Shown in pieces: positions 1-64,000 of a stretch of 64,000 bases of DNA. The translations under genes and the position numbers were made by a program. The notes beneath the pieces were generated by a model. It did not search any database, was not told the origin of the DNA, and saw nothing but the letters and a program-made list of their open reading frames with translations. The DNA comes from Candidatus Methylomirabilota bacterium. Its GTDB lineage: Bacteria > Methylomirabilota > Methylomirabilia > Rokubacteriales > CSP1-6. The stretch's first letter is position 1. Each line of letters starts with the position of its first letter. The stretch lies in contig DASYTI010000001.1 in assembly GCA_036002485.1 (NCBI GenBank), forward strand, positions 62,001 to 126,000, read 5' to 3'.

Positions 1-29
1 GACCTTGAGGCCGCCGAGGACGGACACGA

Positions 30-1100
30 TCAGCGCGCGTCGCGCGCGCTCGGCGCCAGGGCCGCGCGCACGCGAGGCAGCACCTCGCGAGCCACCCGCG
101 CGGTGTAGCCGCGCTCGGGATCTTGCGGCACCGGCGGGTCGGGGATGGGGTGCAGCACCACGTAGTCGAACTCCACCTGCGCTTCGCGAAGCACCTCCAC
201 GAGCTGATCCGCCACCTCGATCGGCCCGCCGCGCAGGCTGAAGGCGTCGGCGGCGCTCGTCTGCAAGAAATCGACGACGCGCCCGCTCGCCTCGAGATCC
301 GCCGCGTGATGGAAATCCGGCCAGACCTTGTGCTGATGCTTCAAGGTCTCGGGCTCCGGCCCCGACCACGTGAGCCCGGGCGGGTCGAAGAGCCGGGGCG
401 AGTACTCGTAGTAGCCGGCCGCCATGGACTTGGCCATGGTCACGGCGCGGCTCGGCTCATCGAGGAGCACGGTGTGAAAGATGGCGGCCAGCCCGACGCG
501 GGCCGGATCGCGACCGGCTTCCGCCGCGCCCGCCCGGATGGCGTCGACGGCCGCGCGGATGTTCGCCGGGTGAGTCCCCACACGGATGAACACGCCGTCG
601 GCCACCCGGCCCGCCATGCGCAGGGTGCGCGGGCCACCCGCGGCGATCCAGATGGGCACCGGCCGATGATGCGGGAGCCGCGCGGGCCGGTCGGCGCCGA
701 CCTCGACCGACTCGCCGTCCAGCAATGCGCGCATGAGGCGCGTGCTCTCCTCCAGATCCTTGACGCGGGCGGGCTTGAGCCCCGCCAGCCTCACGGCCGT
801 GTCGCCCACGCCCCAGCCGAGGAGAACCCGGCCGGGCGCCAACTCGTCGATGGTGGCGATCGAGGACGCGGTCACCGACGGGTGCCGGTTCACGGGATTG
901 GCGAGGAGCGGACCCAGCATGATCGTCGTCGTCGCCCGCGCGGCCGCGGCGAGGAGCACGTAGGTGTCGCGCCGGCGGAGCTGGGAGTCGGGCTGGAACG
1001 CCGCGTCCCACCCGAGCATCTCCGCGCGCCGGACATCCGCGGCCAGCGTGTCCACGGAGCGGGAGTCGAAGCGGTTCAGCCCGAAGCGGGGAACCTTCAT
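30..1100 (-). CDS. LLM class flavin/F420-dependent oxidoreductase
   Basis: 356 aa, the usual length for the luciferase-like monooxygenase (TIM-barrel) superfamily that uses FMNH2 or F420. The opening MKVPRFGLNRFD followed by 'RRAEMLGWDAAFQPDSQL' and the later 'LAPGRVLLGWGVGD' segment are typical of the group that includes methylene-tetrahydromethanopterin reductase-like enzymes. The start ATG overlaps the TGA of the upstream SDR gene by 4 nt (ATGA), so the two are probably translationally coupled. The substrate cannot be read from sequence. It is one of four LLM proteins in this window and is not a close copy of the others. Family call is firm; F420 rather than FMN is inference. Confidence 0.88.
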   Translation of the reverse strand: MKVPRFGLNRFDSRSVDTLAADVRRAEMLGWDAAFQPDSQLRRRDTYVLLAAAARATTTIMLGPLLANPVNRHPSVTASSIATIDELAPGRVLLGWGVGDTAVRLAGLKPARVKDLEESTRLMRALLDGESVEVGADRPARLPHHRPVPIWIAAGGPRTLRMAGRVADGVFIRVGTHPANIRAAVDAIRAGAAEAGRDPARVGLAAIFHTVLLDEPSRAVTMAKSMAAGYYEYSPRLFDPPGLTWSGPEPETLKHQHKVWPDFHHAADLEASGRVVDFLQTSAADAFSLRGGPIEVADQLVEVLREAQVEFDYVVLHPIPDPPVPQDPERGYTARVAREVLPRVRAALAPSARDAR

Positions 1101-1912
1101 GCCTGGCTCTCCCGCGCGGGCCCGACCAGCGTGGCGCCGCCGTCCACGACCAGGGTATGGCCCGTGATGTAGCTCGCGTAGTCCGAGAGGAGAAAGCGCA
1201 CGGCGTGGCCGATGTTCCAGCCGGTCCCCTCGATGCCCAGGACGGAGGCGCGGCGGCGCTGGTCGCGGGCGGCCGGGGTCATGCCCCGCTCGTAGACCAT
1301 CGGCGTGTAGACCGGTCCCGGGGCCACGCAGTTCACGCGGATGCCGTCCTTGCCGTGATCGACGGCCATGGCGCGCGTGAGCGCGATCACCGCGCCCTTG
1401 GACACGGTGTAGACCGTGAGTCCCCGCGGCCGCAGCGCCGAGATCGACGACACGTTGACGATGGCTCCGCCGCCCCCACGGATCATGGCAGGGATGGCGT
1501 GCTTGGCGGCCAGGAACATGGTCTCGACGTTGACCTGCATGACACGGCGCCAGTTCTCCTGGGTCTCGTCGAGGACGGATCCCCGGCTGCCGATCCCGAC
1601 ATTGTTGTCGAGGAAGTCGAGGCGCCCGAAGCGATCGAGCGCGGTCTTGACCATGCCCGCGCAGTCCTCGGCGCGGGTGACATCCGCCTGGAAGGCGACG
1701 CCCTCGCCCCCCTGCTCCTTGATCATGGCAGCCGTCTGCTCGGCAAGCTCGATCTCGCGATCCACCACGATGACCCGCGCGCCCGCCTTAGCCAGCAGGA
1801 TGGCAGCGGCGCGGCCATTACCGATACCCGTCCGCGCCGCTCCCGCGCCCGTCACGATGGCGACTTTCCCGCTCAGTCCCCAGTCATCCGGCACATCGAA
1901 GCTCGAGGCCAT
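1097..1912 (-). CDS. SDR family NAD(P)-dependent oxidoreductase
   Basis: 271 aa classical short-chain dehydrogenase. Near the N-terminus is a glycine-rich nucleotide loop (TGAGAARTGIG), then NNVG, a Ser in 'NVSSISAL' and the catalytic pair YTVSK. The C-terminus has the usual 'ITGHTLVVDGGATL' ending. The dinucleotide loop carries a small AART insertion relative to TGxxxGIG, as seen in several catabolic SDRs. It is the first gene of a coupled pair with the LLM oxidoreductase that follows on the minus strand, suggesting both act on one small-molecule substrate. The substrate is unknown. Confidence 0.9.
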   Translation of the reverse strand: MASSFDVPDDWGLSGKVAIVTGAGAARTGIGNGRAAAILLAKAGARVIVVDREIELAEQTAAMIKEQGGEGVAFQADVTRAEDCAGMVKTALDRFGRLDFLDNNVGIGSRGSVLDETQENWRRVMQVNVETMFLAAKHAIPAMIRGGGGAIVNVSSISALRPRGLTVYTVSKGAVIALTRAMAVDHGKDGIRVNCVAPGPVYTPMVYERGMTPAARDQRRRASVLGIEGTGWNIGHAVRFLLSDYASYITGHTLVVDGGATLVGPARESQA

Positions 1913-1984
1913 GGACTCCCTCGCGACTATCTAGAAGTTTCGGCGGTTCGAGTAGCTCTACGACCTGGGTCTCATCTCCGAGGC

Positions 1985-3376
1985 TCAGGCGGGCCAGGCG
2001 GCGGCGTGCGTGCCGAGGGGCACGGTGGGGCGAGACCAGAAGGCGGGCGTCTCCGAGAGTCGCGCGGCGGGCTGGACGTGGCGGAGCCGGCCGAAGGGCG
2101 TGTCCATGTCCGCGATGAGGTCCTGGACGGCCTCCAGCGAGAGATCCTGGGTGCGCCGGCCTTCCACGCGGCCGAGGGCGTCGACCCAGCGCCCCGTCTG
2201 GGCCAGCGACACGCGGACCAGATAGCTCCCGCCCTCGCGCGCGCGGCGAGCGAGCGCGATCAGCGCCCCGAGCGCGGCGAGGTATCCCGTACCGTGGTCC
2301 ACGACCTGAGCGGGCAGGTGCTGAGGCCCATCGGCGCCGACCGCGAACCCGTGCTCGTGCGCCATTCCGCTGACGGACTGGATGATGGTCTCGAATCCCC
2401 GGCGCTCGCGCCATGGGCCGGTGTGGCCGAAGGCGGAGAGGGTGACACAAACGATGCCCGGGCGAATCTTTGCCAGCTCCTCGGGGGCGAGGCCGAGGCG
2501 GGCGAGCGCTCCCGGACGATAGGACTGGCAGAAGACGTCGGCCTCCCGGACGAGGCCGCGAAGCGTCTCGGCGGCCGCGGGCTGACGCAGGTCGAGCGAG
2601 GCCGAGAGCTTGCCCAGCCCGGTGTCGATCACGAGCCCCGGCAGATTCGGCAGGTGGGGGGCGGAAACGAGCAGCACGTCGGCGCCGTAGGCGGCGAGGG
2701 TGCGGCCGCCCACGGGTCCCGCGATGACGCGCGTGAGATCGAGCACGCGGAGGCCCGAGAGCGCGCGCGGTCCCGAGCCCGCGGGCTCGGGCGGGGCCTC
2801 GCCGATCTTCTCGATCTCCAGGAGGGGAAGCGCGGCCACGGCGAGCCCCTGGGGATGCGCGTGCCATTCCGCGCGCGAGCGCACCATGCCGGTAGGGAGC
2901 CCCGCGGAGGCGAAGGCATTCTCGAGATCGCCCGCGGTCCACTTGGCCACCGCGTCCTCGACGCTCTCCCGCGTGCCCTCGCAGCCCAGCAGCTTGAGGG
3001 CCCCCTCGCGATGGTGCGGCATGTTGGAGTGGATCTGGATCCACCGCCCGTCTCCCGCCTGATAGAAGCCGAAGATGGGATCGCGCCGATGGATGTCCGG
3101 CTGGCTCTCCGCGCGCAGGTAGCGCTCGCTCCTGAACGCGGCGACCGCCGCGCGCAGATCCACCGCCACCGACTGCCCGCGCCCCGTCCGCAGCCGCCAG
3201 ATCTCGGTGGCGGCGAGCGCGGTGGCGGCGATCACTGCGGAGGCTGCGGTACCGATCTTGAAATTGGTGGGCAGGATAGGATCGGCGCCCGTCAGCGTCA
3301 CGCGGTCGAGCGCGGCGGGGTCGCCGCCCGCCAGGTCCCACAGCTTCTGCAGGGCGATGAAGCCGTCAGTCGTCAT
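1985..3376 (-). CDS. CaiB/BaiF-type CoA transferase with duplicated half-domains
   Basis: 463 aa. The canonical CaiB/BaiF beginning ('LSGLRVLDLTRVIAGPVGG') does not start the protein but lies near residue 206. It is preceded by about 200 residues that themselves look like a CaiB module (residues ~30-75, including 'GRGQSVAVDLRAA'). The chain therefore reads as two incomplete CaiB-like modules in series rather than one ordinary ~400-aa enzyme. Family III CoA transferases move CoA between carboxylic acids. The partner and acid are unknown, but neighbours (SDR, LLM oxidoreductase, crotonase, acyl-CoA dehydrogenase) fit degradation of a branched, cyclic or aromatic acid. The upstream ~75 bp to the next gene probably holds the promoter. 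Confidence 0.85.
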   Translation of the reverse strand: MTTDGFIALQKLWDLAGGDPAALDRVTLTGADPILPTNFKIGTAASAVIAATALAATEIWRLRTGRGQSVAVDLRAAVAAFRSERYLRAESQPDIHRRDPIFGFYQAGDGRWIQIHSNMPHHREGALKLLGCEGTRESVEDAVAKWTAGDLENAFASAGLPTGMVRSRAEWHAHPQGLAVAALPLLEIEKIGEAPPEPAGSGPRALSGLRVLDLTRVIAGPVGGRTLAAYGADVLLVSAPHLPNLPGLVIDTGLGKLSASLDLRQPAAAETLRGLVREADVFCQSYRPGALARLGLAPEELAKIRPGIVCVTLSAFGHTGPWRERRGFETIIQSVSGMAHEHGFAVGADGPQHLPAQVVDHGTGYLAALGALIALARRAREGGSYLVRVSLAQTGRWVDALGRVEGRRTQDLSLEAVQDLIADMDTPFGRLRHVQPAARLSETPAFWSRPTVPLGTHAAAWPA

Positions 3377-3451
3377 GGTGTGGCCATAGTGTAGTCGAAG
3401 TTCGTCCGCTGTTGGACGGCGACAGCATGGTGCGCAGATCCTCTCCCCGAT

Positions 3452-4333
3452 TCATCCGGGAATGGCCGTGACCCGCGACCAGCGAGTCACGGGCAGCACG
3501 ATCACGGCAATGCCGAGCAGCACCAGGGCCATCCCGCTCAGCCGCAGCGGGCCGAAGCGCTCCCCGAACACCAGAGACGACGAATACGAAGCGACGAAGG
3601 GCGCGAGGAGGGCGAACGGCGTCACCGTCGCCGCGGGATAGCGGCGCAGCAGCAAGCCCCAGAGGGCATAGGCGAAGACCGTGGCCACGACACCGAGGTA
3701 GAGGACGGCGGCCATCCCGAGCCACGAGGCGGAGGCGATCGCGCGGCCGAGATCCGTGGGACCGTCGAGCACCATGGACAGGGCAAGGGAGGGAAGCGGC
3801 GGCACGAGACTGAGCCAGACCATGAGATTCAGCATCTCCACGGGGGGCAGCCGCTTCACGAGCACGTTGCCGATGGCCCAGCTGATGGCGGAGACCGTGG
3901 TCAGGCCCAGGCCGAGGGCGGTGAGATCGCCACCGACCGTCGCCGCGATGAGGGCGAGCCCCGCGAACGCCGTGGCCGTCCCGGCAACCTGCCTCCGGGT
4001 CGGGCGCTCACGCAGGACCAGCGCCGCGAAGAGGATGGTGAACAAGGCCTGGGTCTGGACGACGATCGCGGCCAGTCCCGGCGGCATGCCGTAGGCGATG
4101 CCGAAGAACTGGAAGAGGAATTGCCCCGCGAAGAGGGTGAGCCCGATCGTGCCGAGGAGCGGCCAGGAGACGGGAGGGCGCGCGAGGAACAGGGCGGGCA
4201 GCGAGGCGATGACGAATCGAAGGGCGGCCAGCTCAGGCGGCGAAAAGGAGGCGAGCCCGATCTTGGTCGCGATGAAGGCAACGCCCCAGATCACGACGAC
4301 AAGGACGGCGAGGAAGACATCGGCGGGCGTCAC
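3452..4333 (-). CDS. EamA/DMT-family transporter
   Basis: 293 aa with about ten hydrophobic helices and two EamA repeats, each beginning with a helix of the type 'VVIWGVAFIATKIGL' and 'VSAISWAIGNVLVKRL'. The small basic C-terminus (VTRWSRVTAIPG) is likely cytoplasmic. Members of the drug/metabolite transporter superfamily export amino acids, nucleosides or small organics. It lies 25 bp downstream of a LysE-type exporter on the same strand, so the two may form an exporter pair. The substrate cannot be assigned. Confidence 0.9.
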   Translation of the reverse strand: MTPADVFLAVLVVVIWGVAFIATKIGLASFSPPELAALRFVIASLPALFLARPPVSWPLLGTIGLTLFAGQFLFQFFGIAYGMPPGLAAIVVQTQALFTILFAALVLRERPTRRQVAGTATAFAGLALIAATVGGDLTALGLGLTTVSAISWAIGNVLVKRLPPVEMLNLMVWLSLVPPLPSLALSMVLDGPTDLGRAIASASWLGMAAVLYLGVVATVFAYALWGLLLRRYPAATVTPFALLAPFVASYSSSLVFGERFGPLRLSGMALVLLGIAVIVLPVTRWSRVTAIPG

Positions 4334-4358
4334 GCTCGAGGGCGCCCGGGCGGTCCGC

Positions 4359-5003
4359 CTACTTCCGGTGGCTGCTCGAGAATGCCGCGGCCACGCCGAG
4401 CCCGATGTACATGCTCCCGGAGACCCAGCGCTCGCTCCTCACGAACCGCGGATTGCCGCGCAGCCACTGCGCCGCCGTCCCCGCCCCCACCGCGTAGAGA
4501 CCGTCGGTGATCACGCCCAGCCCGACGAAGAGCAGCCCGAGGCCAAGGATCTGAGCGCCCACATCGCCGCGGGCGGTGATGACGAACTGAGGCAGGAAGG
4601 CGAGGAAGAACAGCGCCGTCTTCGGGTTGAGCACGTTGACGACGACGCCGTCCAGAAATGCGCGGCGCAGGCGAGGCCGCTCGGGGCGCGGGGACGCGAC
4701 GCTCGTCGTCCGGTCGAGCAGCCGGCGCACGCCGAGGAAGATGAGATAGGTCGCCCCGAGGTACTTGACCACGCTGAAGGCCATGGCGGAGGCGGCGAGC
4801 AAGGCGGAGAGCCCCGCCGCCGCCGCGGCGACATGCACGAGGGTGCCCGCGTGGACTCCCAGCATGGATACGAGCCCGGCCCGGCGGCCCTGGTCTATGC
4901 TGCGCGCCACGATGTAGAGCACGGCGGGGCCGGGCGTGAGCAGCAGCACCAGGGCCGCGGCGATGAAGAGGCCGAGGCTGGCGAACTCGGGCAGCGCGAT
5001 CAC
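4359..5003 (-). CDS. LysE/RhtB-family translocator
   Basis: 214 aa, six predicted helices. The N-terminal 'LTPGPAVLYIVARSIDQGRR' matches the family signature (GPxxxxxxxxxxxxGRRAG), and the central 'NVLNPKTALFFLAFLPQF' motif is diagnostic of LysE/RhtB amino-acid exporters. It precedes the EamA transporter on the same strand with a short gap. The ~125 bp upstream contains no gene. Likely exports an amino acid or derivative; which one is unknown. Confidence 0.92.
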   Translation of the reverse strand: MIALPEFASLGLFIAAALVLLLTPGPAVLYIVARSIDQGRRAGLVSMLGVHAGTLVHVAAAAAGLSALLAASAMAFSVVKYLGATYLIFLGVRRLLDRTTSVASPRPERPRLRRAFLDGVVVNVLNPKTALFFLAFLPQFVITARGDVGAQILGLGLLFVGLGVITDGLYAVGAGTAAQWLRGNPRFVRSERWVSGSMYIGLGVAAAFSSSHRK

Positions 5004-5129
5004 GGGCTCTTGAGCCGCATGTCTGCCTTCATCGCCCGCGCCATTGCTCTCGCGACCATGGCGCCGATCCTGCCAGAGGGGCGGCAGCAGGTCAAACCTG
5101 AGGCACTCCTGACCGGCCGGGCCGGCATG

Positions 5130-5765
5130 TCAGAAGTCCTCGCTCACGCGATCGATGTCCTGGACGGTGGAGAGGGAGTGATAGAGGGCGCTCCGCGGGT
5201 TGTCGTTGACGAGATGGCGGTAGTAGAGGAGCCCCACCGTCTTGGCCACGACCTTGCGCAAGCGCAGCCGGAGGAGGAAGGGGTCAGGTGGCTCTCCATA
5301 CCACGTGGGGTCCAGCCGCGCCGTCGAGATGACGCCCACGCGCCACTCGCGCCAGGCCCAGGCATAGGCCCACTCCAGCTTCCGCGGGTACATGTCGAGC
5401 GTGGTGAACCCGATGATCACGTTGCGGGGATCGGCGGCGAGCTGCGAGTTCGCCCTTCTCATGAAATCCAGAAGCTCCTCGCTGATGACCTGGCGCCGTG
5501 CTGGATCGACGGTGTGCGGCGGCAAGGGGCGGGCAGGCAGGACCTCCAGCTGGAGACCGTGGATGTAGAAATAGTGGTCGGTGATCTCCGCGACCCTCGA
5601 GACCGGGAAGTCTCCGAAGGCCTGGAGATAGACGTGCTCGGGCTTGCCCGGCGGCCCTTGCCGCGGGCGATCCGGGGAGGACACCAACGGGCCTGGGGCT
5701 ATCCCCAGGCTCAAGGCCAGGCCGGCCCCGACGAGGACGAGCCGGAGGAGGACCCTGACTCTCAC
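5130..5765 (-). CDS. Archaemetzincin-like protein lacking the HExxH zinc site
   Basis: 211 aa from a GTG start at 5765. The open frame runs further upstream, but that part is repeat DNA (5802-5980), so the GTG that begins a hydrophobic signal-like segment (VRVRVLLRLVLVGAGLALSL) is preferred. From residue ~45 it follows the archaemetzincin pattern: 'LEVLPARPLPPHTVDPARRQ', 'IIGFTTLDMYP', 'VISTARLDPTWYGEPPD', a conserved Lys, then the region where metalloproteases have HExxHxxG, and finally 'SLSTVQDIDRVSEDF' matching the family's Ser/Asp ending. The HExxH equivalent reads K175-T-V-G-L179, and the Cys residues are absent. Zinc protease activity is therefore unlikely. Homology is from remembered family pattern; a database search would settle it. 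Confidence 0.65.
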   Translation of the reverse strand: MRVRVLLRLVLVGAGLALSLGIAPGPLVSSPDRPRQGPPGKPEHVYLQAFGDFPVSRVAEITDHYFYIHGLQLEVLPARPLPPHTVDPARRQVISEELLDFMRRANSQLAADPRNVIIGFTTLDMYPRKLEWAYAWAWREWRVGVISTARLDPTWYGEPPDPFLLRLRLRKVVAKTVGLLYYRHLVNDNPRSALYHSLSTVQDIDRVSEDF

Positions 5766-5801
5766 TCCGCTGATCCGGTCGCAAGTCAAACTGCTAGGAC
5801 T

Positions 5802-5980
5802 CCGTCCAAGCAATTTCATGCCCTCGCGAGCAGGCATATTCCGCTTCGAGCGCCGGCTTCGCCGGCGCAGTTCTCGGATTGCTCGCCTCCGACGGCGGGG
5901 CCCCAGCCCCACGACGCCCTGGGGCTCGCCCTGCGTCGGGGGGAGGCTTCGGAAGGGGGGCGGAGCTCCCCTCCGAGCTA
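5802..5980 (-). repeat. Three-part dispersed repeat, copy 1 (family B)
   Basis: Read on the minus strand from the stop codon of the crotonase gene: TAG, then GTAG, then the G-rich hairpin beginning CTCGGAGG (near 5976), a variable GC-rich middle, a perfect hairpin GCGCCGGC-GAA-GCCGGCGC, and a tail ending in a GCGAGGGCATG...TTGCTTGGAC motif. The same parts recur in order at 22258, 32196, 51001, 56532, 60206 and 62800. The G-rich hairpin has no run of T residues, so it is not a classical intrinsic terminator. Confidence 0.85.
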
Positions 5981-5981
5981 C

Positions 5982-6776
5982 CTAGCGCCCGGTGAACTTT
6001 GGCGCGCGCTTGTCCTTGAAGGCCTGCACGCCTTCCTTGTGGTCGGCCGTCTGGCGCACCAGCCCCATGTGGGAGGAGACGAGATCGAGGTGCGTGCGCA
6101 GATCGAGCCGCATCGACTGATAGACCAGCCGCTTGATCATTCGAATGGGAATCTGCGGCCCCTCGGCGATCTGATGGGCCAGGGCGTACGTCTCCTCCGC
6201 GAGCTTGTCCGCGGGCACCACGCGGTTGACGATGCCCAGCTCGAGCGCCTTGGGCGCCTCGATGAAGTCCGCCGTCCAGAGCAGCTCCAGGGCCTTGGCG
6301 GTGCCGGTGAGCCGCGGGAGGAAATAGGTGTCGCCGTCGCCGGGGACGAGCCCTACCCGCACGTAGCCCGTCGAGAACCGCGCGGTGTCGGCGGCGATGC
6401 GGAGATCGCACATCACCGACATGCCCATGCCCGCCCCCACCGCCACCCCGTTGATCATGGCAATGACGGGCTTGTCCATCTGCTCCAGCGTCTTGGGCAC
6501 GCGGTGAATGCCCTCCCAGAGCTGGTTCTTGTTGTCCAGCGCGGTGGGATCCCCCTGGCCCATGCGGCCGACGTCGCCGCCTGCGCAGAAGGCCTTGCCC
6601 GCGCCCGTGACGATCACCACGTTCACGTCGGGATCGCGCTGGGCCTCCCCGAGGGCCCAGACCCAGCGATCCAGCATCGGCCCCGTGAAGGCATTCATCT
6701 TGTCCGGCCGGTTCAGCGTGAGCGTGGCGATCTTGTCCTTGATCTCGTAGAGCAGCTCGTCGGTGTCCGGTGCCAT
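5982..6776 (-). CDS. Enoyl-CoA hydratase/isomerase (crotonase) family protein
   Basis: 264 aa from ATG at 6776, chosen because GGAG lies a few bases upstream and the protein then begins with the conserved 'DELLYEIKDKIATLTLNRP'. The frame is open further upstream but without family sequence. Crotonase features: 'AFCAGGDVG', 'GVAVGAGMGMSVMCDLRIA' (oxyanion hole) and 'VGLVPGDGDTYFLPRL'. Positions that hold the two catalytic glutamates in classical hydratase (E144/E164 of rat) appear as Gly and Tyr here, while an Asp follows PG. An isomerase, hydrolase or ring-modifying member is therefore more likely than a simple hydratase. The stop codon is abutted by repeat copy 1. Confidence 0.88.
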   Translation of the reverse strand: MAPDTDELLYEIKDKIATLTLNRPDKMNAFTGPMLDRWVWALGEAQRDPDVNVVIVTGAGKAFCAGGDVGRMGQGDPTALDNKNQLWEGIHRVPKTLEQMDKPVIAMINGVAVGAGMGMSVMCDLRIAADTARFSTGYVRVGLVPGDGDTYFLPRLTGTAKALELLWTADFIEAPKALELGIVNRVVPADKLAEETYALAHQIAEGPQIPIRMIKRLVYQSMRLDLRTHLDLVSSHMGLVRQTADHKEGVQAFKDKRAPKFTGR

Positions 6777-6784
6777 GTCTCTCC

Positions 6785-7771
6785 TCAGGGGGCGACGGTG
6801 GTCGCGGCAAATTTGCGGTTGCGATGCTCGCCCGAGGTGACGGGCGGGTGCTTGGCGGGATTCCCTGGACCCTGGCAGCTCGGGAGGCACTCGATCAGCG
6901 CATCGTAGTTGGGCTGGTGGAAGAAGGCGAGGGAGAGTCGCCCCGTGCCGAGCGTCGCGTCACGCGGCGGATTCACCACTCGGTGCAGCGTGGAGATCCA
7001 CCGGTCGTTGGTCCAGTGCATCATGAGGTCGCCGATGTTCACGACGAAGGCGTCGGACACCGCCTCCACGTCCAGCCACCGTCCCTGGCGCGTCCTGACC
7101 TGAAGCCCGCCCGGGGCGTCCTCGATCTTGAGGATGGTCATGGTGCCGTAGTCGGTGTGCTCACCCGCCCGGAGCTGGCCCGGCAGCGGGGCATCGTGCT
7201 GATCGGGATAGTGAATGGCGCGGACGCGGCTCGCGTGCTTGTCGATCTTGTCCGCGAAGAAATCCTCCGGCACGTCGAGGGCGACCGCGAACACGCGCAT
7301 GAGGTCGGCGGCCAGCCGCTCCATCTGGCGGTAGTACGCGCGCCAGATCCTCGGCAGCTCGGCCGGACGGTCGGGCCAGACGTTCGGGACGAAATGCGGC
7401 GCGCCCTCGCGCCCGCGGAAATAGGGCGTGTCCGGCACGTCCATGGGCCCCTCGTACAGGCCCTCCTTGACGTCGGCGGGCGCCGCCTTGCCCAGCCCGT
7501 AGGACAGCGCCTCCTCGCCCAGTGCCCCGTAGCCGCGGCTCCTGTCCTGGCCCCGCGCCCTCATCTTCTCCGGGAGCGGCAGCTCGAAGAAGCGCCTGGA
7601 GACGTCGTACATGTCGGCCACGAGTTCCGCCGGGACAGCGTGGCCGCGCACGATGAGAAAGCCCAGCTCCTCGCAGGCGCGATTGACCTCGGCCGCGACC
7701 CGGCGCTTCCCATCGGGCGCCCCCGCGAGAAATGGCGCGACGTCGATGACGGGAACTTCGCGGAGCGTCAT
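6785..7771 (-). CDS. Isopenicillin N synthase-like 2OG-Fe(II) oxygenase
   Basis: 328 aa starting MTLREVPVIDVAPFL. The N-terminal half is the DIOX_N type ('ACEELGFLIVRGHAVP', 'FFELPLPEKM'). The C-terminal jelly roll has the iron ligands in 'GEHTDYGTMTIL' (His and Asp) and 'STLHRVVNPP' (His), and the 2-oxoglutarate motif R-x-S in 'RLSLAFF'. The start ATG overlaps the TGA of the acyl-CoA dehydrogenase by one base, and the crotonase gene begins just 8 nt after its stop, so the three form an operon. It probably hydroxylates or desaturates a small molecule; the substrate is unknown. Confidence 0.9.
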   Translation of the reverse strand: MTLREVPVIDVAPFLAGAPDGKRRVAAEVNRACEELGFLIVRGHAVPAELVADMYDVSRRFFELPLPEKMRARGQDRSRGYGALGEEALSYGLGKAAPADVKEGLYEGPMDVPDTPYFRGREGAPHFVPNVWPDRPAELPRIWRAYYRQMERLAADLMRVFAVALDVPEDFFADKIDKHASRVRAIHYPDQHDAPLPGQLRAGEHTDYGTMTILKIEDAPGGLQVRTRQGRWLDVEAVSDAFVVNIGDLMMHWTNDRWISTLHRVVNPPRDATLGTGRLSLAFFHQPNYDALIECLPSCQGPGNPAKHPPVTSGEHRNRKFAATTVAP

Positions 7772-8964
7772 CAGTCCTTGGGAAGGCCGAGGACGCGCTC
7801 GCCCAGAATGTTGCGCAGGATCTCCGAGGTGCCGGCGCGGATCCCGCTCCCGCGGGCAAGGAGGGTGTAGAACTCCCACTGCCCGTGGTCGGGCGCGAGC
7901 GGGCTCGGATCGGCGATCTGCGAGTACGGGCCGAGCATCTCGCTCGCCACGTCGGCCAGCTCCTGGTCGACCTGGCTCCAGAAGAGCTTGGAGGTCGAGC
8001 CCTCGGGTCCCGGGTGCCCGCCCTGGAGAATCCTGGTCAGGCTCCGATAGCCGTCGAGCTGGAGGCACCGCTCGGCGACCTGCAGCCCCGCGATCTTCTG
8101 GCGCAGCACGGGATCCTTCGAGGCGGGCCGACCCTGCTTCATGGTCCGCTTGGACAGCGCGACCAGGCGTTCGAGGGCGGTGCGCAAGCTGATGTGGCGG
8201 ATCATGGTCAGCACGTCGCGCTCGTGGGCCAGGGTGGTGATGGCCACGCCCCAGCCCTCGTTGACCTTGCCCACGACATTGGCGGCGGGCACGCGGACAT
8301 TCTCGAGGAAGACCTCGTTGAACTCGGCCTCGCCCGTGATCTGCCGCAGGGGCCGTATGGTGAGGCCGGGGGTCTTCATGTCGACGAGGATGAAGGTGAT
8401 GCCCTTGTGCTTGGCGGCGTGGGGATCCGTCCGCACGAGGAAGAAGCCCCAGTCGGCCACATGCGCCATGCTCGTCCACACCTTCTGGCCATCGAGCACG
8501 TACGCATCGCCGTCGAGCACCGCGCGAGTCTGGAGATTGGCGAGGTCGCTGCCCGCGTTGGGCTCGGAGAAGCCCTGGCACCAGAGCTCGTCGGCATTCA
8601 GGATCTTGCCGAGGTGCCGGGCCTGCTGAGCGGGCGTGCCATGGCTCATCAGGGTGGGCCCGAGCATGGAGATACCGCCGCGATTCACCGGCTGAGGCGC
8701 CTCGGCACGCGACATCTCTTCGTAGAGAATGATCTGCTCCATGATCGAGGTGCCGCGCCCGCCGTACTCGGCCGGCCAGTCGATGCCGACATAGCCCGCC
8801 TTGTGGAGCACCCGCTGCCATTCGCGCAGCCGGTCGACCTCTCCGCGATCGGCCCGCGAGGCGGCGAAGGCGCGGCCCTTGAGGTCGGCGGGGACGTTCT
8901 CGGCCAGCCAGGCACGGGCCTCCGCGCGGAATCGCTGCTGCTCGGGGGTGAAGTCGAAGTCCAT
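7771..8964 (-). CDS. Acyl-CoA dehydrogenase family protein
   Basis: 397 aa, standard length. It starts 'MDFDFTPEQQRFRAEARAWL', contains the FAD-binding stretches 'WCQGFSEPNAGSDLANL' and 'VWTSMAHVADWGFFLVRTD', and ends with 'GTSEILRNILGERVLGLPKD', a typical ACAD C-terminus. This subgroup is common in steroid, terpenoid and branched-acid catabolism. FAD-dependent alpha,beta-dehydrogenation of an acyl-CoA is the expected reaction, feeding the crotonase two genes downstream. Coupled by a 1-nt overlap to the 2OG oxygenase. Confidence 0.93.
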   Translation of the reverse strand: MDFDFTPEQQRFRAEARAWLAENVPADLKGRAFAASRADRGEVDRLREWQRVLHKAGYVGIDWPAEYGGRGTSIMEQIILYEEMSRAEAPQPVNRGGISMLGPTLMSHGTPAQQARHLGKILNADELWCQGFSEPNAGSDLANLQTRAVLDGDAYVLDGQKVWTSMAHVADWGFFLVRTDPHAAKHKGITFILVDMKTPGLTIRPLRQITGEAEFNEVFLENVRVPAANVVGKVNEGWGVAITTLAHERDVLTMIRHISLRTALERLVALSKRTMKQGRPASKDPVLRQKIAGLQVAERCLQLDGYRSLTRILQGGHPGPEGSTSKLFWSQVDQELADVASEMLGPYSQIADPSPLAPDHGQWEFYTLLARGSGIRAGTSEILRNILGERVLGLPKD

Positions 8965-8982
8965 GGCATCCTCTCGGGCGCG

Positions 8983-9483
8983 CTAGACCTGGCCGGGATC
9001 GGGCCTGGACCTGACGCCGTTGATTTTCCACTGGCCGTTCTGCAAGACCAGCTCGTAGAGCGCCTCGATGCTCTTGCCATTTGACCCGCGGATCTTGAGC
9101 ATCACGTAGACCGTCCCATCTGGGGCAAGGATGGACTGCGCGACGGTCGCGGAAGTGGAGCGCGCGATCTCTGGATAGCCGCCCCTGACCATCTGCTCGA
9201 AGGCCTCCCGGTCGAATTGCTCCTTGATCTCCGCCGAGGCGAACGTGTACGCGGTGTCGAAGTCGCCGCGCCGGAAGGCCTCGAGCTGCTTCATGGGCGG
9301 CTCCATAGCCTCCTTGGGCGCGGGCTTGGCCTGCTGAGCGAGCGCGGGAGCGACCGCTGAAAGTGCCACAGCCAGGGCGACGAGAATGGCCCAGATGCAA
9401 GGCGGCGACTGAGCGACGACGGAGGCGTACGTGTTTGTACGCCGCAGGGAGGAGCAAGGGAGCCAACGCCGCAGATGGGCCAT
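8983..9483 (-). CDS. Secreted DUF4864-like protein
   Basis: 166 aa from ATG at 9483 (a TTG at 9501, overlapping the upstream stop, is an alternative). The N-terminal ~50 residues contain a hydrophobic export signal ('AILVALAVALSAVAPALAQQ'). The mature part ('QLEAFRRGDFDTAYTFAS', 'ARSTSATVAQSILAPDGTVY', 'YELVLQNGQWKINGVR') has the cystatin/NTF2-like pattern of DUF4864 proteins. The first ~35 residues are odd: they are rich in Ser, Arg and Cys and encoded by DNA with a 7-bp inverted repeat at 9424-9443. This suggests an intergenic repeat has been absorbed into the reading frame, or that the true start is further downstream. Function unknown. Confidence 0.7.
   Translation of the reverse strand: MAHLRRWLPCSSLRRTNTYASVVAQSPPCIWAILVALAVALSAVAPALAQQAKPAPKEAMEPPMKQLEAFRRGDFDTAYTFASAEIKEQFDREAFEQMVRGGYPEIARSTSATVAQSILAPDGTVYVMLKIRGSNGKSIEALYELVLQNGQWKINGVRSRPDPGQV
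9424..9443. repeat. Inverted repeat inside the DUF4864 N-terminal coding region
   Basis: GGCGTAC-GTGTTT-GTACGCC: perfect 7-bp arms around a 6-nt loop. It lies between the putative start and the signal peptide of the DUF4864-like gene. It could be a small hairpin affecting translation or part of a dispersed element; no second copy was seen in this window. Confidence 0.5.
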
Positions 9484-9497
9484 TATCGGCGTCCTGG

Positions 9498-10295
9498 TCA
9501 ATGCATCACCGAGCCGCCATCCACGTTGAGGGCCTGGCCGGTGATGTTGCGCGCTTCATCGGAGGCGAGGAAGGTGGCGGCCCAGCCGATGTCCTCCGGC
9601 GTCTGCTCGCGCTTGAGGGGGATGATGTCGGCGATGCGCTTGTCGAAGACCTGGCGGGCTGTCATTCCCTTGAAGGCGGGATTGGTGTCGGCGAGGTACT
9701 GGGCCAGCTTCTCCCAGAAGGCCGTCCACAGCACGCCCGGGCATATGGCGTTGACGGTGATGCCGTGTACCGCCAGCTCCTTGGCGAGCACCCGCGTGAA
9801 GGTGATGACCCCGCCCTTGGCCACGGAGTAGGGCGGCATGGTCGGGGCGGCCAGGGGCCCCGCGATGGACGCTATGTTAATGATGCGGCCCGCCTTCCTC
9901 TCGATGAAGTAGGGGGCGATCTCCTTGCACATCAAGAAGACGGACTTGAGATTGACCGCATAGGTCTTGTCCCAGTCTTCTTCCGTATTGTTCGTGAACG
10001 GCATGCCCGGAGCCGATGCCATGCCGGCGTTGTTCACGAGGATGTCGATCCGGCCGAGCACCTTCTTGACGCCGTCGAGCGAGGCCTTGACGTCGGCGGC
10101 CTTGGTCACGTCGCAGCGCATGGCCAGCGCTTTCCGCCCCAGCTTCTCGACTTCCTTGACCACGGCGTGCGCATTGCCGTCCTGAATGTCAGGAATGGCG
10201 ATGTCGGCGCCTTCCTGGGCCATGCAAAGGGCGATCCCCCGTCCGATGCCGGCGCCGCCGCCCGTTACCACTGCCACCTTGCCCTCGAGCCTCAT
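9498..10295 (-). CDS. SDR family oxidoreductase (FabG-like)
   Basis: 265 aa. TGGGAGIG cofactor loop at residues 11-18, NNAG motif, Ser in 'INIASIAG', and the Tyr-Lys pair in 'PYSVAKGG'. The C-terminus 'NITGQALNVDGGSVMH' is typical. The insertion around 'FWEKLAQYLADTNPAFKG' lies in the substrate-binding loop. This arrangement is common in 3-hydroxyacyl-CoA or cyclic alcohol dehydrogenases. The downstream DUF4864 gene begins within a few bases, so they are probably cotranscribed. The upstream gap (10296-10358) contains a short pyrimidine-rich hairpin similar to part of the composite repeat at 36211 and 44636. Confidence 0.9.
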   Translation of the reverse strand: MRLEGKVAVVTGGGAGIGRGIALCMAQEGADIAIPDIQDGNAHAVVKEVEKLGRKALAMRCDVTKAADVKASLDGVKKVLGRIDILVNNAGMASAPGMPFTNNTEEDWDKTYAVNLKSVFLMCKEIAPYFIERKAGRIINIASIAGPLAAPTMPPYSVAKGGVITFTRVLAKELAVHGITVNAICPGVLWTAFWEKLAQYLADTNPAFKGMTARQVFDKRIADIIPLKREQTPEDIGWAATFLASDEARNITGQALNVDGGSVMH

Positions 10296-10358
10296 CGCCT
10301 CGTCTCTCTCTCCTCTATCCCTCTCCCCTCGGGGCGAGGGCAGGTTGAGGGGTGGAGC

Positions 10359-10985
10359 TCATGAAACCTGATAGCGCTCCAGCAGCGAGCGATCCACCTC
10401 GAGGCCGAGCCCCGGCCGCTGAGGGACTTCGATGATATCACCGGCCCGCTCGAGCGGCTCGGTGGTCAGGCGCTCGCGGAAGGGGTTGGGCGTCCTGTCG
10501 AGCTCGAACCAGAGCTCGGCGGGAACCACCGCGAACGGATTGGGGGGCAGCGAGGCCGCCCACTGCACGCTCGCATGCAAGCCGACCGCGCTCCCCCACA
10601 CGTGTGGGTAGATGGTGACGCCCCAGGTATTGGCGAGGGCCCCGATGCGCAGGGCCTCCGTGAAGCCGCCGCCGCCGCAGATGTCCGGCTGGAGAATGTC
10701 GACGCAGCGCCGCGAGACGAGCGCGCGGAAGCCGAACCGCGCGTACTCGGCCTCGCCCCCCGAGATCGGCATGCCCAGCGCCTGCTTAACTTGAAGATAT
10801 CCCTCGAGATCCTCGGGCACCACCGGCTCCTCGAACCACGCGCCCCAGCCGGACCGCCCGTCATCGGCCACGAGCTCCACCAGCATGGCCGTGCGGATGC
10901 CCACCCGCGCTTGAGAGAATGAGAATGCTTCCGCCGGGGTGAGCTCGGTCCTCAGCTGATACGTGCGCACGCGCTCGATCTTCAT
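10359..10985 (-). pseudogene. Mandelate racemase/muconate lactonizing enzyme, internally deleted
   Basis: 208 aa where family members have about 370. Residues 1-48 match the N-terminal capping strand region ('MKIERVRTYQLRTELTP', ending 'GRSGWG'). The next residues, 'WFEEPVVPEDLEGY', belong to the far side of the barrel (second metal-binding Glu). The roughly 150-160 residues between, which normally carry the rest of the cap, the catalytic K-x-K and the first metal ligand D-x-N, are missing without loss of frame. The third metal region (SGGE) and C-terminal strands remain. An in-frame deletion is the simplest reading, and the product is unlikely to be catalytic. The start could also be ATG at 10997. 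Confidence 0.75.
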
Positions 10986-11166
10986 GGCGAGAGGCATTCT
11001 GTGGTCGCGCGCCCTCGGATGCAACTGGCCCTGTCTTCCCCCGCCACGGGCTGTCCCGAGGGGTCAAGACCGGCGTGCTCGGATGGAGCCCCGCCGGTGG
11101 CGCGGCGGCTGGGTCGACCCGCCCGCAAGGTCAAGTGACCTTCGACGGCATGGCGCGGCGCGCGGC

Positions 11167-11196
11167 TTGACAAGCCCGGGGCTGGCGGCGCAGAGT
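11167..11196 (+). promoter_or_regulatory. Candidate promoter of the Liv operon
   Basis: TTGACA at 11167-11172, an 18-bp spacer, then CAGAGT (3 of 6 bases matching the -10 consensus) at 11191-11196. It lies 83 bp before the binding-protein start in the only long gap upstream of the operon. The -10 is weak, so this is tentative. Confidence 0.35.
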
Positions 11197-11278
11197 CTTC
11201 CCCACTTTCCAACCTTCGTCTTCGTCGTCGGCGGGCATCGGCAGGGACGACACGCCGCCGGGCACAAGGAGGCGGGCC

Positions 11279-12556
11279 ATGAGAATCGATCGACGGACCG
11301 CAATCGCCGGAACCATTCTCCTGAGCGTGTCCCTTGCCCTGGGGGCCCCGCTCGCACCCACGCGCGCGCAGGGTAAACCCATCCGGATCGGCGAAATCAA
11401 CTCGTACAGCGGTGTCGCCACCGTCTTCACCTTCCCGTACAAGGAAGGGCTGGCCATGGCCACCAAGGAGATCAACGACGCCGGCGGCGTGCTGGGACGG
11501 CCGCTCGAGTTCATCCACCGCGACGACAAGCTCAAGCCCGACGAGGCGGTCAAGGCCGCGCGCGAGCTGGTGCTCCAGGAAAAAGTGGACTTCCTCGCCG
11601 GCTGCATCACCAGCGCGGTGGGGTTGGCCATCTCCGCCTACGCGAAGGACGCCAAGGTCCTCTACTTCGCCACTCACTGCCAGACCTCGCGCTTGACCTG
11701 GGACGAGGGGCACCGGTACGTCGCCCACACTACCAACAACGTGAACCAGTACGCGCGGGTGGTCGCGAAGAAGGCGGCGGCCTTCCCGTACAAGAAGTGG
11801 GCACACATCTCACCCGACTACGAGTACGGTCAGAACCTCTGGGAGGAGTTCTGGGCGTACCTGAAGCATCTCAAGCCCGATGTTCAGGTGGTCCAGCAGA
11901 ACTGGCCGAAGCTCGGCGAGACCGACCATAGCTCCTACATCACCGCCCTGCTTCAGTCGGGCGCGGAGGCTTTCTTCAGTGGGTTGTGGGGCGCTCAGGA
12001 GATCGCCTTCGTGAAGCAGGCCCGGCCCTTCGCGCTCGTGGAAAAGGTCCATTACTTCACTCCCGCCATCGGTACCCCCGACGAGCTGGACCCGCTCGGC
12101 AAGGAGGCGCCGGTCGGCGCCATCACCACGACCTTCCCCTGGTACGACGAGGGGGTGCTGAAGCGGCACCCCAAGTTCACCGAGTGGAACAAGAAGTACA
12201 CGGAGTGGGCGAAGGCCCACGGCATGAAAGACCCCCAGCCCAAGCTGGGCGCCTCGTGGGGCTACGCGAGCGCCTACATCATCGCCGAGGCCATCAAGCG
12301 GGCGAAGTCGACGGACACCGACAAGGTCATCGCCGTGCTCAGCGAGGGGTTCGAGATGGAGTTCCCGTGGGGCAAGGTGATCATGCGGGGCTGTGACCAG
12401 CAGGCGATCGCGCCGCAATTCGGGGGCGTCGTGAAGATGGGCAAGGAGGGCAAGCCGATCGTCGCCGACATCGAGGAGTTCCACGGCAAGGACATTGTCA
12501 AGAGCTGCGACGAGGTAGCGAAGCTCCGGGCGGCCGCCGCCGAGAAGAAGAAGTAG
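11279..12556 (+). CDS. Branched-chain amino-acid-type ABC transporter substrate-binding protein
   Basis: 425 aa with a signal peptide (Arg-rich start, hydrophobic core, cleavage near 'PTRAQG') followed by the type I periplasmic-binding fold of the Leu/Ile/Val family: 'IRIGEINSYSGVATVFTFPYKEGLAMATKEIN', here cut short by family convention at 'GGVLGRPLE'. AAGGAGG at 11266-11272 sits 6 nt before the ATG. First gene of a five-gene importer operon. In this clade such proteins often bind aromatic or aliphatic acids, urea or amides rather than amino acids, so the ligand is open. A 69-bp gap separates it from livH. Confidence 0.93.
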   Translation: MRIDRRTAIAGTILLSVSLALGAPLAPTRAQGKPIRIGEINSYSGVATVFTFPYKEGLAMATKEINDAGGVLGRPLEFIHRDDKLKPDEAVKAARELVLQEKVDFLAGCITSAVGLAISAYAKDAKVLYFATHCQTSRLTWDEGHRYVAHTTNNVNQYARVVAKKAAAFPYKKWAHISPDYEYGQNLWEEFWAYLKHLKPDVQVVQQNWPKLGETDHSSYITALLQSGAEAFFSGLWGAQEIAFVKQARPFALVEKVHYFTPAIGTPDELDPLGKEAPVGAITTTFPWYDEGVLKRHPKFTEWNKKYTEWAKAHGMKDPQPKLGASWGYASAYIIAEAIKRAKSTDTDKVIAVLSEGFEMEFPWGKVIMRGCDQQAIAPQFGGVVKMGKEGKPIVADIEEFHGKDIVKSCDEVAKLRAAAAEKKK

Positions 12557-12625
12557 GCGGGGGCTCTCCGGGCCGGGGTCGCGGCCGCGCGGCCCCGGCC
12601 CACGCCTCAACGCCCGCAGCCGAGC

Positions 12626-13540
12626 ATGGATTTCATCACGAGCCTTTTCCCCTGGATCACCAACGGTCCGCTCGTTCTCGTCCAGGTGATGAGCGGGCTC
12701 AGCGTCGGCATGTTCCTGTTCCTGGTCTCCGTCGGCATGTCCTTGATCTTCGGCGTGACGCGCATCGTGAACCTCGCCCATGGGAGCTTCTACATGGTGA
12801 GCGCCTACCTCATGGTGACGCTCATCGAGGTGATGCCCGAGCATCCCGTGAGCTTCTGGATCGCCCTCCTCCTCGCCCCGGTCGGCGTGGGGATCCTGGG
12901 TGGGGTCATCGAGGTCACGCTGCTCCGCCGGATCTACCGCCGCGACCCGATGATGCAGCTCATCCTCACCTTCGGGCTGATCCTCGTCATCGGAACGCTC
13001 GTCCTTCTCGTCTGGGGCCCCGACAACAAGAGCGTCCCCCGCCCGGACGCGCTCGCGGGCTCCGTGCGCATCTTCGGCCAGCCGTTCCCGTCGTACTACC
13101 TGCTCGTCCTGGGCTTGTCCCCGCTCGTCGCGGTCGGGCTCTGGCTTCTCTTCTATCGCACGCGCTGGGGTATGCTCGTCCGCGCCGCTACCGTCGACCG
13201 GGAGATGCTCGGCGCACTCGGCGTGGACGTCTCGAAGCTCTACACCGAGGTCTTCGTGTTCGGGAGCTGGCTGGCGGGGCTGGGCGGGGCGCTCGCGGCG
13301 CCGACGGTGGCGGTGGCCCTCGGGATGGACGGCGACGTCCTCATCAATGCCTTCGTCGTCGTCGTGATCGGCGGGCTCGGGAGCTTCGCGGGCAGCCTGA
13401 TCAGCGCGCTCCTGGTTGGCGAGCTCCAGTCCTTCGGCATCCTGATCTTCCCGGCCGTCTCGATTGTCCTGCTCTTCGCAATAATGGCCGTCGTCCTGAT
13501 CGTGAGGCCGTGGGGACTCCTCGGCCATCCGGAGGAGTGA
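12626..13540 (+). CDS. livH: Branched-chain amino-acid ABC transporter permease LivH
   Basis: 304 aa polytopic protein. 'SVGMSLIFGVTRIVNLAHGSFYM' is the LivH signature around the second to third helices, and 'VVVIGGLGSFAGSLISALLVGE' is the cytoplasmic loop contacting the ATPase. It follows the binding protein and overlaps or abuts livM: GGAGGA at 13531-13536, inside the end of livH, serves as ribosome-binding site for livM. Inner-membrane half of the translocation pore. Confidence 0.93.
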   Translation: MDFITSLFPWITNGPLVLVQVMSGLSVGMFLFLVSVGMSLIFGVTRIVNLAHGSFYMVSAYLMVTLIEVMPEHPVSFWIALLLAPVGVGILGGVIEVTLLRRIYRRDPMMQLILTFGLILVIGTLVLLVWGPDNKSVPRPDALAGSVRIFGQPFPSYYLLVLGLSPLVAVGLWLLFYRTRWGMLVRAATVDREMLGALGVDVSKLYTEVFVFGSWLAGLGGALAAPTVAVALGMDGDVLINAFVVVVIGGLGSFAGSLISALLVGELQSFGILIFPAVSIVLLFAIMAVVLIVRPWGLLGHPEE

Positions 13541-13545
13541 CGACC

Positions 13546-14481
13546 GTGGGACGCCGCACCGCCGTCTGGGGGATCGCCCTCGCCGCCGCCCTCGCCCTGC
13601 CGCTCGTCCTGTCGACCTTCTTCATCGTGCTCCTGATCGAGATCGCGGTGGTCGCGCTCTTCGCCACCGCGTTCAACCTCCTGATGGGCTTCGGCGGCAT
13701 GGTGTCCTTTGGCCACGCCGCCTACTTCGCGCTCGGCGCCTACGCCGCGGCGCTGCTGGCGCAGAAGGCCGGGTGGCCGATGCTGGCCGCCCTCGCCGCG
13801 GCGCCGCTGGTGGCCGCGCTGGGCGCCTTCGTCTTCGGCTTCTTCATCGTGCGGCTGACCCATACCTATTTCGCGATGCTGTCCCTCGCCTTCGGACAGA
13901 TCGTCTACACCGTCATCTTCAAGTGGACCAGCCTGACCGGCGGCGACAACGGCCTGCTGAACGTGTGGCCGCCCACCTTCCTGCGATCGCAGACCGCCTA
14001 CTACTACTTCACACTGCTCATCATCGGTACCTCCTTCCTCGGCCTCTACGCCATCGTGAACTCGCCCTTCGGCTATGCCCTCAAGGCCATCCGGGAGAAC
14101 CCCCGGCGCGCCCGCTTCATCGGAGTCAACGTCCGACGCCACCAGCTCTACGCCTTCGTCCTCTCCGGCTTCTTCTCGGGCATCGCCGGAGGCGTCTTCG
14201 CCTTCCACAACGGAAGCGTCTTCCCGGACTTCGCGTTCTTCACCAAGTCGTTCGAGCCGCTGGTGGTCGTCTTGCTGGGCGGCGTGCAGTCCTTCTACGG
14301 CCCCCTGGCCGGCGCGTTCGGGTTCAAGCTCCTCGAGTGGCTCATCTCGAAGTGGGCGCCGATCTACTGGCCGCTCTTCCTGGGCGCCATCGTCATCGCG
14401 GTGGTCGTGCTGCTCCCCCAAGGATTCGTCGGGCTGCTCGAGAGACGTGCGTGGCGACCACGGCCGACGATCGCGAAGTAG
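13546..14481 (+). CDS. livM: Branched-chain amino-acid ABC transporter permease LivM
   Basis: 311 aa from GTG at 13546, chosen because GGAGGA (13531-13536) is 9 nt upstream; the frame is open to 13510 inside livH. It has about 9-10 helices. 'TAFNLLMGFGGMVSFGHAAYF' and 'LLGGVQSFYGPLAGAFGF' are LivM motifs. It overlaps the LivG start by 31 nt. Partner of LivH in the membrane. Confidence 0.92.
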   Translation: MGRRTAVWGIALAAALALPLVLSTFFIVLLIEIAVVALFATAFNLLMGFGGMVSFGHAAYFALGAYAAALLAQKAGWPMLAALAAAPLVAALGAFVFGFFIVRLTHTYFAMLSLAFGQIVYTVIFKWTSLTGGDNGLLNVWPPTFLRSQTAYYYFTLLIIGTSFLGLYAIVNSPFGYALKAIRENPRRARFIGVNVRRHQLYAFVLSGFFSGIAGGVFAFHNGSVFPDFAFFTKSFEPLVVVLLGGVQSFYGPLAGAFGFKLLEWLISKWAPIYWPLFLGAIVIAVVVLLPQGFVGLLERRAWRPRPTIAK

Positions 14482-15224
14482 TCCTCGAGACGCGCGCGCT
14501 GAAGAAGCACTTCGGCGGCGTCCAGGCCGTCTGCGACGTCGACCTCCTGATCCCGCGGGGCGATCTCCGAGCGATCATCGGGCCGAACGGAGCGGGGAAG
14601 ACGACCCTCTTCAACCTGATCACCGGCGACATCCGCCACGACTCGGGTCTCGTCTATTTCGGCGGAGAGGAGATCAGTGCCCTGCCTCCCCACGAGGTGT
14701 GCCGCCGAGGGATCGGTCGCACCTTCCAGATCACGAGCGTCTTCCGGCGCCTGACCGTGCTCGAGAACGTGCAGACCGCGCTGCTCTCCCACCATCGCCG
14801 GCACTACAACCTCATGGCCCGCGCGGCGCGACTGTATCGGGATGGCGCGCTCGCGATCCTCGAGCGCGTCGGGCTCAGGGACCAGGCGCCCAAGCCGAGC
14901 GGGATCCTGTCCCACGGCGATCAGCGCCGGCTCGAACTGGCCATCGCGCTGGCCAGCGAACCCCGGCTGCTCATGCTGGACGAGCCGACCGCGGGCATGG
15001 CCCCGCGGGAACGCCACCAGCTCATGGCGCTGGTGGCGCGCATCGCCGCCGACACCGGGCTGACGGTGCTCTTCACCGAGCACGACATGGACGTGGTCTT
15101 CGCCGTCGCCCGCCGGATCACCGTCATGCATCAGGGGGCCGTGGTCGCCGAGGGAGCGCCCCAGGAGATCCGTCTCGATCCACAGGTCCAGCGCATTTAC
15201 CTCGGCTACACGAAGGCTCACTGA
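14451..15224 (+). CDS. livG: ABC transporter ATP-binding protein LivG
   Basis: 257 aa from GTG at 14451. Walker A 'GPNGAGKTT', Q-loop region 'GRTFQITSVF', signature 'LSHGDQRRLELAIAL' (divergent LSGGQ with H at position 3), Walker B 'LLMLDEPTAGM' and switch His in 'TEHDMDVVF'. The start lies within the end of livM and the TGA overlaps the livF ATG (TGATG). One of two ATPases energising the importer. Confidence 0.93.
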   Translation: MATTADDREVVLETRALKKHFGGVQAVCDVDLLIPRGDLRAIIGPNGAGKTTLFNLITGDIRHDSGLVYFGGEEISALPPHEVCRRGIGRTFQITSVFRRLTVLENVQTALLSHHRRHYNLMARAARLYRDGALAILERVGLRDQAPKPSGILSHGDQRRLELAIALASEPRLLMLDEPTAGMAPRERHQLMALVARIAADTGLTVLFTEHDMDVVFAVARRITVMHQGAVVAEGAPQEIRLDPQVQRIYLGYTKAH

Positions 15225-15934
15225 TGGCGCTCCTCGAGGTCGACCACGTCGACACGTTCTACGGCGACAGCCACATCCTCGTCGATCTCTCCCTCGAGGT
15301 CGCCGAGGGCGAGGTCGTGTGTCTCCTCGGCCGGAACGGCGCCGGCAAGTCCACGACCCTCAAGAGCATCATCGGGCTGGCGCCGCCCCGGTCGGGCCAC
15401 ATCCGGCTGCGCGGCCACGACGTGTGCGGGCTGCCTCCTTTCCGGGTGGCCCGACGGGGACTCGGCTACGTGCCGGAGGACCGGCGCGTCTTCCCGAACT
15501 TGACCGTGCGCGAGAACCTCGAAGTGGCGCGGAAGACGTGGGGAAGCGCGGCCCCGAATCTCTGGACCGCGGAGCGGGTCTTCGAGCTCTTCCCGCACCT
15601 CAAGGAACGGCGACACCAGCGCGCGGGTCATCTCTCCGGCGGTGAGCAGCAGATGCTGACGATCGCCCGCACCCTCATGGGAAGCCCCGAGGTTCTGCTC
15701 TTGGACGAGCCGTCCGAAGGCCTGGCCCCGCTCGTCGTCGAGACGCTCGAGGAGCAGCTTCGTCGTCTGAAGGGGGCCGGCCTGACCATGATGCTCACCG
15801 AGCAGAACGTCCGCTTCGTCTCCGCCCTCGGTGACCGCGTCTACATCCTCGAGAAGGGCACGGTGCGCTACGAGGGCGTGATGTCCGAGTTCCTCGCGAG
15901 CGACGACGTGCGCCGCGCCTACCTCGCCGTGTAG
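15224..15934 (+). CDS. livF: ABC transporter ATP-binding protein LivF
   Basis: 236 aa. Walker A 'GRNGAGKST', signature 'LSGGEQQMLTIARTL', Walker B 'VLLLDEPSEGLAP', switch region 'LTEQNVRF'. One-base overlap with livG. Last gene of the operon. The 187 bp that follow carry no recognisable terminator; murQ converges from the other strand. Confidence 0.93.
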   Translation: MALLEVDHVDTFYGDSHILVDLSLEVAEGEVVCLLGRNGAGKSTTLKSIIGLAPPRSGHIRLRGHDVCGLPPFRVARRGLGYVPEDRRVFPNLTVRENLEVARKTWGSAAPNLWTAERVFELFPHLKERRHQRAGHLSGGEQQMLTIARTLMGSPEVLLLDEPSEGLAPLVVETLEEQLRRLKGAGLTMMLTEQNVRFVSALGDRVYILEKGTVRYEGVMSEFLASDDVRRAYLAV

Positions 15935-16121
15935 TTACCTCGAAGCCCTACGGGCAGCCGGTCTGGAGCTGCTGGCTTCCATCCGCGGGCCCGTGCGTTA
16001 TCAGGAGGGACTCGAGCGCCTGCAGCTGAGCCAGCGTCTTGCTACCACGGGGGTGCTTGGCCAGCTCGGCTGCATTGCCGTGAAGCGAGGAATTGCTCGG
16101 GAGCCCGAGATACCGTGACGC

Positions 16122-17018
16122 TCAGATTCCCGCTGCCGGCCCCAGGAAGCCCCGCGCGTCGCGCAGTCGGCGGCGCGCCTGGGCAACCGTCATGCGCCGG
16201 CGGGCCATCACGACGGCGACCTTGACGCTCCCTCCCGCCGGGCCGAGAAGACGCATCGCTCGCGCCGGGCTGACCCCGCCCAGCTCGCTCACCAACGTGA
16301 CGGCCCGGGCCCGCAGCTTCGCCGAGCGCGGCTGGAGATCCACCATGCGGTTGCCGTGGACCTTGCCCAGCCGCGTGAAGGCAGCGGTGGTCAGCGTGTT
16401 GAGGGTGAGCTTGGTCGCGGTGCCGGCCTTGAGACGCGTGGAGCCGGCGAGGACCTCGGGCCCGACGCGGAGCGCGATCACAATGCGCGCGGCGCCGCGC
16501 GGCACCGCGGGATTGCAGGTGACGAGGATGGTGAGGGCGCCGCGGCGGCGCCCTTCGGTGAGTCCGGCCCGGACAAAGGGCGTGACGCCGCTGGCCGCGA
16601 TGCCGACCACGGCATCCTCGCTCCGGGCGAGACGCCGGACGGCGCGAGCGCCCGCCGCCGCGTCGTCCTCGGCGCCCTCCACCGATCTGAACACCGCCGG
16701 CCGGCCGCCGGCCATCAGGGCCTGGACCTGGGCGGGGCGAATATTAAAGGTAGGGGGACACTCGGCAGCCTCCAGGACCCCGAGCCGCCCGCTCGTTCCC
16801 GCCCCGAGGAAGATGAGCCGGCCCCCGGCCTTCAGGCGCTCGACGATGCCGGTCACCGCCTTGCCAATGGCCGGCGTCGCGCGTCCGACCGCACGCACCG
16901 CTCCCGCGTCCGCTCGATTCATCAACCGCGCGATGGCCGCTGCGCTCAGCCTGTCGAGCCGCCCGCTCCGGGGATTCCTGCGCTCCGTGGGCAGCCGGTC
17001 GTAGCGAATCCTCGCCAT
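16122..17018 (-). CDS. murQ: N-acetylmuramic acid 6-phosphate etherase
   Basis: 298 aa from ATG at 17018 (family length ~300). The SIS-domain signature 'LIFLGAGTSGRLGVLEAAEC' followed by PPTF is diagnostic of MurQ, and the catalytic Glu lies in 'AECPPTF'. The C-terminal part has 'RMVDLQPRSAKLRARA' and a UBA-like helical end. MurQ cleaves the lactyl ether of MurNAc-6-P to give GlcNAc-6-P and lactate. It diverges from namZ with only 31 bp between start codons, so the promoters must overlap coding sequence. Together with namZ and nagZ it makes a MurNAc-salvage set; no MurNAc kinase (amgK or anmK) is seen nearby. Confidence 0.93.
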   Translation of the reverse strand: MARIRYDRLPTERRNPRSGRLDRLSAAAIARLMNRADAGAVRAVGRATPAIGKAVTGIVERLKAGGRLIFLGAGTSGRLGVLEAAECPPTFNIRPAQVQALMAGGRPAVFRSVEGAEDDAAAGARAVRRLARSEDAVVGIAASGVTPFVRAGLTEGRRRGALTILVTCNPAVPRGAARIVIALRVGPEVLAGSTRLKAGTATKLTLNTLTTAAFTRLGKVHGNRMVDLQPRSAKLRARAVTLVSELGGVSPARAMRLLGPAGGSVKVAVVMARRRMTVAQARRRLRDARGFLGPAAGI

Positions 17019-17049
17019 GGTCCCGAAGCCTACCCTACTATGGAGGGCG

Positions 17050-18222
17050 ATGACCGCCGTCCTCTCGGGTCTGGACGTCCTGCTCGGGCGCCTCCGGACT
17101 CTCCTCGGTGGACAATCCGTCGGCCTGCTCTGCCACTCCGCCTCCGTGACGGCCGACCTGACCCCCGCCGCCGAGGCGCTCATGCGCGTCAAGGGGGTGA
17201 AGCTCCGTCGCCTCTTCGCGCCCGAGCACGGCATCACGGGCGCCGCGCAAGACCTCGTGCTCGTCGGCCACGAGCGAGATCCGCTGACCGGGCTGCCCGT
17301 CATGAGCCTCTACGGCAAGCGCCTCGATCCCGAGCCGCGCGCGCTCGACGGGCTCGACGCGCTGGTCATCGATCTCCAGGACGTGGGCGCGCGCTACTAC
17401 ACCTACAACTGGACCATGGCCCTCGCCATGCAGGCCGCCGCCCGCGTGAATCTCCCCGTCATCGTGCTGGATCGTCCGAATCCCCTCGGCGGCGAGCGGC
17501 TCGAGGGCAATTGGCCCGTGGCGGGCTGGCGCTCCTTCGTCGGGCTCTACCCTCTTCCCATCCGACACGGCATGACTATGGGCGAGCTGGCCGGATATCT
17601 GAACGATACGCACGCCCTCGGCTGCGATCTGACCGTGGTGCCCATGCTGGGCTGGAAGCGGGGCATGGTGTGGGAGGACACCGGGCTGCCGTGGGTGGCG
17701 CCCTCGCCGAATATGCCGACGCCGGACACGGCCCGCGTCTATCCCGGCGGCTGCCTCATCGAGGGCACGAATCTCTCGGAGGGCCGCGGCACCACGCGGC
17801 CCTTCGAGTGGATCGGCGCGCCCTATCTGGATGGCCCACGACTCGCGCGGGCCCTCGAGCGTCGCGGGTTGCCCGGCGTGCGCTTCCGCCCCGTGGGCTT
17901 CGAGCCGGCCTTTCACAAGTGGAAGGGGCAGCGCTGCGGCGGGCTCCAGGTCCACGTCACCGACGCCGCTCGCTTCAAGCCTTTTGCGACCTATGTCGCC
18001 CTCATCGCCGAGGCGCGCGGTCAGGCCCCGCGCCATTTCCGCTGGCGCAAGCCGCCCTATGAATTCGAGCGCGTGAGGCTGCCCATGGATCTGCTCTGCG
18101 GCGGCCCCGGAATACGGCGCGCTCTCGAGCGCGGGGTGCCCCTCGCGCGTCTCGAGGCCTCCTGGCAGCCGGATCTTGTCCGGTTCGCCCGCGAGCGCCG
18201 GCCGTACCTGCTCTACTCATGA
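17050..18222 (+). CDS. namZ: NamZ-type exo-beta-N-acetylmuramidase (DUF1343)
   Basis: 390 aa from ATG at 17050 with GGAGG just upstream; an in-frame ATG at 17017 overlaps the murQ start and is less likely. DUF1343 motifs in order: 'LFAPEHGITG', 'VIDLQDVGARYYTYNWTM', 'VLDRPNPLGG', 'NLSEGRGTTRPFEWIGAP' and 'KWKGQRCGGLQVHV'. NamZ (GH171) removes terminal MurNAc from peptidoglycan fragments. No clear signal peptide is visible, so it may act on imported fragments, unlike many secreted homologues. The TGA overlaps the nagZ ATG (ATGA). Confidence 0.9.
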   Translation: MTAVLSGLDVLLGRLRTLLGGQSVGLLCHSASVTADLTPAAEALMRVKGVKLRRLFAPEHGITGAAQDLVLVGHERDPLTGLPVMSLYGKRLDPEPRALDGLDALVIDLQDVGARYYTYNWTMALAMQAAARVNLPVIVLDRPNPLGGERLEGNWPVAGWRSFVGLYPLPIRHGMTMGELAGYLNDTHALGCDLTVVPMLGWKRGMVWEDTGLPWVAPSPNMPTPDTARVYPGGCLIEGTNLSEGRGTTRPFEWIGAPYLDGPRLARALERRGLPGVRFRPVGFEPAFHKWKGQRCGGLQVHVTDAARFKPFATYVALIAEARGQAPRHFRWRKPPYEFERVRLPMDLLCGGPGIRRALERGVPLARLEASWQPDLVRFARERRPYLLYS

Positions 18223-19763
18223 GCCTCGAGAAGCTGGTGGGGCGGAAGCTCATGTTCGGCCTGCCGGGGCCTGACCTCACAGACGAGGACATCCGACTTT
18301 TTCGCCTGACGGAGGCCGGGGGACTCATCCTCTATCGCCGCAACTTCGAGACGCCGGAGCGCCTCGCCCGTCTGCTCGACCGCCTCGAGGAGGCGCTGGG
18401 CCGGCGCCTCCTCGTGGCCACGGATCACGAGGGCGGGCGCATCATCATGCTGGGGCGCGGCGTGACCATCTTCCCCGACGCGCTCGCGGTGGGGACGGCC
18501 GGAGAGCTTGGCTTCGCCCATCGTCAGGGTCTCCTCGAGGGACGCGAGCTGCGACGGCTTGGCGTGGATCTCAACTTCGCCCCCGTGCTCGACGTGCTCA
18601 CCGAGCGCTACAGTCCGAACATCGGCATTCGCTCGTACGGCAAGGATCCCGAGCTGGTCTCGCGCTTCGGGGCCGCGCGCATCCGCGGGATGCAGGCGGC
18701 GGGCGTCTCGGCCTGCGCCAAGCACTTCCCGGGCAAGGGCCATGCCCCGATTGACGCCCATCTGGGCTTGCCGGTGATCGACTCGGACTGGAGCGAGATG
18801 CACGCGACACACCTGCCGCCTTTCCTCGCCGCCATGGAAGCCGACGTCGACGCGATCATGACCTCGCATCCGCTCTACCCGCGCCTGGATCCCGCCCCCC
18901 GCATGCCCGCGACGTTTTCGCGGCTCATCGTCGAGGAATACCTGCGCGGCGAGGTCGGCTACCGAGGGGTCATCGTGTCGGACGACCTCGAGATGGGCGC
19001 CATTGGCGAGCTCTGCCCCGTGGGCGAGGCCGCCGTCCGGGCCGCGGCGGCCGGACACGATCTCCTTCTGATCTGCCACACGCCCGCGCTCCAGTATGAA
19101 GCGCACCGCGCGCTGCTCGAGGCCGGTCGGGCATCGCGGCTGCCCCTGCGCGGCCTCGAGCAGAGCGCCGCGCGCATCGAGGCTCTCGCCGCCAAGCGGG
19201 CCGCTCGCTACCACGGCGGCTCCCCACGCCCCGAGCGCGACGGGGAGCCCCTGGCCAAGGCCCAGGCCACGCGCGCCGCGACCTGCGTGGCGCCCATCAC
19301 GTCCGCCTTTCGTCGGGCCCTCAACGGCCGCGTGCTCGTGATCTTCCCTCGCCTCTCCGAGCTGGCGCCCCGGATCACCGTCGAGGACGTCATGCGAGAG
19401 GAGGCGCGCTTCGTGCGCGAGGCCCTTGCGCCTCACGGGGTCGAGCCGGAGGTGGAGGTCGTGGCCGTCGAGCCCGGCGAGCCCGAGATCGCGCGCGCGG
19501 CCGCGGCGGCCAGAGCCGCCGACGCCGTCATCGTCTTCCTCTACGATGCGCATCTTTATCCGTCGAATCGCGCGCTCCTCGACGCTCTCCAGGACGATGC
19601 GCCGGCCCTGGGGGTGGTGCTGATGCGCGATCCCTGGGACGCGGAGTGGCTCCGCCCCGGGGTGGCGGCGGTGACGGCCTACGGCTGGCGCCGCTGCCAG
19701 CTCGACGCGGCGCTCGCTCGCCTGCTCGCTCCCTCGCTGGAGAAGGCCCGAGGGTCGACCTGA
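18219..19763 (+). CDS. nagZ: Beta-N-acetylglucosaminidase NagZ (GH3) with C-terminal domain
   Basis: 514 aa. The first ~330 residues are a GH3 barrel with 'LVATDHEGGRI', 'KHFPGKGHAPIDAHLGLPVI' (the His of the DxH loop acts as general acid/base in NagZ) and 'VIVSDDLEMGAI' (nucleophile Asp). About 170 further residues form a second alpha/beta domain, so this is the two-domain form. It removes GlcNAc from muropeptides, supplying the MurNAc-terminated substrates of NamZ. Overlap with namZ by 4 nt implies coupled synthesis. Confidence 0.92.
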   Translation: MSLEKLVGRKLMFGLPGPDLTDEDIRLFRLTEAGGLILYRRNFETPERLARLLDRLEEALGRRLLVATDHEGGRIIMLGRGVTIFPDALAVGTAGELGFAHRQGLLEGRELRRLGVDLNFAPVLDVLTERYSPNIGIRSYGKDPELVSRFGAARIRGMQAAGVSACAKHFPGKGHAPIDAHLGLPVIDSDWSEMHATHLPPFLAAMEADVDAIMTSHPLYPRLDPAPRMPATFSRLIVEEYLRGEVGYRGVIVSDDLEMGAIGELCPVGEAAVRAAAAGHDLLLICHTPALQYEAHRALLEAGRASRLPLRGLEQSAARIEALAAKRAARYHGGSPRPERDGEPLAKAQATRAATCVAPITSAFRRALNGRVLVIFPRLSELAPRITVEDVMREEARFVREALAPHGVEPEVEVVAVEPGEPEIARAAAAARAADAVIVFLYDAHLYPSNRALLDALQDDAPALGVVLMRDPWDAEWLRPGVAAVTAYGWRRCQLDAALARLLAPSLEKARGST

Positions 19764-19767
19764 GCAT

Positions 19768-19797
19768 TTGACATCGCAGAAGGGCCGTGCGCATGTT
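19768..19797 (+). promoter_or_regulatory. Candidate promoter upstream of the DHA2 transporter
   Basis: TTGACA at 19768-19773, 18-bp spacer, CATGTT at 19792-19797 (3 of 6 matches). The annotated GTG of the transporter is only 6 nt downstream, so if this promoter is used the message would be leaderless or a later start would be used. Tentative. Confidence 0.35.
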
Positions 19798-19802
19798 AGC
19801 GC

Positions 19803-21437
19803 GTGGCCCAGCCCCCACCATCCCCCGCGACCGACGTGCCCGTCGGCTCCGTGCGGAAATGGGCCATCACCTTCTCCGTGATGCTGGTCACCGTGATGCA
19901 GGTGCTCGACACCAGCATCACCAATGTCGCCCTCCCCCACATGCAGGGATCGTTCTCGGCCAGCATCGACGAGATGTCCTGGGTGATCACCTCGTATCTG
20001 GCCGCCAACGCCGTGGTCATCCCGGCCAGCGGCTGGCTCACCGCGGTGTTCGGGCGGCGGCGCTTCTACCTGATCTGCACCTTCACCTTCACGGCCAGCT
20101 CGTTCCTCTCCGGACTGGCGCCGAACCTCGAGTTCCTCGTGGCCATGCGCATTCTCCAGGGTCTGGGCGGAGGCTCCGTGGTCCCCATGACGCAGGCGAT
20201 CATGTGGGAGATCTTCCCGCTCGAGCAGCGCGGGACGGCCATGACGGTGTGGGGCATCGGCATCATGATGGCCCCCATCCTCGGGCCCACGGTGGGCGGC
20301 TATATCGCCGACAACTGGTCCTGGCGCTGGATCTTCTACATCAATCTCCCCATCGGCATCCTCGCCTTCTTCATGGTGAGCGCCTTTCTCTTCGATGCGC
20401 CCTTTCACCGCCGGCCCCGCCACGTCGACGTCTGGGGTATTGCCCTCATGGTGCTCGGCTTCGGCTGCCTTCAGCTTTTTCTCGACCTGGGCGAGCGCAA
20501 CGACTGGTTCGACTCGTCGCTCATCGTCGGCCTGGGCTTGCTCGCCGTGTTCACGCTGTGCGCCTTCGTGATCCGCGAGATCCGCGCGGCCGAGCCCATC
20601 CTCGATCTCGATGTGTTCAGGGACCGCAACTTCGCGGTCAGCACCCTCGCCATCTTCATGGTCGCCCTCGGCTTCAACTCGAGCCTTCTCCTCGTCGCCC
20701 TCTACACCCAGCAGATCTTGGGCTACGACGCGTGGTCTTCGGGGCTCACCCTGGCCCCCGGGGGGCTCGGCACCATGATCTCGCTCATGATCTCCGGCCG
20801 GCTCGTCGCGCGGGTAGACCAGCGCCTCATGCTCGCCGGAGGCTGTCTGCTTGGGGCATATGCTCTCTGGCTCATGGGGCAGGTCACGCCCACCATGGAC
20901 TTCTGGAGCCTGGCCTGGCCGCGCTTCCTCCAGGGCTTCTCGCAGGGATTCATCTTCCTCCCCCTCCAGGCCCTTTCTCTCGGCACCATCGTGACGGAGC
21001 GCCTGGGCAACGCGACCGCTGCGTACAACGTGCTCCGCAACATGGGCGGAAGCGTGGGGGTGGCCGTGGCCACCACGCTCCTTGCCCGGCGCAGCCAGCA
21101 GCATCAGTTCACCCTGGCCAGCCACATCGACATCTGGAATTCCGTGGTCGACGATCGGCTCCGGGCGTGGGCGGCCCACTTCATGGCCCATGGCGCCGAC
21201 ACCTTCACCGCCGAGCGGCAAGCGCTGTCGATGCTCTACCGCGAGACCAGGACCCAGGCGCAGATCCTGTCGTTCGCGGACGACTTCTGGCTCATGGTGG
21301 TGGCGTACATCGCCGTCGTGCTCCTGATCCCGCTCATACGCCGGGTCAAGGTCCGCCGGGGACCGCCGGCCCGCCGGCCAGAGGCGGCCGACGAACCGGG
21401 CGCCCGCGATCCCGGTCTTCCCGCTCCCGCTGAGTGA
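19803..21437 (+). CDS. DHA2-family MFS exporter (EmrB/QacA type)
   Basis: 544 aa with about 14 hydrophobic helices. The opening 'MLVTVMQVLDTSITNVALPHM' is the DHA2 motif D1 region (DxTIVNVALP). Motif A-like 'SGWLTAVFGRRRFYLI' follows, then motif C in 'GIGIMMAPILGPTVGGYIAD'. A basic, Pro/Arg-rich tail ends the protein. The GTG start at 19803 gives a short hydrophilic N-terminus. No HlyD-type partner (EmrA) is adjacent. It is followed 3 bp later by an alpha/beta hydrolase on the same strand, suggesting cotranscription. Drug or metabolite efflux is expected. Confidence 0.92.
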   Translation: MAQPPPSPATDVPVGSVRKWAITFSVMLVTVMQVLDTSITNVALPHMQGSFSASIDEMSWVITSYLAANAVVIPASGWLTAVFGRRRFYLICTFTFTASSFLSGLAPNLEFLVAMRILQGLGGGSVVPMTQAIMWEIFPLEQRGTAMTVWGIGIMMAPILGPTVGGYIADNWSWRWIFYINLPIGILAFFMVSAFLFDAPFHRRPRHVDVWGIALMVLGFGCLQLFLDLGERNDWFDSSLIVGLGLLAVFTLCAFVIREIRAAEPILDLDVFRDRNFAVSTLAIFMVALGFNSSLLLVALYTQQILGYDAWSSGLTLAPGGLGTMISLMISGRLVARVDQRLMLAGGCLLGAYALWLMGQVTPTMDFWSLAWPRFLQGFSQGFIFLPLQALSLGTIVTERLGNATAAYNVLRNMGGSVGVAVATTLLARRSQQHQFTLASHIDIWNSVVDDRLRAWAAHFMAHGADTFTAERQALSMLYRETRTQAQILSFADDFWLMVVAYIAVVLLIPLIRRVKVRRGPPARRPEAADEPGARDPGLPAPAE

Positions 21438-21440
21438 GAC

Positions 21441-22253
21441 ATGGGATCCGTCGTCATCGCCGAGCGCACCATCCAGTATCAGGCCATCACCAGCGGGGCG
21501 GCGCGCCCCGGACAGCGCGTGCTCTACGTGCACGGGACCGGGTGCAACTCGGACGTGTGGGTCCCCCACATGACCGCCATCGCGGCCGCTCACGTACCGG
21601 TGGCCATCGACCTGCCCGGCCATGGAGGGTCGCCGGGCCGCGGCTTTCGCGGGATTGCCGACTACGCCTACTTCGTGATCGAGCTCGCGAAGAGGCTGGG
21701 ATGGGATCGCTTCGTGGTGGTCGGCCATTCCATGGGAGGCGCCGTGGCCCTCATGATCGCCCTCCATCACCCCGAGCTGCTCGAGGGCCTCGGGCTGGTC
21801 GACACGGGCGCGCGGCTGCGCGTGCACCCCGCTCTCCTTCGCGGGGCCCGCGACGCGGCCACGTCCGGGCGCCCATCCGCGACAGATCGCTCGTGGGCCT
21901 ACGCGGCCGCCACGCCTCCGCCCGTCGTCGACGCCGTCCAGAAGCTGACGGCGAACGGCGACCCATGGGTCACCTACGGAGACTGGATCGCGGACGACAC
22001 CTTCGACGTCATGAGCCGCGTGAAGGATATCCGCGTTCCCACCGTGGTCGTGTGCGGGGCCGAGGACCGGCTCACCCCCGTGCGGAATCACCAGTTCCTC
22101 GCCGCGCAGATCGCCGGCGCTCGGCTGACCATCATCGAGGGGGCCGGCCACTGGGTGTTCTGGGAGCAGCCAGAGGCTTTCACGCGGACCGTCCGCGACT
22201 TCCTCGACGGCCTGCCCTCCTCCCCCGCTCAGATCACGCGCTCGAGTCCCTAG
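21441..22253 (+). CDS. Alpha/beta hydrolase
   Basis: 270 aa. Oxyanion segment 'LYVHGTGCNSDVW', nucleophile elbow G-H-S-M-G-G, acid Asp in 'CGAEDRLTPV' and His in 'EGAGHWVFWEQPEAF' complete the triad. Cap domain about residues 130-190. Starts 3 bp after the exporter. The stop TAG is followed at once by repeat copy 2. Substrate unknown (esterase, lactonase or C-C hydrolase are all possible). Confidence 0.9.
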   Translation: MGSVVIAERTIQYQAITSGAARPGQRVLYVHGTGCNSDVWVPHMTAIAAAHVPVAIDLPGHGGSPGRGFRGIADYAYFVIELAKRLGWDRFVVVGHSMGGAVALMIALHHPELLEGLGLVDTGARLRVHPALLRGARDAATSGRPSATDRSWAYAAATPPPVVDAVQKLTANGDPWVTYGDWIADDTFDVMSRVKDIRVPTVVVCGAEDRLTPVRNHQFLAAQIAGARLTIIEGAGHWVFWEQPEAFTRTVRDFLDGLPSSPAQITRSSP

Positions 22254-22257
22254 ATAG

Positions 22258-22433
22258 CTCGGAGGGGGGCTCCGCCCCCCTTCCGAAGCCTCCCCCGATG
22301 CAGGGCGAGCCGCAGGACGTCGCGGGGCTGGGGCCCTGCCGTCAGAGGCGAGCAATCTGAAAATTGCGCCGGCGAAGCCGGCGCTCGAAGCGGAACGTTC
22401 TTGCTCGCGAGGGCATGGCAATTACTTGGACAG
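22258..22433 (+). repeat. Three-part dispersed repeat, copy 2 (family B)
   Basis: Begins 4 nt after the TAG of the hydrolase with CTCGGAGGGGGGC-TCC-GCCCCCC hairpin. The middle module at 22309-22353 is 42/45 identical to a segment inside the hyuB-like gene at 62401-62445. Then come the GCGCCGGC-GAA-GCCGGCGC hairpin and a tail with the GCGAGGGCATGG and TTACTTGGACAG motifs. This is the most complete copy and a good reference for the family. Confidence 0.88.
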
Positions 22434-22475
22434 CCCCCGAGCTCGAGCGCGTTCCGCTCACGCGACCGAGACGGC

Positions 22476-24068
22476 TCAATCCTGTCGCCGCCGAGACCGT
22501 CGCAGTCGCCCCAGCTCCTGACTGGCGAGCTGGAAGAGGTTCGTCGACGTCCAGTAGAGGACCATGCCCGCGGGGAACGTGTAGAAGAGCAGGAAGAACA
22601 GCAGGGTCATGCCCATCAGGTTCCTGCGTTGCCGCCGAACGAGCGGGGGCGTGAGGACGCGCGAGGGGAACCGCAGCAGCGCGGCCAGCGAGACTCCGCT
22701 CATCACGACCGGGAGCAGGTTCAGGTGGCACCCGAAGAAGGGCAGGCACATGGGTAGCCGGAGCAGCTCGTCCGGCCGCGACAGATCCGGGATCCACAGG
22801 AATGACACCCGGTAGAGATCGAAGTCCTCCGCCAGCATGTCGAAGACGGCGATGAACACGGGAAGCTGGATCAGGAAGCCGAGCAGGCTCTTCAAGGTGT
22901 ACAGGGGGTGGACGCCTTCCTCACGGTACAAGGCGAGGGTGCGCCGTGCGCGCTCCTCGCCGCGATGGGCTGCCTTGATGGCGTCGATCCCGGGCTGGAG
23001 CCGCGCCTGGGTGGCGTTGACCTTTTCTTGCAATCGCTCGGCCACGGCCGTCAGGGGCAGGAGGAGGACCTTTACCGACACCGCGAGAGCGACGATGGCC
23101 ACGCCGGGATGACCCACGAGCGCGGTCAGCCCGCGGAGGAGGAACAGAAGGGCGAAGCTGAGCGCGCGCAGCCAGGACCAGAGCCCGGAGAAGAGCATCT
23201 CTTCGAGGGCCGGGTCCGCCTGGGTCAAGGCGCGGTTCTCGAGCGGCCCCGAGTAGAACGTGTAGCGCCATGAGCGCTGTTCTGGATCGTGGGCGGAGAC
23301 GAGGGCGACCCTCGTCCCGGGCCGCGACTCGAGGACGCCGGCGCCATCCGAACGCAGGACAATGGCCCAGAATCGGCTGCGAAAACCCACCCAGTCGCCC
23401 GCGCGGAGAGGCGTGGGGTCTCGGCGATCGTCGTCGACGACGCGGACGATACCTCCGGCGACCACCACTCGGCTGACACGATCAAGCACCGCGGCGAAGC
23501 CGGCGGCCGGTGCCGCGAACAGGCGACGGCCCGCCCCCAGTTCGAGCTCGAGGCGCCGGTCCGTCATGAAAGCGGCCGCGTTCGGTCCGAGCGGTCGCAC
23601 GGTCATCACGACCTCGTAGCCCTCCCGCGAGATCTCGAATGACTTCACGAGACGGACGCCGTCGATGGGCAGGTCGGACTGGAAGGTCACGATCCGGGCG
23701 CGAGCGTCCTCCGTGAGGGCGGCGGTGAAGCGCAGGCGCTGGAGGTCCACGGATGGATCAGGACCGGGGCCGCGAAGGATGAGCCGCGCCTGCGACGGCT
23801 CATCGTCGCTCGTGAATTGGACCGACGTCCCCGACGCCCCGTCGGCCATGGCACAAGACGGATGGCAGGCCCGCCACCGCGTGGGGCGCGCGCCGTCGAG
23901 GGAGAACAGGAGGTCGAGGCGGTTGGTCGTGATGTGGACGCTTTCGCCGCCCGCCTCCCCTGCCGAGACGGGGAGGGCGATCGCGCCCAGAACGACGAGC
24001 AGTCCCGGAAGCAGTCGCGTCGCGCGGCCGCGGGCCAGCCGCCGCCACCGCCCGCCCTGCCTCTCCAT
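22476..24068 (-). CDS. YidC/Oxa1-family insertase paralogue with periplasmic domain
   Basis: 530 aa from ATG at 24068, which overlaps the TAA of the upstream gene (TAATG). Residues ~12-40 form a membrane anchor, ~45-280 a periplasmic beta domain ('RLVKSFEISREGYEVVMTV'), and ~290-520 the Oxa1 core. In the first core helix, 'VSVKVLLLPLTAVAERLQ' places a Lys where E. coli YidC has the groove Arg five residues before PLT; 'LIQLPVFIAVFDML' and 'MTLLFFLLFYTFPAGMVLYW' are conserved. Housekeeping yidC normally sits with rnpA/rpmH; here it is linked to envelope genes, suggesting a dedicated role in assembling those membrane proteins. That role is inference. Confidence 0.85.
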   Translation of the reverse strand: MERQGGRWRRLARGRATRLLPGLLVVLGAIALPVSAGEAGGESVHITTNRLDLLFSLDGARPTRWRACHPSCAMADGASGTSVQFTSDDEPSQARLILRGPGPDPSVDLQRLRFTAALTEDARARIVTFQSDLPIDGVRLVKSFEISREGYEVVMTVRPLGPNAAAFMTDRRLELELGAGRRLFAAPAAGFAAVLDRVSRVVVAGGIVRVVDDDRRDPTPLRAGDWVGFRSRFWAIVLRSDGAGVLESRPGTRVALVSAHDPEQRSWRYTFYSGPLENRALTQADPALEEMLFSGLWSWLRALSFALLFLLRGLTALVGHPGVAIVALAVSVKVLLLPLTAVAERLQEKVNATQARLQPGIDAIKAAHRGEERARRTLALYREEGVHPLYTLKSLLGFLIQLPVFIAVFDMLAEDFDLYRVSFLWIPDLSRPDELLRLPMCLPFFGCHLNLLPVVMSGVSLAALLRFPSRVLTPPLVRRQRRNLMGMTLLFFLLFYTFPAGMVLYWTSTNLFQLASQELGRLRRSRRRQD

Positions 24069-25867
24069 TACCGGTAGAACCGGCTCATCTCCTGCAGCGC
24101 GGCCCGCAGCCTGTCGCGCGGGAGCGTGGGCTTCTGGACGAGGCGATAGTTCTGGTCGCGGATCTCGATGCCGGCCCGGTAGACGATGATCACCCGGTCG
24201 GGCTCGATCAAGGCGAAGTCGGTGAGACCGAGGGCGATGAGCCACTCCCACTGCCGGTCGGAGAAGAGGCTGTGCCCGCTCGCGTAGTCGGAGGGCGGAT
24301 TCGTGCAGCCGAACAGCTCGGTGAGCAGCGTGGGCGCCACGTCGTTGTGGGAGGTCCGGCGAACGACGCGGCCCGGTGGCCGTCCGGGCCAGCGCACGAG
24401 CAGGGGCGTATGCATCTGGTAGTCGCTGAAGGAGGTGGCGTGCCCCATGAAGCCCTGCCCGTTCTCGTTGAACTCCATCCCGTGATCGGAGGTGACGATG
24501 ACCACGGTGCGCTCGAGGAGCTTCCGGCGCTCCAGATCGTCGAGCACCCGCCCGACCAAGGAGTCCACGTAGTGCACGGCCGTCAGGTACCGGGCGTATT
24601 GGCGTACCTGGGTCGATGCTCCCGGCGGGACGGAAACAGCCACCGGGGGGTAATTGTCAGGCGGGTCCATGGCCACCGCGGCGTTGTAGTACAGGAACCC
24701 GAAGAACGGACGCGCCGTGTCCCGCCGGTTGAGCCAGTCCAGCCACTCCTCGGTCAAGGTCCGGTCCCGCCCGCTCGACCCAGGATAGAGCGAGATCGTC
24801 TCGCGGCGTAGGTTTGGGACGCGGGCCAGGGCCGTCCGATCGAGCCCGACGACCCAGGCGTACACGGGCGAGCTGACGAACAACCCCAGCTGGTAGCCGT
24901 ACTGTCGGAACAGGTCCATGAGCACCGGAGGCTGAGCGATGTCGGCGAAGGCGTCCCAGTAAGTCGCGGGGAGCCCGTAGAACAGGGAGAACATTCCCGC
25001 CCGCGACGAGTTCCCGCCGCTGTAGTGCCCCTCGAACCGGATCGTGTCGCGCGCGAACTCGGCGAGCCTCGGCGCGGCCTCGGGCCTCAGGGCGTCGGCG
25101 CGCATGGCGTCGACCACGACGAGCAGGACGTTCAGCGGGGCCGGGCGCGGATCGCACCGCAGCGGGGCCCTTGGGTAGTTCAGCTCGCCGCTCGGGGGCC
25201 GGGCGAGGGCGGCCGCGAGGCTCTGCTCACGCGCCCGGGCCTGATCCACGATGCCGAGCCTCCACAGCCGCCGATAATCCCGGAGCGGGTAGTAGAGCGG
25301 CAGGTACCGGGTGAACGAGGTGACGGGCACGTAGTAGCGCGCGTCGGCCACCACGTGGATGAGCTGGCTGGCCAGGAGGCAGCTCCCGAGGCCCAGGGCG
25401 AGATACCGCCCGATCCGACGCGTGGCGGGAAGGGCGGTGCGCTTCCAGACCCAGACGGCCAGCATCGCCTCGATGGCCATGCCCAGGAGAAAGTACAGAG
25501 CGAGGAACGCCCAGGTCTGCGGCTCCAGCAGAGTGAAGGTCAGCACGCTGAGGTGGTATCGGTTCTCGGCGAAAACCAGGGTGTCGAGGAGCAGGAAGCT
25601 GAGAACGACACTGCCCAGAAAGACGCCGAGGGGCAGAACCAGTCGCGGCCGCGGGATCAGCGCGATGACGGGAACGAGCAGGAGGAAGGGGAGGTAGGCG
25701 AGCGCGGACAGGTGGCCCACGTAGGCGAGGAGGGCGTAGACCCAGGCGACCGAGGGCCCGACGGCGACGTAGTACCAGAGGTAGCGCAGGCCGACGACAC
25801 CCAGGAGCGCCGCGTTGACGACGGCGAACCAGCTCCCCCAGCGGAGCAGCCGTCGTCGCGCGCTCAC
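24068..25867 (-). CDS. YejM/LapC-like membrane protein, DUF3413 plus sulfatase-fold domain
   Basis: 599 aa from GTG at 25867 (GTGA overlap with the upstream gene). Five or so helices in residues 10-175, an amphipathic linker, then an alkaline-phosphatase-fold domain from ~245: 'NVLLVVVDAMRADAL' (metal Asp253), 'HYSGGNSSRAGMFSLFYGLP' (nucleophile region, Ser287/Ser288), and 'VIVTSDHGMEFNENGQG' (metal ligands Asp461, His462). The architecture matches YejM/LapC, which in E. coli is a catalytically inert regulator of LpxC. Here the metal ligands look intact, so it may be an active phosphoglycerol- or phosphoethanolamine-type transferase. Position between a YidC paralogue and a TagF-like enzyme supports an envelope polymer role. 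Confidence 0.85.
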   Translation of the reverse strand: MSARRRLLRWGSWFAVVNAALLGVVGLRYLWYYVAVGPSVAWVYALLAYVGHLSALAYLPFLLLVPVIALIPRPRLVLPLGVFLGSVVLSFLLLDTLVFAENRYHLSVLTFTLLEPQTWAFLALYFLLGMAIEAMLAVWVWKRTALPATRRIGRYLALGLGSCLLASQLIHVVADARYYVPVTSFTRYLPLYYPLRDYRRLWRLGIVDQARAREQSLAAALARPPSGELNYPRAPLRCDPRPAPLNVLLVVVDAMRADALRPEAAPRLAEFARDTIRFEGHYSGGNSSRAGMFSLFYGLPATYWDAFADIAQPPVLMDLFRQYGYQLGLFVSSPVYAWVVGLDRTALARVPNLRRETISLYPGSSGRDRTLTEEWLDWLNRRDTARPFFGFLYYNAAVAMDPPDNYPPVAVSVPPGASTQVRQYARYLTAVHYVDSLVGRVLDDLERRKLLERTVVIVTSDHGMEFNENGQGFMGHATSFSDYQMHTPLLVRWPGRPPGRVVRRTSHNDVAPTLLTELFGCTNPPSDYASGHSLFSDRQWEWLIALGLTDFALIEPDRVIIVYRAGIEIRDQNYRLVQKPTLPRDRLRAALQEMSRFYR

Positions 25868-27057
25868 CGCTCCTCGCCTCGCCGGCGCCCCGCCCTCAGG
25901 GGAGTGCCGGGCGCCCCCGCCTCCCTTCGCTCGTCCGCGATGCGCGCGATCTCCCGCGCCCCCACCTCGACGCTGCGTCCGAAGTTGAACGTCCATTGTT
26001 CCCGCAAGGCGGCGCTGCGTTGACGGAACTCCGCCGCGCCGCGAAGCAAGGCCGCCACGTGCTGGGGCGCGTCCGTCACACGGTCGAGGGGCAGGATGGT
26101 CCCGAGCTCCCGCCGGATGCGCATCTCCATCGGCTCCAGACCGAGCTCTGCGTATTTCGGGTTCCGCACGCGGGGGGGAACATCGACGAAGAGCACGGGC
26201 TTGCCGAGGCCCAGGGCGTATTCGATGGCCATGGCCGACCAATCGCAGATCAGAAGGTCGGACTCGAGCAGCGAGGCGCTCTCGTCCATCCTGTCCACGT
26301 ACTGGAATCGGGGGTGCTTCCCGAACCGGGTGATCATGTCCTGGACGAGGCGCGGCGAGAGCCGGGTCGTCTGGTAGTGCGGCCGCAGGATCACGCGCAG
26401 GCCGGCCCCCAGCAAGGCGGCGATCAACGGCTCCCCGCAAACGTGCAGAATCGAGTGCTCGCCCCAGGTGGGGGCGAGCAGCGCGGTGATGCTTTCCGAC
26501 GGCTCCCGCCGGTGGGCGGCGGCGAATTCGACGAGACGCTCGAGCCGGGGATAACCGTAGGCGAACAGGTGCTTGGGGGCCAGGCCGTTCCGCTCCTCAC
26601 GCCGGCGGATCTCCGCCACGTGATGGGGCCCGGTGCAGAAGAGGCTATCGTAGTGATCGTACGAATTTTCGTGGTCCACCATGTGCGTGCTCCCCATGCT
26701 GTGGAACACGTAGATGTAGCGGACGGGGTGGATGGAGCGCTTGAGCTGGAAGTTTCCCAGATCCAGCATGGTCAGCACCATGACGTCGGCCTTGAGCATC
26801 TGGAAGAACCAGGTACACATGGCTCCCGAGCGGATGCGGAAGGCGTGGAGACCGGTGCGGGGATTGGACGGAAGGTCGGCGACTTGCTCGGAGGTGACGT
26901 GGCAGACCGTCCGGGACAGCTTCTCGATCAGGAAGTCGATGAGCGGCTGGAGGTGATGCCAGTCCTGGTGGGTCTCGGAGTAGAAGACGATGTTGCGGTC
27001 GCGCGGCGGAAGCTTCTGAAAGCGGCGATAGCTGGTCCAGTCCCGCCACATCTTCAT
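25864..27057 (-). CDS. CDP-glycerol glycerophosphotransferase (TagF-like) family protein
   Basis: 397 aa GT-B-like protein, without the N-terminal extension of teichoic-acid TagF. Likely catalytic or phosphate-binding residues: His119 in 'YVFHSMGSTHM', His227 in 'ILRPHYQT', and Asp272/Ser274 in 'LICDWSAMAIEYALGLGKPVLF', equivalent to the TagF nucleotide-binding 'TDYSSxxFD' motif. Family members transfer polyol phosphates from CDP-linked donors to glycans. In a diderm this would decorate LPS, capsule or a periplasmic glycan. The stop overlaps the start of the sulfatase-fold gene. Acceptor and donor are unknown. Confidence 0.82.
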   Translation of the reverse strand: MKMWRDWTSYRRFQKLPPRDRNIVFYSETHQDWHHLQPLIDFLIEKLSRTVCHVTSEQVADLPSNPRTGLHAFRIRSGAMCTWFFQMLKADVMVLTMLDLGNFQLKRSIHPVRYIYVFHSMGSTHMVDHENSYDHYDSLFCTGPHHVAEIRRREERNGLAPKHLFAYGYPRLERLVEFAAAHRREPSESITALLAPTWGEHSILHVCGEPLIAALLGAGLRVILRPHYQTTRLSPRLVQDMITRFGKHPRFQYVDRMDESASLLESDLLICDWSAMAIEYALGLGKPVLFVDVPPRVRNPKYAELGLEPMEMRIRRELGTILPLDRVTDAPQHVAALLRGAAEFRQRSAALREQWTFNFGRSVEVGAREIARIADERREAGAPGTPLRAGRRRGEER

Positions 27058-27102
27058 GGGGCGCGGCGACGCCGGAGCCGTCGGGCAGCGCCGAGCGACG
27101 CG

Positions 27103-27348
27103 CTACTCGTCCGCGGCGGGTGTGCCGTCCACCGCTCCTGGGCGAGGCCCGCGCTTCTTGCCGCGAACCCAGCCGACCAGCCGGTACCAGAACATCTTGA
27201 CGGCCAGGGCCACCGCCGCCGTCACGCCGATCACCGCGGAGACGAGCATGCTTCCCGTCCCCGGATCGAGATAGGCGTAGGCGGGGGACGCGATGGACAG
27301 GCCGGCCACGAGAACGAGCGCGACCCGAAGAGCTCGACGGATCATCAT
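27103..27348 (-). CDS. Small membrane protein with N-terminal signal and DPGTGS motif
   Basis: 81 aa from ATG at 27348 (or the adjacent ATG at 27345); the frame is open further upstream without recognisable sequence. It has a signal-like helix ending 'ASPAYA', then 'YLDPGTGSML', one more transmembrane helix ('AVIGVTAAVALAVKMFWYRL') and a basic tail. Small proteins of this pattern occur in many bacteria beside sulfatase or phosphatase-fold genes; their role is not established. It lies between the TagF-like and PhyH genes on the same strand, so it is probably part of the same unit. Confidence 0.75.
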   Translation of the reverse strand: MMIRRALRVALVLVAGLSIASPAYAYLDPGTGSMLVSAVIGVTAAVALAVKMFWYRLVGWVRGKKRGPRPGAVDGTPAADE

Positions 27349-27444
27349 CCTCTGGGTTCCACGACTGTCTTGAGTAGCAGAATCGGCCGTGGGAATCAAG
27401 ACCCGCGTGCCCGGGAGCGGCCGGCGCTCCCTCCCCACGTCGAT

Positions 27445-28245
27445 TCAGACTCGAAAGGTGTAGGTCCGGGTCGGATCTCGCTCGATGTCAGGCGGAAAAC
27501 TCTTCCGCTTGTCGGCATAGTAGCGTATGCGGTGATCCCCGGCCGACTGGCGGTTGTAGGTGATGTAGAGCACACGCCGGCGCTCCGCGGTGAGATTCGG
27601 GCCGGAGGCGTGCGGCGTGTAGGAATCGAAGAACACGGCATCGCCGGCCTGGGTGGGCACGGGACGGGCACCCAGGCGGCGCATGTCGTCGTCGGTGAGG
27701 GGCGTCCACTCGTCCCCCAGAAGGCCCCGCGTGTGGTGTCCGGCCGCGAGCTCCAGGCAGCCGTTCTGGGCGGTGGTGGCGTCGAGGCTGACCATGGCCG
27801 TGATGAACAGGTCGGCGTAGGCGCTCCAGCCGGCCTGCTGGTCTTGATGGGGCTTGAATCCGTCGCCGCCGGGCAGCTTGAGATTGATCTTGTCCTTGAA
27901 GAGCACGGCGGGCTCGCCGAAGAGCCGGGACACGGAGCCGCGCAGCTTGTCGCCGTCGCACAACGCGGCAAAGCCGTCATGGAACGGGCAGAAGTTCTCG
28001 ATCCGCTGGAGCACGCGCTCGCCGGGGCGCAGCAAGCTCGGCTCGAAGTACATCATGCATCGACCGGGCACCTCGGGTAGCCCCTGCAGCTCGTCGGTCC
28101 ACGCCGAGATCCTTCGCATCTCTTCCTCGCCGAACAGGCCCGGCACCACCACGAAGCCGTCACGCCGGAAAGCCTCGCGGGGCGCCGCCCCCTTGGGATC
28201 AGGCGCCCGTCCCGTCTCGGACCACGGGGTCGTCGTCTTGCTCAT
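27445..28245 (-). CDS. Phytanoyl-CoA dioxygenase (PhyH) family oxygenase
   Basis: 266 aa. Fe(II) ligands His133 and Asp135 in 'DGFKPHQDQQAGW' and His212 in 'SYTPHASGPN'; Arg224 in 'RRRVLYITYN' is placed to bind 2-oxoglutarate. The 'KINLKLPGGDGF' run before the HxD is the style of the PhyH subgroup that includes phosphonate hydroxylases such as PhnY, though substrate cannot be decided from this. It diverges from a nucleotidyltransferase across 272 bp. In context it might hydroxylate a head group used in the envelope pathway; this is inference. Confidence 0.85.
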   Translation of the reverse strand: MSKTTTPWSETGRAPDPKGAAPREAFRRDGFVVVPGLFGEEEMRRISAWTDELQGLPEVPGRCMMYFEPSLLRPGERVLQRIENFCPFHDGFAALCDGDKLRGSVSRLFGEPAVLFKDKINLKLPGGDGFKPHQDQQAGWSAYADLFITAMVSLDATTAQNGCLELAAGHHTRGLLGDEWTPLTDDDMRRLGARPVPTQAGDAVFFDSYTPHASGPNLTAERRRVLYITYNRQSAGDHRIRYYADKRKSFPPDIERDPTRTYTFRV

Positions 28246-28417
28246 TCGCGCACGAACCTCCGTCCGGGCGGCCGGCCATGTTGGATGGACCCTCTGACAT
28301 GCGCGCCGATCGTGCCAGAGTCCGGGGAAGAGGTCAAAGGGAACCTCGACGCGGAGGGTGAGCCCCGTCCCCGTGCTTCCTCTTCTACTCCAGGCAGAGT
28401 CGAGAGAAGGCCAAAAA

Positions 28418-28423
28418 TATTAT
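28418..28423 (+). promoter_or_regulatory. Candidate -10 element in the PhyH/nucleotidyltransferase divergent gap
   Basis: TATTAT (5 of 6 consensus) inside a short AT-rich patch (28413-28424) that stands out in an otherwise GC-rich 272-bp gap between divergent genes. No good -35 is seen 17 bp upstream. It could serve an activator-dependent promoter of the nucleotidyltransferase. Confidence 0.3.
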
Positions 28424-28482
28424 GGACACTCCGCTCCCCCGATGCGACCCTTAGGCCGATTCGCCACCACGCGCCGAGAGCC

Positions 28483-28521
28483 ATGAACGAACGAATCAGG
28501 AACGCCGAGACGACCAGGTGA
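28483..28521 (+). CDS. Possible 12-codon leader peptide before the nucleotidyltransferase
   Basis: ATG at 28483 opens MNERIRNAETTR, whose TGA overlaps the GTG start of the nucleotidyltransferase by the 4-nt GTGA arrangement typical of coupled genes. GAGAG lies just upstream. The same frame is open back to 28285 (78 codons), so a longer product is possible. No homologous family is recognised; the overlap is the only evidence. Confidence 0.3.
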   Translation: MNERIRNAETTR

Positions 28522-29252
28522 CGGCCGTCATCCTGGCCGCCGGCGTGGCCCGCCGGCTCGCCCCCCTGACCGATCACACGCAGAAATCACTCCTTCCCGT
28601 GGGAGGCCGGGCCATGCTCGCGTGGATGCTGGAGGCGCTCCACGCGGTCGGCGTGCCGCGTGTGGTGATCGTGGTCGGGCACTGCGCGGATCAAGTGGAG
28701 GCCCTGACCGCGTCGGCACCGCGCGGCCTGAGCATCCAGTGCGTTCACAACCCCGCCTACCAGAAGGGCTCGGCCCTGTCCCTCTACTGCGCCCGCGACG
28801 TGATGGTGCGGGAGCCCACCCTCATCATGGACGCGGACGTGGTGTTCCCCCGGGAGTTTCTGCGCCGGCTCGTGGGATCGGCGGCCGCGAACGCGCTCCT
28901 CATCGACCTGGGTTTTGCCGACACGGGCGAGGAGGTGAAGATCTATACGCAGGGGGACCAGGTCATCGCCCTCGGCAAGAAGGTGATTCCCAAGGCGTGG
29001 GACCGCGTGGGAGAGGGCATTGGCTTCTTCAAGTGCGGAGCGGAGGCAGGTCCAGAACTCGTGCGCCTGCTCGAGCACGTGATCGACGAGAGCCAGGGGC
29101 TCTGCGAGTACGAGGACGCCCTGCATCTCTTGGTGAGCCGGCACCCCGTGCAGGCCGTGGACGTGACGGGATTGCCGTGGACGGAGGTGGACTTCGTCGA
29201 GGACCTGCGCCGGGCCCAGACGGAGGTCTTCCCGGAGATTGCCCGGCTCTGA
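28518..29252 (+). CDS. Sugar/choline-phosphate-type nucleotidyltransferase (LicC/PntC-like)
   Basis: 244 aa from GTG at 28518. N-terminal 'VILAAGVARRLAPLTDHTQK' is the nucleotidyltransferase loop (GxGxR-type, with Lys23), and 'LIMDADVVFP' supplies the metal-binding Asp105/Asp107. Length and the pattern 'EVKIYTQGDQVIALGKKV' with 'GEGIGFFKCG' resemble CTP:phosphocholine or 2-aminoethylphosphonate cytidylyltransferases more than hexose-1-P enzymes. It would make a CDP-activated head group, which fits the TagF-like transferase across the divergent gap. Exact substrate unproven. Confidence 0.82.
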   Translation: MTAVILAAGVARRLAPLTDHTQKSLLPVGGRAMLAWMLEALHAVGVPRVVIVVGHCADQVEALTASAPRGLSIQCVHNPAYQKGSALSLYCARDVMVREPTLIMDADVVFPREFLRRLVGSAAANALLIDLGFADTGEEVKIYTQGDQVIALGKKVIPKAWDRVGEGIGFFKCGAEAGPELVRLLEHVIDESQGLCEYEDALHLLVSRHPVQAVDVTGLPWTEVDFVEDLRRAQTEVFPEIARL

Positions 29253-29535
29253 ATTTCGAGCCGAGACGCTGCCCCGCATTTCGAGTTGAGCGACGGCCTG
29301 AGGCCGGCGCGAGACGAGAGCCGAGTGGATCCGAGTTGAGCGACGACCTGGCGCCGGCGCGAGACGAGAGCTGAGTTGATCCCGCAGGCCGCAGTTCGAG
29401 CTGAAGGGCGAAGGCCTGAGGCGAGGGCTGGGTTGGGGTTCGAGCTGAGACGCTGCCGAGGAGCCGCAGGCGACGAGAGCGGCGAGGCGAGGGCTGAGTT
29501 AGTCAGCGGCGAAGCGAGGGCTGAAACGACCCGCG
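29253..29535. repeat. Non-coding block of imperfect GC-rich repeats (family A)
   Basis: The gap between the nucleotidyltransferase and the CDF gene is filled by degenerate units: a ~45-bp unit beginning CGAGTTGAGCGACG occurs twice in tandem (29283 and 29332), and units ending in GGCGAGGGCTG occur three times. Segment 29385-29430 recurs inverted at 36250-36290, and 29434-29497 recurs inverted at 37466-37531. Unit lengths are irregular and there are no spacers, so it is not a CRISPR. No gene is seen in this stretch. Confidence 0.75.
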
Positions 29536-29569
29536 CGTGAGCGGCCAGCCTGGCCCTGCCCGCCAACAT

Positions 29570-30601
29570 CTAGGGTACGGGGCGGGGCATATCCGGCTGG
29601 ACGGCTTCCTCCAGCGTGAGGGGCGTCACCGTCCGGAAGGGCTCGCGCCGAATCGGACAATCCTGGAGGTCGCAGGCCGCGCAGTAGATCCGGTGACAGG
29701 GATCGGTGTGAAAGACCATCTCACCCTCGACGCCGAGATCCTTGATCACCCGCGCCGCCACATCTTCCGCCACCTCGTGCGCCCGGTCGACACTCCAGAA
29801 CTCCGGTACCACCAGATGGGCCTCGACGTGGTGGAAACGCCCCGAACGGATCGCGCGCAGGTGATGGACGCGGATCACGCCGTGGCCGACATAAGTCTGA
29901 AGCCCGCTGAGGACACGGCTCAGGAGCGCCGGATCTTCCTCGTCGAGGAGGCCGCCGGCGGCGTGACGCACGAGCCGGAAGCCGGTCCACATCAATGAGA
30001 GGGCGACGACCAGGGCCACCACGGGGTCGAGCCAGGCGATGCCCGTCAGGTACACGAGGCCGAGGCCCACCACGATGCCCGTGCTGGTCACGAAGTCCGC
30101 GAGCACGTGCTGCCCGTCGGCCACCAGGGTCAGCGACTGATAGCGCCGGCCCGTGCGCACGAGGTACCCGCCGAGAGCGAGATTGACGAGGCCGGTGGTG
30201 AAGATGATGAGGCCGCCCAGGCCGAGCTGGCGCACTTCGGGTCCGGCGAGGAGACTCCGGCCGACCTCGTACACGATGACCACGGCCGCGAAGGCGATCA
30301 ACCCGCCCTCGAAGGCCGCCGAGAAGAACTCGATCTTGCCGTGGCCATAGGGATGGTTGCGATCGGCGGGGCGCCCGGCGAAGACGAGGCCGCCGAGAGC
30401 GAAGAGCGCGGCCACCACGTTGACGATGGTCTCGAGAGCATCCGACAGGATGGCCGTGGAGCCCGTCATCCGATAGGCCTGGTACTTGGCGCCGAGAAGG
30501 ATCACCGACACGACGAGCGACAGGATCCCTGCGCGTAGACGGACGCGCGAGTCGTCTCCGAGGGTGGGAACCGCGGCGGGCGGGGTGAGCTCTGGCGTCA
30601 C
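29570..30601 (-). CDS. Cation diffusion facilitator (CDF) transporter with Cys-rich tail
   Basis: 343 aa. Six helices; the helix-2 motif 'ILSDALETIVN' and the helix-5 motif 'ADGQHVLADFVTS' carry the transport-site Asp/His residues, and 'NHPYGHGKIE' is the conserved loop. The C-terminal cytoplasmic domain ends with a cysteine cluster C302-x4-C307-x2-C310-x4-C315 ('CHRIYCAACDLQDC'), unusual in CDF proteins and suggestive of metal sensing or binding. Probable Zn, Fe, Mn or Co efflux; specificity not readable. Confidence 0.9.
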   Translation of the reverse strand: MTPELTPPAAVPTLGDDSRVRLRAGILSLVVSVILLGAKYQAYRMTGSTAILSDALETIVNVVAALFALGGLVFAGRPADRNHPYGHGKIEFFSAAFEGGLIAFAAVVIVYEVGRSLLAGPEVRQLGLGGLIIFTTGLVNLALGGYLVRTGRRYQSLTLVADGQHVLADFVTSTGIVVGLGLVYLTGIAWLDPVVALVVALSLMWTGFRLVRHAAGGLLDEEDPALLSRVLSGLQTYVGHGVIRVHHLRAIRSGRFHHVEAHLVVPEFWSVDRAHEVAEDVAARVIKDLGVEGEMVFHTDPCHRIYCAACDLQDCPIRREPFRTVTPLTLEEAVQPDMPRPVP

Positions 30602-30643
30602 GCTCCGATCATACTCCGGCGGAGCGCGCGACGGGAGCGCGGG

Positions 30644-32131
30644 TCAGGCGCGAGCGTCGCGGTCGCCGTCGAGCAGGGGGGCGAGGAGCGGGGCCAGGAG
30701 CATGGTCCCGGCCGTCCCCAGGATCACCAGCCACGACCAGCCGAGCGCGATGCGGCCCGACTCCGAAAGCGTCAGGAGCACGAGGTTGACCATGGCCATG
30801 ATGATCATGGCCGCGACATTGGCGCGGTTGGCGCGGAGCTTCGTGAGAAGACCGAGCAGGAAGACGCCCAGGAGCGAGCCGAAGGTGACTCCGGCGATCT
30901 TGAAGGCCAGCCACAGGATCTTGTCGAAGAAGGAAAAGCCCCAGGCCAGGATGGCCAGGAGCAAGCCGAAGATGACCACGGCGACCCGCGAGACCATCAG
31001 GTAGTGGCGCTCGGTGCCGTCACGCACCAGCAACGGCCGGTAGATGTCGGTGACGAAGGAGGCGGCGAGCGAGCCGAGGGGCGAGTCGATGGAGGCGAGC
31101 ACGATGGCCGTGAGCATCACGCCGCGGAGCAGCTCGGGCATGGCCGTCCGGATGAAGAAGGGGAAGATCTCGTCCGGTCGCGGCAGCGTCTGCCCCGGGT
31201 GTTGCGCGTAGAAGGTGAAGAGCCCGGCGCCGATGGAGAGATAGAACGCGAGGGTCACCAGGGTGCCGATGGGCGTGAGGCTCAGCGTGCGCTGGCTCTC
31301 GCCGCGCGTCTCCACGGTGAGCAGGCGCTGCATCAGGTCGTGGTCGGTGCCGAAGGCGGCCATGGAGCCGACGAAGCCGTTGAGCACGGCGAGCCAGACG
31401 ATATTGGGATCGGTGAGCACCCGTCTCCAGAAATCGGGTGCCCCCGGCGCGGGCCCCCAGTTGATGACGCTGAGCCGGCCCGCCTCGGCGGCAGTGCCGA
31501 GCATGGCTCCGAGCCCGCCCTCGGTGCTGAAGGCGAGAAAGCCGACGGTGAGGGCGCCGCCGATGAGAAAGGTGCTCGCTTGGAACACATTGGTCCACAC
31601 CACGGCCTTGACGCCGCCCAGGCCGATATAGGCGATCGACACCACCGTGAAGAGGGTGATGGTCGCCCACAGCGGCCAGCCCACCAGGACGGCCACGGCG
31701 AGGGCCGCGGCCATGAGCCTCACCCCCGAGCCCAGGAGGCGCGTGATGAAGAAGAAGATCGAGCCCGTCACCTGGCTCGCCGGACCGAAGCGGTGGCGCA
31801 GGAACTCGTAGATCGTCGTGCAGTCGTAGCGGTAAAAGGCGGGAATGAAGAGATAGGCCACGGCGAGCTTGGCCAGGCTCGAGCCCACGAAGAACTGCGC
31901 GTATTCCCAGTTCTCGCTGTAGGCGGTGGCGGGCACCGAGATGATGGTGACGGCGCTGATCTCGGTGGCGAGAAAGGACAGACAGGCCGCCCACCAGGGG
32001 ATGCGGCGACGGGCGAGGAAGAAGTCGGCGGTGCCGCGCTGCTCGCCGCTGAAGGCACCGCCTATGGCGACGAGCGCCGCGAGCGATCCGAGGAGGATCG
32101 CGTAGTCGGGCCAGGTCAGCGCGGAAGCCAT
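30644..32131 (-). CDS. Sodium:solute symporter (SSS) family transporter
   Basis: 495 aa with about 13 helices. It starts 'LTWPDYAILLGSLAALVAIG' and contains 'DFFLARRRIPWWAACLSFLATEISAVT', here recognised by the GRR-like RRRIPWW and the ATE-S sodium-site region, and later 'VWTNVFQASTFLIGGAL' (SSS signature). It resembles the SGLT/sialic-acid/proline type. Gap of 42 bp to the CDF gene on the same strand. Substrate unknown. Confidence 0.9.
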   Translation of the reverse strand: MASALTWPDYAILLGSLAALVAIGGAFSGEQRGTADFFLARRRIPWWAACLSFLATEISAVTIISVPATAYSENWEYAQFFVGSSLAKLAVAYLFIPAFYRYDCTTIYEFLRHRFGPASQVTGSIFFFITRLLGSGVRLMAAALAVAVLVGWPLWATITLFTVVSIAYIGLGGVKAVVWTNVFQASTFLIGGALTVGFLAFSTEGGLGAMLGTAAEAGRLSVINWGPAPGAPDFWRRVLTDPNIVWLAVLNGFVGSMAAFGTDHDLMQRLLTVETRGESQRTLSLTPIGTLVTLAFYLSIGAGLFTFYAQHPGQTLPRPDEIFPFFIRTAMPELLRGVMLTAIVLASIDSPLGSLAASFVTDIYRPLLVRDGTERHYLMVSRVAVVIFGLLLAILAWGFSFFDKILWLAFKIAGVTFGSLLGVFLLGLLTKLRANRANVAAMIIMAMVNLVLLTLSESGRIALGWSWLVILGTAGTMLLAPLLAPLLDGDRDARA

Positions 32132-32195
32132 GGGCCTGGGCCATTATGGCCCAGGCTCACGACGCCGTCGTCACAAGTAGAGCGGGGTTAGCAGT

Positions 32196-32313
32196 CTGTC
32201 CAAGCAATTCCCCTGCCCTCGCGAACAGGAGTGTTCCGTTACGAGCGCCGGCTGCGCCGGCGCAATCTGTTCGGGGGGAGGCTTCGGAAGGGGGGCAGAG
32301 CCCCCCTCCGAGC
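32196..32313 (-). repeat. Three-part dispersed repeat, copy 3 (family B)
   Basis: On the minus strand it starts 3 nt after the TAG of mlaC (TAG-TAG-CTCGGAGG) and runs through the G-rich hairpin, the GCGCCGGC-GCA-GCCGGCGC hairpin and the tail ending TTGCTTGGACAG. It lacks the variable middle module, so it is a shorter version (~118 bp). Confidence 0.85.
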
Positions 32314-32315
32314 TA

Positions 32316-32915
32316 CTAGGAGCCGGACTTCTGGCGGAGTGCCTTGAGGAGGTCGGCGAACGAGCCGCGCTGGATGATGCGGGCGAACTGAGTCTTGTAG
32401 TTGGCCACCAGGCTCACCCCATCGACGTGCACGTCGTTGACGGCCCAGCGATCGCCCGCCTTGGCCAGGCGGTACTCGACCTGGATCTGCGAGCCCTTGG
32501 GGGTGACGACCCGGGACTGCACGACGGCGGCATTGCCTTCCACGCGCTCGCCGACAAAGCTGATGGGCTCGCCTGCATATTGCTCGATCTTGCCCATGTA
32601 GGAAGTGGCGACCAGATTGCTGAAGAGTCGGATGAACTCGTCCTTCTCCGTCGGGGACACCTGGGTCCAGTATCCGCCCAGCGAGATGCGCGACATCTCC
32701 TGGAAGTCGAAGAGCGATTCCGTCACCTGGCGGATCTGCGCGCGGCGCTGGTCCGTGGACACCTTCGGCGCCGCAGTATTGCCCTGCTCGGGGAAGACCT
32801 GCTTCACGGCGACCTGCACCGTCTCCGTCGGACTCGCCGCAGCCGCCACTCCGGCCGACGTGAGCAGCATCACCATCATCACACTCAGCCTGATTGGTCT
32901 GGTCACTCTGATCAC
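32316..32915 (-). CDS. mlaC: MlaC/Ttg2D-family phospholipid-binding protein
   Basis: 199 aa from GTG at 32915 with GGAGAG at suitable spacing; the frame is open further upstream but lacks family sequence. A signal peptide ('LSVMMVMLLTSAGVAAA') is followed by the MlaC fold: 'FDFQEMSRISLGGYWTQVS', 'FIRLFSNLVATSYMGKIEQY', 'VEYRLAKAGDRWAVNDVHVD' and 'GVSLVANYKTQFARII'. Periplasmic shuttle of phospholipids between inner and outer membranes, which supports a diderm host. No mlaDEF genes adjoin it, so it is orphaned here. Confidence 0.9.
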   Translation of the reverse strand: MIRVTRPIRLSVMMVMLLTSAGVAAAASPTETVQVAVKQVFPEQGNTAAPKVSTDQRRAQIRQVTESLFDFQEMSRISLGGYWTQVSPTEKDEFIRLFSNLVATSYMGKIEQYAGEPISFVGERVEGNAAVVQSRVVTPKGSQIQVEYRLAKAGDRWAVNDVHVDGVSLVANYKTQFARIIQRGSFADLLKALRQKSGS

Positions 32916-33038
32916 CCTGTTCTCTCTCCGCGACTCGCCGTTGGGGGGAAGCTGCTGACTCCGTGAGTGTCCCACAGGTGCCCAGACGATGCCAGCACGC
33001 AACAAATTCATATCGCCGGCGCAGGCGCACGGCGCAAA

Positions 33039-33854
33039 ATGACCGCCATGGCGCGGACATGGACGGTGGGCGTCGACGCGGGCGGCACCTGGGTGCGCGC
33101 GCTCGCCACCGATGATCACGGCCGGCGGCGGCGGGCCCGAGTGCGCGCCTCGGCCTCGGACGAGATCGGAATCACGCTCGCGAGCATTTGGCGGCGATGG
33201 CAACTGCGCGGCCGCGACGTCGCGCGCCTCGTCGTCGCCTCCCGCGGGGTGTGGACGCCGGCCGAGCGTCGCGTGGCCGCGCGCCGCCTGCAGGACCTCG
33301 CCCGCCGGATCACGGTCATCTCAGACGCCGAGGCTGCATATCTCGGCGCCCTCGGCCCCACCCCCGGCGTGCTCGTTCTGTCGGGGACAGGCTCCATCGT
33401 TCTCGGCCGCGATGCCCGGGGACGATGGAGGCGAGGCGGCGGGCTCGGACCGCTCTTTCACGACGCGGGATCGGCCTTCTCGCTCGGGCTCACGTGGCTG
33501 GGGCACGGAGACGAAGCGCGGGCGCGGCGCTTCGCCAAGGCTCCGGACGCCGTGGCGCGCATCGCGGCGCTCGGGCCGCGCGTGCTGCATCTGGCCCGTG
33601 GGGGCAATGCCACGGCGCGGCTCATCGCCAGCGCGGAAGCGGCGGCCCTCGCCTGGACCCTCGCCCGTGTCGCCGGCCCTCTCCGTCTCGAGGGCCGCGT
33701 GCCCGTGAGCTGGGCGGGGAGTCTGATGAGCAATGACTACTTCCGCGGCCAGGTATGGCGGTGGGCACGACGTCAGGGACTGAATATCGTCTCGCGCACG
33801 CCGCGAGAGAGCCCTCTCCAGGCCGCCGCGCGTCTAGCCGCCCGCCCTCGCTGA
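33039..33854 (+). CDS. BadF/BadG-type ATPase, N-acetylglucosamine kinase-like
   Basis: 271 aa; start at ATG 33039 or 33048. ASKHA-fold motifs: phosphate-1 'VGVDAGGTWVRA', connect-1 'VISDAEAAYLGAL', phosphate-2 'VLVLSGTGSIVLG', then 'GGGLGPLFHDAGSAFSLGL'. The family includes GlcNAc and glucosamine kinases and subunits of benzoyl-CoA reductase; lack of the Cys residues of the reductase activator favours a sugar kinase. The 3' end overlaps the convergent APC permease by 21 bp. It could supply the missing kinase for amino-sugar salvage, but it is 14 kb from murQ/nagZ. Confidence 0.82.
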   Translation: MTAMARTWTVGVDAGGTWVRALATDDHGRRRRARVRASASDEIGITLASIWRRWQLRGRDVARLVVASRGVWTPAERRVAARRLQDLARRITVISDAEAAYLGALGPTPGVLVLSGTGSIVLGRDARGRWRRGGGLGPLFHDAGSAFSLGLTWLGHGDEARARRFAKAPDAVARIAALGPRVLHLARGGNATARLIASAEAAALAWTLARVAGPLRLEGRVPVSWAGSLMSNDYFRGQVWRWARRQGLNIVSRTPRESPLQAAARLAARPR

Positions 33855-35138
33855 TCGCGCGCGGTACCAGCACCACGCCGCCGGCCCCGTGAGGGCGGCG
33901 GCGAGCCCGGCCATCGTATTGAGCCAACCCGCCGTCGCCATGGCAAGGAGCGCGGCCAGGGAGGGCAGCACGGCGGTGAGCCAGAAGCCCGCGGCGCCGC
34001 CCCCCACCCGGAAGGGCCGCGGCAGGGCCGGCTCGCGCAGACGCAGGACGACGAAGGCCGCCATCTCGAGGAGCAGGGTCAGCGAGTAGAGCCAGACATT
34101 GAGGATGACCAGCTCCTTGAAGGACCAGAGCGCGCACACGCTGTAGGCCGCGCACGAGACGAGCACCGCGGCCCATGGCACCTGGGTGCGTGGAGAGACG
34201 ATTGCGAGCCATCGCGGCAGCAAACCGCGAAGGGCAAGCGCATAGGGCAGCCGCGAATTGGTGAGCACGAGCGAGAGGAAGAGCCCGGCCGTCGCCGCCA
34301 CCGCGCCGGCCACCACCGCGCCCGCGAGCCATGGGCCGCCCACGGCCGCGGCGATCACGGGCCAGTGGCCCGTTCGCCAGCTCTGCCAGTCTTCCGTGGC
34401 CGCCAGACCCGAGGCCACCGGCGCGACGTAGGCGAGTGCAATGACGGGCAGCGCCCACCAGAGCGCGCGGCGATACGTCGTTTCGGGCGCGCGCGTCTCC
34501 CCGAGAACCATGCTCGGGGTGTCCCAGCCCGAATAGTTCCACATCATCACCGCGAGCCCCAGCCCGAGCCCGCCCACGAGGCCCTGCCCCGGCGCCGCGA
34601 AGGGCACCCACGGCGCATGCACGGCACGCGAGGCGGACGCGATGGTGAGCCACACGATGGGCGAGAGGGCGCCGGCGGCCAGGGCGGCCGCGCCCCAGCC
34701 GGTCAATCTGACGCCGGCGAGATTCACGGCCGTCAAGATCCAGATGAAGCCCAGGGCCAGCGCCCAGCGCTCCGCCACCGTCATCTCCGGATGCCAGTAG
34801 CGAAGGTAGTCCACGAAGAGCGCGGGATAGACGGCCACATCCACGAAGCTGTTGAGCCAGCTCCACCAGCCGACCTGAAAGCCCCAGAAAGGCCCGAAGG
34901 CGCGCCCGACCCAGGCGACGTAGCCGCCTTCCTCGGGCAGCGCGGAGCCCAGCTCGGCCATGGCGAGGGCGACGGGAAGGCTCACGAGCAGAGGGGTGAG
35001 GACGAGGAGGCAGAGCGCGAGCCCCGGGCCGAAGACGGAGACGGCATCCTCGACCCCGTACGGACCACCGCTGACATTGAAGAAGACAACGGCCAGGAAA
35101 GGCAGGAAGGCGAGACGCGAGGAGGCGGCCGACCTCAC
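33834..35138 (-). CDS. APC-family amino acid permease
   Basis: 434 aa from GTG at 35138, overlapping the TGA of the small upstream gene by 4 nt. About 12 helices; 'FFNVSGGPYGVEDAV' in helix 1 and 'PVALAMAELGSALPEEGGYV' in helix 2 are APC/LAT-type motifs, and 'MMWNYSGWDTPSMVLGE' is the helix-6 region. Likely amino acid or polyamine antiporter or symporter. The small coupled upstream protein may be functionally tied to it. Confidence 0.9.
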   Translation of the reverse strand: MRSAASSRLAFLPFLAVVFFNVSGGPYGVEDAVSVFGPGLALCLLVLTPLLVSLPVALAMAELGSALPEEGGYVAWVGRAFGPFWGFQVGWWSWLNSFVDVAVYPALFVDYLRYWHPEMTVAERWALALGFIWILTAVNLAGVRLTGWGAAALAAGALSPIVWLTIASASRAVHAPWVPFAAPGQGLVGGLGLGLAVMMWNYSGWDTPSMVLGETRAPETTYRRALWWALPVIALAYVAPVASGLAATEDWQSWRTGHWPVIAAAVGGPWLAGAVVAGAVAATAGLFLSLVLTNSRLPYALALRGLLPRWLAIVSPRTQVPWAAVLVSCAAYSVCALWSFKELVILNVWLYSLTLLLEMAAFVVLRLREPALPRPFRVGGGAAGFWLTAVLPSLAALLAMATAGWLNTMAGLAAALTGPAAWCWYRARSARAGG

Positions 35139-35338
35139 GCAGACTGCGCGGCCCGAATCAGCTCCGGCAGACCCTTCAGCCACTCGTCGATGGGCGTGGT
35201 GGCGTCCACGATGATCTCGAGCTTGCCGCTGGGCAGGCGGCGCACGCGACCCTGGCCGGTGCCGAGCGGGATCACCACGTGCTCGCGGTGAATGCCCATG
35301 GCGTCCAGGACCTCGAAGATCTTGTTGATCTCGTTCAT
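35135..35338 (-). CDS. Small conserved-looking protein of unknown function
   Basis: 67 aa from ATG at 35338 ('MNEINKIFEVLDAMGIH'), or 73 aa from ATG at 35356. Predicted helix, then a beta-rich centre ('HVVIPLGTGQGRVRRLPSGKLEIIVDA') and a C-terminal helix. No transmembrane segment, no cysteine. I do not recognise a family. It overlaps the APC permease start by 4 nt, so the two are translationally coupled. Confidence 0.65.
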   Translation of the reverse strand: MNEINKIFEVLDAMGIHREHVVIPLGTGQGRVRRLPSGKLEIIVDATTPIDEWLKGLPELIRAAQSA

Positions 35339-35401
35339 GCCGACCGCATCGAGCATGGGCTCCTCCCGTCGGCATCGTAAGTTGTGATAGCCTCGGGGTC
35401 A

Positions 35402-36211
35402 ATGAGACGGATCTTGTTGCTCGCCGTGACCCTGCTCACCTTCAGTACCCCCGCCCGCAGCGCCGAGCCGCCGCTCTTCGACGGCCACATCCACTACAGT
35501 CGGCCCGACTGGAATACGTACACGCCGGACCAGGTCTTTGCCATCCTCGATCAGGCGGGCATCCGACGTGCCCTCGTGTCGAGCACGCCGGACGACGGCA
35601 CCCTCAAGCTCTACGAGCGCGATCCCAAGCGGGTCATCCCCATCCTCCGCCCGTATCGCACCCGCGATGACATGAGCACGTGGTGGAAAGATCCGACCAT
35701 CATCCCGTACCTCGAGGAGCGGCTGGCCAAGGGCGTGCACAAGGGGATCGGCGAGTTTCACATCCATGGCAAGGACATTCGCACGCCCGTGCTCACGCGC
35801 ATCACGGAAATCGCGGTGCAGCGACACCTGTACCTGCACGCCCACTCCGACGACGCCGCCGTGATCGAGCTCTTCGCCATCGAGCCTCGGTCGAGGATCA
35901 TCTGGGCCCACGCGGGCATGTCCGCGGGCGCGCCGGCCGTGGGCGCCCTCATGGACAAGCACGCGAGCCTGTGGGCCGATCTGTCTTACCGCTATGGAGA
36001 GGTGGCCCCCGGCGGCACCCTCGACCCCGCGTGGCGCGCGCTCCTCATCCGCCACGCCGACCGGTTCATGCTCGGCAGCGACACGTGGACGACGTCGCGG
36101 TGGGAGCAGGTGGTCGGGATGGCCGGGGAAGCTCGCAAGATCCTCAAGCAGCTCCCCCCCGATGTCGCCGAGAAGCTCGCCTACAAGAACATCGAGCGTT
36201 TGTTCCCCTAG
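35402..36211 (+). CDS. Secreted amidohydrolase-family (TIM-barrel) protein
   Basis: 269 aa from ATG at 35402. Signal peptide 'RRILLLAVTLLTFSTPARSA', then 'LFDGHIHYS' (HxH metal ligands), 'HKGIGEFHIHGKDI', 'HLYLHAHSDDAAVIELF', 'IIWAHAGMS' and 'RFMLGSDTW' (C-terminal metal Asp). These are amidohydrolase_2 features. It is short for the family, as in many periplasmic members. Substrate unknown. The stop codon is followed immediately by composite repeat copy 1. Confidence 0.85.
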   Translation: MRRILLLAVTLLTFSTPARSAEPPLFDGHIHYSRPDWNTYTPDQVFAILDQAGIRRALVSSTPDDGTLKLYERDPKRVIPILRPYRTRDDMSTWWKDPTIIPYLEERLAKGVHKGIGEFHIHGKDIRTPVLTRITEIAVQRHLYLHAHSDDAAVIELFAIEPRSRIIWAHAGMSAGAPAVGALMDKHASLWADLSYRYGEVAPGGTLDPAWRALLIRHADRFMLGSDTWTTSRWEQVVGMAGEARKILKQLPPDVAEKLAYKNIERLFP

Positions 36212-36402
36212 CCTGAACTACTCGCGAGACAACGCCACCCTGATCTACTCAGCCCTCGCCTCAGGGCTCGCCCTTCAGCTCGAACTGCGGCCCTCTCCCT
36301 CTCCGAGGGAGAGGGATTCATTTTCATCCCTCTCCCCCATCGGGGGAGAGGGCAGGGTGAGGGGGCGGCCAGGATGCGGTACGCGCGCTCGTGAACGGTT
36401 CG
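36211..36402. repeat. Composite hairpin repeat, copy 1, in a convergent gap
   Basis: Order: a GCCTGAACTACTCGCGAGAC block (36211-36242); a family A fragment (36250-36290); hairpin CCCTCTCCCTC-TCC-GAGGGAGAGGG (36291-36315, 11-bp perfect stem); hairpin CCCTCTCCCCC-ATC-GGGGGAGAGGG (36328-36352, 11-bp perfect stem); then GGCCAGGATGCGGTACGCGC (36367 on). The flanks and hairpins recur in inverted order at 44636-44786 without the family A insert. Lying between convergent genes, the stems could act as a bidirectional transcription stop, though no T-tract is present. Confidence 0.8.
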
Positions 36403-36404
36403 GC

Positions 36405-37433
36405 TCAGCGGAGGTTGAGCTCGGCGGCCACTCGCTCGATCTGATTCCAGGTCTCGTCCTCCACGGGGACGCCGTCCCGCCGGCGCGAAGCCTCGAGACG
36501 CGCCTCCGGCTCGCCCGGGATCAAGATCTCCTGGGAGCCCTGCGCGAGCTTGGCTGACTTGACCCAGTCGAAGAGCCCGGCTACCTGCTCGTGGAAGTCC
36601 GCCAGCGGCACGAAGCGCTCCACGTCGAGGCAGATCATCAGCGTCCCGTTGGCAAACACGCCGGGCGGGGGCCCCGCCGGACCCGTGCCCGAGAGGATGC
36701 CGCCGAGGATCTCCACCGCGAGCGACATCCCGTAGCCCTTGTGCTCGCCCGCCGTCAGGAGCGAGCCGACGGGATCGCCGTAGAAGATCTCGGGATCCGT
36801 GGCCGGCCGACCCTCCGCGTCGATGAACCAGCCGAGAGGCGCGTGCTGCTTGCGGTTCTTCTTCACTCGCATCTTGCCTTCGGCGACCACACTCGTGGCG
36901 AAGTCGAGCACCATGGCGGGTCCATCAGCGCCGGGAATCCCGATCGCGTGCGGGTTGGTGCCCAGGCGCCGTCCGGAGCCGCCCCAGGGCGCCACGTTGA
37001 GCCCGTGCACGGCATTGACCCAGAGCATGGCGACGAGACCCTGCCGCGCCGCCATCTCCGCATAGTCGGCCAGACGTCCCACGTGTCCGGTGCGCGAGAG
37101 CCCCACCGCGGCGAGCCCGGAGGCCTTGGCCTTGACCATGGCCATCTCCATTCCGCGCCGCGCCACCACCTGGCCGAAGCCGCGCCCGCCGTCGAGCCGC
37201 GCCGTCACCGGCGTCTCGGCGGTGACGGTGATCGGCGACTTCGGGTCCACGGTGCCCTTCCGGACGGCCTCCGCGTATTGCGGAATGCGGATGACGCCGT
37301 GGGAATCGTGGCCGCGGAGATTGGCGAGCACGAGCAGCCGAGCGATCCACGCGGCATCGCCGGCGGGGGCGCCCAGGGCCTCGAAGATGCGGGTCGCGGT
37401 CGATTCGAGTCGGGCGGCGTCGATGGTTGGCAT
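36405..37433 (-). CDS. Ldh2-family malate/L-lactate-type dehydrogenase
   Basis: 342 aa, standard length. Family sequence: 'HDSHGVIRIPQYAEAVRKG', 'ARLDGGRGFGQVVARRGMEMA', 'GHVGRLADYAEMAARQGLVAM', 'TNPHAIGIPG' and 'LLTAGEHKGYGMSLAVEIL'. The conserved His in HDSHG and Lys in HKGYG fit the NAD(P)H-binding/catalytic set. Members oxidise 2-hydroxyacids (malate, lactate, ureidoglycolate, sulfolactate). Substrate not assignable. Confidence 0.9.
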   Translation of the reverse strand: MPTIDAARLESTATRIFEALGAPAGDAAWIARLLVLANLRGHDSHGVIRIPQYAEAVRKGTVDPKSPITVTAETPVTARLDGGRGFGQVVARRGMEMAMVKAKASGLAAVGLSRTGHVGRLADYAEMAARQGLVAMLWVNAVHGLNVAPWGGSGRRLGTNPHAIGIPGADGPAMVLDFATSVVAEGKMRVKKNRKQHAPLGWFIDAEGRPATDPEIFYGDPVGSLLTAGEHKGYGMSLAVEILGGILSGTGPAGPPPGVFANGTLMICLDVERFVPLADFHEQVAGLFDWVKSAKLAQGSQEILIPGEPEARLEASRRRDGVPVEDETWNQIERVAAELNLR

Positions 37434-37465
37434 GCCGGATACGATACCTCATCGCAAATTCTATT

Positions 37466-37531
37466 TCAGCCCTCGCCTCGCCGCTCTGCTCGCCTCCGGC
37501 TCGCCGGCAGCGTCTCAGCTCGAAATTCAAT
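37466..37531 (-). repeat. Family A repeat copy upstream of the hybrid kinase
   Basis: Read on the minus strand it begins TTTCGAGCTGAGACGCTGCC and ends GGCGAGGGCTG, and matches 29434-29497 closely. It occupies the gap between the Ldh2 start and the hybrid-kinase gene, which otherwise (37532-37686) must hold the kinase promoter. Confidence 0.75.
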
Positions 37532-37686
37532 GAAACTCGGAAAAGGCTGCTCTTTTCGGCCTTTACACAGATGCATGTCCCCCGGCATAATCCTTGCCCC
37601 GGGGCTCAAACTCTCGTAACCTGGTCGGACGGAGCATCCATTGTATTAGGATGCCAGCGAGCATTGAGCCGAGTGGAACAGCAGGC

Positions 37687-40600
37687 ATGATCAGCCGCGC
37701 CGATCTTTCCCGTCCAGCCAACCCGGCGGTCTCCAGCCCGCGCGGGGCGAGGCCCCTCCGCGCCCGGACGCGCGAGCGGCTGCCCTGGGCCTATCTCGCC
37801 GCCTTCTTCCTCGGGACCGCCCTCGTCTCCACGTTCATCTGGTACCAGATCGAGAGCGAGCGCCAGGTCGTGCTCGCGAACTGGCAGGCGCGCGTGACCG
37901 CCATCGCCGAGGGGCGCGCCCGACTGGTCTCCGACTGGTTCAATGCCCGGCGCGCCGACGCCGACGTGCTCGCCGCCTCCCCCGCCGTGCGCGCGCTCGT
38001 GCTCGAGGGCGGCGGCAAGGGCGCCGACGTGCGCAGCGCCCTCGTCCCGCAGCTCGATCGGGTGGCCGCGGCCTACGGCTACTCCGGCATCTCGCTCATG
38101 GACACGCAGGGGCGCACCCTGGCGCGCTCGTCCGGCGCCTCCGAACCCGGACGGGAGAGCGCCGAGGCCGTGCTCCTGGCCGTGCGCAACCGCGCCATGC
38201 GCGCGGACCTGGTCGAGGAGGCCAAGAGGAAGCTCCTCGTCATCAGCGTGCCCATCTTCGGCGACGGCACCGGCCAGAACCGTGCCGTGGTCGGCGTGGT
38301 GGCGCTCATGATGGATCCGGCCTCGCGGCTCTTCCCCCTCCTCTCCGACGAGACGGTGCCCACCCGCACCGGGGAGACCCTGCTCTTCCGCATCGATGGC
38401 CCGAAGCCGAGCTACATCTCGCCGCTGAAGGGCCAGTCCGCGGGCTGGTCGGCCGTGGACCGCTCGCTCGAGGAACTCTCGCCGCTCGCCAAGCGCGCGA
38501 CCGAGGGACGGGAGACCTTCGGCGAGATGTTCGACTATCGCGCCACCCCCGTCTTCGCGGCCACGCGCTGGATCGCGCCGGCCGGCTGGGGTCTCGTGCT
38601 CAAGGTCGACCGCGAAGAAGCGCTGGCCGACTTCTACCAGGCGGGCAAGCTGGCCGGCCTGGCCGGCGCCTTCCTCACCCTGGCCCTGGCCGGCGTGCTG
38701 ATCAGCCTCTGGCGCCAGAGCCAGCGCGCGGCCCTGCTCCGCGAGCAGATGAAGCAGGAGCGCGCCATCTTCAACCTCAAGGGCTACGCTGAGAAGATCG
38801 TCGCCTCGGTGCCTTCGGGCCTGCTCCTGCTCTCCGCCGACCTGCGCGTGCTCTCGGCGAACCGCTCCTTCCTCGAATCGTTCTTCCTCCGGCGCGATGA
38901 CGTCGTGGGCCACTCTCTCGAGGACGTGGTGCGGGCCGAGGGCCTCGTGCGCCGCGCGCGCGAGGTCATGCAGTCCGGGGTGGCCCAGCCCGACATGCTC
39001 TTCGAGCTCCACCTCCTTCACCGCCAGGAGACGCGCCCCGTGCGCGTCACCATGACGGGCATCCGCATCGAGGAGCAGGAGGAGGCACGCCTGCTCCTCA
39101 TCATCGAAGACCTGACCGAGGAAGAGCGCCTCCAGTCGGCGCGCCTGGCCTCGGAGCAGCGGTTCCAGGATCTCGTCCAGGGCCTCGACGCCATCGTGTG
39201 GGAAGCCGACGCCGCCTCCCTGCGGTTCTCCTTCGTGAGCCAGCGCGCCCAGACCATCTTCGGCTTCCCCACCGACCGCTGGCTCGAGCAGCCCAGCTGG
39301 TTCAGCGAGCGCATCCACCCCGAGGATCGCGCCAAGGTCATGGCCAAGTGCCGGGCCGCCCTGATGCGCGGCGAGGACCACGAGCTCGAGTACCGGGCCC
39401 TGACCGCGTCGGGCGAGATCGTGTGGCTGCGCGACATCGTACACGTCGTCCCGGACGCCCCGGGCAATGCCGGACAGCTGCGCGGCCTCACCGTGGATTT
39501 GACCGAGCTCAAGCACGCGGACGAGGCGCTGCGCACGAGCGAGGATCACCTTCGCCAGGCCCAGAAGATGGACGCGGTGGGCAAGCTCGCCGGCGGTATC
39601 GCGCACGACTTCAACAACCTGCTCATGGTCATCCGCGGCGACAGCGACCTCATCCTCCGGCGCTTGCCCCCCATCCACCCCCTGCGCAAGAACGCCGAGG
39701 GCGTCCGCGAGGCGGCGGATCAGGCCGCCACCCTGACGCGCCAGCTTCTCGCCTTCAGCCGCAAGCAGGTGCTCGCTCCCAAGGTGCTCGAGCTCAACAG
39801 CATCGTGGCGGGCATGCAGACCATGCTGCAGCGCCTGATCGGCGAGACGATCAACCTCGTGGTCGTGCCCGAGCCGACCCTGGGTCGAGTCAAGGCGGAT
39901 CCCGGCCAGATCGAGCAGGTCATCATGAACCTCGCCGTCAATGCGCGCGACGCCATGCCTGATGGCGGACGGCTCATGGTCCGCACGGCGAATGTGCAGG
40001 CGGGCGAGGTGCCGTCGCCGCCGGGAGGCGGCGCCGCGGCGCCCGGCCCTCACGTGATGCTCGAGGTCAGCGACACGGGCACGGGCATGGACGCCAATAC
40101 CCAGGCGCACCTCTTCGAGCCGTTCTTCACGACGAAGGAGCCGGGCAAGGGCACGGGGCTGGGGCTCTCCACGGTCTATGGCGTGGTCGAGCAGAGCGGC
40201 GGCTCCATCGCGGTGGACACCGAGCTCGGCCGCGGCACGACCTTCCGCATCTACCTGCCGCAGGTCGTGGCCCCGGTGCAGCAGCAGCGCGAGAGCCCCG
40301 TGGCCCCAGCGGCCCGCTTCCCCACGGCCCGCCCGGCCACGGTCACGCCGGCGCGGCCCGCTCCCGCCGTCGCGGCAGCCGTTCCCCCGGTGGTCGCTCC
40401 GAGGCCGGCGGCGCCGGTGAGCGGCGGCCCCTCGGCCCCCATCCCGAGCGTTCCCGTCGTCGCGGCCGAGGCCACACCCTCGCGCGCCGAGACCATCCTG
40501 CTCGTGGAGGATGCCCTCCGGGTGCGCGCGGTGGTCCGCGAGATCCTCGAGATGAGCGGCTATCACGTCCTCGAGGCACGCCACGGCGCCGACGCGCTCG

Positions 40601-41028
40601 AGATCAGCGGGCGGCACCAGGGCCCCATCCACCTCATGGTCACGGACGTCGTCATGCCGCAGATGAGCGGTCGCGAGCTCGCCCAGCGGCTCGCCCCCCT
40701 GCGTCCCGACATGAGGGTGCTCTACATGTCGGGCTATACGGATGACGCCATCGTCCGCCATGGTGTCCTCGGGGCCGGCATGGCCTTCCTCTCCAAGCCC
40801 TTCACGCCGGACGCGCTGGCCGCCAAGGTGCGCGAGGTCCTCGAGACGCAGCCCTCGCCGGCCGCTCAGGGAGCCCCGTCGCCCGCGTTTGGTGGCGCGC
40901 CCCCGAATGGAAATGGCGCAGGGGCTCCCCCCGCGTCCGTCTCCGCCCAGACGCCCACGGGGACGCCCACCGGTACCATAGTCCAGCGCGCCGAAGACGT
41001 AGGCCAGAACCGGCCCACGCGCGTCTAG
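37687..41028 (+). CDS. Hybrid sensor histidine kinase with sensory, PAS and receiver domains
   Basis: 1113 aa from ATG at 37687 (ATG at 37651 also possible). Transmembrane helix ~34-52, extracytoplasmic dCache-like region ~55-315 ('[20 protein letters not shown]'), second helix ~322-343, PAS-like domain ~365-470, second PAS ~490-610 ending '[17 protein letters not shown]', HisKA with phospho-acceptor His640 in '[14 protein letters not shown]', HATPase_c ~735-855 ('[13 protein letters not shown]'), an Ala/Pro-rich linker ~860-935, and a receiver with Asp987 in '[12 protein letters not shown]'. The [12 protein letters not shown]-box is the HWE/NtrB-like 'hybrid PAS kinase' type. No cognate regulator adjoins it. 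Confidence 0.9.
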
Positions 41029-41050
41029 CCACGCTCCGACCCTCCGTCTC

Positions 41051-41467
41051 GTGCCCGCGTCCTCCCCTCGCATCCGCGTCCTCGTCGCCAAGGTCGGGCT
41101 GGACGGGCACGACCGCGGCGCCAAGGTCGTGGCCCGCTGCCTGCGCGACGCGGGCATGGAGGTCGTCTATACGGGTCTCCATCGAACGCCGGAGGAAGTG
41201 GTGGCCGCCGCCGTCCAGGAAGACATCGATGTCCTCGGCATCAGTCTCCTCTCCGGCGCCCACATGACGCTCGTGCCGAAAGTCATCGCCCTCCTGCGGC
41301 AAGCCCACGCGGAGGACGTGCGCCTGGTCGTGGGCGGTGTCGTCCCCGACGAGGACGTGGCCGCCCTTCGCGACATGGGGGTGGCCGACGTGATCCTGCA
41401 GGACACCCCGCCCGAGGAGATCGTCGCGCGCGTCCGCGGGCTCGTGGGCTCGCGCACCGCGGGCTGA
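41051..41467 (+). CDS. hcmB: Cobalamin-binding small subunit of an acyl-CoA mutase (HcmB-like)
   Basis: 138 aa from GTG at 41051. B12-binding motif D18-x-H20-x2-G23 in '[15 protein letters not shown]', plus '[12 protein letters not shown]' and '[11 protein letters not shown]' (SxL and GG motifs). A free-standing B12 domain paired with a ~560-aa catalytic subunit is the layout of 2-hydroxyisobutyryl-CoA and isobutyryl-CoA mutases, not of full-length methylmalonyl-CoA mutase. First gene of a three-gene operon; the ligase starts 20 bp after its stop. Confidence 0.85.
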
Positions 41468-41487
41468 GCCCACCGTCAATCCGGATC

Positions 41488-42948
41488 GTGGAAACGCTCG
41501 ACCTGGCAAAGCTCCGGCAGACACGTGGCGTGGACTTGGGCGTCTGGCCGCCCCGCTATGATCCGAGCTATCGGCCGGCGGCCGAGGAGCGGTGCTGGCT
41601 GCCCGAGGTCGAGTGCGCGCCTCCCGCCCTCCGCGACGAGCTCATTTTCAGGAAGCTCAAGAGCCAGCTCGACTATGCGTGGGAGCGCTGCCCCTTCTAT
41701 CGGCGCAAATGGGAGGAGGCAGGCGTCTCCCCCGCCACCCTCAAGAGTCTCGCCGATCTCGCCCGCTTCCCCGTGGTGCGGAAGTCCGAGCTCCGTCAGG
41801 CGCAGGCCGCGCACCCGCCCTTCGGAGACTATCTCGGCATCGAGCCTTCGGAAGTCGCCCGCATCCACGGGACGAGCGGCACCACGGGGCGGCCCACGGT
41901 GTTCGGCATCGGGAGCGAGGACTGGGAGCGCATCGCGCTCGCGCACGCGCGCGTGCTCTGGGGCACGGGGATCCGCCCCCACGACCGCATCCTGATCTGC
42001 TCCTTCTTCAGCCTCTATCTGGGATCCTGGGGAGCGCTGGCGGGCGCCGAGGCGCTCGGGGCCACCGTCTTTCCATTTGGCGCGGGCCAGGCGGGGCAGA
42101 CGCTGGCCGCCGTCGGCTGGGCGCGCGAGCTCCGGCCCACGGCTTTCTACGGCACGCCCTCCTACGCGCTCCACTTCGCCGAGACCGCGAAGCGCGAGGG
42201 CATCGATCCCCGCGCGCTCGGCTTTCGCGTCCTGTTTTTCTCGGGCGAGCCCGGCGCGGGCATCCCGGCCACCAAGCGGCTCATCGAGGAGACCTTCGGC
42301 GGCATCTGTGTGGACATGGGCAGCATGGCCGAGATGACCCCGTGGATGACCAATGCCGAATGCGGGCACCGGACCGGCATGCACCTCTGGCAGGACCTGG
42401 TGTATACCCAGGTCTGCCATCCCGAGAGCTTCGAGCCCCTGCCCTACGGCGCGGAGGGCACGCCCGTCTACACGCATCTCGAGCGCACCTCGCAGCCCAT
42501 GATCCGGCTCGTCTCGGGCGATCGCGCGCGCTGGACGGACGAGCCGTGCCCGTGCGGCCGGACGTACCCGCGGCTGCCCCTGGGGCTCTACGGGCGCTTC
42601 GACGACATGATCGTCGTGCGGGGCGAGAACATCTATCCGAGCGCCATCGAGGATGCCCTGCGCGCCACGGAAGGCTTTGGCGGCGAGTTCCGGGTCATCG
42701 TGTCACGGCGCGAGCACATGGACGAGCTCCTCGTGCGCGCCGAGCATGCGGGAGGCCTGACCGATCCGGGCCGGCTCGAGACGCTGCGCGGAGAGATGCG
42801 CAACCGGCTGCGCGCGCGGCTCGGCATCCATCCCGTGGTCGAGCTCGTCCCCGAGGGCACGCTGCCCCGGACGGAGTTCAAGGCGCGGCGTATCATCGAC
42901 GACCGGGACCTGTACCGCGAAGGGCTGGACAAGAGGAAGGAGGACTAG
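41488..42948 (+). CDS. hcl: Acyl-CoA ligase, PaaK-type; probable 2-hydroxyisobutyryl-CoA ligase
   Basis: 486 aa from GTG at 41488. ANL-superfamily features of the phenylacetate-CoA ligase group: 'HGTSGTTGRPTVFG' (P-loop), 'AFYGTPSYALHFAET', 'GSMAEMTPWM' and the C-terminal hinge 'GRFDDMIVVRGENIYPSAIE'. It sits between the B12 subunit and the catalytic subunit with no gap to the latter (stop and next ATG are adjacent). In the characterised HCM system an AMP-forming ligase activates 2-hydroxyisobutyrate for the mutase, and size and position fit. Substrate is inferred from context, so the symbol is provisional. Confidence 0.8.
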   Translation: METLDLAKLRQTRGVDLGVWPPRYDPSYRPAAEERCWLPEVECAPPALRDELIFRKLKSQLDYAWERCPFYRRKWEEAGVSPATLKSLADLARFPVVRKSELRQAQAAHPPFGDYLGIEPSEVARIHGTSGTTGRPTVFGIGSEDWERIALAHARVLWGTGIRPHDRILICSFFSLYLGSWGALAGAEALGATVFPFGAGQAGQTLAAVGWARELRPTAFYGTPSYALHFAETAKREGIDPRALGFRVLFFSGEPGAGIPATKRLIEETFGGICVDMGSMAEMTPWMTNAECGHRTGMHLWQDLVYTQVCHPESFEPLPYGAEGTPVYTHLERTSQPMIRLVSGDRARWTDEPCPCGRTYPRLPLGLYGRFDDMIVVRGENIYPSAIEDALRATEGFGGEFRVIVSRREHMDELLVRAEHAGGLTDPGRLETLRGEMRNRLRARLGIHPVVELVPEGTLPRTEFKARRIIDDRDLYREGLDKRKED

Positions 42949-44631
42949 ATGTTCGATCGCGAGGAGATCACGCGGGCCGCGGCGCTGCGCGCGGCGTGGG
43001 AGGCAGGGGAGCTTCGCGCCTTCCTCGACCGCCAGCCCGAGTCCCGCGCCGAGTACCGCACGCTCTCCGGCATCCCCGTCAAGCGCGTCTACACCGCCGA
43101 GGACACGGCCGGCCTGCGCCACGAGGACCTCGGCCTGCCCGGCCAGTACCCGTTCACGCGCGGGCCCTACCCGACCATGTACCGGGGGCGGCTCTGGACC
43201 ATGCGGCAGATCGCCGGCTTCGGCACCGGCGAGGATACCAATGGCCGCTTCCGCTACCTGATCAGCCAGGGCCAGACGGGCCTCAGCGTGGACTTCGACA
43301 TGCCCACCCTCATGGGCTACGACTCCGACCACCCGCGCTCGCTCGGCGAAGTCGGGCGCGAAGGGGTGGCCATAGACACGCTGGACGACGTGGAGGCGCT
43401 CTTCGCGGACATCGACCTCGAGCGCATCTCGGTCTCCATGACCATCAATCCGACGGCGTGGGTCCTCCTGGCCATGTACGTGGCGCTGGCCCAGAGTCGC
43501 GGCTGCGACCTGAACCGCCTCTCGGGCACCGTCCAGGCCGACATCCTCAAGGAGTACATCGCCCAGAAGGAGTGGATCTTTCCCATCCGGCCTTCCATGC
43601 GCATCATGCGCGACATGATCGTGTGGTCGACGCGGCACATGGCGCGCTACAACCCCGTCAATATCAGCGGTTACCACATCTCCGAGGCGGGAGCGACCTC
43701 CGTCCAGGAGCTCGCCTTCACCATGGCCAACGCCATCGCCTACGTGGAGGAGGTGACGCGAGCGGGCGTGGCCGTGGACGACTTCGCCCCGCGCCTGGCC
43801 TTCTACTTCGTGGCCCAGAACGATTTCTTCGAGGAGATCGCCAAGTTCCGGGCCGCGCGCCGCATCTACGCGCGGCTCATGAAGGAGCGCTTCGGGGCCA
43901 CGCGGGCCGAATCGATGCGCCTGCGCTTCCACTGCCAGACGGCGGCCATGACCCTGACCAAGGCCCAGCCCATGAACAATATCGTCCGCACGGCCCTCCA
44001 GGCGCTCTCCGGGGTGCTGGGCGGATGCCAGTCGCTCCACGCCAATGGCCTCGACGAGGCCTATGCCATCCCTTCCGAGGAGGCGATGAAGATCGCCCTG
44101 CGCACCCAGCAGATCATCGCCGAGGAGAGCCGCGCCACCCAGGTCGTCGACCCCCTCGGCGGCTCGTTCTACGTGGAGGCCCTGACCGCGGAGATCGAGC
44201 GCCGCGTGATGGACATCCTCGTCAAGGTGGACGGCATGGGGGGCACCATCCGGGCCGTGGAGGAGGGCTACTTCCAGCACGAGATCGCGGACAGCGCGTA
44301 TGAGACGGCGCGGCGGCGCGCCTCCGGCGAGCAGCCCGTGATCGGCGTCAACCGCAATGTCGAGCCGGCGGCGCCGGTGCCCGTGCCCATCCACAAGATC
44401 GACCCCGCCGTCGAGACGCGCCAGATCGCCCGGCTCCAGGAGACGCGACGCCGCCGCGACGGCGCCAAGGTGGACGCCCTCCTCGACCGGCTCGCCGCCG
44501 AGGCCAAGAATCCCGACGCCAACCTGATGCCCCTGACCATCGAGGCCGTCAAGGCCCGCGCCACCATGGGCGAGATCGTGGCGCACCTCCGCTCCGTCTT
44601 CGGCGCCTACACCGAGCGCCCCGTCTTCTAG
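42949..44631 (+). CDS. hcmA: Acyl-CoA mutase large subunit, probable 2-hydroxyisobutyryl-CoA mutase
   Basis: 560 aa, matching the ~562-aa HcmA rather than 700+ aa methylmalonyl-CoA mutase. The substrate-pocket segment is 'LWTMRQIAGFGTGEDTNGRF', with Ile88 where methylmalonyl-CoA mutase has Tyr (RQYAGF), and 'GLSVDFDMPTLMGYDSDHP', with Asp115 where MCM has Ala. These correspond, with a constant offset of two, to the Ile90/Asp117 pair reported for Aquincola HcmA. Other conserved parts: 'NISGYHISEAGA', 'RLRFHCQTAAMTLTKAQP'. The reaction would be 2-hydroxyisobutyryl-CoA to 3-hydroxybutyryl-CoA. A MeaH-type chaperone is not in the window. Confidence 0.83.
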   Translation: MFDREEITRAAALRAAWEAGELRAFLDRQPESRAEYRTLSGIPVKRVYTAEDTAGLRHEDLGLPGQYPFTRGPYPTMYRGRLWTMRQIAGFGTGEDTNGRFRYLISQGQTGLSVDFDMPTLMGYDSDHPRSLGEVGREGVAIDTLDDVEALFADIDLERISVSMTINPTAWVLLAMYVALAQSRGCDLNRLSGTVQADILKEYIAQKEWIFPIRPSMRIMRDMIVWSTRHMARYNPVNISGYHISEAGATSVQELAFTMANAIAYVEEVTRAGVAVDDFAPRLAFYFVAQNDFFEEIAKFRAARRIYARLMKERFGATRAESMRLRFHCQTAAMTLTKAQPMNNIVRTALQALSGVLGGCQSLHANGLDEAYAIPSEEAMKIALRTQQIIAEESRATQVVDPLGGSFYVEALTAEIERRVMDILVKVDGMGGTIRAVEEGYFQHEIADSAYETARRRASGEQPVIGVNRNVEPAAPVPVPIHKIDPAVETRQIARLQETRRRRDGAKVDALLDRLAAEAKNPDANLMPLTIEAVKARATMGEIVAHLRSVFGAYTERPVF

Positions 44632-44635
44632 CCCG

Positions 44636-44786
44636 AACTTCACGAACGCGCGTACCGCATCGTGGCCTCCCCCTCACCCTGCCCTCTCCCCCTGCGGGGG
44701 CGAGGGATCAAATGAATCCCTCTCCCTCTCCGAGGGAGAGGGCAGGGTGAGGGTGGCGTTGTCTCGCGAATTGTTCAGGCTAGACG
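44636..44786. repeat. Composite hairpin repeat, copy 2 (inverted relative to copy 1)
   Basis: Contains, in reverse order and orientation to 36211-36402: the GCGCGTACCGCAT block (44647 on), hairpin CCCTCTCCCCC-TGC-GGGGGCGAGGG (44682-44706, one mismatch), hairpin CCCTCTCCCTC-TCC-GAGGGAGAGGG (44718-44742, perfect), and GGCGTTGTCTCGCGAATTGT ending near 44780. It begins 5 bp after the hcmA stop, so it may end that operon's transcript. Confidence 0.8.
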
Positions 44787-44790
44787 AGGC

Positions 44791-45645
44791 ATGGTGACGG
44801 CTCTCTGCCCGCGGTCGCTCGTCATCGGCGCGGTCGGGCTCTTCGTGATCTGCCTTGGTCTGGCCGTCTGGGCCGTGGCCATCGAGCCCGGCCGGCTCGT
44901 GGTCAGGGAGGTCGATCTTCCTCTCGCCACGTGGCCGCGGGCCATGCCTCCGCTCACCATCGCCGTCGTATCGGATCTCCACACGGGCGCGCCCCACATC
45001 GATCCCGCCAAGGTCGATCGGATCGTCTCCATCATCAATCAGCGACAGCCCGACCTCGTGGTCCTGCCCGGGGATTTTGTCGTGCACGGGGTGATCGGGG
45101 GACGGAGGATCGAGCCCGAGGTGACCGCGGCGCGGCTCGAGGCGCGGCGGGCGCCCCTCGGCGTCTTTGCCGTGCTGGGCAATCACGACTGGTGGTACGA
45201 CGGTCAGCGGGTGGCGCGGGCGCTCCGGGCCGCCGGCATCGTCGTGCTCGAGGACGAAGCGGTACGCCTCCGGCATCGCGGCCACGCGTTCTGGCTGGTC
45301 GGGCTAGCCGACTTCGACACCCGGACCTCCGACCCCGCCCGGACCACGAGCGCCATTCCGCCCGCGGAGCCCGTCGTCGCGCTCACGCACAATCCCGACA
45401 TCTTCCCCCTGATCCCGCCGCGCGTCGCCATCACCCTGGCCGGTCATACCCATGGCGGGCAGGTCTACCTTCCCCTCATCGGCCGGCCCATCGTCCCGTC
45501 GAGGTATGGCCAGCGCTATGCGATCGGCCATATCGAGGAGGAGGGCCGGCATCTCTTCGTCACCTCGGGGCTCGCCACCAGCATCATCCCCGTCCGCTTC
45601 CTCGTGCCGCCCGAGATCGTGATGGCGCGACTGAAGCCAGCCTGA
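44791..45645 (+). CDS. Membrane-anchored metallophosphoesterase
   Basis: 284 aa. N-terminal hydrophobic anchor ('VIGAVGLFVICLGLAVWAVA'), then calcineurin-like phosphoesterase motifs: 'AVVSDLHTGAPH' (DxH), 'LVVLPGDFV' (GD), 'VLGNHDWW' (GNHD), 'ALTHNPDIF' and 'LAGHTHGGQVYLP' (GHxH). It resembles the YaeI/UDP-2,3-diacylglucosamine-like periplasm-facing phosphodiesterases. The ATG at 44791 directly follows composite repeat copy 2. Substrate unknown. Confidence 0.9.
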   Translation: MVTALCPRSLVIGAVGLFVICLGLAVWAVAIEPGRLVVREVDLPLATWPRAMPPLTIAVVSDLHTGAPHIDPAKVDRIVSIINQRQPDLVVLPGDFVVHGVIGGRRIEPEVTAARLEARRAPLGVFAVLGNHDWWYDGQRVARALRAAGIVVLEDEAVRLRHRGHAFWLVGLADFDTRTSDPARTTSAIPPAEPVVALTHNPDIFPLIPPRVAITLAGHTHGGQVYLPLIGRPIVPSRYGQRYAIGHIEEEGRHLFVTSGLATSIIPVRFLVPPEIVMARLKPA

Positions 45646-45661
45646 GTGAGACACGCCGGCC

Positions 45662-46018
45662 CTACGGCTTCCTGATCTCCATGCTCCGGATCAGGCCGTC
45701 CTCGATGAGGTAGATGTGCTGGACCAGCTGCTCTGCCAGAACCTTGCCGGCCAGGTCGCGGACGAGTTGATGCACGTCGACGACGACCCGCCCGGTCTCA
45801 TCGGTGCCGAAGCGCCGCGGCTCGACATGGGGGTCGATCACGGACCACTGGCGGCTCCAGTACTCACGGACCGCCGCGTGGCCATGGACGCGTCCACCCT
45901 CCATCCCGTTCGGCCAATCCACATCGGGATGCATGACGGCGAGGACGGCGTCGATATCGCGAGCATTGAAGGCCCGGTAGGTGGCGCTCAGAAGATCCCG
46001 CTCTTTCAGCGCGGTCAC
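45662..46018 (-). CDS. SnoaL-like/nuclear transport factor 2-fold protein
   Basis: 118 aa from GTG at 46018, overlapping the LarA-like stop by 4 nt (GTGA). Pattern 'LSATYRAFNARDIDAVLAVMHPDVDWPNGMEGG', here noted only for 'FNARDIDAVLAVMHPDVDW' and 'GHAAVREYWSRQW', is the usual NTF2-like N-terminal helix and strand. The C-terminal strands 'VVVDVHQLVRD' and 'HIYLIEDGLIRSMEIRK' complete the cone fold. Coupled to the LarA-like gene. Could be an isomerase, hydrolase or non-enzymatic binding protein. Confidence 0.8.
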   Translation of the reverse strand: MTALKERDLLSATYRAFNARDIDAVLAVMHPDVDWPNGMEGGRVHGHAAVREYWSRQWSVIDPHVEPRRFGTDETGRVVVDVHQLVRDLAGKVLAEQLVQHIYLIEDGLIRSMEIRKP

Positions 46019-47394
46019 GGCCTGACCAGGGGCGGCTGCTCGACGTAGGCGATCGCGCAGTCTGGTCCGTGGATCCGGCGCGCCCGCGCGACGGCTTCCT
46101 CGACGCTCCCGGCGACCTCGAAGCCGAGGTGCCGTGGCACGTGGGCATCGCGGGGTCCGGCCACGATCACTCGTCCCACGTGCCGGAGGCGCTTGAGCGG
46201 GTGCGTGGCGAGAATGCCGTGGATCGGGTGGAAGGCGTGACGACGGCGGTACGCCTCGATATAGTCGGGGCGGCTGGCCAGGTCCTCGGCGAAGCGCGCG
46301 GTGATCTCGTACGGGTCGCGCGTCTCGGGCAGGATGCGCTCCCACACCTCGGGGTAGGAGGGATGGGCGACGCGGTCCCACGCGTCGCGGGCCGGCGCCG
46401 CCATGATCACCGTGCACCCGGGCTTGCCCACGGCCTCGATCATACCGCCGAGATATCCCAGCCCCGACGAGATGAGGGTAAGGATCGGGTTCACGGCGGC
46501 GAAGATGGCGTAGGGACTCGAATCGGGGATGCCGTAGACGAGCACATCGAAGCGCTCCTGGCTCGCTTCTCGCCGCGGCGGATAGAGCGCCGCCTGCTCC
46601 TCGAGGGCCGCGCGGCGCGTCTCGTCGACGGCGCCCGCAAAGACCCGCGCCGGGTGATGGGGATCGGCGAGCAGGGTGTCGATCTTGAAGATGCGCTTGC
46701 CCAGGCGCGCCTCCAGGTGGTGGCCCATCTCGTCGAGCACGGCGTGCATGCGGTTGCCGTTCACCGCCATCGACATGCCGTCGGGGGTGTGGGTGACGCG
46801 GATGGTCCGCCACGTCGACAGCCCGACGCAGACGGACTTCCAGCCCCCTGTGAATCCGCGGATGTAGTTGCTGTTGATGTAGACGGTCAGGTCCGAGTCG
46901 GCCACGAGACGATGTACCTCGACGGGATAGCCGTGCTCCGGCGTCAGCCCGAGATCGATGATCTGCTCGCGGTCCTCGGCGTCGTGGCAGAGGAGCCGGT
47001 CTCCGAACTCCGCGACGAGGCCGTCGCCGAGGAGGCGCGCCAGCTCGGAGGGCCGGAGCATGCGGTGGAGCGCATTGGCGCAGATCAGCGTCACGTCCCG
47101 GCGGCGCACGCCTGCTCCCTCGAGCTCGTCGAGGACGGCCTGGATGGCCACCTGACGGATCGGCCCGAAGGATCCGGTCGTGTGATCGTCGAAGGCGATG
47201 GTCACCGTCGCGCCGGGACGGGCAAGAGCGCCGATGCGCGGCAGTCCGCGCGGGGCCGCGAGCGCCGCCCGCACGGCGCCGTCCAGATCGGGCAGCGGGG
47301 GCAGGCTCGCGCGCTCGATGTTGGAGAGGAGCCGGGTGTGGTCGGGCAGCTCGGCCGCGATCGTCGTCTCACCGTATGGGAGCTCGACCTTCAT
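46015..47394 (-). CDS. LarA/DUF2088-family nickel-pincer racemase-like protein
   Basis: 459 aa, near the LarA length (~425). N-terminal domain 'KVELPYGETTIAAELP', then 'VTIAFDDHTTGSFGPI', 'VTLICANALHRMLRPSEL' (the H-R-M position corresponds to the LarA catalytic His region), 'VYINSNYIRGFTGGWKSVCVGL' (the lysine that binds the NPN cofactor is in the SGGxK-like TGGWK). LarA uses a nickel pincer nucleotide made by LarB/C/E, none of which are in the window. Probably racemises or epimerises a 2-hydroxyacid; specificity unknown. Confidence 0.82.
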   Translation of the reverse strand: MKVELPYGETTIAAELPDHTRLLSNIERASLPPLPDLDGAVRAALAAPRGLPRIGALARPGATVTIAFDDHTTGSFGPIRQVAIQAVLDELEGAGVRRRDVTLICANALHRMLRPSELARLLGDGLVAEFGDRLLCHDAEDREQIIDLGLTPEHGYPVEVHRLVADSDLTVYINSNYIRGFTGGWKSVCVGLSTWRTIRVTHTPDGMSMAVNGNRMHAVLDEMGHHLEARLGKRIFKIDTLLADPHHPARVFAGAVDETRRAALEEQAALYPPRREASQERFDVLVYGIPDSSPYAIFAAVNPILTLISSGLGYLGGMIEAVGKPGCTVIMAAPARDAWDRVAHPSYPEVWERILPETRDPYEITARFAEDLASRPDYIEAYRRRHAFHPIHGILATHPLKRLRHVGRVIVAGPRDAHVPRHLGFEVAGSVEEAVARARRIHGPDCAIAYVEQPPLVRP

Positions 47395-47998
47395 GGCCCC
47401 TCGCTTCCTTGACGGGTCATACCCTCGTGGCTACAGTGCGGCCATACTAACCCCACATTTTCGTTTTGAGAGGCGAACGCACCAGGCCATAATCGCTCAA
47501 CCCCGCAAGAAACGCGACTCTCGGCCGCTCCTCGCTGACGCAGAGGGCTCATTCGGCACGCCCAGTACTTCGTCTTCCAGCTGGCCGAGAGCTACTTGAC
47601 ATCGGATCTGTTTCGGCAAATCCTCGGGCGCATCGAGCGACTCGGGTGGCACCCCCCGTGATCGAGAGCCCCTCACGAGGCCCGGAGACCATGAGGGGAG
47701 GGGGGCGAAGCAGCGGAGGTGTCCCTGAACAAGGACCGTCAGGGTGACGAGACCCACAGGCACGGGGCCGCGGACGGTCCCTCCGTCGCGAGCCTGACTT
47801 CCCTCAACGTGCCGGAAAGGATGAACTGAGCGACGGGGCGATCCGCGCGTTCAACACCACGACGGTGAGCAGACATCGGCCCATATTGGAAATCCAGGTC
47901 TAAACCATTTCTCCTACGTTCCCCTGGCATCAGGCGACATCGTCCAGCGCTCGAGCGGCAGCCAGAGCCCCATGGCTCGGTGCGCAGTGGGAGGCACC
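47395..47998. other. Gene-poor stretch with transposase remnant
   Basis: About 600 bp without an intact gene. It contains the transposase fragment listed separately (47551-47661) and, after it, degenerate sequence to 47930 with no recognisable coding. The ribosome-binding site of the diiron oxygenase lies at 47989-47994. The stretch marks a junction between the LarA block and the diiron-oxygenase/methyltransferase pair. Confidence 0.6.
47551..47661 (+). pseudogene. C-terminal fragment of an IS1380-like DDE transposase
   Basis: In one frame the DNA reads 'IRHAQYFVFQLAESYLTSD' followed by LFRQILGRIERLGWHPP and a TGA stop. This resembles the C-terminal helix of IS1380-family transposases (pattern ..HAxYxxxxLAExxLTxxLFxxxLxRI..). 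Only 36 codons remain; no upstream transposase body or inverted repeats were found. It is a decayed insertion sequence and indicates past mobile-element activity beside the diiron-oxygenase gene. Family assignment is from remembered pattern. Confidence 0.55.
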
Positions 47999-48916
47999 AT
48001 GGCGACGTACTCATACGCGGAGTGCTTGCAGAACTCCTACCGGATCAACTGGAAGATCGCCGACGTCCTCGGCACCAACCAGTTTGACTCCTCGCGGCAC
48101 TGGCTGCCTGCGCGGCTGTCCGGGGCCGACGCGATCACTGGCCTGAGTGCCCAGGACAAGGTCCGGCTCACTCACGTCGAGATGGGGTCCTACGCCCATC
48201 TTTTCGCGTATGTGGAGGAGTTCATCGCCCCCAAGATGATCCACCTCGCCTGCGACTTCGAGGTCGACAACCGCGAGGCCTTCGACGCCCTGACCAACTT
48301 CGCTGCGGAGGAGGTCAAGCACATGAACCTCTTCCGCGAGATCCGAGCCCGCGTGGACCGGACGGTGGGCTTTCCGCTTGCCCTGCTCGGGGACGAGAAG
48401 GCAGTCGCTCGCGCCGTCCTGAGCAAGCACACCGGGGCAGTGCTCCTCCTGACGGCGGCCATCGAGTGGTTCACCCAGCTCCACTACCTCACGGCGTTCA
48501 AGGACGACGACTCGCTCGACCCTTTCACGAAGACGATCTTCCGCGCGCACTGGCAGGAGGAGTCCCAGCACGCCAAGATGGATCACCTGGAGACCACGCG
48601 CGCGTTCGCACGCATGACCGTGGCGGAGAAGGATACAGCCATCGACGACCTCATTGACCTGATCGGCGCGGTGGACGGCCTCCTCCAGAAGCAGGCGGGG
48701 CTTGACGTGGACAATCTGGAGCGCTACCTCGCGCGGTCCTTCACCGGGACCGAGAAGCAAGAGGTCTACGCGAGCGTGCTCAAGGCCAAGCGCTACACCT
48801 TCATCGAGAGTGGCGTGACGCACCCGAACTTCCAGGCGCTGTTCAGCGAGGTGACGACACCCGCGCAGCAGGCGAAGGTCCAGACGGCACTAGACGCGCT
48901 GCTCGCGTCGGCATGA
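47999..48916 (+). CDS. Ferritin-like diiron oxygenase of unknown substrate
   Basis: 305 aa from ATG at 47999, set by GGGAGG four bases upstream. It is all-helical with two E-x-x-H motifs: E105-V-K-H108 in 'FAAEEVKHMNLF' and E188-S-Q-H191 in 'HWQEESQHAKMDH', plus Glu in 'YVEEFIAPKM' (~73-74) and Glu156 in 'AAIEWFTQLHY'. That is a complete carboxylate-bridged diiron site of the four-helix-bundle type (AurF-like N-oxygenase or related). No electron-transfer partner adjoins it. It is 73 bp upstream of an O-methyltransferase-like gene on the same strand, suggesting the two modify one small molecule. Confidence 0.72.
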   Translation: MATYSYAECLQNSYRINWKIADVLGTNQFDSSRHWLPARLSGADAITGLSAQDKVRLTHVEMGSYAHLFAYVEEFIAPKMIHLACDFEVDNREAFDALTNFAAEEVKHMNLFREIRARVDRTVGFPLALLGDEKAVARAVLSKHTGAVLLLTAAIEWFTQLHYLTAFKDDDSLDPFTKTIFRAHWQEESQHAKMDHLETTRAFARMTVAEKDTAIDDLIDLIGAVDGLLQKQAGLDVDNLERYLARSFTGTEKQEVYASVLKAKRYTFIESGVTHPNFQALFSEVTTPAQQAKVQTALDALLASA

Positions 48917-48989
48917 GCAAGCTCTTGGCTGGCAGTATCGGCGCCGTGGCGGCCCCGAATCCTTCCGCGCGACCTCGGAGGAGCGCCTG

Positions 48990-49985
48990 ATGCGCCCCAT
49001 TACCGACGTGCGCAAGATCTCGAGCATCGGGTACGGTTTCATGGCGTCCAAGGCCCTCTTCACGGCGCTCGACCTCGACATCTTCACGCGGCTGTCGGGC
49101 CAGCCACAGAATCTCGACTATCTTGCGCGGGAGGCCGGCGTCCGGCCGAATCAGCTCCTCACCCTCATGACGGCCCTCGTGTGCCTCGGGCTGGTGGCGA
49201 AGGAAGGCGCGCTCTATGCCAACGCGCCCGCGAGCGAGGCGTACCTGGCGCGGCACTCCCCGAAATACTACGGCGACTATCTCCGCCTGCAGATCGACAA
49301 GCAGGTCTATCCATCGCTCCTCGAGCTGACGGCGAGCTTCCGCGGCGAGCGCAAGGGGTTCTACGAGACCTTCCTCGCCGATCCGGAGCAGGCGGACCTC
49401 TTTAGCCGGGCGCAGCACGTGGGCTCACTTGGCCCGGCCCGAGTCCTGGCCCGGCAGATCCCGCTCGACGGCCGTGGCACGCTGCTCGACGTCGGCGGCG
49501 GCAGCGGAGCCTTCAGTATCACCCTGTGCCAGCGGAACCCGAAGCTCACGTCGACGATCCTGGACTTCCCGAGCGTCGGGGAGACGGCGCGGCGATACGT
49601 GGAAGAGGCCGGGCTCGCCTCGCGCATCGCCTTCCTGCCCGGCGACGCGCTCGACACCGAGTGGCCGGGCGATCGGGACGCGATCCTGATGTCCTATGTC
49701 CTGAGCGCGGTGGGAGAGCGTGACGTGACTACGCTGATCGAGCGTGCGTACGGAGCCCTGCGGCCCGACGGGCTTCTCGTCGTGCACGATTTCATGGTGG
49801 ATGATGACAGGACCGGGCCGCTCAGCGCCGCGCTGTGGTTCCTACCTATGGCGCTCCGGGGGGACGCGATCTCCCTGACCCCGGGCGACCTGTCGGAGGC
49901 AATTCGTGCGGCCGGCTTCGAGGGTGTCGCCGTCCAGGATCTCATCCCGACGATCACGAAGGCGCTGACGGCGCGCCGGCCCTGA
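48990..49985 (+). CDS. SAM-dependent O-methyltransferase (acetylserotonin OMT-like)
   Basis: 331 aa. N-terminal winged-helix dimerisation domain ('SKALFTALDLDIFTRLSG', 'LMTALVCLGLVAKEGALY'), then the SAM motif 'LLDVGGGSGAFSITLCQRNP', 'GRDxxLMSYVL'-type segment ('DAILMSYVLSAVGERDV') and 'LLVVHDFMVDDDRTGP'. This is the plant/bacterial small-molecule O-methyltransferase class, which also includes BchU. Follows the diiron oxygenase. An O- or N-methylation of an oxidised metabolite is the likely role; the substrate is unknown. Confidence 0.87.
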   Translation: MRPITDVRKISSIGYGFMASKALFTALDLDIFTRLSGQPQNLDYLAREAGVRPNQLLTLMTALVCLGLVAKEGALYANAPASEAYLARHSPKYYGDYLRLQIDKQVYPSLLELTASFRGERKGFYETFLADPEQADLFSRAQHVGSLGPARVLARQIPLDGRGTLLDVGGGSGAFSITLCQRNPKLTSTILDFPSVGETARRYVEEAGLASRIAFLPGDALDTEWPGDRDAILMSYVLSAVGERDVTTLIERAYGALRPDGLLVVHDFMVDDDRTGPLSAALWFLPMALRGDAISLTPGDLSEAIRAAGFEGVAVQDLIPTITKALTARRP

Positions 49986-50130
49986 TCAAGGTCTCCTCCG
50001 AGCGTGCCCACCTCGGGCACTCCACGGGCCGATCATCCATCAGGCGCCGCGAATGACCGGCAGGCCCGATTGCCACTGACTCCCCTGCCCGGGCGACGCG
50101 ACGATCAATGGAGATGACAGGAGAACGACG

Positions 50131-51000
50131 ATGAAGTTCGGACTGCGATACGCGAGCCTCGGCCGCTACTCGAGTGGCCCCGCGGCAGTGGAGCTGGCCC
50201 AGGCTGCCGAGGCCGCCGGCTTCGACTCGATCTGGACGGTGGAACACGTCGTGGTGCCGCACGGATATCAGTCGCGCTATCCGTATTCCCCGAGCGGGCG
50301 CATGGGATCGGGCCTCGAGGACTATCCGATCCCGGATCCGCTGATCTGGCTCGCCTATATCGGCTCCGCCACGCGAACCATCAAGCTCGGCACGGCTATT
50401 CTCATCCTGCCCCAGCGCAATCCCGTCATCACCGCCAAGGAGATCGCCACCCTCGACCACCTGGCTGGCGGTGGCCGCGTGCTCCTGGGCATCGGCGTGG
50501 GCTGGCTCGCCGAGGAGTTTGCCGCCCTCGGGGTGCCTTTCGAGGACCGCGGGCCCCGCACGGACGAGTATGTCGCCGCCATGCGCGCGCTCTGGAGCCA
50601 GGAGTGCGCGAGCTACAAGGGTCGCTTCGTCTCCTTCGATCAGGTCTTCTGCCGTCCCCTGCCTCCGGAGCGGCGGATTCCCATCATCGTCGGCGGGGAC
50701 ACGGCGGCGGCGGCCCGACGCGCCGGGAGACTCGGCGACGGCTACTTCCCCGCGCGCCCCGCGCCCCCCGAGCTGCTCGACGAGATGCGCCGCGCCGCCG
50801 AGGCGGCCGGCCGCGATCCGGGTTCCATCGAGATCACGGTGGCCGCTCCCACGGAGCCGGCGGAGATCGAGGCGCTGGCCAAGCGAGGGATCACGCGCGT
50901 CGCCGTGCCGGTCAGCGCTGCCGCGGGGCTGCCCGCACAGGTCAAGACGCCCGACGACGTGCTTCGCTACGGCAAAGAAATGATCGCGCGCTTTCGTTAA
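50131..51000 (+). CDS. LLM class F420-dependent oxidoreductase (TIGR03619-like)
   Basis: 289 aa. AGGAG precedes the ATG. 'AAGFDSIWTVEHVVVPHGY' and 'LIWLAYIGSATRTIKLGTAIL' with 'GGGRVLLGIGVGWLAEEF' match the TIGR03619 F420-dependent subgroup. The later 'VGGDTAAAARRAGRLGDGYFP' is the usual C-terminal barrel segment. Lies 145 bp after the methyltransferase on the same strand. The TAA is followed directly by repeat copy 4. Substrate unknown. Confidence 0.9.
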   Translation: MKFGLRYASLGRYSSGPAAVELAQAAEAAGFDSIWTVEHVVVPHGYQSRYPYSPSGRMGSGLEDYPIPDPLIWLAYIGSATRTIKLGTAILILPQRNPVITAKEIATLDHLAGGGRVLLGIGVGWLAEEFAALGVPFEDRGPRTDEYVAAMRALWSQECASYKGRFVSFDQVFCRPLPPERRIPIIVGGDTAAAARRAGRLGDGYFPARPAPPELLDEMRRAAEAAGRDPGSIEITVAAPTEPAEIEALAKRGITRVAVPVSAAAGLPAQVKTPDDVLRYGKEMIARFR

Positions 51001-51102
51001 CTCGGAGGGGGGCTCCGCCCCCCTTCCGAAGCCTCCCCCCGAACAGCTTGCGCCGGCAAAGCCGGCGCTCGGAGCGGAACGTTCTTGCTCGCGAGGGCAT
51101 GG
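51001..51102 (+). repeat. Three-part dispersed repeat, copy 4 (family B)
   Basis: Starts at the base after the TAA of the LLM gene: CTCGGAGGGGGGC-TCC-GCCCCCC hairpin, CTTCCGAAGCCTCCCCC, hairpin GCGCCGGC-AAA-GCCGGCGC, then GGAACGTTCTTGCTCGCGAG and GGGCATGG. Short version without the middle module. It lies between convergent LLM genes. Confidence 0.88.
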
Positions 51103-51119
51103 GACCAGGCCGAAGCCGG

Positions 51120-52178
51120 CTAGGAGGCGGGGCGGAGGCCGGCCTTGACGAGGCGGGGGAACACGGTGTCCCGGAACGCCGCGATCTCCCGCTCGGGCGG
51201 GGCAAAGGTCAGGAGCGGCATGAGGTAGAGATTCCGCACGCCGAGCTTGGTCATCTCAATTATCCGTTCTGCGCAATCCGCCGCCGTCCCGATGAGCCCC
51301 AGGGCCTCGCAGAGCTCGGCGACCACGTCGTCGGGCACGAACGAGGTGGCCGCGATGGCGGCCTCCCAGTCGTGGGCGTGGGAGAGGTCGGGATAGACCT
51401 TGTTCACCGCGTCGGGGATCTCCATCTTCGGAAGCTTGAGACCGGCGGGCCCGAGCCAGTACCCGCCCCAGCGAAGAATGCCCCAGTGCACGGCGGTGGG
51501 GCGGGCGAGGCGACGGGCTTCCGCCGTCGTGGGCAGCGTGGCCGTCCGGACCGCCCAGATGATCTCGAGATCCTCGAGCCGGCGCCCGCCACGCCGCGCG
51601 CCGCGCTCGAGAAGCTCGAGCGCGTGCTCCACGATGCCCCGGTTGAACCCGACGAGCAGGAGGACGCCGTCGGCCACCTCGCCCGCGACCTCGATCGCCT
51701 TGGCTCCGGAAGCGGCCATCAGCACGGGAATGTGACGGCCGGACACATAGCCCAGGCGCCCGGGCGTGCCGCCGAAGTCGACGGTCTTGCCGGCGAGCAA
51801 GGCCTTGACCGTGCCGATGCAGGCCCGCATCTCGGCAAGCGTCGCCGGCGACCGCCCGATCGTGCTCGCGGAGGTATAGCCGGTGCCGATCACGAATCTC
51901 ACCCGCCCCGGCGCCAGCTCTTCCACGGTCTGGATGGCGCTCGCCAGCACGGAGGCGTGGCGGGTGAACGGATTGGTGACGGCGGGGAAGAGCGCGAGCC
52001 GCGTGGTCTGCGCAGCGGCCTGGCCGAGGATGACGAAGGTATCGCGGCTGAGCATCTGGCTGTCGAGGATCCCCGCGCCGTCGAAGCCCGCCGCCTCGAT
52101 ACCTTGGATGAGCTTCATCAGGCGGGGCATCGGCTCGGTGCCGGGAACGCGGATATGAACGCGAACGGGCGCGGTCAT
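51120..52178 (-). CDS. LLM class flavin/F420-dependent oxidoreductase
   Basis: 352 aa. 'GFDGAGILDSQMLSRDTFVIL' and 'LAPGRVRFVIGTGYTSAS' are luciferase-like barrel motifs; 'PVLMAASGAKAIEVAGEVADG' matches the coenzyme F420-dependent methylene-H4MPT reductase-like clade and resembles the gene at 30-1100 in overall layout. Encoded convergently to the other LLM gene and just downstream of the rhodanese gene on the minus strand (7 bp gap), so likely cotranscribed with it. Confidence 0.88.
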   Translation of the reverse strand: MTAPVRVHIRVPGTEPMPRLMKLIQGIEAAGFDGAGILDSQMLSRDTFVILGQAAAQTTRLALFPAVTNPFTRHASVLASAIQTVEELAPGRVRFVIGTGYTSASTIGRSPATLAEMRACIGTVKALLAGKTVDFGGTPGRLGYVSGRHIPVLMAASGAKAIEVAGEVADGVLLLVGFNRGIVEHALELLERGARRGGRRLEDLEIIWAVRTATLPTTAEARRLARPTAVHWGILRWGGYWLGPAGLKLPKMEIPDAVNKVYPDLSHAHDWEAAIAATSFVPDDVVAELCEALGLIGTAADCAERIIEMTKLGVRNLYLMPLLTFAPPEREIAAFRDTVFPRLVKAGLRPAS

Positions 52179-52185
52179 GGTGGCC

Positions 52186-53808
52186 TCAGGGCGTCTCGTA
52201 CTTCTTGCCCAGCTCTTCTTCCCAGCGCAGGTACTGGATGGCTTCGGCCCACGTGCGATCCGTCCCCATGGTCAGCACGTCGTTCGGAGGAGTCATCACT
52301 CCGCTGAGACCTTGTTCCACGGGAAGCCCGGCCTTGATCCACGCGGGCATCCCGTCGGAGAGCACGGACACGCGCCGATATCCGAGCGTCTTCAGGGTGG
52401 CTCCCGCGAGGACCGACTGGAGGCCATTGGCGCAGGTCACGACGAGGGCCGTGTCCTTTGACGGCGCCACGTCGGAGATCGCGAGCTCCAGCCACCCCCG
52501 GGGAACCCACCGCGACCCGGGCACGTGCGCGCCGCTGAAATCGCGACTCGTGTCCACGAAGATGATGACGGGTGGCGGCGAGCCCTTCCGGCGGTCGTCA
52601 AGCGCAGAAGGAGTCAGCAGCTCGACCTGGGCTCGGGCGGCTTCATAGCCCGTGGGCAGTCCGCCCCCGATGCCTTCGTCGTAGCCCCGCGGCCCGCCCG
52701 GAGATTCGCCGGTGACGAGGGGCTGGCCGCTCGCCCTCCACGCCGTCGTGCCCCCGTCCACGACGTGGACATTGGGAAAGCCCATCTGCCGATACCAGGA
52801 GGCGGCGACCGTCGCCCGTACCCGCCCGTCGCAGGCGAAGACCACGTGGCCGTTCTTCACCGCCACGAGGTCGTCCGCGCGCTGCACGGCTTGCCCGCCC
52901 GGGAACCACTGAAAGCCGGGGATATGGCCGCGTGCGTACTCGTCGGTGGTGCGCACATCGATCAGGTAGACGTTCTGGTCGTCGGCGGTGGCCATCAGCT
53001 CCTGGAGCGCGGGAATCGAGAGCGACGGCACGCCATCCTCGGCCGCGATGCGCGCGGCGAAGGCTTCCGCCCTGGCCAGCCCCGCCGCCGAGGCGGCGGG
53101 CAGGGCGAGACGCGTGGAGCCGGTCTCGAGCTCGAGGCCCGCCATCATCCAGCCCATGGTGCCGTTGCGCAGATCGAAGACCTTCGAGAAGCCCATGCGC
53201 TGCAGGAGTCGCGCGCCCACGATGCTGCGGGTGCGCCCCGCGCAGTGCACGACCACCGTGGCCTCGGGATCGGGGACGAGGTCGGCGATGTGCACGGCGA
53301 CTTCCCCGTTGGGCGCGCTGCGGCTGCCCGGGATGGTGGCGCGGTGATGCTCCTCCGGCGTGCGCGAGTCGAGGAGGATGATCTTCTCGCCCCGCTGCTG
53401 GCGGGCGTGGAGCTCCTCCGGATGCATCTCCGCGATGTGGTGCACGACCTGGACCTTCTCGCCGAAGTCCTTGCTCGGGACATTGACGCCCCACTCCGTG
53501 GGGTAGCCGACCGTCGTCCACCGGTTGATGCCGCCGTCGAGCACGGCGACGTGGCGAAAGCCCATCCGCTCGAGGGTGGCGGCGGCCAGGGGGGCCCGGC
53601 GGCCGTCGTCATCGCACACGATCACGTGAGTGCCCGGGTAGGGGACGAGGCGCCCCATGCGGAACTCGAGCTGCCGGCGCGGGACGAGGCTGGCCCCGGG
53701 AATGTGCGAGTCGTTGTACTCGCCGGGCTCGCGGACATCGATGAGCGCGCAGGTGGCCTGCGCGTCGAGCAGCGATTTCAGGGCGGCCGCGGTGATCTTC
53801 TGTGCCAT
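52186..53808 (-). CDS. Protein with four tandem rhodanese domains
   Basis: 540 aa. Four rhodanese modules, each with a candidate active-site Cys: domain 1 'VIVCDDDGRRAPL', domain 2 'VVVHCAGRTRSIVG', domain 3 'VVFACDGRVRATVA', domain 4 'LVVTCANGLQSVLA'. The second has the most classical loop. Each module starts with an 'LIDVREPGEY'/'LLDSRTPEEH'-type strand. Two-domain forms are common; four in one chain, all retaining Cys, is unusual. Likely sulfur transfer or persulfide handling in the cytoplasm (no signal peptide). Sits 7 bp downstream of an AI-2E permease gene. Confidence 0.88.
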   Translation of the reverse strand: MAQKITAAALKSLLDAQATCALIDVREPGEYNDSHIPGASLVPRRQLEFRMGRLVPYPGTHVIVCDDDGRRAPLAAATLERMGFRHVAVLDGGINRWTTVGYPTEWGVNVPSKDFGEKVQVVHHIAEMHPEELHARQQRGEKIILLDSRTPEEHHRATIPGSRSAPNGEVAVHIADLVPDPEATVVVHCAGRTRSIVGARLLQRMGFSKVFDLRNGTMGWMMAGLELETGSTRLALPAASAAGLARAEAFAARIAAEDGVPSLSIPALQELMATADDQNVYLIDVRTTDEYARGHIPGFQWFPGGQAVQRADDLVAVKNGHVVFACDGRVRATVAASWYRQMGFPNVHVVDGGTTAWRASGQPLVTGESPGGPRGYDEGIGGGLPTGYEAARAQVELLTPSALDDRRKGSPPPVIIFVDTSRDFSGAHVPGSRWVPRGWLELAISDVAPSKDTALVVTCANGLQSVLAGATLKTLGYRRVSVLSDGMPAWIKAGLPVEQGLSGVMTPPNDVLTMGTDRTWAEAIQYLRWEEELGKKYETP

Positions 53809-53815
53809 GTCTTCG

Positions 53816-54883
53816 TCACTCCTTGGCCGCGCGGCCCTCGTCGACCCATGCCAGGAGCAAGGTGTAGCTCACCGCGAGCACGACGGGACCCACGAACAGC
53901 CCGATGATACCGAAGGCGAGCAAGCCGCCGAGAACACCCGCGAAGACCAGCAGGAGAGGAAGGTCGGCCCCCTGCCTGATGAGGAGCGGGCGCACGAGGT
54001 TGTCGAGGGTTCCCGTGATCACGGACCACACGAGCATGACGGTGCCCCACAGGGTCTCGTTCTGCCAGTACAGCCAGATCACCCCCCCGAGAAGGACGGG
54101 CACCGCCCCGATCTGCGCCACCCCGAGCAGGAACATGATCGCGGTCAGGAGGGCCGGATGCGGCACGCCGGTGACGGCGAGACCGATGCCGCCGAACACG
54201 GACTGAAGCAGCGCGGTGACCACGATGCCGAGGGCGATGGCGCGAATCGCCTGGGCGGAGAGACGGGCCACGCGCTCGCCCTCGCCTCCGGCGAGGCGCC
54301 GCGCGAACGCCAGCACCCACGCGGCAGCGGTTTCGCCCTGGGCATACAGGAGCGCCGAGACGGCCAGGGTGAGCAGGAGGTGGACGAAGAGCCCGAGCAC
54401 GCTTCCCGCCTGGCTGATGAGCCAGCGCCCGACGTCGAGGAGATACGGAGTGGCGCGGGACGCGAGGTCCTCCGGGCGCAGGGAGGCCAGGTTCTGCCAG
54501 CCGGTGGCGATCCGCTCGCCGACCACCGGCAGATCCTTGACCCACGCGGGCGGCGCCGGCACCGAGAGGTGCGCCAGGGATCGCGTGAAGGCCGAAATCT
54601 CCGCGGCGCGCTCTACGATGGTCACCACCGCGATCCCGACCGGCACCAGGATGAGCGCGAGCATGATCAGCGTCATGACCACCACGGCGAGACTGCGCCG
54701 TCCCCAGAGCCGCCTCTCGATCATCCGCATCTCGGGCCAGGTGGCGATGACGATCATGACGGCCCAGATGGTGGCGGGCAGAAACGGGCGCAGCACCCAG
54801 AAGCTCGCGGCGATCAACCCGCCAATCGCCACCACGGCGAAGAGAATCCGGGTAATGTCCCAGGGAAGCGCCGCGGCTTTCAT
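53816..54883 (-). CDS. AI-2E/PerM-family transporter
   Basis: 355 aa with about eight helices and the long central amphipathic region. 'PFLPATIWAVMIVIATWPEM' at the N-terminus and 'GVPHPALLTAIMFLLGVAQIGAVPVLLGG' region (helix with the PxxxxGxxPxxxGx pattern) are family hallmarks, and 'GLFVGPVVLAVSYTLLLAW' is the typical C-terminal helix. Family roles include autoinducer-2 export and Na+/H+ antiport; the actual role is not inferable. First gene of the AI-2E/rhodanese/LLM minus-strand unit. Confidence 0.9.
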   Translation of the reverse strand: MKAAALPWDITRILFAVVAIGGLIAASFWVLRPFLPATIWAVMIVIATWPEMRMIERRLWGRRSLAVVVMTLIMLALILVPVGIAVVTIVERAAEISAFTRSLAHLSVPAPPAWVKDLPVVGERIATGWQNLASLRPEDLASRATPYLLDVGRWLISQAGSVLGLFVHLLLTLAVSALLYAQGETAAAWVLAFARRLAGGEGERVARLSAQAIRAIALGIVVTALLQSVFGGIGLAVTGVPHPALLTAIMFLLGVAQIGAVPVLLGGVIWLYWQNETLWGTVMLVWSVITGTLDNLVRPLLIRQGADLPLLLVFAGVLGGLLAFGIIGLFVGPVVLAVSYTLLLAWVDEGRAAKE

Positions 54884-54940
54884 GCTGGCGCTATCCTAGC
54901 CCGAAACCAGACTTGGATTCGCGAGACCTTCGTCCGCCCG

Positions 54941-54966
54941 CCGCCCCTCGGGCGGGGCTTTTCTTT
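54941..54966 (+). terminator. Candidate intrinsic terminator or attenuator with no gene upstream
   Basis: CCGCCC (54941-54946), loop CTC (47-49), GGGCGG (54950-54955), then GGC and TTTTCTTT (54959-54966) on the plus strand. It lies between the divergent AI-2E start and the gene at 55070, with no plus-strand gene before it. It may be an attenuator in the leader of the 55070 gene or the end of an unseen transcript. Confidence 0.5.
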
Positions 54967-55069
54967 CGAGCGCGTTGGTGCGAAGATGCTGGCTGTCCGG
55001 CCCCTCTGCCCGTGTGGTTTCCGGGCGTGCTCTACGTGAGGGCCACCACGTTGAGGGGAGGATCGTGAG

Positions 55070-56527
55070 ATGGCCCAGCGCGTCGCCTATCCCGCCCATA
55101 TCGAGCCCCTGGTGCAGTTCGTGGAGGAAACGACTCCCGACCGCATCGTGGCGGCCACCCACGACAAGCTGGCCGCCGGCACCTCCGTCAAGGAGATGCT
55201 GCTGGCCTCGGCCCTCGCGGTGGTGCGGTCTTCCGACTTGCCGCCGGGCCATCACGGCGGGCCGCTCCACCCGCTGGCCGGGCTTCACGCGGTACGGAAC
55301 ATCGCGGCCCGGCTGCCCGGCGAGTACGCCATGCTGCCCGTGATCCAGAACGTGGCCGTGGCCAACAAGCACATCCACTCGCCCGCCATGGGGCCCTTCA
55401 TCCTCGCGGAGGCGAAGCCCGTGTCGGAGAAGGACAGCGTGGAGGCGACGCTGGCGGCGTTTCGCGTCGCGGTGGGGCGCGGGGTCTACAATGCCTGCGA
55501 CCACTACTTCCTTTATCTGCTGGAGCGGCTCACTCCCATGCAGGTGCTGGAACATCTCCTCCAGGTCGCCATCCCCAAGAATCAGCTCGATGACCACTAT
55601 TTCCTGTTCCCGGTCTTCACGTGGCGCGCCCTGGAGTATCTCGGCTGGGAGTACGCGCGGTTCATCGGCCGGGCGCCCGTTCGCTATATCACCCGCCCCA
55701 GCGACCCGACCTCCCTGGAAGAAGTTGATCGTCTCATCGACACCCACGGCCTGCTCGAGCGTGAGCTGCGGGTCAAGACGGACGACGACGAGACGGCTGC
55801 CGTCACCGCGCTCGCCAACGAGATCGGCCGGTGCAGCAAGTTCACGGAGATCCCCGAGATGGTGGCGCAGGCGCTGGGAGACGGACTCTCCCTGGAGGGC
55901 GTGGGCGAAGGGTTCTCCGTCGGGGGCTCCACGCTCTTCCTGCGCTCACAGACCGGCAACCCGATGGACGTGCACATCAATACGGGTGCCAACACGCGGC
56001 GCTACCTGCTGCGGCAGCCCGAGCTGTCGCTGCGCACCAAGCTGCAGGCGCTGCTCGTGTGGCACACGGGGCCGGAAGTGCGCATGGCCCAGCGCATGCT
56101 GGCGCCGGACATCCAGCCCGAGCCGGAGCGCGTGGCCGCGCTGCCCTTCCGCACCCAGGACGAGCTCCTCGGAGAGATCGCAGGCCTCATCAGCAGCCTG
56201 CCTGTGGGCGAGCGCTTGCCCGCGGCCGGTCTCGCGACCTGGCGGTCGACCGACGAGGTGAAGCAGGCCGCGGCGCTGGCCCAGCAATATGCCAATCGCG
56301 AGTACGCCCCCGAGGCCCTGATCAGCCTGCTCGGCAAGATCGCCTGTCGCGACAACTTCACGGAGATGCACGCGCTGAAGCACCACCAGGCCACCTACGA
56401 GGAGTTCCACGCGACGCGTCCGTCATTGAGATGGCGCCACCTCGTGGCGGCCGTGCAGGCCGCGGCCATCTCACATGGTCGGATCCAGGACATTTACGAG
56501 CACGCCGCCGAGGTGATGCACTTCTAA
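55070..56527 (+). CDS. Histidine-rich helical protein of unknown function
   Basis: 485 aa, soluble, mostly helical. Clusters of His/Asp recur: 'LPPGHHGGPLHPLAGLHAVRN', here shortened, 'NVAVANKHIHSP', 'NACDHYFLYLLERL', 'QLDDHYFLFPVF', 'ALKHHQATYEEFH'. The pattern suggests a metal- or substrate-binding pocket. It faintly recalls the helical His-rich domain of questin-oxidase-like proteins and of some Rieske-associated proteins, but I cannot confirm homology. GGGGAGG precedes the ATG. Monocistronic, with a candidate attenuator about 105 bp upstream and repeat copy 5 immediately after the stop. Confidence 0.7.
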   Translation: MAQRVAYPAHIEPLVQFVEETTPDRIVAATHDKLAAGTSVKEMLLASALAVVRSSDLPPGHHGGPLHPLAGLHAVRNIAARLPGEYAMLPVIQNVAVANKHIHSPAMGPFILAEAKPVSEKDSVEATLAAFRVAVGRGVYNACDHYFLYLLERLTPMQVLEHLLQVAIPKNQLDDHYFLFPVFTWRALEYLGWEYARFIGRAPVRYITRPSDPTSLEEVDRLIDTHGLLERELRVKTDDDETAAVTALANEIGRCSKFTEIPEMVAQALGDGLSLEGVGEGFSVGGSTLFLRSQTGNPMDVHINTGANTRRYLLRQPELSLRTKLQALLVWHTGPEVRMAQRMLAPDIQPEPERVAALPFRTQDELLGEIAGLISSLPVGERLPAAGLATWRSTDEVKQAAALAQQYANREYAPEALISLLGKIACRDNFTEMHALKHHQATYEEFHATRPSLRWRHLVAAVQAAAISHGRIQDIYEHAAEVMHF

Positions 56528-56531
56528 ATGA

Positions 56532-56610
56532 CTCGGAGGGGGGCTTCGCCCCCCTTCCGAAGCCTCCCCCCAAGATTCGTTGCGCCGACGAAGCCGGCGC
56601 TCGAAGCGGA
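56532..56610 (+). repeat. Three-part dispersed repeat, copy 5 (family B)
   Basis: Begins 4 nt after the TAA at 56525-56527 with CTCGGAGGGGGGC-TTC-GCCCCCC, then CTTCCGAAGCCTCCCCC, a slightly mutated hairpin GCGCCGAC-GAA-GCCGGCGC and CTCGAAGCGGA. The tail module has diverged or been lost. Confidence 0.85.
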
Positions 56611-56634
56611 CCTCCAGTTCCGGATCGCTTGTTG

Positions 56635-57297
56635 CTAGCGAGAGGCCCGGGGGCGCGGTTCGACGAACTGGATGCCGTCGGGGCGCGAGAAGAGCCGCGT
56701 GTCGGGCGCCAGTCCCGGCTGGTATGCCACGTAGCGCACCACCCGTACGACCTTGCCGTCCTTGTAGTGCGACACGGCATAGACCACGCGATCCTTCGGA
56801 AGAACGAGGATGGTTACGCGATGGGCGCCTCGCGTGACCTGGTGCTGGTCGAGCATCAATCCTCCTCCGGCATCGACGCGCTCGTCGGGCTTCGGCGCGT
56901 ACGCCTGCACGAAGGCGATCTCGCACCCGAATTCGAGCTCGCGGAGCGGCGGGGGCAGCTCGCCTCCATCGAGGATCGGGGCCCGGAAGATCAGGCTCGG
57001 ACCGGGATCGACGACGTGCCGACCCGACTTGTCATGCAGGTTGACGATCCAGGCGTCCGGCTCGTTCACGACGATCAAGCCATGGACCCCTCGAGCGGCA
57101 TCGGGCATCTCTTCGACCCGCCCTCGGGCATTCCCGATCCGGTACAAGGTCTTGGGGAGAGCGGCAAAGGACTGCGGATCGATTCCCGGCGTGGCGTCCC
57201 GAGTGACGATCCGCACCATCTTCTCGGGCGCACATTCAGCGGCCCAGGCCACGGAAGCCGGAAGCACGAGTAGCGCCATGATGATCAATCGAAGCAA
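56635..57297 (-). CDS. Secreted hypothetical protein
   Basis: 220 aa from a TTG start at 57297, favoured because AGGAG is 6 nt upstream; ATG at 57279 is the alternative. Signal peptide 'IIMALLVLPASVAWA' with cleavage before AEC. The mature part ('KMVRIVTRDATPGIDPQSFAALP', here partly quoted as VTRDATPGIDP, and 'GVHGLIVVNEPDAWIVNLHDK') looks beta-rich. It has one Cys near the mature N-terminus and one near the middle, possibly a disulfide. No family recognised. Stands alone on the minus strand; a ~290-bp gap upstream to the LLM gene holds no convincing gene. Confidence 0.7.
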   Translation of the reverse strand: MLRLIIMALLVLPASVAWAAECAPEKMVRIVTRDATPGIDPQSFAALPKTLYRIGNARGRVEEMPDAARGVHGLIVVNEPDAWIVNLHDKSGRHVVDPGPSLIFRAPILDGGELPPPLRELEFGCEIAFVQAYAPKPDERVDAGGGLMLDQHQVTRGAHRVTILVLPKDRVVYAVSHYKDGKVVRVVRYVAYQPGLAPDTRLFSRPDGIQFVEPRPRASR

Positions 57298-57584
57298 TGT
57301 CTTCTCCTCTTGGAGTCCTCGGATCGCGCCCAGATGATCTCGAGGGGGTGCATCGTGGGTGCCAGCCGGCCGGCCCAACCATTTCATGCCGTTAGCACCC
57401 GGCCGAGTCTCCTCTCGCCCGAGGAGGCGACAGAAGCTGGCAGCCCGAGAACGGGCTTCGTCACTGGGGCGGCCGCAGCGTTCATCACCGCGGCGTCGGA
57501 GGGGGGGCCGTGCGCCTGGCAGGGAGCGGTGGGCCCCGCTCTCCACCGCGCGCTAGAGGCGGCGGCGCGGCGGGCGGAAACGGC

Positions 57585-58754
57585 TCAGGGCTTGCCGGCG
57601 CGAGACGCCACGGGGGCCGCCGTCGCGTAGCGCGGCATCACCTCCGAGGCGAAGAGCTCGATGGAGCGCATGGCGTGCTCGTGGGTAAGATCACCCCACT
57701 GGAACGAGCAGACGAAGTAGTTGGCTCCCGTGGCCACGTACTCCTCCATGTATTCGCGGACGGCGGCCGGGGAGCCGGCCAGCGCGACCCCGCCCAGGCG
57801 GTTCGGATGGGGCCGGGCTTTTTGCTGGTCGAAGCGCTCGAGCTCGGCATCGATGTCGCGCCGCGTTTCCCGCGTGGGCAGCCCGGCGGGGCGATCGCCG
57901 ACGAAGCCGAACGAGCCATCCTTCGTGGACATGAACTGGGTCAGCCCGCGCTTCTCGGCTTCGAGACGCCGCGGGGCGGCCAGGTTCCAGCGATATTTCT
58001 CCCAGGCCGGCGTGGCGACCCTGATCGCCTCGTCGTCCGTTTCCGCCACCATGAGGTGCACGACGAGGCCGATCATCGGCGCGTCCCCCTGCGCCGTCCG
58101 CGCCCCCGCGCCCTGATGCTCTTCCCATGCCGTCCGGTAGCGCGTGACCGCCGGGGCGAGACTGTCCAGGGAGCCGACGAGGATGGTGTGCATCCCTTCC
58201 ATGGCCGCCGTCACCGGATTGCGCATGTACCAGAGGGGCGGATACGGCTTCTGGAGCGGGCGCAGGTACATGGGCAGGTGATCGAAGCTGTGGAAGCGCC
58301 CGGCATAGGTGAGCTGGTCGTGGCTGAGCCCTTCCCGCACGATGTCGAGCGTCTCGACATATCGCGCGTAGTTCGTCTCGGAGTCCGCCTCCTGGCCCCA
58401 GAAGTAGGCCTCCATGACGCCGCCCCGCCCCACGCCGATCTCCAGGCGCCCGTCGCTCAGGTTGTCGAGCATGCTGATCTCTTCGATCAGGCGCAGCGGA
58501 TGATGCAGGGGCAGGACGTAGACGCAGGGGCCGAAGCGCAGGCGCCGGGTGCGCTGGGCCACGGCGGCCAGGAAGACGTTCTGCGACGGAGCGAGACTGT
58601 GGATGGCCGGCGTGTGGTGCTCGGCCAGATGATAGGCGTGGAAGCCGGCCGCGTCGAGGCGCTCGATCTGGACCAGTCGCTCGCGATAGATCCGATCGAG
58701 TCCGAGACCCGGCACCGGCTCGATGTGATCGAAGATCCCGAATCGCAGCGTCAT
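57585..58754 (-). CDS. LLM class flavin-dependent oxidoreductase (bacterial luciferase-like)
   Basis: 389 aa. 'LRFGIFDHIEPVPG' start, 'GFHAYHLAEHHTPAIHSL' and 'LRLIEEISMLDNLSDGRLEIGVGRG' are the alkanal-monooxygenase-like LuxA family motifs rather than the F420 group; 'GANYFVCSFQWGDLTHEHAMRS' forms the usual C-terminus. FMN-dependent oxygenation of a small organic is expected. Single gene. Confidence 0.9.
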   Translation of the reverse strand: MTLRFGIFDHIEPVPGLGLDRIYRERLVQIERLDAAGFHAYHLAEHHTPAIHSLAPSQNVFLAAVAQRTRRLRFGPCVYVLPLHHPLRLIEEISMLDNLSDGRLEIGVGRGGVMEAYFWGQEADSETNYARYVETLDIVREGLSHDQLTYAGRFHSFDHLPMYLRPLQKPYPPLWYMRNPVTAAMEGMHTILVGSLDSLAPAVTRYRTAWEEHQGAGARTAQGDAPMIGLVVHLMVAETDDEAIRVATPAWEKYRWNLAAPRRLEAEKRGLTQFMSTKDGSFGFVGDRPAGLPTRETRRDIDAELERFDQQKARPHPNRLGGVALAGSPAAVREYMEEYVATGANYFVCSFQWGDLTHEHAMRSIELFASEVMPRYATAAPVASRAGKP

Positions 58755-58895
58755 GCCGCCTCCGGTCGCGCGCCGTGTGCCACCAGGCGGCGATGGTCTC
58801 GCGGCCCGCGGAGCAGGTCAAGCCGCCAGCGGAGCCTCAGACGGAGGGAAGAGTCGACAGATCTTGCCAGGGAACGGAGAGGGGCGAGCGAGTGG

Positions 58896-59108
58896 CTAGC
58901 TCGTACCAGAGCACACGGCGAGATGGTCGTCGAGATTCACCGCGTGAACAATGAGGGCGCAGCGAGGGCAGAAGCACGGGCGGGCCGCGAGCTCCGAGAG
59001 TCCCGCGCTCCATTCCGCTATCCGGCAGATCGCGTCGCGGCCACCGAACGCGCCCGCCTCCACTCGATCGAGCCCTGCGACTGGAGGAGGAATCTCCACG
59101 CCGACCAT
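58896..59108 (-). CDS. Small C2HC zinc-finger-like protein
   Basis: 70 aa, ATG at 59108. The C-terminal third carries C47-x2-C50-x11-H62-x3-C66 (also C45 and H55) in 'CFCPRCALIVHAVNLDDH', a spacing close to a classical C2H2/C2HC zinc finger. The N-terminal 40 residues have no known motif. A TTGACA/17 bp/TGTTAT promoter ends 6 nt before the ATG, so the mRNA would be leaderless. The promoter, absent any Shine-Dalgarno, is the main evidence that this is a real gene. Possible DNA-binding or metal-responsive regulator; unproven. Confidence 0.55.
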   Translation of the reverse strand: MVGVEIPPPVAGLDRVEAGAFGGRDAICRIAEWSAGLSELAARPCFCPRCALIVHAVNLDDHLAVCSGTS

Positions 59109-59114
59109 GACTGA

Positions 59115-59143
59115 ATAACATCATTTCCGGTCGGTAATGTCAA
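59115..59143 (-). promoter_or_regulatory. Near-consensus sigma70-type promoter, leaderless arrangement
   Basis: On the minus strand: TTGACA (59143-59138, perfect), 17-bp spacer, TGTTAT (59120-59115, 4 of 6). Only 6 nt separate the -10 from the ATG at 59108-59106, putting the expected start of transcription on the ATG itself. It sits in an AT-rich patch within GC-rich DNA. Confidence 0.6.
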
Positions 59144-59160
59144 GTCACAGAAATATTCGA

Positions 59161-59179
59161 TGATTATCTCAAATAATCA
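59161..59179. promoter_or_regulatory. 19-bp palindrome, candidate operator
   Basis: TGATTAT-CTCAA-ATAATCA: perfect 7-bp arms with a 5-nt centre, 18 bp upstream of the -35 of the small zinc-finger gene, in an AT-rich island (59110-59190). Typical geometry for a dimeric regulator; the small zinc protein itself or a global regulator could bind. Confidence 0.55.
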
Positions 59180-59372
59180 GGTAGTTAGGTAGAACGGAAC
59201 GGATCAGCCACCCGAAGATGCCGAACCGCTTGGCAACGGCGGAGCCGGGCGCCGGACGCCGCGCCCCCCTTGCGCCACCACCGGGGACGCGCTACTAAAA
59301 ACTCCTGGTAGAGCGTCACCGCCGTGTGACGTTCCGGCGACACGGACCGGCTACCTGCGACAGGAGAAGCAC

Positions 59373-59585
59373 GTGTTCATCAAAACTCGGGGCTACAGCT
59401 CGTCTCGATCGAGCCTACGGAACGACGCTCAAGCAACCAAGCAGGCCACAGCCCGCCGTGGAGGCCGAACCATCGTGCGCTTCGCCAAGGACCTGAAGGC
59501 CGTCGACGTGATGCTCGCGCGTCCCGACCATCACGAGGTGGCCGTGCTCGAATCGCTGGAGGATGTCTGGCTCGGCGTGCGATAG
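59373..59585 (+). CDS. Small hypothetical protein upstream of a VOC gene
   Basis: 70 aa from GTG at 59373, preceded by AGGAG at 6-nt spacing. Basic, Ser/Thr/Arg-rich N-terminal half and an acidic end ('LARPDHHEVAVLESLEDVW'). No recognisable family. It ends 31 bp before the VOC gene and may be its leader gene or a remnant of a longer gene. The good ribosome-binding site is the main support. Confidence 0.4.
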   Translation: MFIKTRGYSSSRSSLRNDAQATKQATARRGGRTIVRFAKDLKAVDVMLARPDHHEVAVLESLEDVWLGVR

Positions 59586-59616
59586 TGGCGGCGAACCGAC
59601 CACAGGAGGCGCGACG

Positions 59617-60153
59617 ATGGCGAACCCGGCGGAGACACCGCTTCCCTTCCACCTCCGTAAGATCGGCCACGTCGTGCTCAACGTCACCGACCTCGAGGCG
59701 GCGGTGCGCTTTTATACCGAGCTGCTCGGCCTCGAGGTGAGCGATCGGTATCCGGACAGCATGGTGCCGGGGGGCATGGTCTTTCTCCGCTGCAATCCCG
59801 ACCACCACGGCGTCGCCCTCGTCGGGGGCGCCCAGCGGATGGACGCGAGCAGCCTGAATCATTTCGCGTTCGAAGTGGGGACGCTCGACGAGGTCTTCCG
59901 GGCGCGCGCGTGGCTCGGCAAGCACGGCATTCCCCTCGTCTTCGAGGGGCGCCGGCGGGCCGGCTGCCAGATCGCGGTGGAGTTCAGAGACCCCGACGGG
60001 AACAACCTGGAGATCTACTGGAACATCGACCAGGTCGGCACCAACGCGGCGGCGCGCCCTTCGAGCGAATGGCGCCAGGCGCGCACCCTCGAGGACGCGG
60101 TGGCCAACCCGGTAGCGGGCCAGCGCCTTCCCCCCGTCTCCGATTTCCGATAG
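59617..60153 (+). CDS. VOC-family (glyoxalase/extradiol dioxygenase-like) protein
   Basis: 178 aa from ATG at 59617 with AGGAGG 7 nt upstream (59604-59609). Two beta-alpha-beta-beta-beta modules; metal ligands probably His in 'IGHVVLNVTDLE', His in 'SLNHFAFEV' and Glu in 'NNLEIYWN'. 'ARFY'-like 'AAVRFYTELLGLEVSDRYPD' is the usual start of the fold. Possibly a ring-cleaving dioxygenase or a glyoxalase/epimerase-type enzyme; substrate unknown. Confidence 0.88.
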   Translation: MANPAETPLPFHLRKIGHVVLNVTDLEAAVRFYTELLGLEVSDRYPDSMVPGGMVFLRCNPDHHGVALVGGAQRMDASSLNHFAFEVGTLDEVFRARAWLGKHGIPLVFEGRRRAGCQIAVEFRDPDGNNLEIYWNIDQVGTNAAARPSSEWRQARTLEDAVANPVAGQRLPPVSDFR

Positions 60154-60205
60154 CGGCGGCCGCCCTCGACGGGCCCCGGCTTCCCCGCCACCACCGGCGA
60201 GGGGT

Positions 60206-60444
60206 CTGTCCAGGTAATTCCCCTGCCGTCGCGAGAAGGAGTGTTCCGTTTCGAGCGCCGGCTTCGCCGGCGCAGTTCTCAGATTGCTCGCCTCGGACGG
60301 CGGGGCTTCCTCATACGGCTCGCCTCGCACGCGGGGGCCCCCAGCCCCCGGCCGTGCTGCGGCTCGTACCGCGCCCGCGACGTCCTGCGGCTCGCACTGC
60401 GTCGGGGGGAGGTTTCGGAAGGGGGGCGGAGCCCCCTCCGAGCT
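60206..60444 (-). repeat. Three-part dispersed repeat, copy 6 (family B), long form
   Basis: On the minus strand it starts 4 nt after the TGA of the second VOC gene (TGA-GTAG-CTCGGAGG), then the G-rich hairpin, an expanded middle module that includes a CGGCGGGGC and a GCGACGTCCTGCGG segment (related to the hyuB insert), hairpin GCGCCGGC-GAA-GCCGGCGC, and a tail ending near 60206. Longest copy (about 240 bp). It fills the gap between two convergent VOC genes. Confidence 0.85.
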
Positions 60445-60446
60445 AC

Positions 60447-60902
60447 TCAGGCCTCGAAGACCAGCGGGGCGTCGCGATCGCCGCGGCCCTGGCGGAACAG
60501 CTCCCGGGCGTGGGGCAGCTCGTAGTAGATCTCGAGCAGGTTGCCGTCCGGATCGTGGAAGTAGAGGCTCTTCTGGCTGACGTGATCCACCGCCCGGACT
60601 ATCGTGACATCGTTCGCCTGGAGCGTGAGATAGGCGTCTTTGAGCGCCTGCTCGCTGTCGACGAGGAACGCGACGTGGCGGACGCCCACCGCGCCGGGCG
60701 GGGGCGCCGGCGCGGGCTGGTCATCGGGGACCGGGAAGAGGTCGATGGTGTGGCTCAGTCCCTCGAGCGCCATGAACACGCCCCCGTGCTCGGGGTCCTC
60801 CTCGACGACCTCGAAGCCGAGCAGGGTGGAGTAGAACTTCCGGGAGCGCTCGACGTCAGCCACCCGCAGCGCCACGTGACCGATTCGCGCAAGCTTGATC
60901 AT
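60447..60902 (-). CDS. VOC-family protein, glyoxalase I-like
   Basis: 151 aa. Metal-ligand candidates: His in 'RIGHVALRVADVERS', Glu in 'GGVFMALEGLSHTIDLF' region, His in 'VRHVAFLVDSEQAL', Glu in 'GNLLEIYYELP'. Single VOC domain pair. Upstream 60 bp to the HyuB gene. It is convergent to the other VOC gene across repeat copy 6. Substrate unknown. Confidence 0.88.
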   Translation of the reverse strand: MIKLARIGHVALRVADVERSRKFYSTLLGFEVVEEDPEHGGVFMALEGLSHTIDLFPVPDDQPAPAPPPGAVGVRHVAFLVDSEQALKDAYLTLQANDVTIVRAVDHVSQKSLYFHDPDGNLLEIYYELPHARELFRQGRGDRDAPLVFEA

Positions 60903-60963
60903 GGCTTCCTCCGCTGTCCTTAGGGTCGACGCCTGTCGACTCTAAGGCGCGGACGATGTGAAA

Positions 60964-62793
60964 TCAAGGATGGCCTGTCGAGGACGAGGCCGAGGCCGTC
61001 TGCACGCCCAGCTTGGCCCTGAGTCTCGCCGTTTCCTCGGCCAGAACTTTCCCCTCGGCGACATCGATCACCACCCCGTACTCCCGTCGCGCATAGTCGG
61101 CGGTCAGCTTCTCCTCCCGCACGTCCTTGAGCACGAGGGCGGGATCGCGGGCGAGCGGATCGCCCCATCCGCCCGCCCCGGCGAGGAGATGGCGGAAGAC
61201 ATCGCCCTCGCGGATCTCCAGCGTGCACTTGCTCGGCAGCTGGCGCGGGTCGGTATCAGGATTGAGGATATTGTCGGAGGGCGTGCCCGCCCGACCTCCC
61301 GCGAGGCCATAGGGCAGAAAGCGCCGGCGATCGGTCCGGAGCTGGAGCGTGCCCGTCGCCTCCAGGAAGCGATACTGGCGGACAACGGCCAGGCCGCCGC
61401 GATGCTTGCCGGCCCCGCCCGAGTCCGGCACATACCCATAGCGCTCGATACGGAGCGGATACTCGGACTCGATCACCTCGATGGGGTTGTTCGAGAAGTT
61501 GACCACGCTCGAGCTGCAGGCGTCGACGCCGTCCTTGGCGGGACGCCCGCCCCAGGAGCCGAAGAGAAATTCCAGGAAGACGAACGGGCGCCGCTCGCGG
61601 TCGTAGCCGCCGAAGCTGACCCCGGTGTCTCCGCCCACCTCGCAGGCGAACACACGATCGGGCGCGATCTGGGCGAGGGCGCCGAAGAGCGCATTGGCGA
61701 GCCGGAACCCCGTCAAGCCGCGCGCGGCCACCGCGGCCGGCATGACCGGGTTGACGATGGTGCCGGGCGGGGCGATGACCTCGATGGGGCGGAAGTAGCC
61801 CTCGTTGTTCGGCGGGTCGCCGCCGATCAGGTGGCGCACCGTCGCGTACACGGCGGACTTGGTGAAGGGCAGCGGCGAGTTGATGCCGCCCCGCACCTGG
61901 GGCGCCGAGCCGGTGAAGTCCGCGATCATTCGATCGCCCTCGACGGTGAGGGCGACCTTGAGGGGAATGGGATCGGGATCAATGCCATCGTCGTCGATCC
62001 AGTCGGTGAACTCGTAGGTGCCATCGGGCATCTTGGCGATGGCCGTCCGCGCGAGCCGCTCGGCCTGCGCGAGCAGCGTCCTGGTACAGGTCTGGAAGCG
62101 CTCGGGGCCGTGCTGGGCGAGCAACTTGAGATAGGCGCGCTCGCCGGTGAGGCAGGCGGCCACCTGGGAGCGCACGTCTCCCAGCACCTGACGCGGCACG
62201 CGCACGTTTCGGTCGATGAGCTCGAACACCGCCTCCACCGGCCCCTCCGCCGTGTAGAGCTTGATGGCGGGGATCCGCAGCCCTTCCTGAAAGATCTCGG
62301 TGGCGTCACAGCCATTGCCGCCGGGAGTCTTGCCGCCCACGTCGAGCTGATGGCCGATGCTGACCGACCAGCCGACGAGACGGTCGTCCAAGTCTTGCGA
62401 GCTGCAGGACGTCGCGGGGCTGGGGCCCCGCCGTCCGAGGCGAGCGGATTCCAAGAAGATCGGCTTGAAGATGTAAAAGTCCGGCAGATGGGTGCCGCCC
62501 TCGTAAGGATCGTTCAGGATGAAGACATCGCCCGGATGCGTCCGCCCCGCGAACTTCTGGCGCACGCGGGCCATGGCGTCCGGGATGGAGCCCAGGTGAA
62601 GGGGCAGGGTCAGCCCCTGGGCGATGAGCCGCCCCTCCGCGTCGCAGAGCGCGCAGGACATGTCCATGGCGTTCTTGAGGTTGTTCGAGTACGCGGTGCG
62701 CACGAGCGCGATGGCCATCTCGTCCACGATGGTGTCCAGCGCGTTCTTGATCAGCTCGAGCAGGATCGGGTCGCTCAGCTCGCGCGTTGCCAT
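60964..62793 (-). CDS. Hydantoinase B/oxoprolinase family protein with in-frame repeat insertion
   Basis: 609 aa from ATG at 62793. HyuB features: 'DPILLELIKNALDTIVDEM', 'HPGDVFILNDPYEGGTHLPD', 'SIGHQLDVGGKTPGGNG', 'LFGSWGGRPAKDGVDA', 'GGAGKHRGGLAVVRQY'. Between 'FYIFKPIFLE' and 'RLVGWSVSIGHQ' there are about 22 extra residues (~115-137), an Arg/Ser/Gly-rich stretch with two Cys, encoded by DNA nearly identical to the middle of repeat copy 2. Homologues have only 3-4 residues there. The frame is kept. ATP-dependent hydrolysis or carboxylation of a cyclic amide or ketone with HyuA is expected; whether the insertion is tolerated is unknown. Confidence 0.85.
   Translation of the reverse strand: MATRELSDPILLELIKNALDTIVDEMAIALVRTAYSNNLKNAMDMSCALCDAEGRLIAQGLTLPLHLGSIPDAMARVRQKFAGRTHPGDVFILNDPYEGGTHLPDFYIFKPIFLESARLGRRGPSPATSCSSQDLDDRLVGWSVSIGHQLDVGGKTPGGNGCDATEIFQEGLRIPAIKLYTAEGPVEAVFELIDRNVRVPRQVLGDVRSQVAACLTGERAYLKLLAQHGPERFQTCTRTLLAQAERLARTAIAKMPDGTYEFTDWIDDDGIDPDPIPLKVALTVEGDRMIADFTGSAPQVRGGINSPLPFTKSAVYATVRHLIGGDPPNNEGYFRPIEVIAPPGTIVNPVMPAAVAARGLTGFRLANALFGALAQIAPDRVFACEVGGDTGVSFGGYDRERRPFVFLEFLFGSWGGRPAKDGVDACSSSVVNFSNNPIEVIESEYPLRIERYGYVPDSGGAGKHRGGLAVVRQYRFLEATGTLQLRTDRRRFLPYGLAGGRAGTPSDNILNPDTDPRQLPSKCTLEIREGDVFRHLLAGAGGWGDPLARDPALVLKDVREEKLTADYARREYGVVIDVAEGKVLAEETARLRAKLGVQTASASSSTGHP
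62383..62451 (-). repeat. Repeat B fragment inserted in frame within hyuB-like gene
   Basis: Positions 62401-62445 match 22309-22353 (middle of repeat copy 2) at 42 of 45 bases (my count). The interruption encodes residues ~115-137 of the protein, at a surface-loop position between two conserved motifs. Its length is a multiple of three, so the gene stays open. Confidence 0.8.
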
Positions 62794-62799
62794 TTCAGA

Positions 62800-62936
62800 C
62801 TCGGAGGGGGGCTTCGCCCCCCTTCCGAAACCTCCCCCCGTAAATTGTCGCCACAGGTACGGACTTGCCCGACCGTCGGGCGCGAAGGCGCCTCGACGGC
62901 GAACCAGTGATTGCGCCGGCAAAGCCGGCGCTCGAG
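62800..62936 (+). repeat. Three-part dispersed repeat, copy 7 (family B), next to a start codon
   Basis: CTCGGAGGGGGGC-TTC-GCCCCCC hairpin starts 7 bp from the ATG of the HyuB gene; then CTTCCGAAACCTCCCCCC, about 70 bp of other sequence and hairpin GCGCCGGC-AAA-GCCGGCGC with CTCGAGC (to 62936). Unlike the other six, its G-rich end faces a start codon (of the minus-strand hyuB), in the gap between the hyuA stop and the hyuB start. Confidence 0.8.
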
Positions 62937-62973
62937 CACGACAGCATCATATGTGCTCCCTCCGTCCGGTGCG

Positions 62974-64000
62974 TTATGCCGCCGTGTCGATCACGATATT
63001 GCCGTGGGCGTCGAGGTGCACGGGGCAGTCCGGCGGCACGAGGGTGGTCGCGTCGTATTCGTCTATGAGCAAGGGCCCGGGCCGCGGCCGCGCGTCGAGA
63101 TCCTCTCGCCCGATGACGGGCGTGCGGATCACGCCGTGGCCGGGGCCGAAGTAGGCCTCGCGCTCGCCGCCGCGGGCCCGCGTGCCGGGTATGAAGCGGG
63201 TCTCGCGACGCATGTCCGTGGCCCGGCGAACGCGCGCGGTCAGCCGCAGGTTGACGATCTGGATGGGGTCGCCCTCGGCCTTGTGGCCGTAGGTGCGCTC
63301 GTGCTCCTTGTCGAAGGCCTCGGCGAGCCGGCTGATCGCGTCGATGCCGATGGCGGCGGGCCCCAGGGGCACGGCCAGCTCGAAGGACTGCCCCTGGTAC
63401 TTGAGATCCGCGCTGCGCTCGATCTCCACGCGGTCGGCGCCATAACCTTGAGCGCTCAGCAGAGATTCCGCCTCCCTCTCGAGCGAGGCGAGGGCCTCCA
63501 CGAGGTCGCGCGGCTCGAGGCCGGCGAGCGGCCGGAGGAAGGTCCGCACGAGGTGATGCTCCATCTCCGCCTCGAGCAGCCCGAGCGCGCTCCACACCCC
63601 GGGCGCGGGCGGCACCAGCACCCTCGCGATCTCGAGGGAGCGGGCCATCTCCGCCGCGAAGAGTGGTCCGTTGCCGCCGAAGGCGATCAGGGTGAACTCC
63701 TGCGGGTCGCGCCCGCGCTCGATGGTGACGGCGCGGACCGCGCGCGCCATGCCCGCGCAGCCGAGCAGGTATACTCCGTGGGCCGCCTCCAAGAGTTCGA
63801 GGCCGAGCGGCGCGCCCACCTGCTCGGACACGACGCGCCGGGCCTTGTCGGCGTGCAGGGTAAGGCCGCTCGGGAGGCGCTCGGGATGGAGATAGCCGAG
63901 GCAGACATTGGCATCGGTCAGCGTCGCCTCGGTGCCGCCGAGGCCGTAGCAGACGGGCCCGGGCACGGCCCCCGCGCTCCGAGGCCCCACGTGAAGCGCG
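62974..64000 (-). CDS. Hydantoinase A/oxoprolinase family protein, C-terminal part (cut by window end)
   Basis: At least 341 residues; the 5' part lies beyond base 64000. 'LHVGPRSAGAVPGPVCYGLGG' (near the window edge), 'VTIERGRDPQEFTLIAFGGNGPL' and 'SALGLLEAEMEHHLVRTFLRPL' are HyuA motifs of the ASKHA ATPase-fold hydantoinase/oxoprolinase/acetophenone carboxylase group. The C-terminus has the beta-rich domain ending 'LDAHGNIVIDTAA'. Upstream partner of the HyuB gene. Confidence 0.9.
   Translation of the reverse strand, partial: ALHVGPRSAGAVPGPVCYGLGGTEATLTDANVCLGYLHPERLPSGLTLHADKARRVVSEQVGAPLGLELLEAAHGVYLLGCAGMARAVRAVTIERGRDPQEFTLIAFGGNGPLFAAEMARSLEIARVLVPPAPGVWSALGLLEAEMEHHLVRTFLRPLAGLEPRDLVEALASLEREAESLLSAQGYGADRVEIERSADLKYQGQSFELAVPLGPAAIGIDAISRLAEAFDKEHERTYGHKAEGDPIQIVNLRLTARVRRATDMRRETRFIPGTRARGGEREAYFGPGHGVIRTPVIGREDLDARPRPGPLLIDEYDATTLVPPDCPVHLDAHGNIVIDTAA

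Follow-up and report, generated by a model that had tools for sequence, protein, structure and literature searches.

CMP-head-group tailoring by the Lic and Pnt pathways shapes the encounters of bacterial surfaces with hosts, phages, and antibiotics, and the described pathways centre on cytoplasmic steps. In the Pnt enzyme Tde-PntC, Glu104 and Glu196 have been placed at the amine of AEP, while LicC has Asp at both positions (PMC6697681). A Mg-dependent phosphatase activity has been reported for E. coli YejM (PMC13333357), and an alkaline-phosphatase fold has been predicted for NoeB (PMC9758233). The locus analyzed here lies in a window of 64,000 nt (positions 62,001 to 126,000 of contig DASYTI010000001.1, assembly GCA_036002485.1, Candidatus Methylomirabilota bacterium) and adds an alkaline-phosphatase-fold membrane enzyme, a DPGTGS protein, and a YidC paralogue to such cytoplasmic steps. 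Its six genes, whose combination is undescribed as such, probably serve to attach a small phosphorus-containing head group, termed X below, to the cell envelope of a lipid-A-bearing diderm. We hold with moderate confidence that they form a Lic/Pnt-like head-group tailoring unit with a periplasmic YejM-like enzyme.

The six genes occupy positions 22476–29252 of the window, five of them as one tight operon and the sixth, ntp, diverging from it:

22476–24068, minus strand: yidC2, a YidC/Oxa1 paralogue (530 aa), its start being the final base of the sulfatase-fold gene
24068–25867, minus strand: the sulfatase-fold, YejM/LapC-like gene, with a GTG start and a 4-nt overlap with tagF
25864–27057, minus strand: tagF-like gene (tagF), CDP/CMP-head-group phosphotransferase (Glyphos_transf)
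27103–27348, minus strand: dpg, DPGTGS small membrane protein (81 aa), with an ATG start and a 45-nt gap from tagF
27445–28245, minus strand: phyH, PhyH (2-oxoglutarate/Fe) oxygenase, with a 96-nt gap from dpg
28417–28425, minus strand: TATAGTATC-like element, a likely -10 box conserved in the divergent promoter region of 7 loci
28518–29252, plus strand: ntp, PntC/LicC-type cytidylyltransferase (244 aa), diverging across 272 nt

Within the operon, neighbours among yidC2, the sulfatase-fold gene, and tagF abut or overlap by 1–4 nt. Domain matches and refined gene limits bore out the six genes and the families named for them in the initial annotation. The Pfam matches were 60KD_IMP for the yidC2 product (102 bits), DUF3413 (171 bits) and Sulfatase (132 bits) for the sulfatase-fold protein, Glyphos_transf (PF04464) for the tagF product (30.6 bits vs. 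a cut-off of 22.1), PhyH for the phyH product (92.5 bits), and NTP_transf_3 for the ntp product (64.8 bits). No family match was found for the DPGTGS protein in the domain searches. Judged by their scores, the family matches are all distant, and most fall under the equivalog cut-offs. No Pho-box stood out in the intergenic alignment, where the TATAGTATC-like element was the only one seen. The GC content of the unit (68.1%) matches that of the window (68.9%), and composition therefore gives no sign of foreign origin.

The window's genome is a 4.45 Mb draft with 96% completeness. The close relatives of the locus belong to Candidatus Rokuibacteriota MAGs, and the host falls among the Rokubacteria. 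LpxC was present in the host and in every relative tested, with or without the unit, which indicates a lipid-A-bearing diderm as the host. The tagF gene was detected in 7 of 99 related genomes, and the DPGTGS gene was found in exactly those seven and nowhere else, DPGTGS-like matches at E 0.002–0.008 in four further places being at chance level and excluded from the count. Inspection of a DPGTGS-like match in genome G098 revealed no DPGTGS protein and no related neighbourhood. The sulfatase-fold gene occurred in eight of the 99 relatives, namely the seven with tagF and G054, where a fragment is located alone at a contig edge with no tagF beside it. An extra, internally shortened copy was present in G004 on a contig without the other five genes. 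As these stray copies show, the link between the sulfatase-fold gene and the rest of the set is not strict.

The complete six-gene set was found together in G002, G056, and G032. The contigs of G004, G055, and G045 terminate inside the unit; another contig of G055 carries yidC2 and the final part of the sulfatase-fold gene. The order differs in G045, where ntp comes after the sulfatase-fold gene and tagF is directly followed by yidC2, so that the set survives rearrangement. The genes phyH, dpg, and tagF accompany ntp in every relative, and the flanks vary between genomes. Thus, the scattering of these genes in relatives, which the initial annotation had named as a sign against a common pathway, was not observed across the 99 genomes, with tagF and dpg confined to the same seven. 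Since the set is conserved at different loci in other genomes, its association is more than chance.

The CDF/SSS flank of the window recurs in G004, which belongs to the same genus. The same flank is present without the unit in G001, G002, and G003, and G002 carries the unit at another site. Synteny on the CDF side in these three genomes stops at about 29570, and no clean empty site could be defined because the flank on the other side is not conserved. As a test of divergence, identities to the window's genome were compared between G002 (same genus) and G056 (another genus). From G002 to G056, host genes fell from 91 to 82% (inositol-phosphate-synthase-like protein) and from 69 to 56% (AepY-like protein), while the identities of unit genes remained level for yidC2 (79 and 80%), the sulfatase-fold gene (75 and 74%), PhyH (89 and 87%), and ntp (83 and 87%); tagF dropped from 85 to 80%. 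Divergence of the unit that does not track the host genes suggests horizontal transfer but does not prove it. The six genes are a real, transferable unit carried by a minority of uncultured soil Rokubacteria.

The ntp product was compared with known structures using a profile that contains four PepM- or aminotransferase-associated relatives and thus leans somewhat to that family. The first match in the PDB was PntC (6pd1; E 1.9e-30, full length), followed by inositol-1-phosphate cytidylyltransferase (1.9e-19) and LicC (2.2e-18, first half only), while mannose-1-phosphate and MurU-like enzymes matched at 1e-12 to 1e-13 with their N-terminal parts only. A single-sequence search gave the same order. 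Among NCBIfam models, the inositol-1-phosphate enzyme was on top (88 bits vs. a cut-off of 580), and none of the matches was to a PntC model; the same enzyme came first for the three PepM-associated relatives that were scanned. The product contains the PntC motifs EYExAL and WxE(V/I)D, and residues of PntC have aligned counterparts in its Lys23, Asp105, Asp107, Glu199 (in the EYEDAL motif), and WxEVD. Relatives of MurU, RmlA, and GalU matched at the N terminus or scored far under PntC. On the strength of the full-length profile match, the protein is assigned to the PntC/LicC type and not to the hexose-1-phosphate enzymes, an identity that had been named as a possible objection to the proposed pathway.

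It is extremely unlikely that ntp is a MurU-like sugar-1-phosphate enzyme of the nearby peptidoglycan-salvage genes, placed next to the unit by chance. NamZ and an apparent NagZ are encoded at 17017–19763, and the N-terminal part of ntp gives weak matches to MurU, but MurU covers only the first 64–130 residues of ntp, whereas PntC matches its full length, and in every relative the association of ntp with phyH, dpg, and tagF persists despite the changing flanks.

The relatives of ntp lead instead to phosphonate clusters. The best relatives in the plasmid collection were 34–39% identical; those of Roseomonas marmotae and Mycetohabitans have PepM as a neighbour, and that of Sulfitobacter has a class V aminotransferase. 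At least 27 of the 60 sampled plasmid relatives have a PEP mutase within 12 kb (60 of 121 PepM records listed). The PhyH oxygenase points in the same direction. Its best NCBIfam match by far was the methylphosphonate hydroxylase PhnY (NF052437; 177 bits, below the cut-off of 500), compared with 36 bits for the ectoine hydroxylase model, and by these scores PhyH appears nearest to phosphonate hydroxylases. The metal triad H133, D135, and H212 (HxD...H), together with R223, was invariant in 10 sequences. The closest plasmid relative, 45% identical, is encoded on Rhizobium rhizogenes pC5.7d between a cytidylyltransferase and LicD, inside a cluster with AepY and PepM. This independent NTP-PhyH-LicD triad in a PepM cluster strengthens the chain of CTP activation, hydroxylation, and TagF-like transfer that had been proposed for the window. 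A more distant PhyH relative in Rhodococcus adjoins an HD-domain gene, as PhnY* adjoins PhnZ. No such HD-domain (PhnZ-like) partner was present in the unit in any relative examined, which speaks against a catabolic role of PhyH.

A source of phosphonate was sought through PEP mutase. In G000, no match to the PEP mutase model (TIGR02320) exceeded 145 bits (cut-off 320) and the EDKx5NS motif was absent, the best matches being of the EDQ..PK(K/R)CGH type. No match over the cut-off was found in G002, G004, G045, G055, and G056; the EDK-pattern matches in G002, G045, G055, and G056 end in NC (EDKx5NC), not NS, and G004 is without the EDKx5NS motif. Next to AepY, G032 encodes a PepM-NTP fusion, but its PepM part covers model positions 1–155 only and apparently has the central stretch removed by an internal deletion. 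The three comparator plasmids scored 365–406 bits, which indicates that the search works. Incomplete bins could hide PepM in one genome but hardly in all cluster-bearing genomes. An AepY-like gene (286–306 bits, cut-off 312.5) was part of a hopanoid-type cluster in nearly all genomes tested, whether or not they carry the unit. The unit itself encodes no kinase, transporter, or PepM that would supply X-P. With no intact PepM detected in the cluster-bearing genomes, de novo synthesis of phosphonates is unsupported as a general supply, and so is the reading of X as a self-made phosphonate. Candidates for X are therefore a phosphonate obtained by scavenging and a phosphate ester, both of which fall within the best explanation and do not compete with it.

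One tentative proposal is a Pnt pathway that lacks PepM and scavenges its phosphonate X (AEP, hydroxy-AEP, or methylated AEP) from the soil. Both ntp, with its frequent PEP mutase neighbours on plasmids, and PhyH independently point to phosphonate clusters, but the cluster-bearing genomes have no intact PepM, the unit contains no phosphonate importer, and scavenging of AEP for decoration would be unusual. A phosphate ester (phosphocholine or phosphoethanolamine) handled in a Lic-like manner, with the oxygenase acting on the acceptor or on another carbon, is proposed just as tentatively. Such esters do not need PepM, and at the first of the two AEP-amine positions ntp has Asp105, matching LicC D105 and not Tde-PntC Glu104; at the second it has Glu. 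However, Asp occupies the first position in the PepM-associated relatives as well, so Asp105 cannot tell AEP from phosphocholine. Moreover, PhnY*-like oxidation of the carbon adjoining the ester would break it, and neither LicA nor LicB is encoded in the unit.

A sequence search of the TagF-like protein against the PDB returned no match, and its fold was therefore predicted. The best PDB fold match of the model (pLDDT 72) was TagF (3l7m; E 1e-9, with a modest TM of 0.41), and other GT-B enzymes rank within one to two orders of magnitude of it. H119, H227, D272, and S274 were invariant in the 7 orthologues and may be the catalytic residues. A teichoic-acid-like polymer, made by polymerization of glycerol- or ribitol-phosphate from a CDP-polyol, would agree with the Pfam and fold matches to TagF, but it is improbable: ntp does not belong to the TagD type that usually makes CDP-glycerol, the unit is without a polyol gene, and a PhyH step would be out of place there. 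The polyol substrate suggested earlier thus has no specific evidence in its favour, and identity as a TagF polymerase does not follow from these matches. The enzyme is plausibly the counterpart of LicD in the R. rhizogenes triad, and it likely performs single transfers rather than polymerization.

The sulfatase-fold protein consists of hydrophobic N-terminal segments (DUF3413) and a periplasmic alkaline-phosphatase-fold domain. Its match to YejM extends over the full length (569 residues, E 1.5e-63), but the NCBIfam YejM/LapC model (NF038282) scored 280 bits, below the cut-off of 825, and by this measure the protein is not a YejM equivalog. In the alignment with E. coli YejM, D253 is common to both proteins and S288 lies opposite T302, while D461-H462 and H476 are replaced or lost in the E. 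coli protein. D253, S288, D461, H462, and H476 were invariant across five orthologues. Alignment and invariance thus support the putative metal site as intact, as first suggested. An LPS-regulation operon, in which the DUF3413 protein acts as a LapC/YejM regulator and the remaining genes are incidental, is very unlikely. It would account for the full-length YejM similarity and for LpxC in the host, but the sulfatase-fold gene occurs in 8 of 99 relatives and LpxC in every relative tested; furthermore, the protein keeps the metal site lost in YejM and is co-inherited with genes for CTP activation and transfer.

The DPGTGS protein has a signal-like segment, an invariant YLDPGTGS, one membrane segment, and a basic tail. 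A literature search on DPGTGS found nothing relevant. On plasmid pT136b of Rhizobium sp. T136, nodL is followed by a DPGTGS gene, a methyltransferase gene, and then a sulfatase-fold gene, which is the arrangement of the nodL-noeA-noeB operon. Pairing of DPGTGS proteins with alkaline-phosphatase-fold enzymes therefore recurs in an unrelated setting, and the unit makes the role of the DPGTGS protein testable. The yidC2 gene is the second yidC of the genome. Its product has an N-terminal signal-like segment and a large extracytoplasmic domain, and the N-terminal domain had no Pfam match. Lys333, invariant in 4 orthologues, occupies the groove position, where canonical YidC has Arg. The predicted structure of YidC2 (pLDDT 39) was too poor to use. 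YidC2 may act in assembly as a dedicated insertase.

The presence and joint inheritance of the six genes, their families, and their intact catalytic residues are established by these data; the order of steps given next is an inference, as are the nature of X, its acceptor, and what the DPGTGS protein and YidC2 do. First, the PntC/LicC-type enzyme would join CTP and an alkyl-phosphate or alkyl-phosphonate X-P into CMP-X. The PhnY*-like PhyH could hydroxylate X before or after this activation. The TagF-like enzyme would then move X-P from CMP-X to a membrane-bound acceptor at the cytoplasmic face. In the periplasm, the YejM-like enzyme, with its apparently functional metal site and nucleophilic serine, might pass the group to the final acceptor or trim it, in a way comparable to EptA or LtaS, and the DPGTGS protein would be its membrane partner. 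Finally, YidC2 could aid insertion of the membrane proteins of the unit. The first three steps are better supported than the periplasmic remodelling and the rest of the mechanism. A bolder form of this reading is rather unlikely: a horizontally moving, PepM-independent phosphonyl tailoring in an uncultured diderm phylum, in which environmental aminophosphonates would be taken up, turned into hydroxylated CMP-phosphonates, and delivered to lipid A or an envelope glycan by the TagF-like transferase and an active YejM relative with their own insertase.

Compared with known systems, the unit resembles the NodL-NoeA-NoeB operon of Sinorhizobium in the location of a DPGTGS gene by an alkaline-phosphatase-fold gene, but that operon has neither CTP activation nor a TagF-like gene. 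With TagF, the CDP-glycerol poly(glycerophosphate) transferase, the tagF product shares the Pfam family and the best PDB fold match; this match is partial and weak, and a CDP-glycerol supply is missing from the unit. The sulfatase-fold protein has the DUF3413 and alkaline-phosphatase-fold architecture of YejM/LapC/PbgA over its full length, but it possesses metal ligands absent from E. coli YejM and is encoded in a tailoring operon. As a natural case of a YejM relative with an apparently intact active site, it bears on what YejM-type active sites do. The triad of R. rhizogenes pC5.7d likewise has an adjacent cytidylyltransferase, PhyH, and head-group transferase, but it has its own PepM and AepY, LicD instead of a TagF-like enzyme, and no membrane partners. 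The Lic pathway (LicC/LicD, phosphocholine) shares CTP activation followed by a dedicated phosphotransferase; in the unit, a TagF-like enzyme stands in place of LicD, LicA and LicB are absent, and an oxygenase and periplasmic genes are present. The Pnt pathway (Rice et al. 2019, PMC6697681) provides the best structural relative, of the PntC type, and the CMP-head-group logic, and relatives of ntp and phyH sit in such clusters. The unit is not a strict Pnt pathway, since PEP mutase was searched for and found neither in the unit nor in intact form in the cluster-bearing genomes, and it adds TagF-like, YejM-like, DPGTGS, and YidC genes.

Other genes of the window, outside the six-gene unit, are:

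17017-22253, NamZ, an apparent NagZ-type glycoside hydrolase, an EmrB-type MFS transporter and an alpha/beta hydrolase
32316-33203, MlaC-like gene adjoining SSS and CDF transporters
37594-44631, hybrid histidine kinase, then B12-binding protein, AMP-binding ligase and methylmalonyl-CoA-mutase large subunit
52186-53808, protein with four rhodanese domains

The first set, possibly serving peptidoglycan salvage, adjoins the unit here but was not seen adjoining it in the other genomes compared. The set with the hybrid histidine kinase is a split mutase operon.

Individual components of the unit, or enzymes expected in phosphonate pathways, were also encoded elsewhere (coordinates local to each locus):

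L103 (G004:C302) 2691-4364, second, internally shortened sulfatase-fold gene copy
L027 7953-8168, DPGTGS reading frame of symbiosis plasmids
L059 (G032:C82) 1873-4526, phosphonopyruvate decarboxylase (AepY) adjoining a PEP mutase (PepM)-nucleotidyltransferase fusion
L058 (G000:C205) 23-4322, AepY-like gene cluster with counterparts in L060, L061 and L062

The other five genes of the unit were not found near the second sulfatase-fold copy. The G004 bin has 8% contamination. On Rhizobium and Sinorhizobium symbiosis plasmids, noeA-noeB-like genes are preceded by the DPGTGS frame, which frequently lacks annotation in the database records.

The PepM part of the G032 fusion apparently lacks a central stretch, seemingly due to decay or an assembly error. 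The AepY-like genes of the four-locus cluster scored 286-306 bits, short of the 312.5-bit cut-off, and the cluster occurs in Rokubacteria both with and without the unit. It groups this gene with inositol-phosphate-synthase-like, UPF0104-like membrane protein and Mla-type transport genes, and also holds squalene-hopene-cyclase-like, radical SAM and RND/MMPL-like genes. The cluster lacks PepM, which is present in a similar arrangement in Roseomonas.
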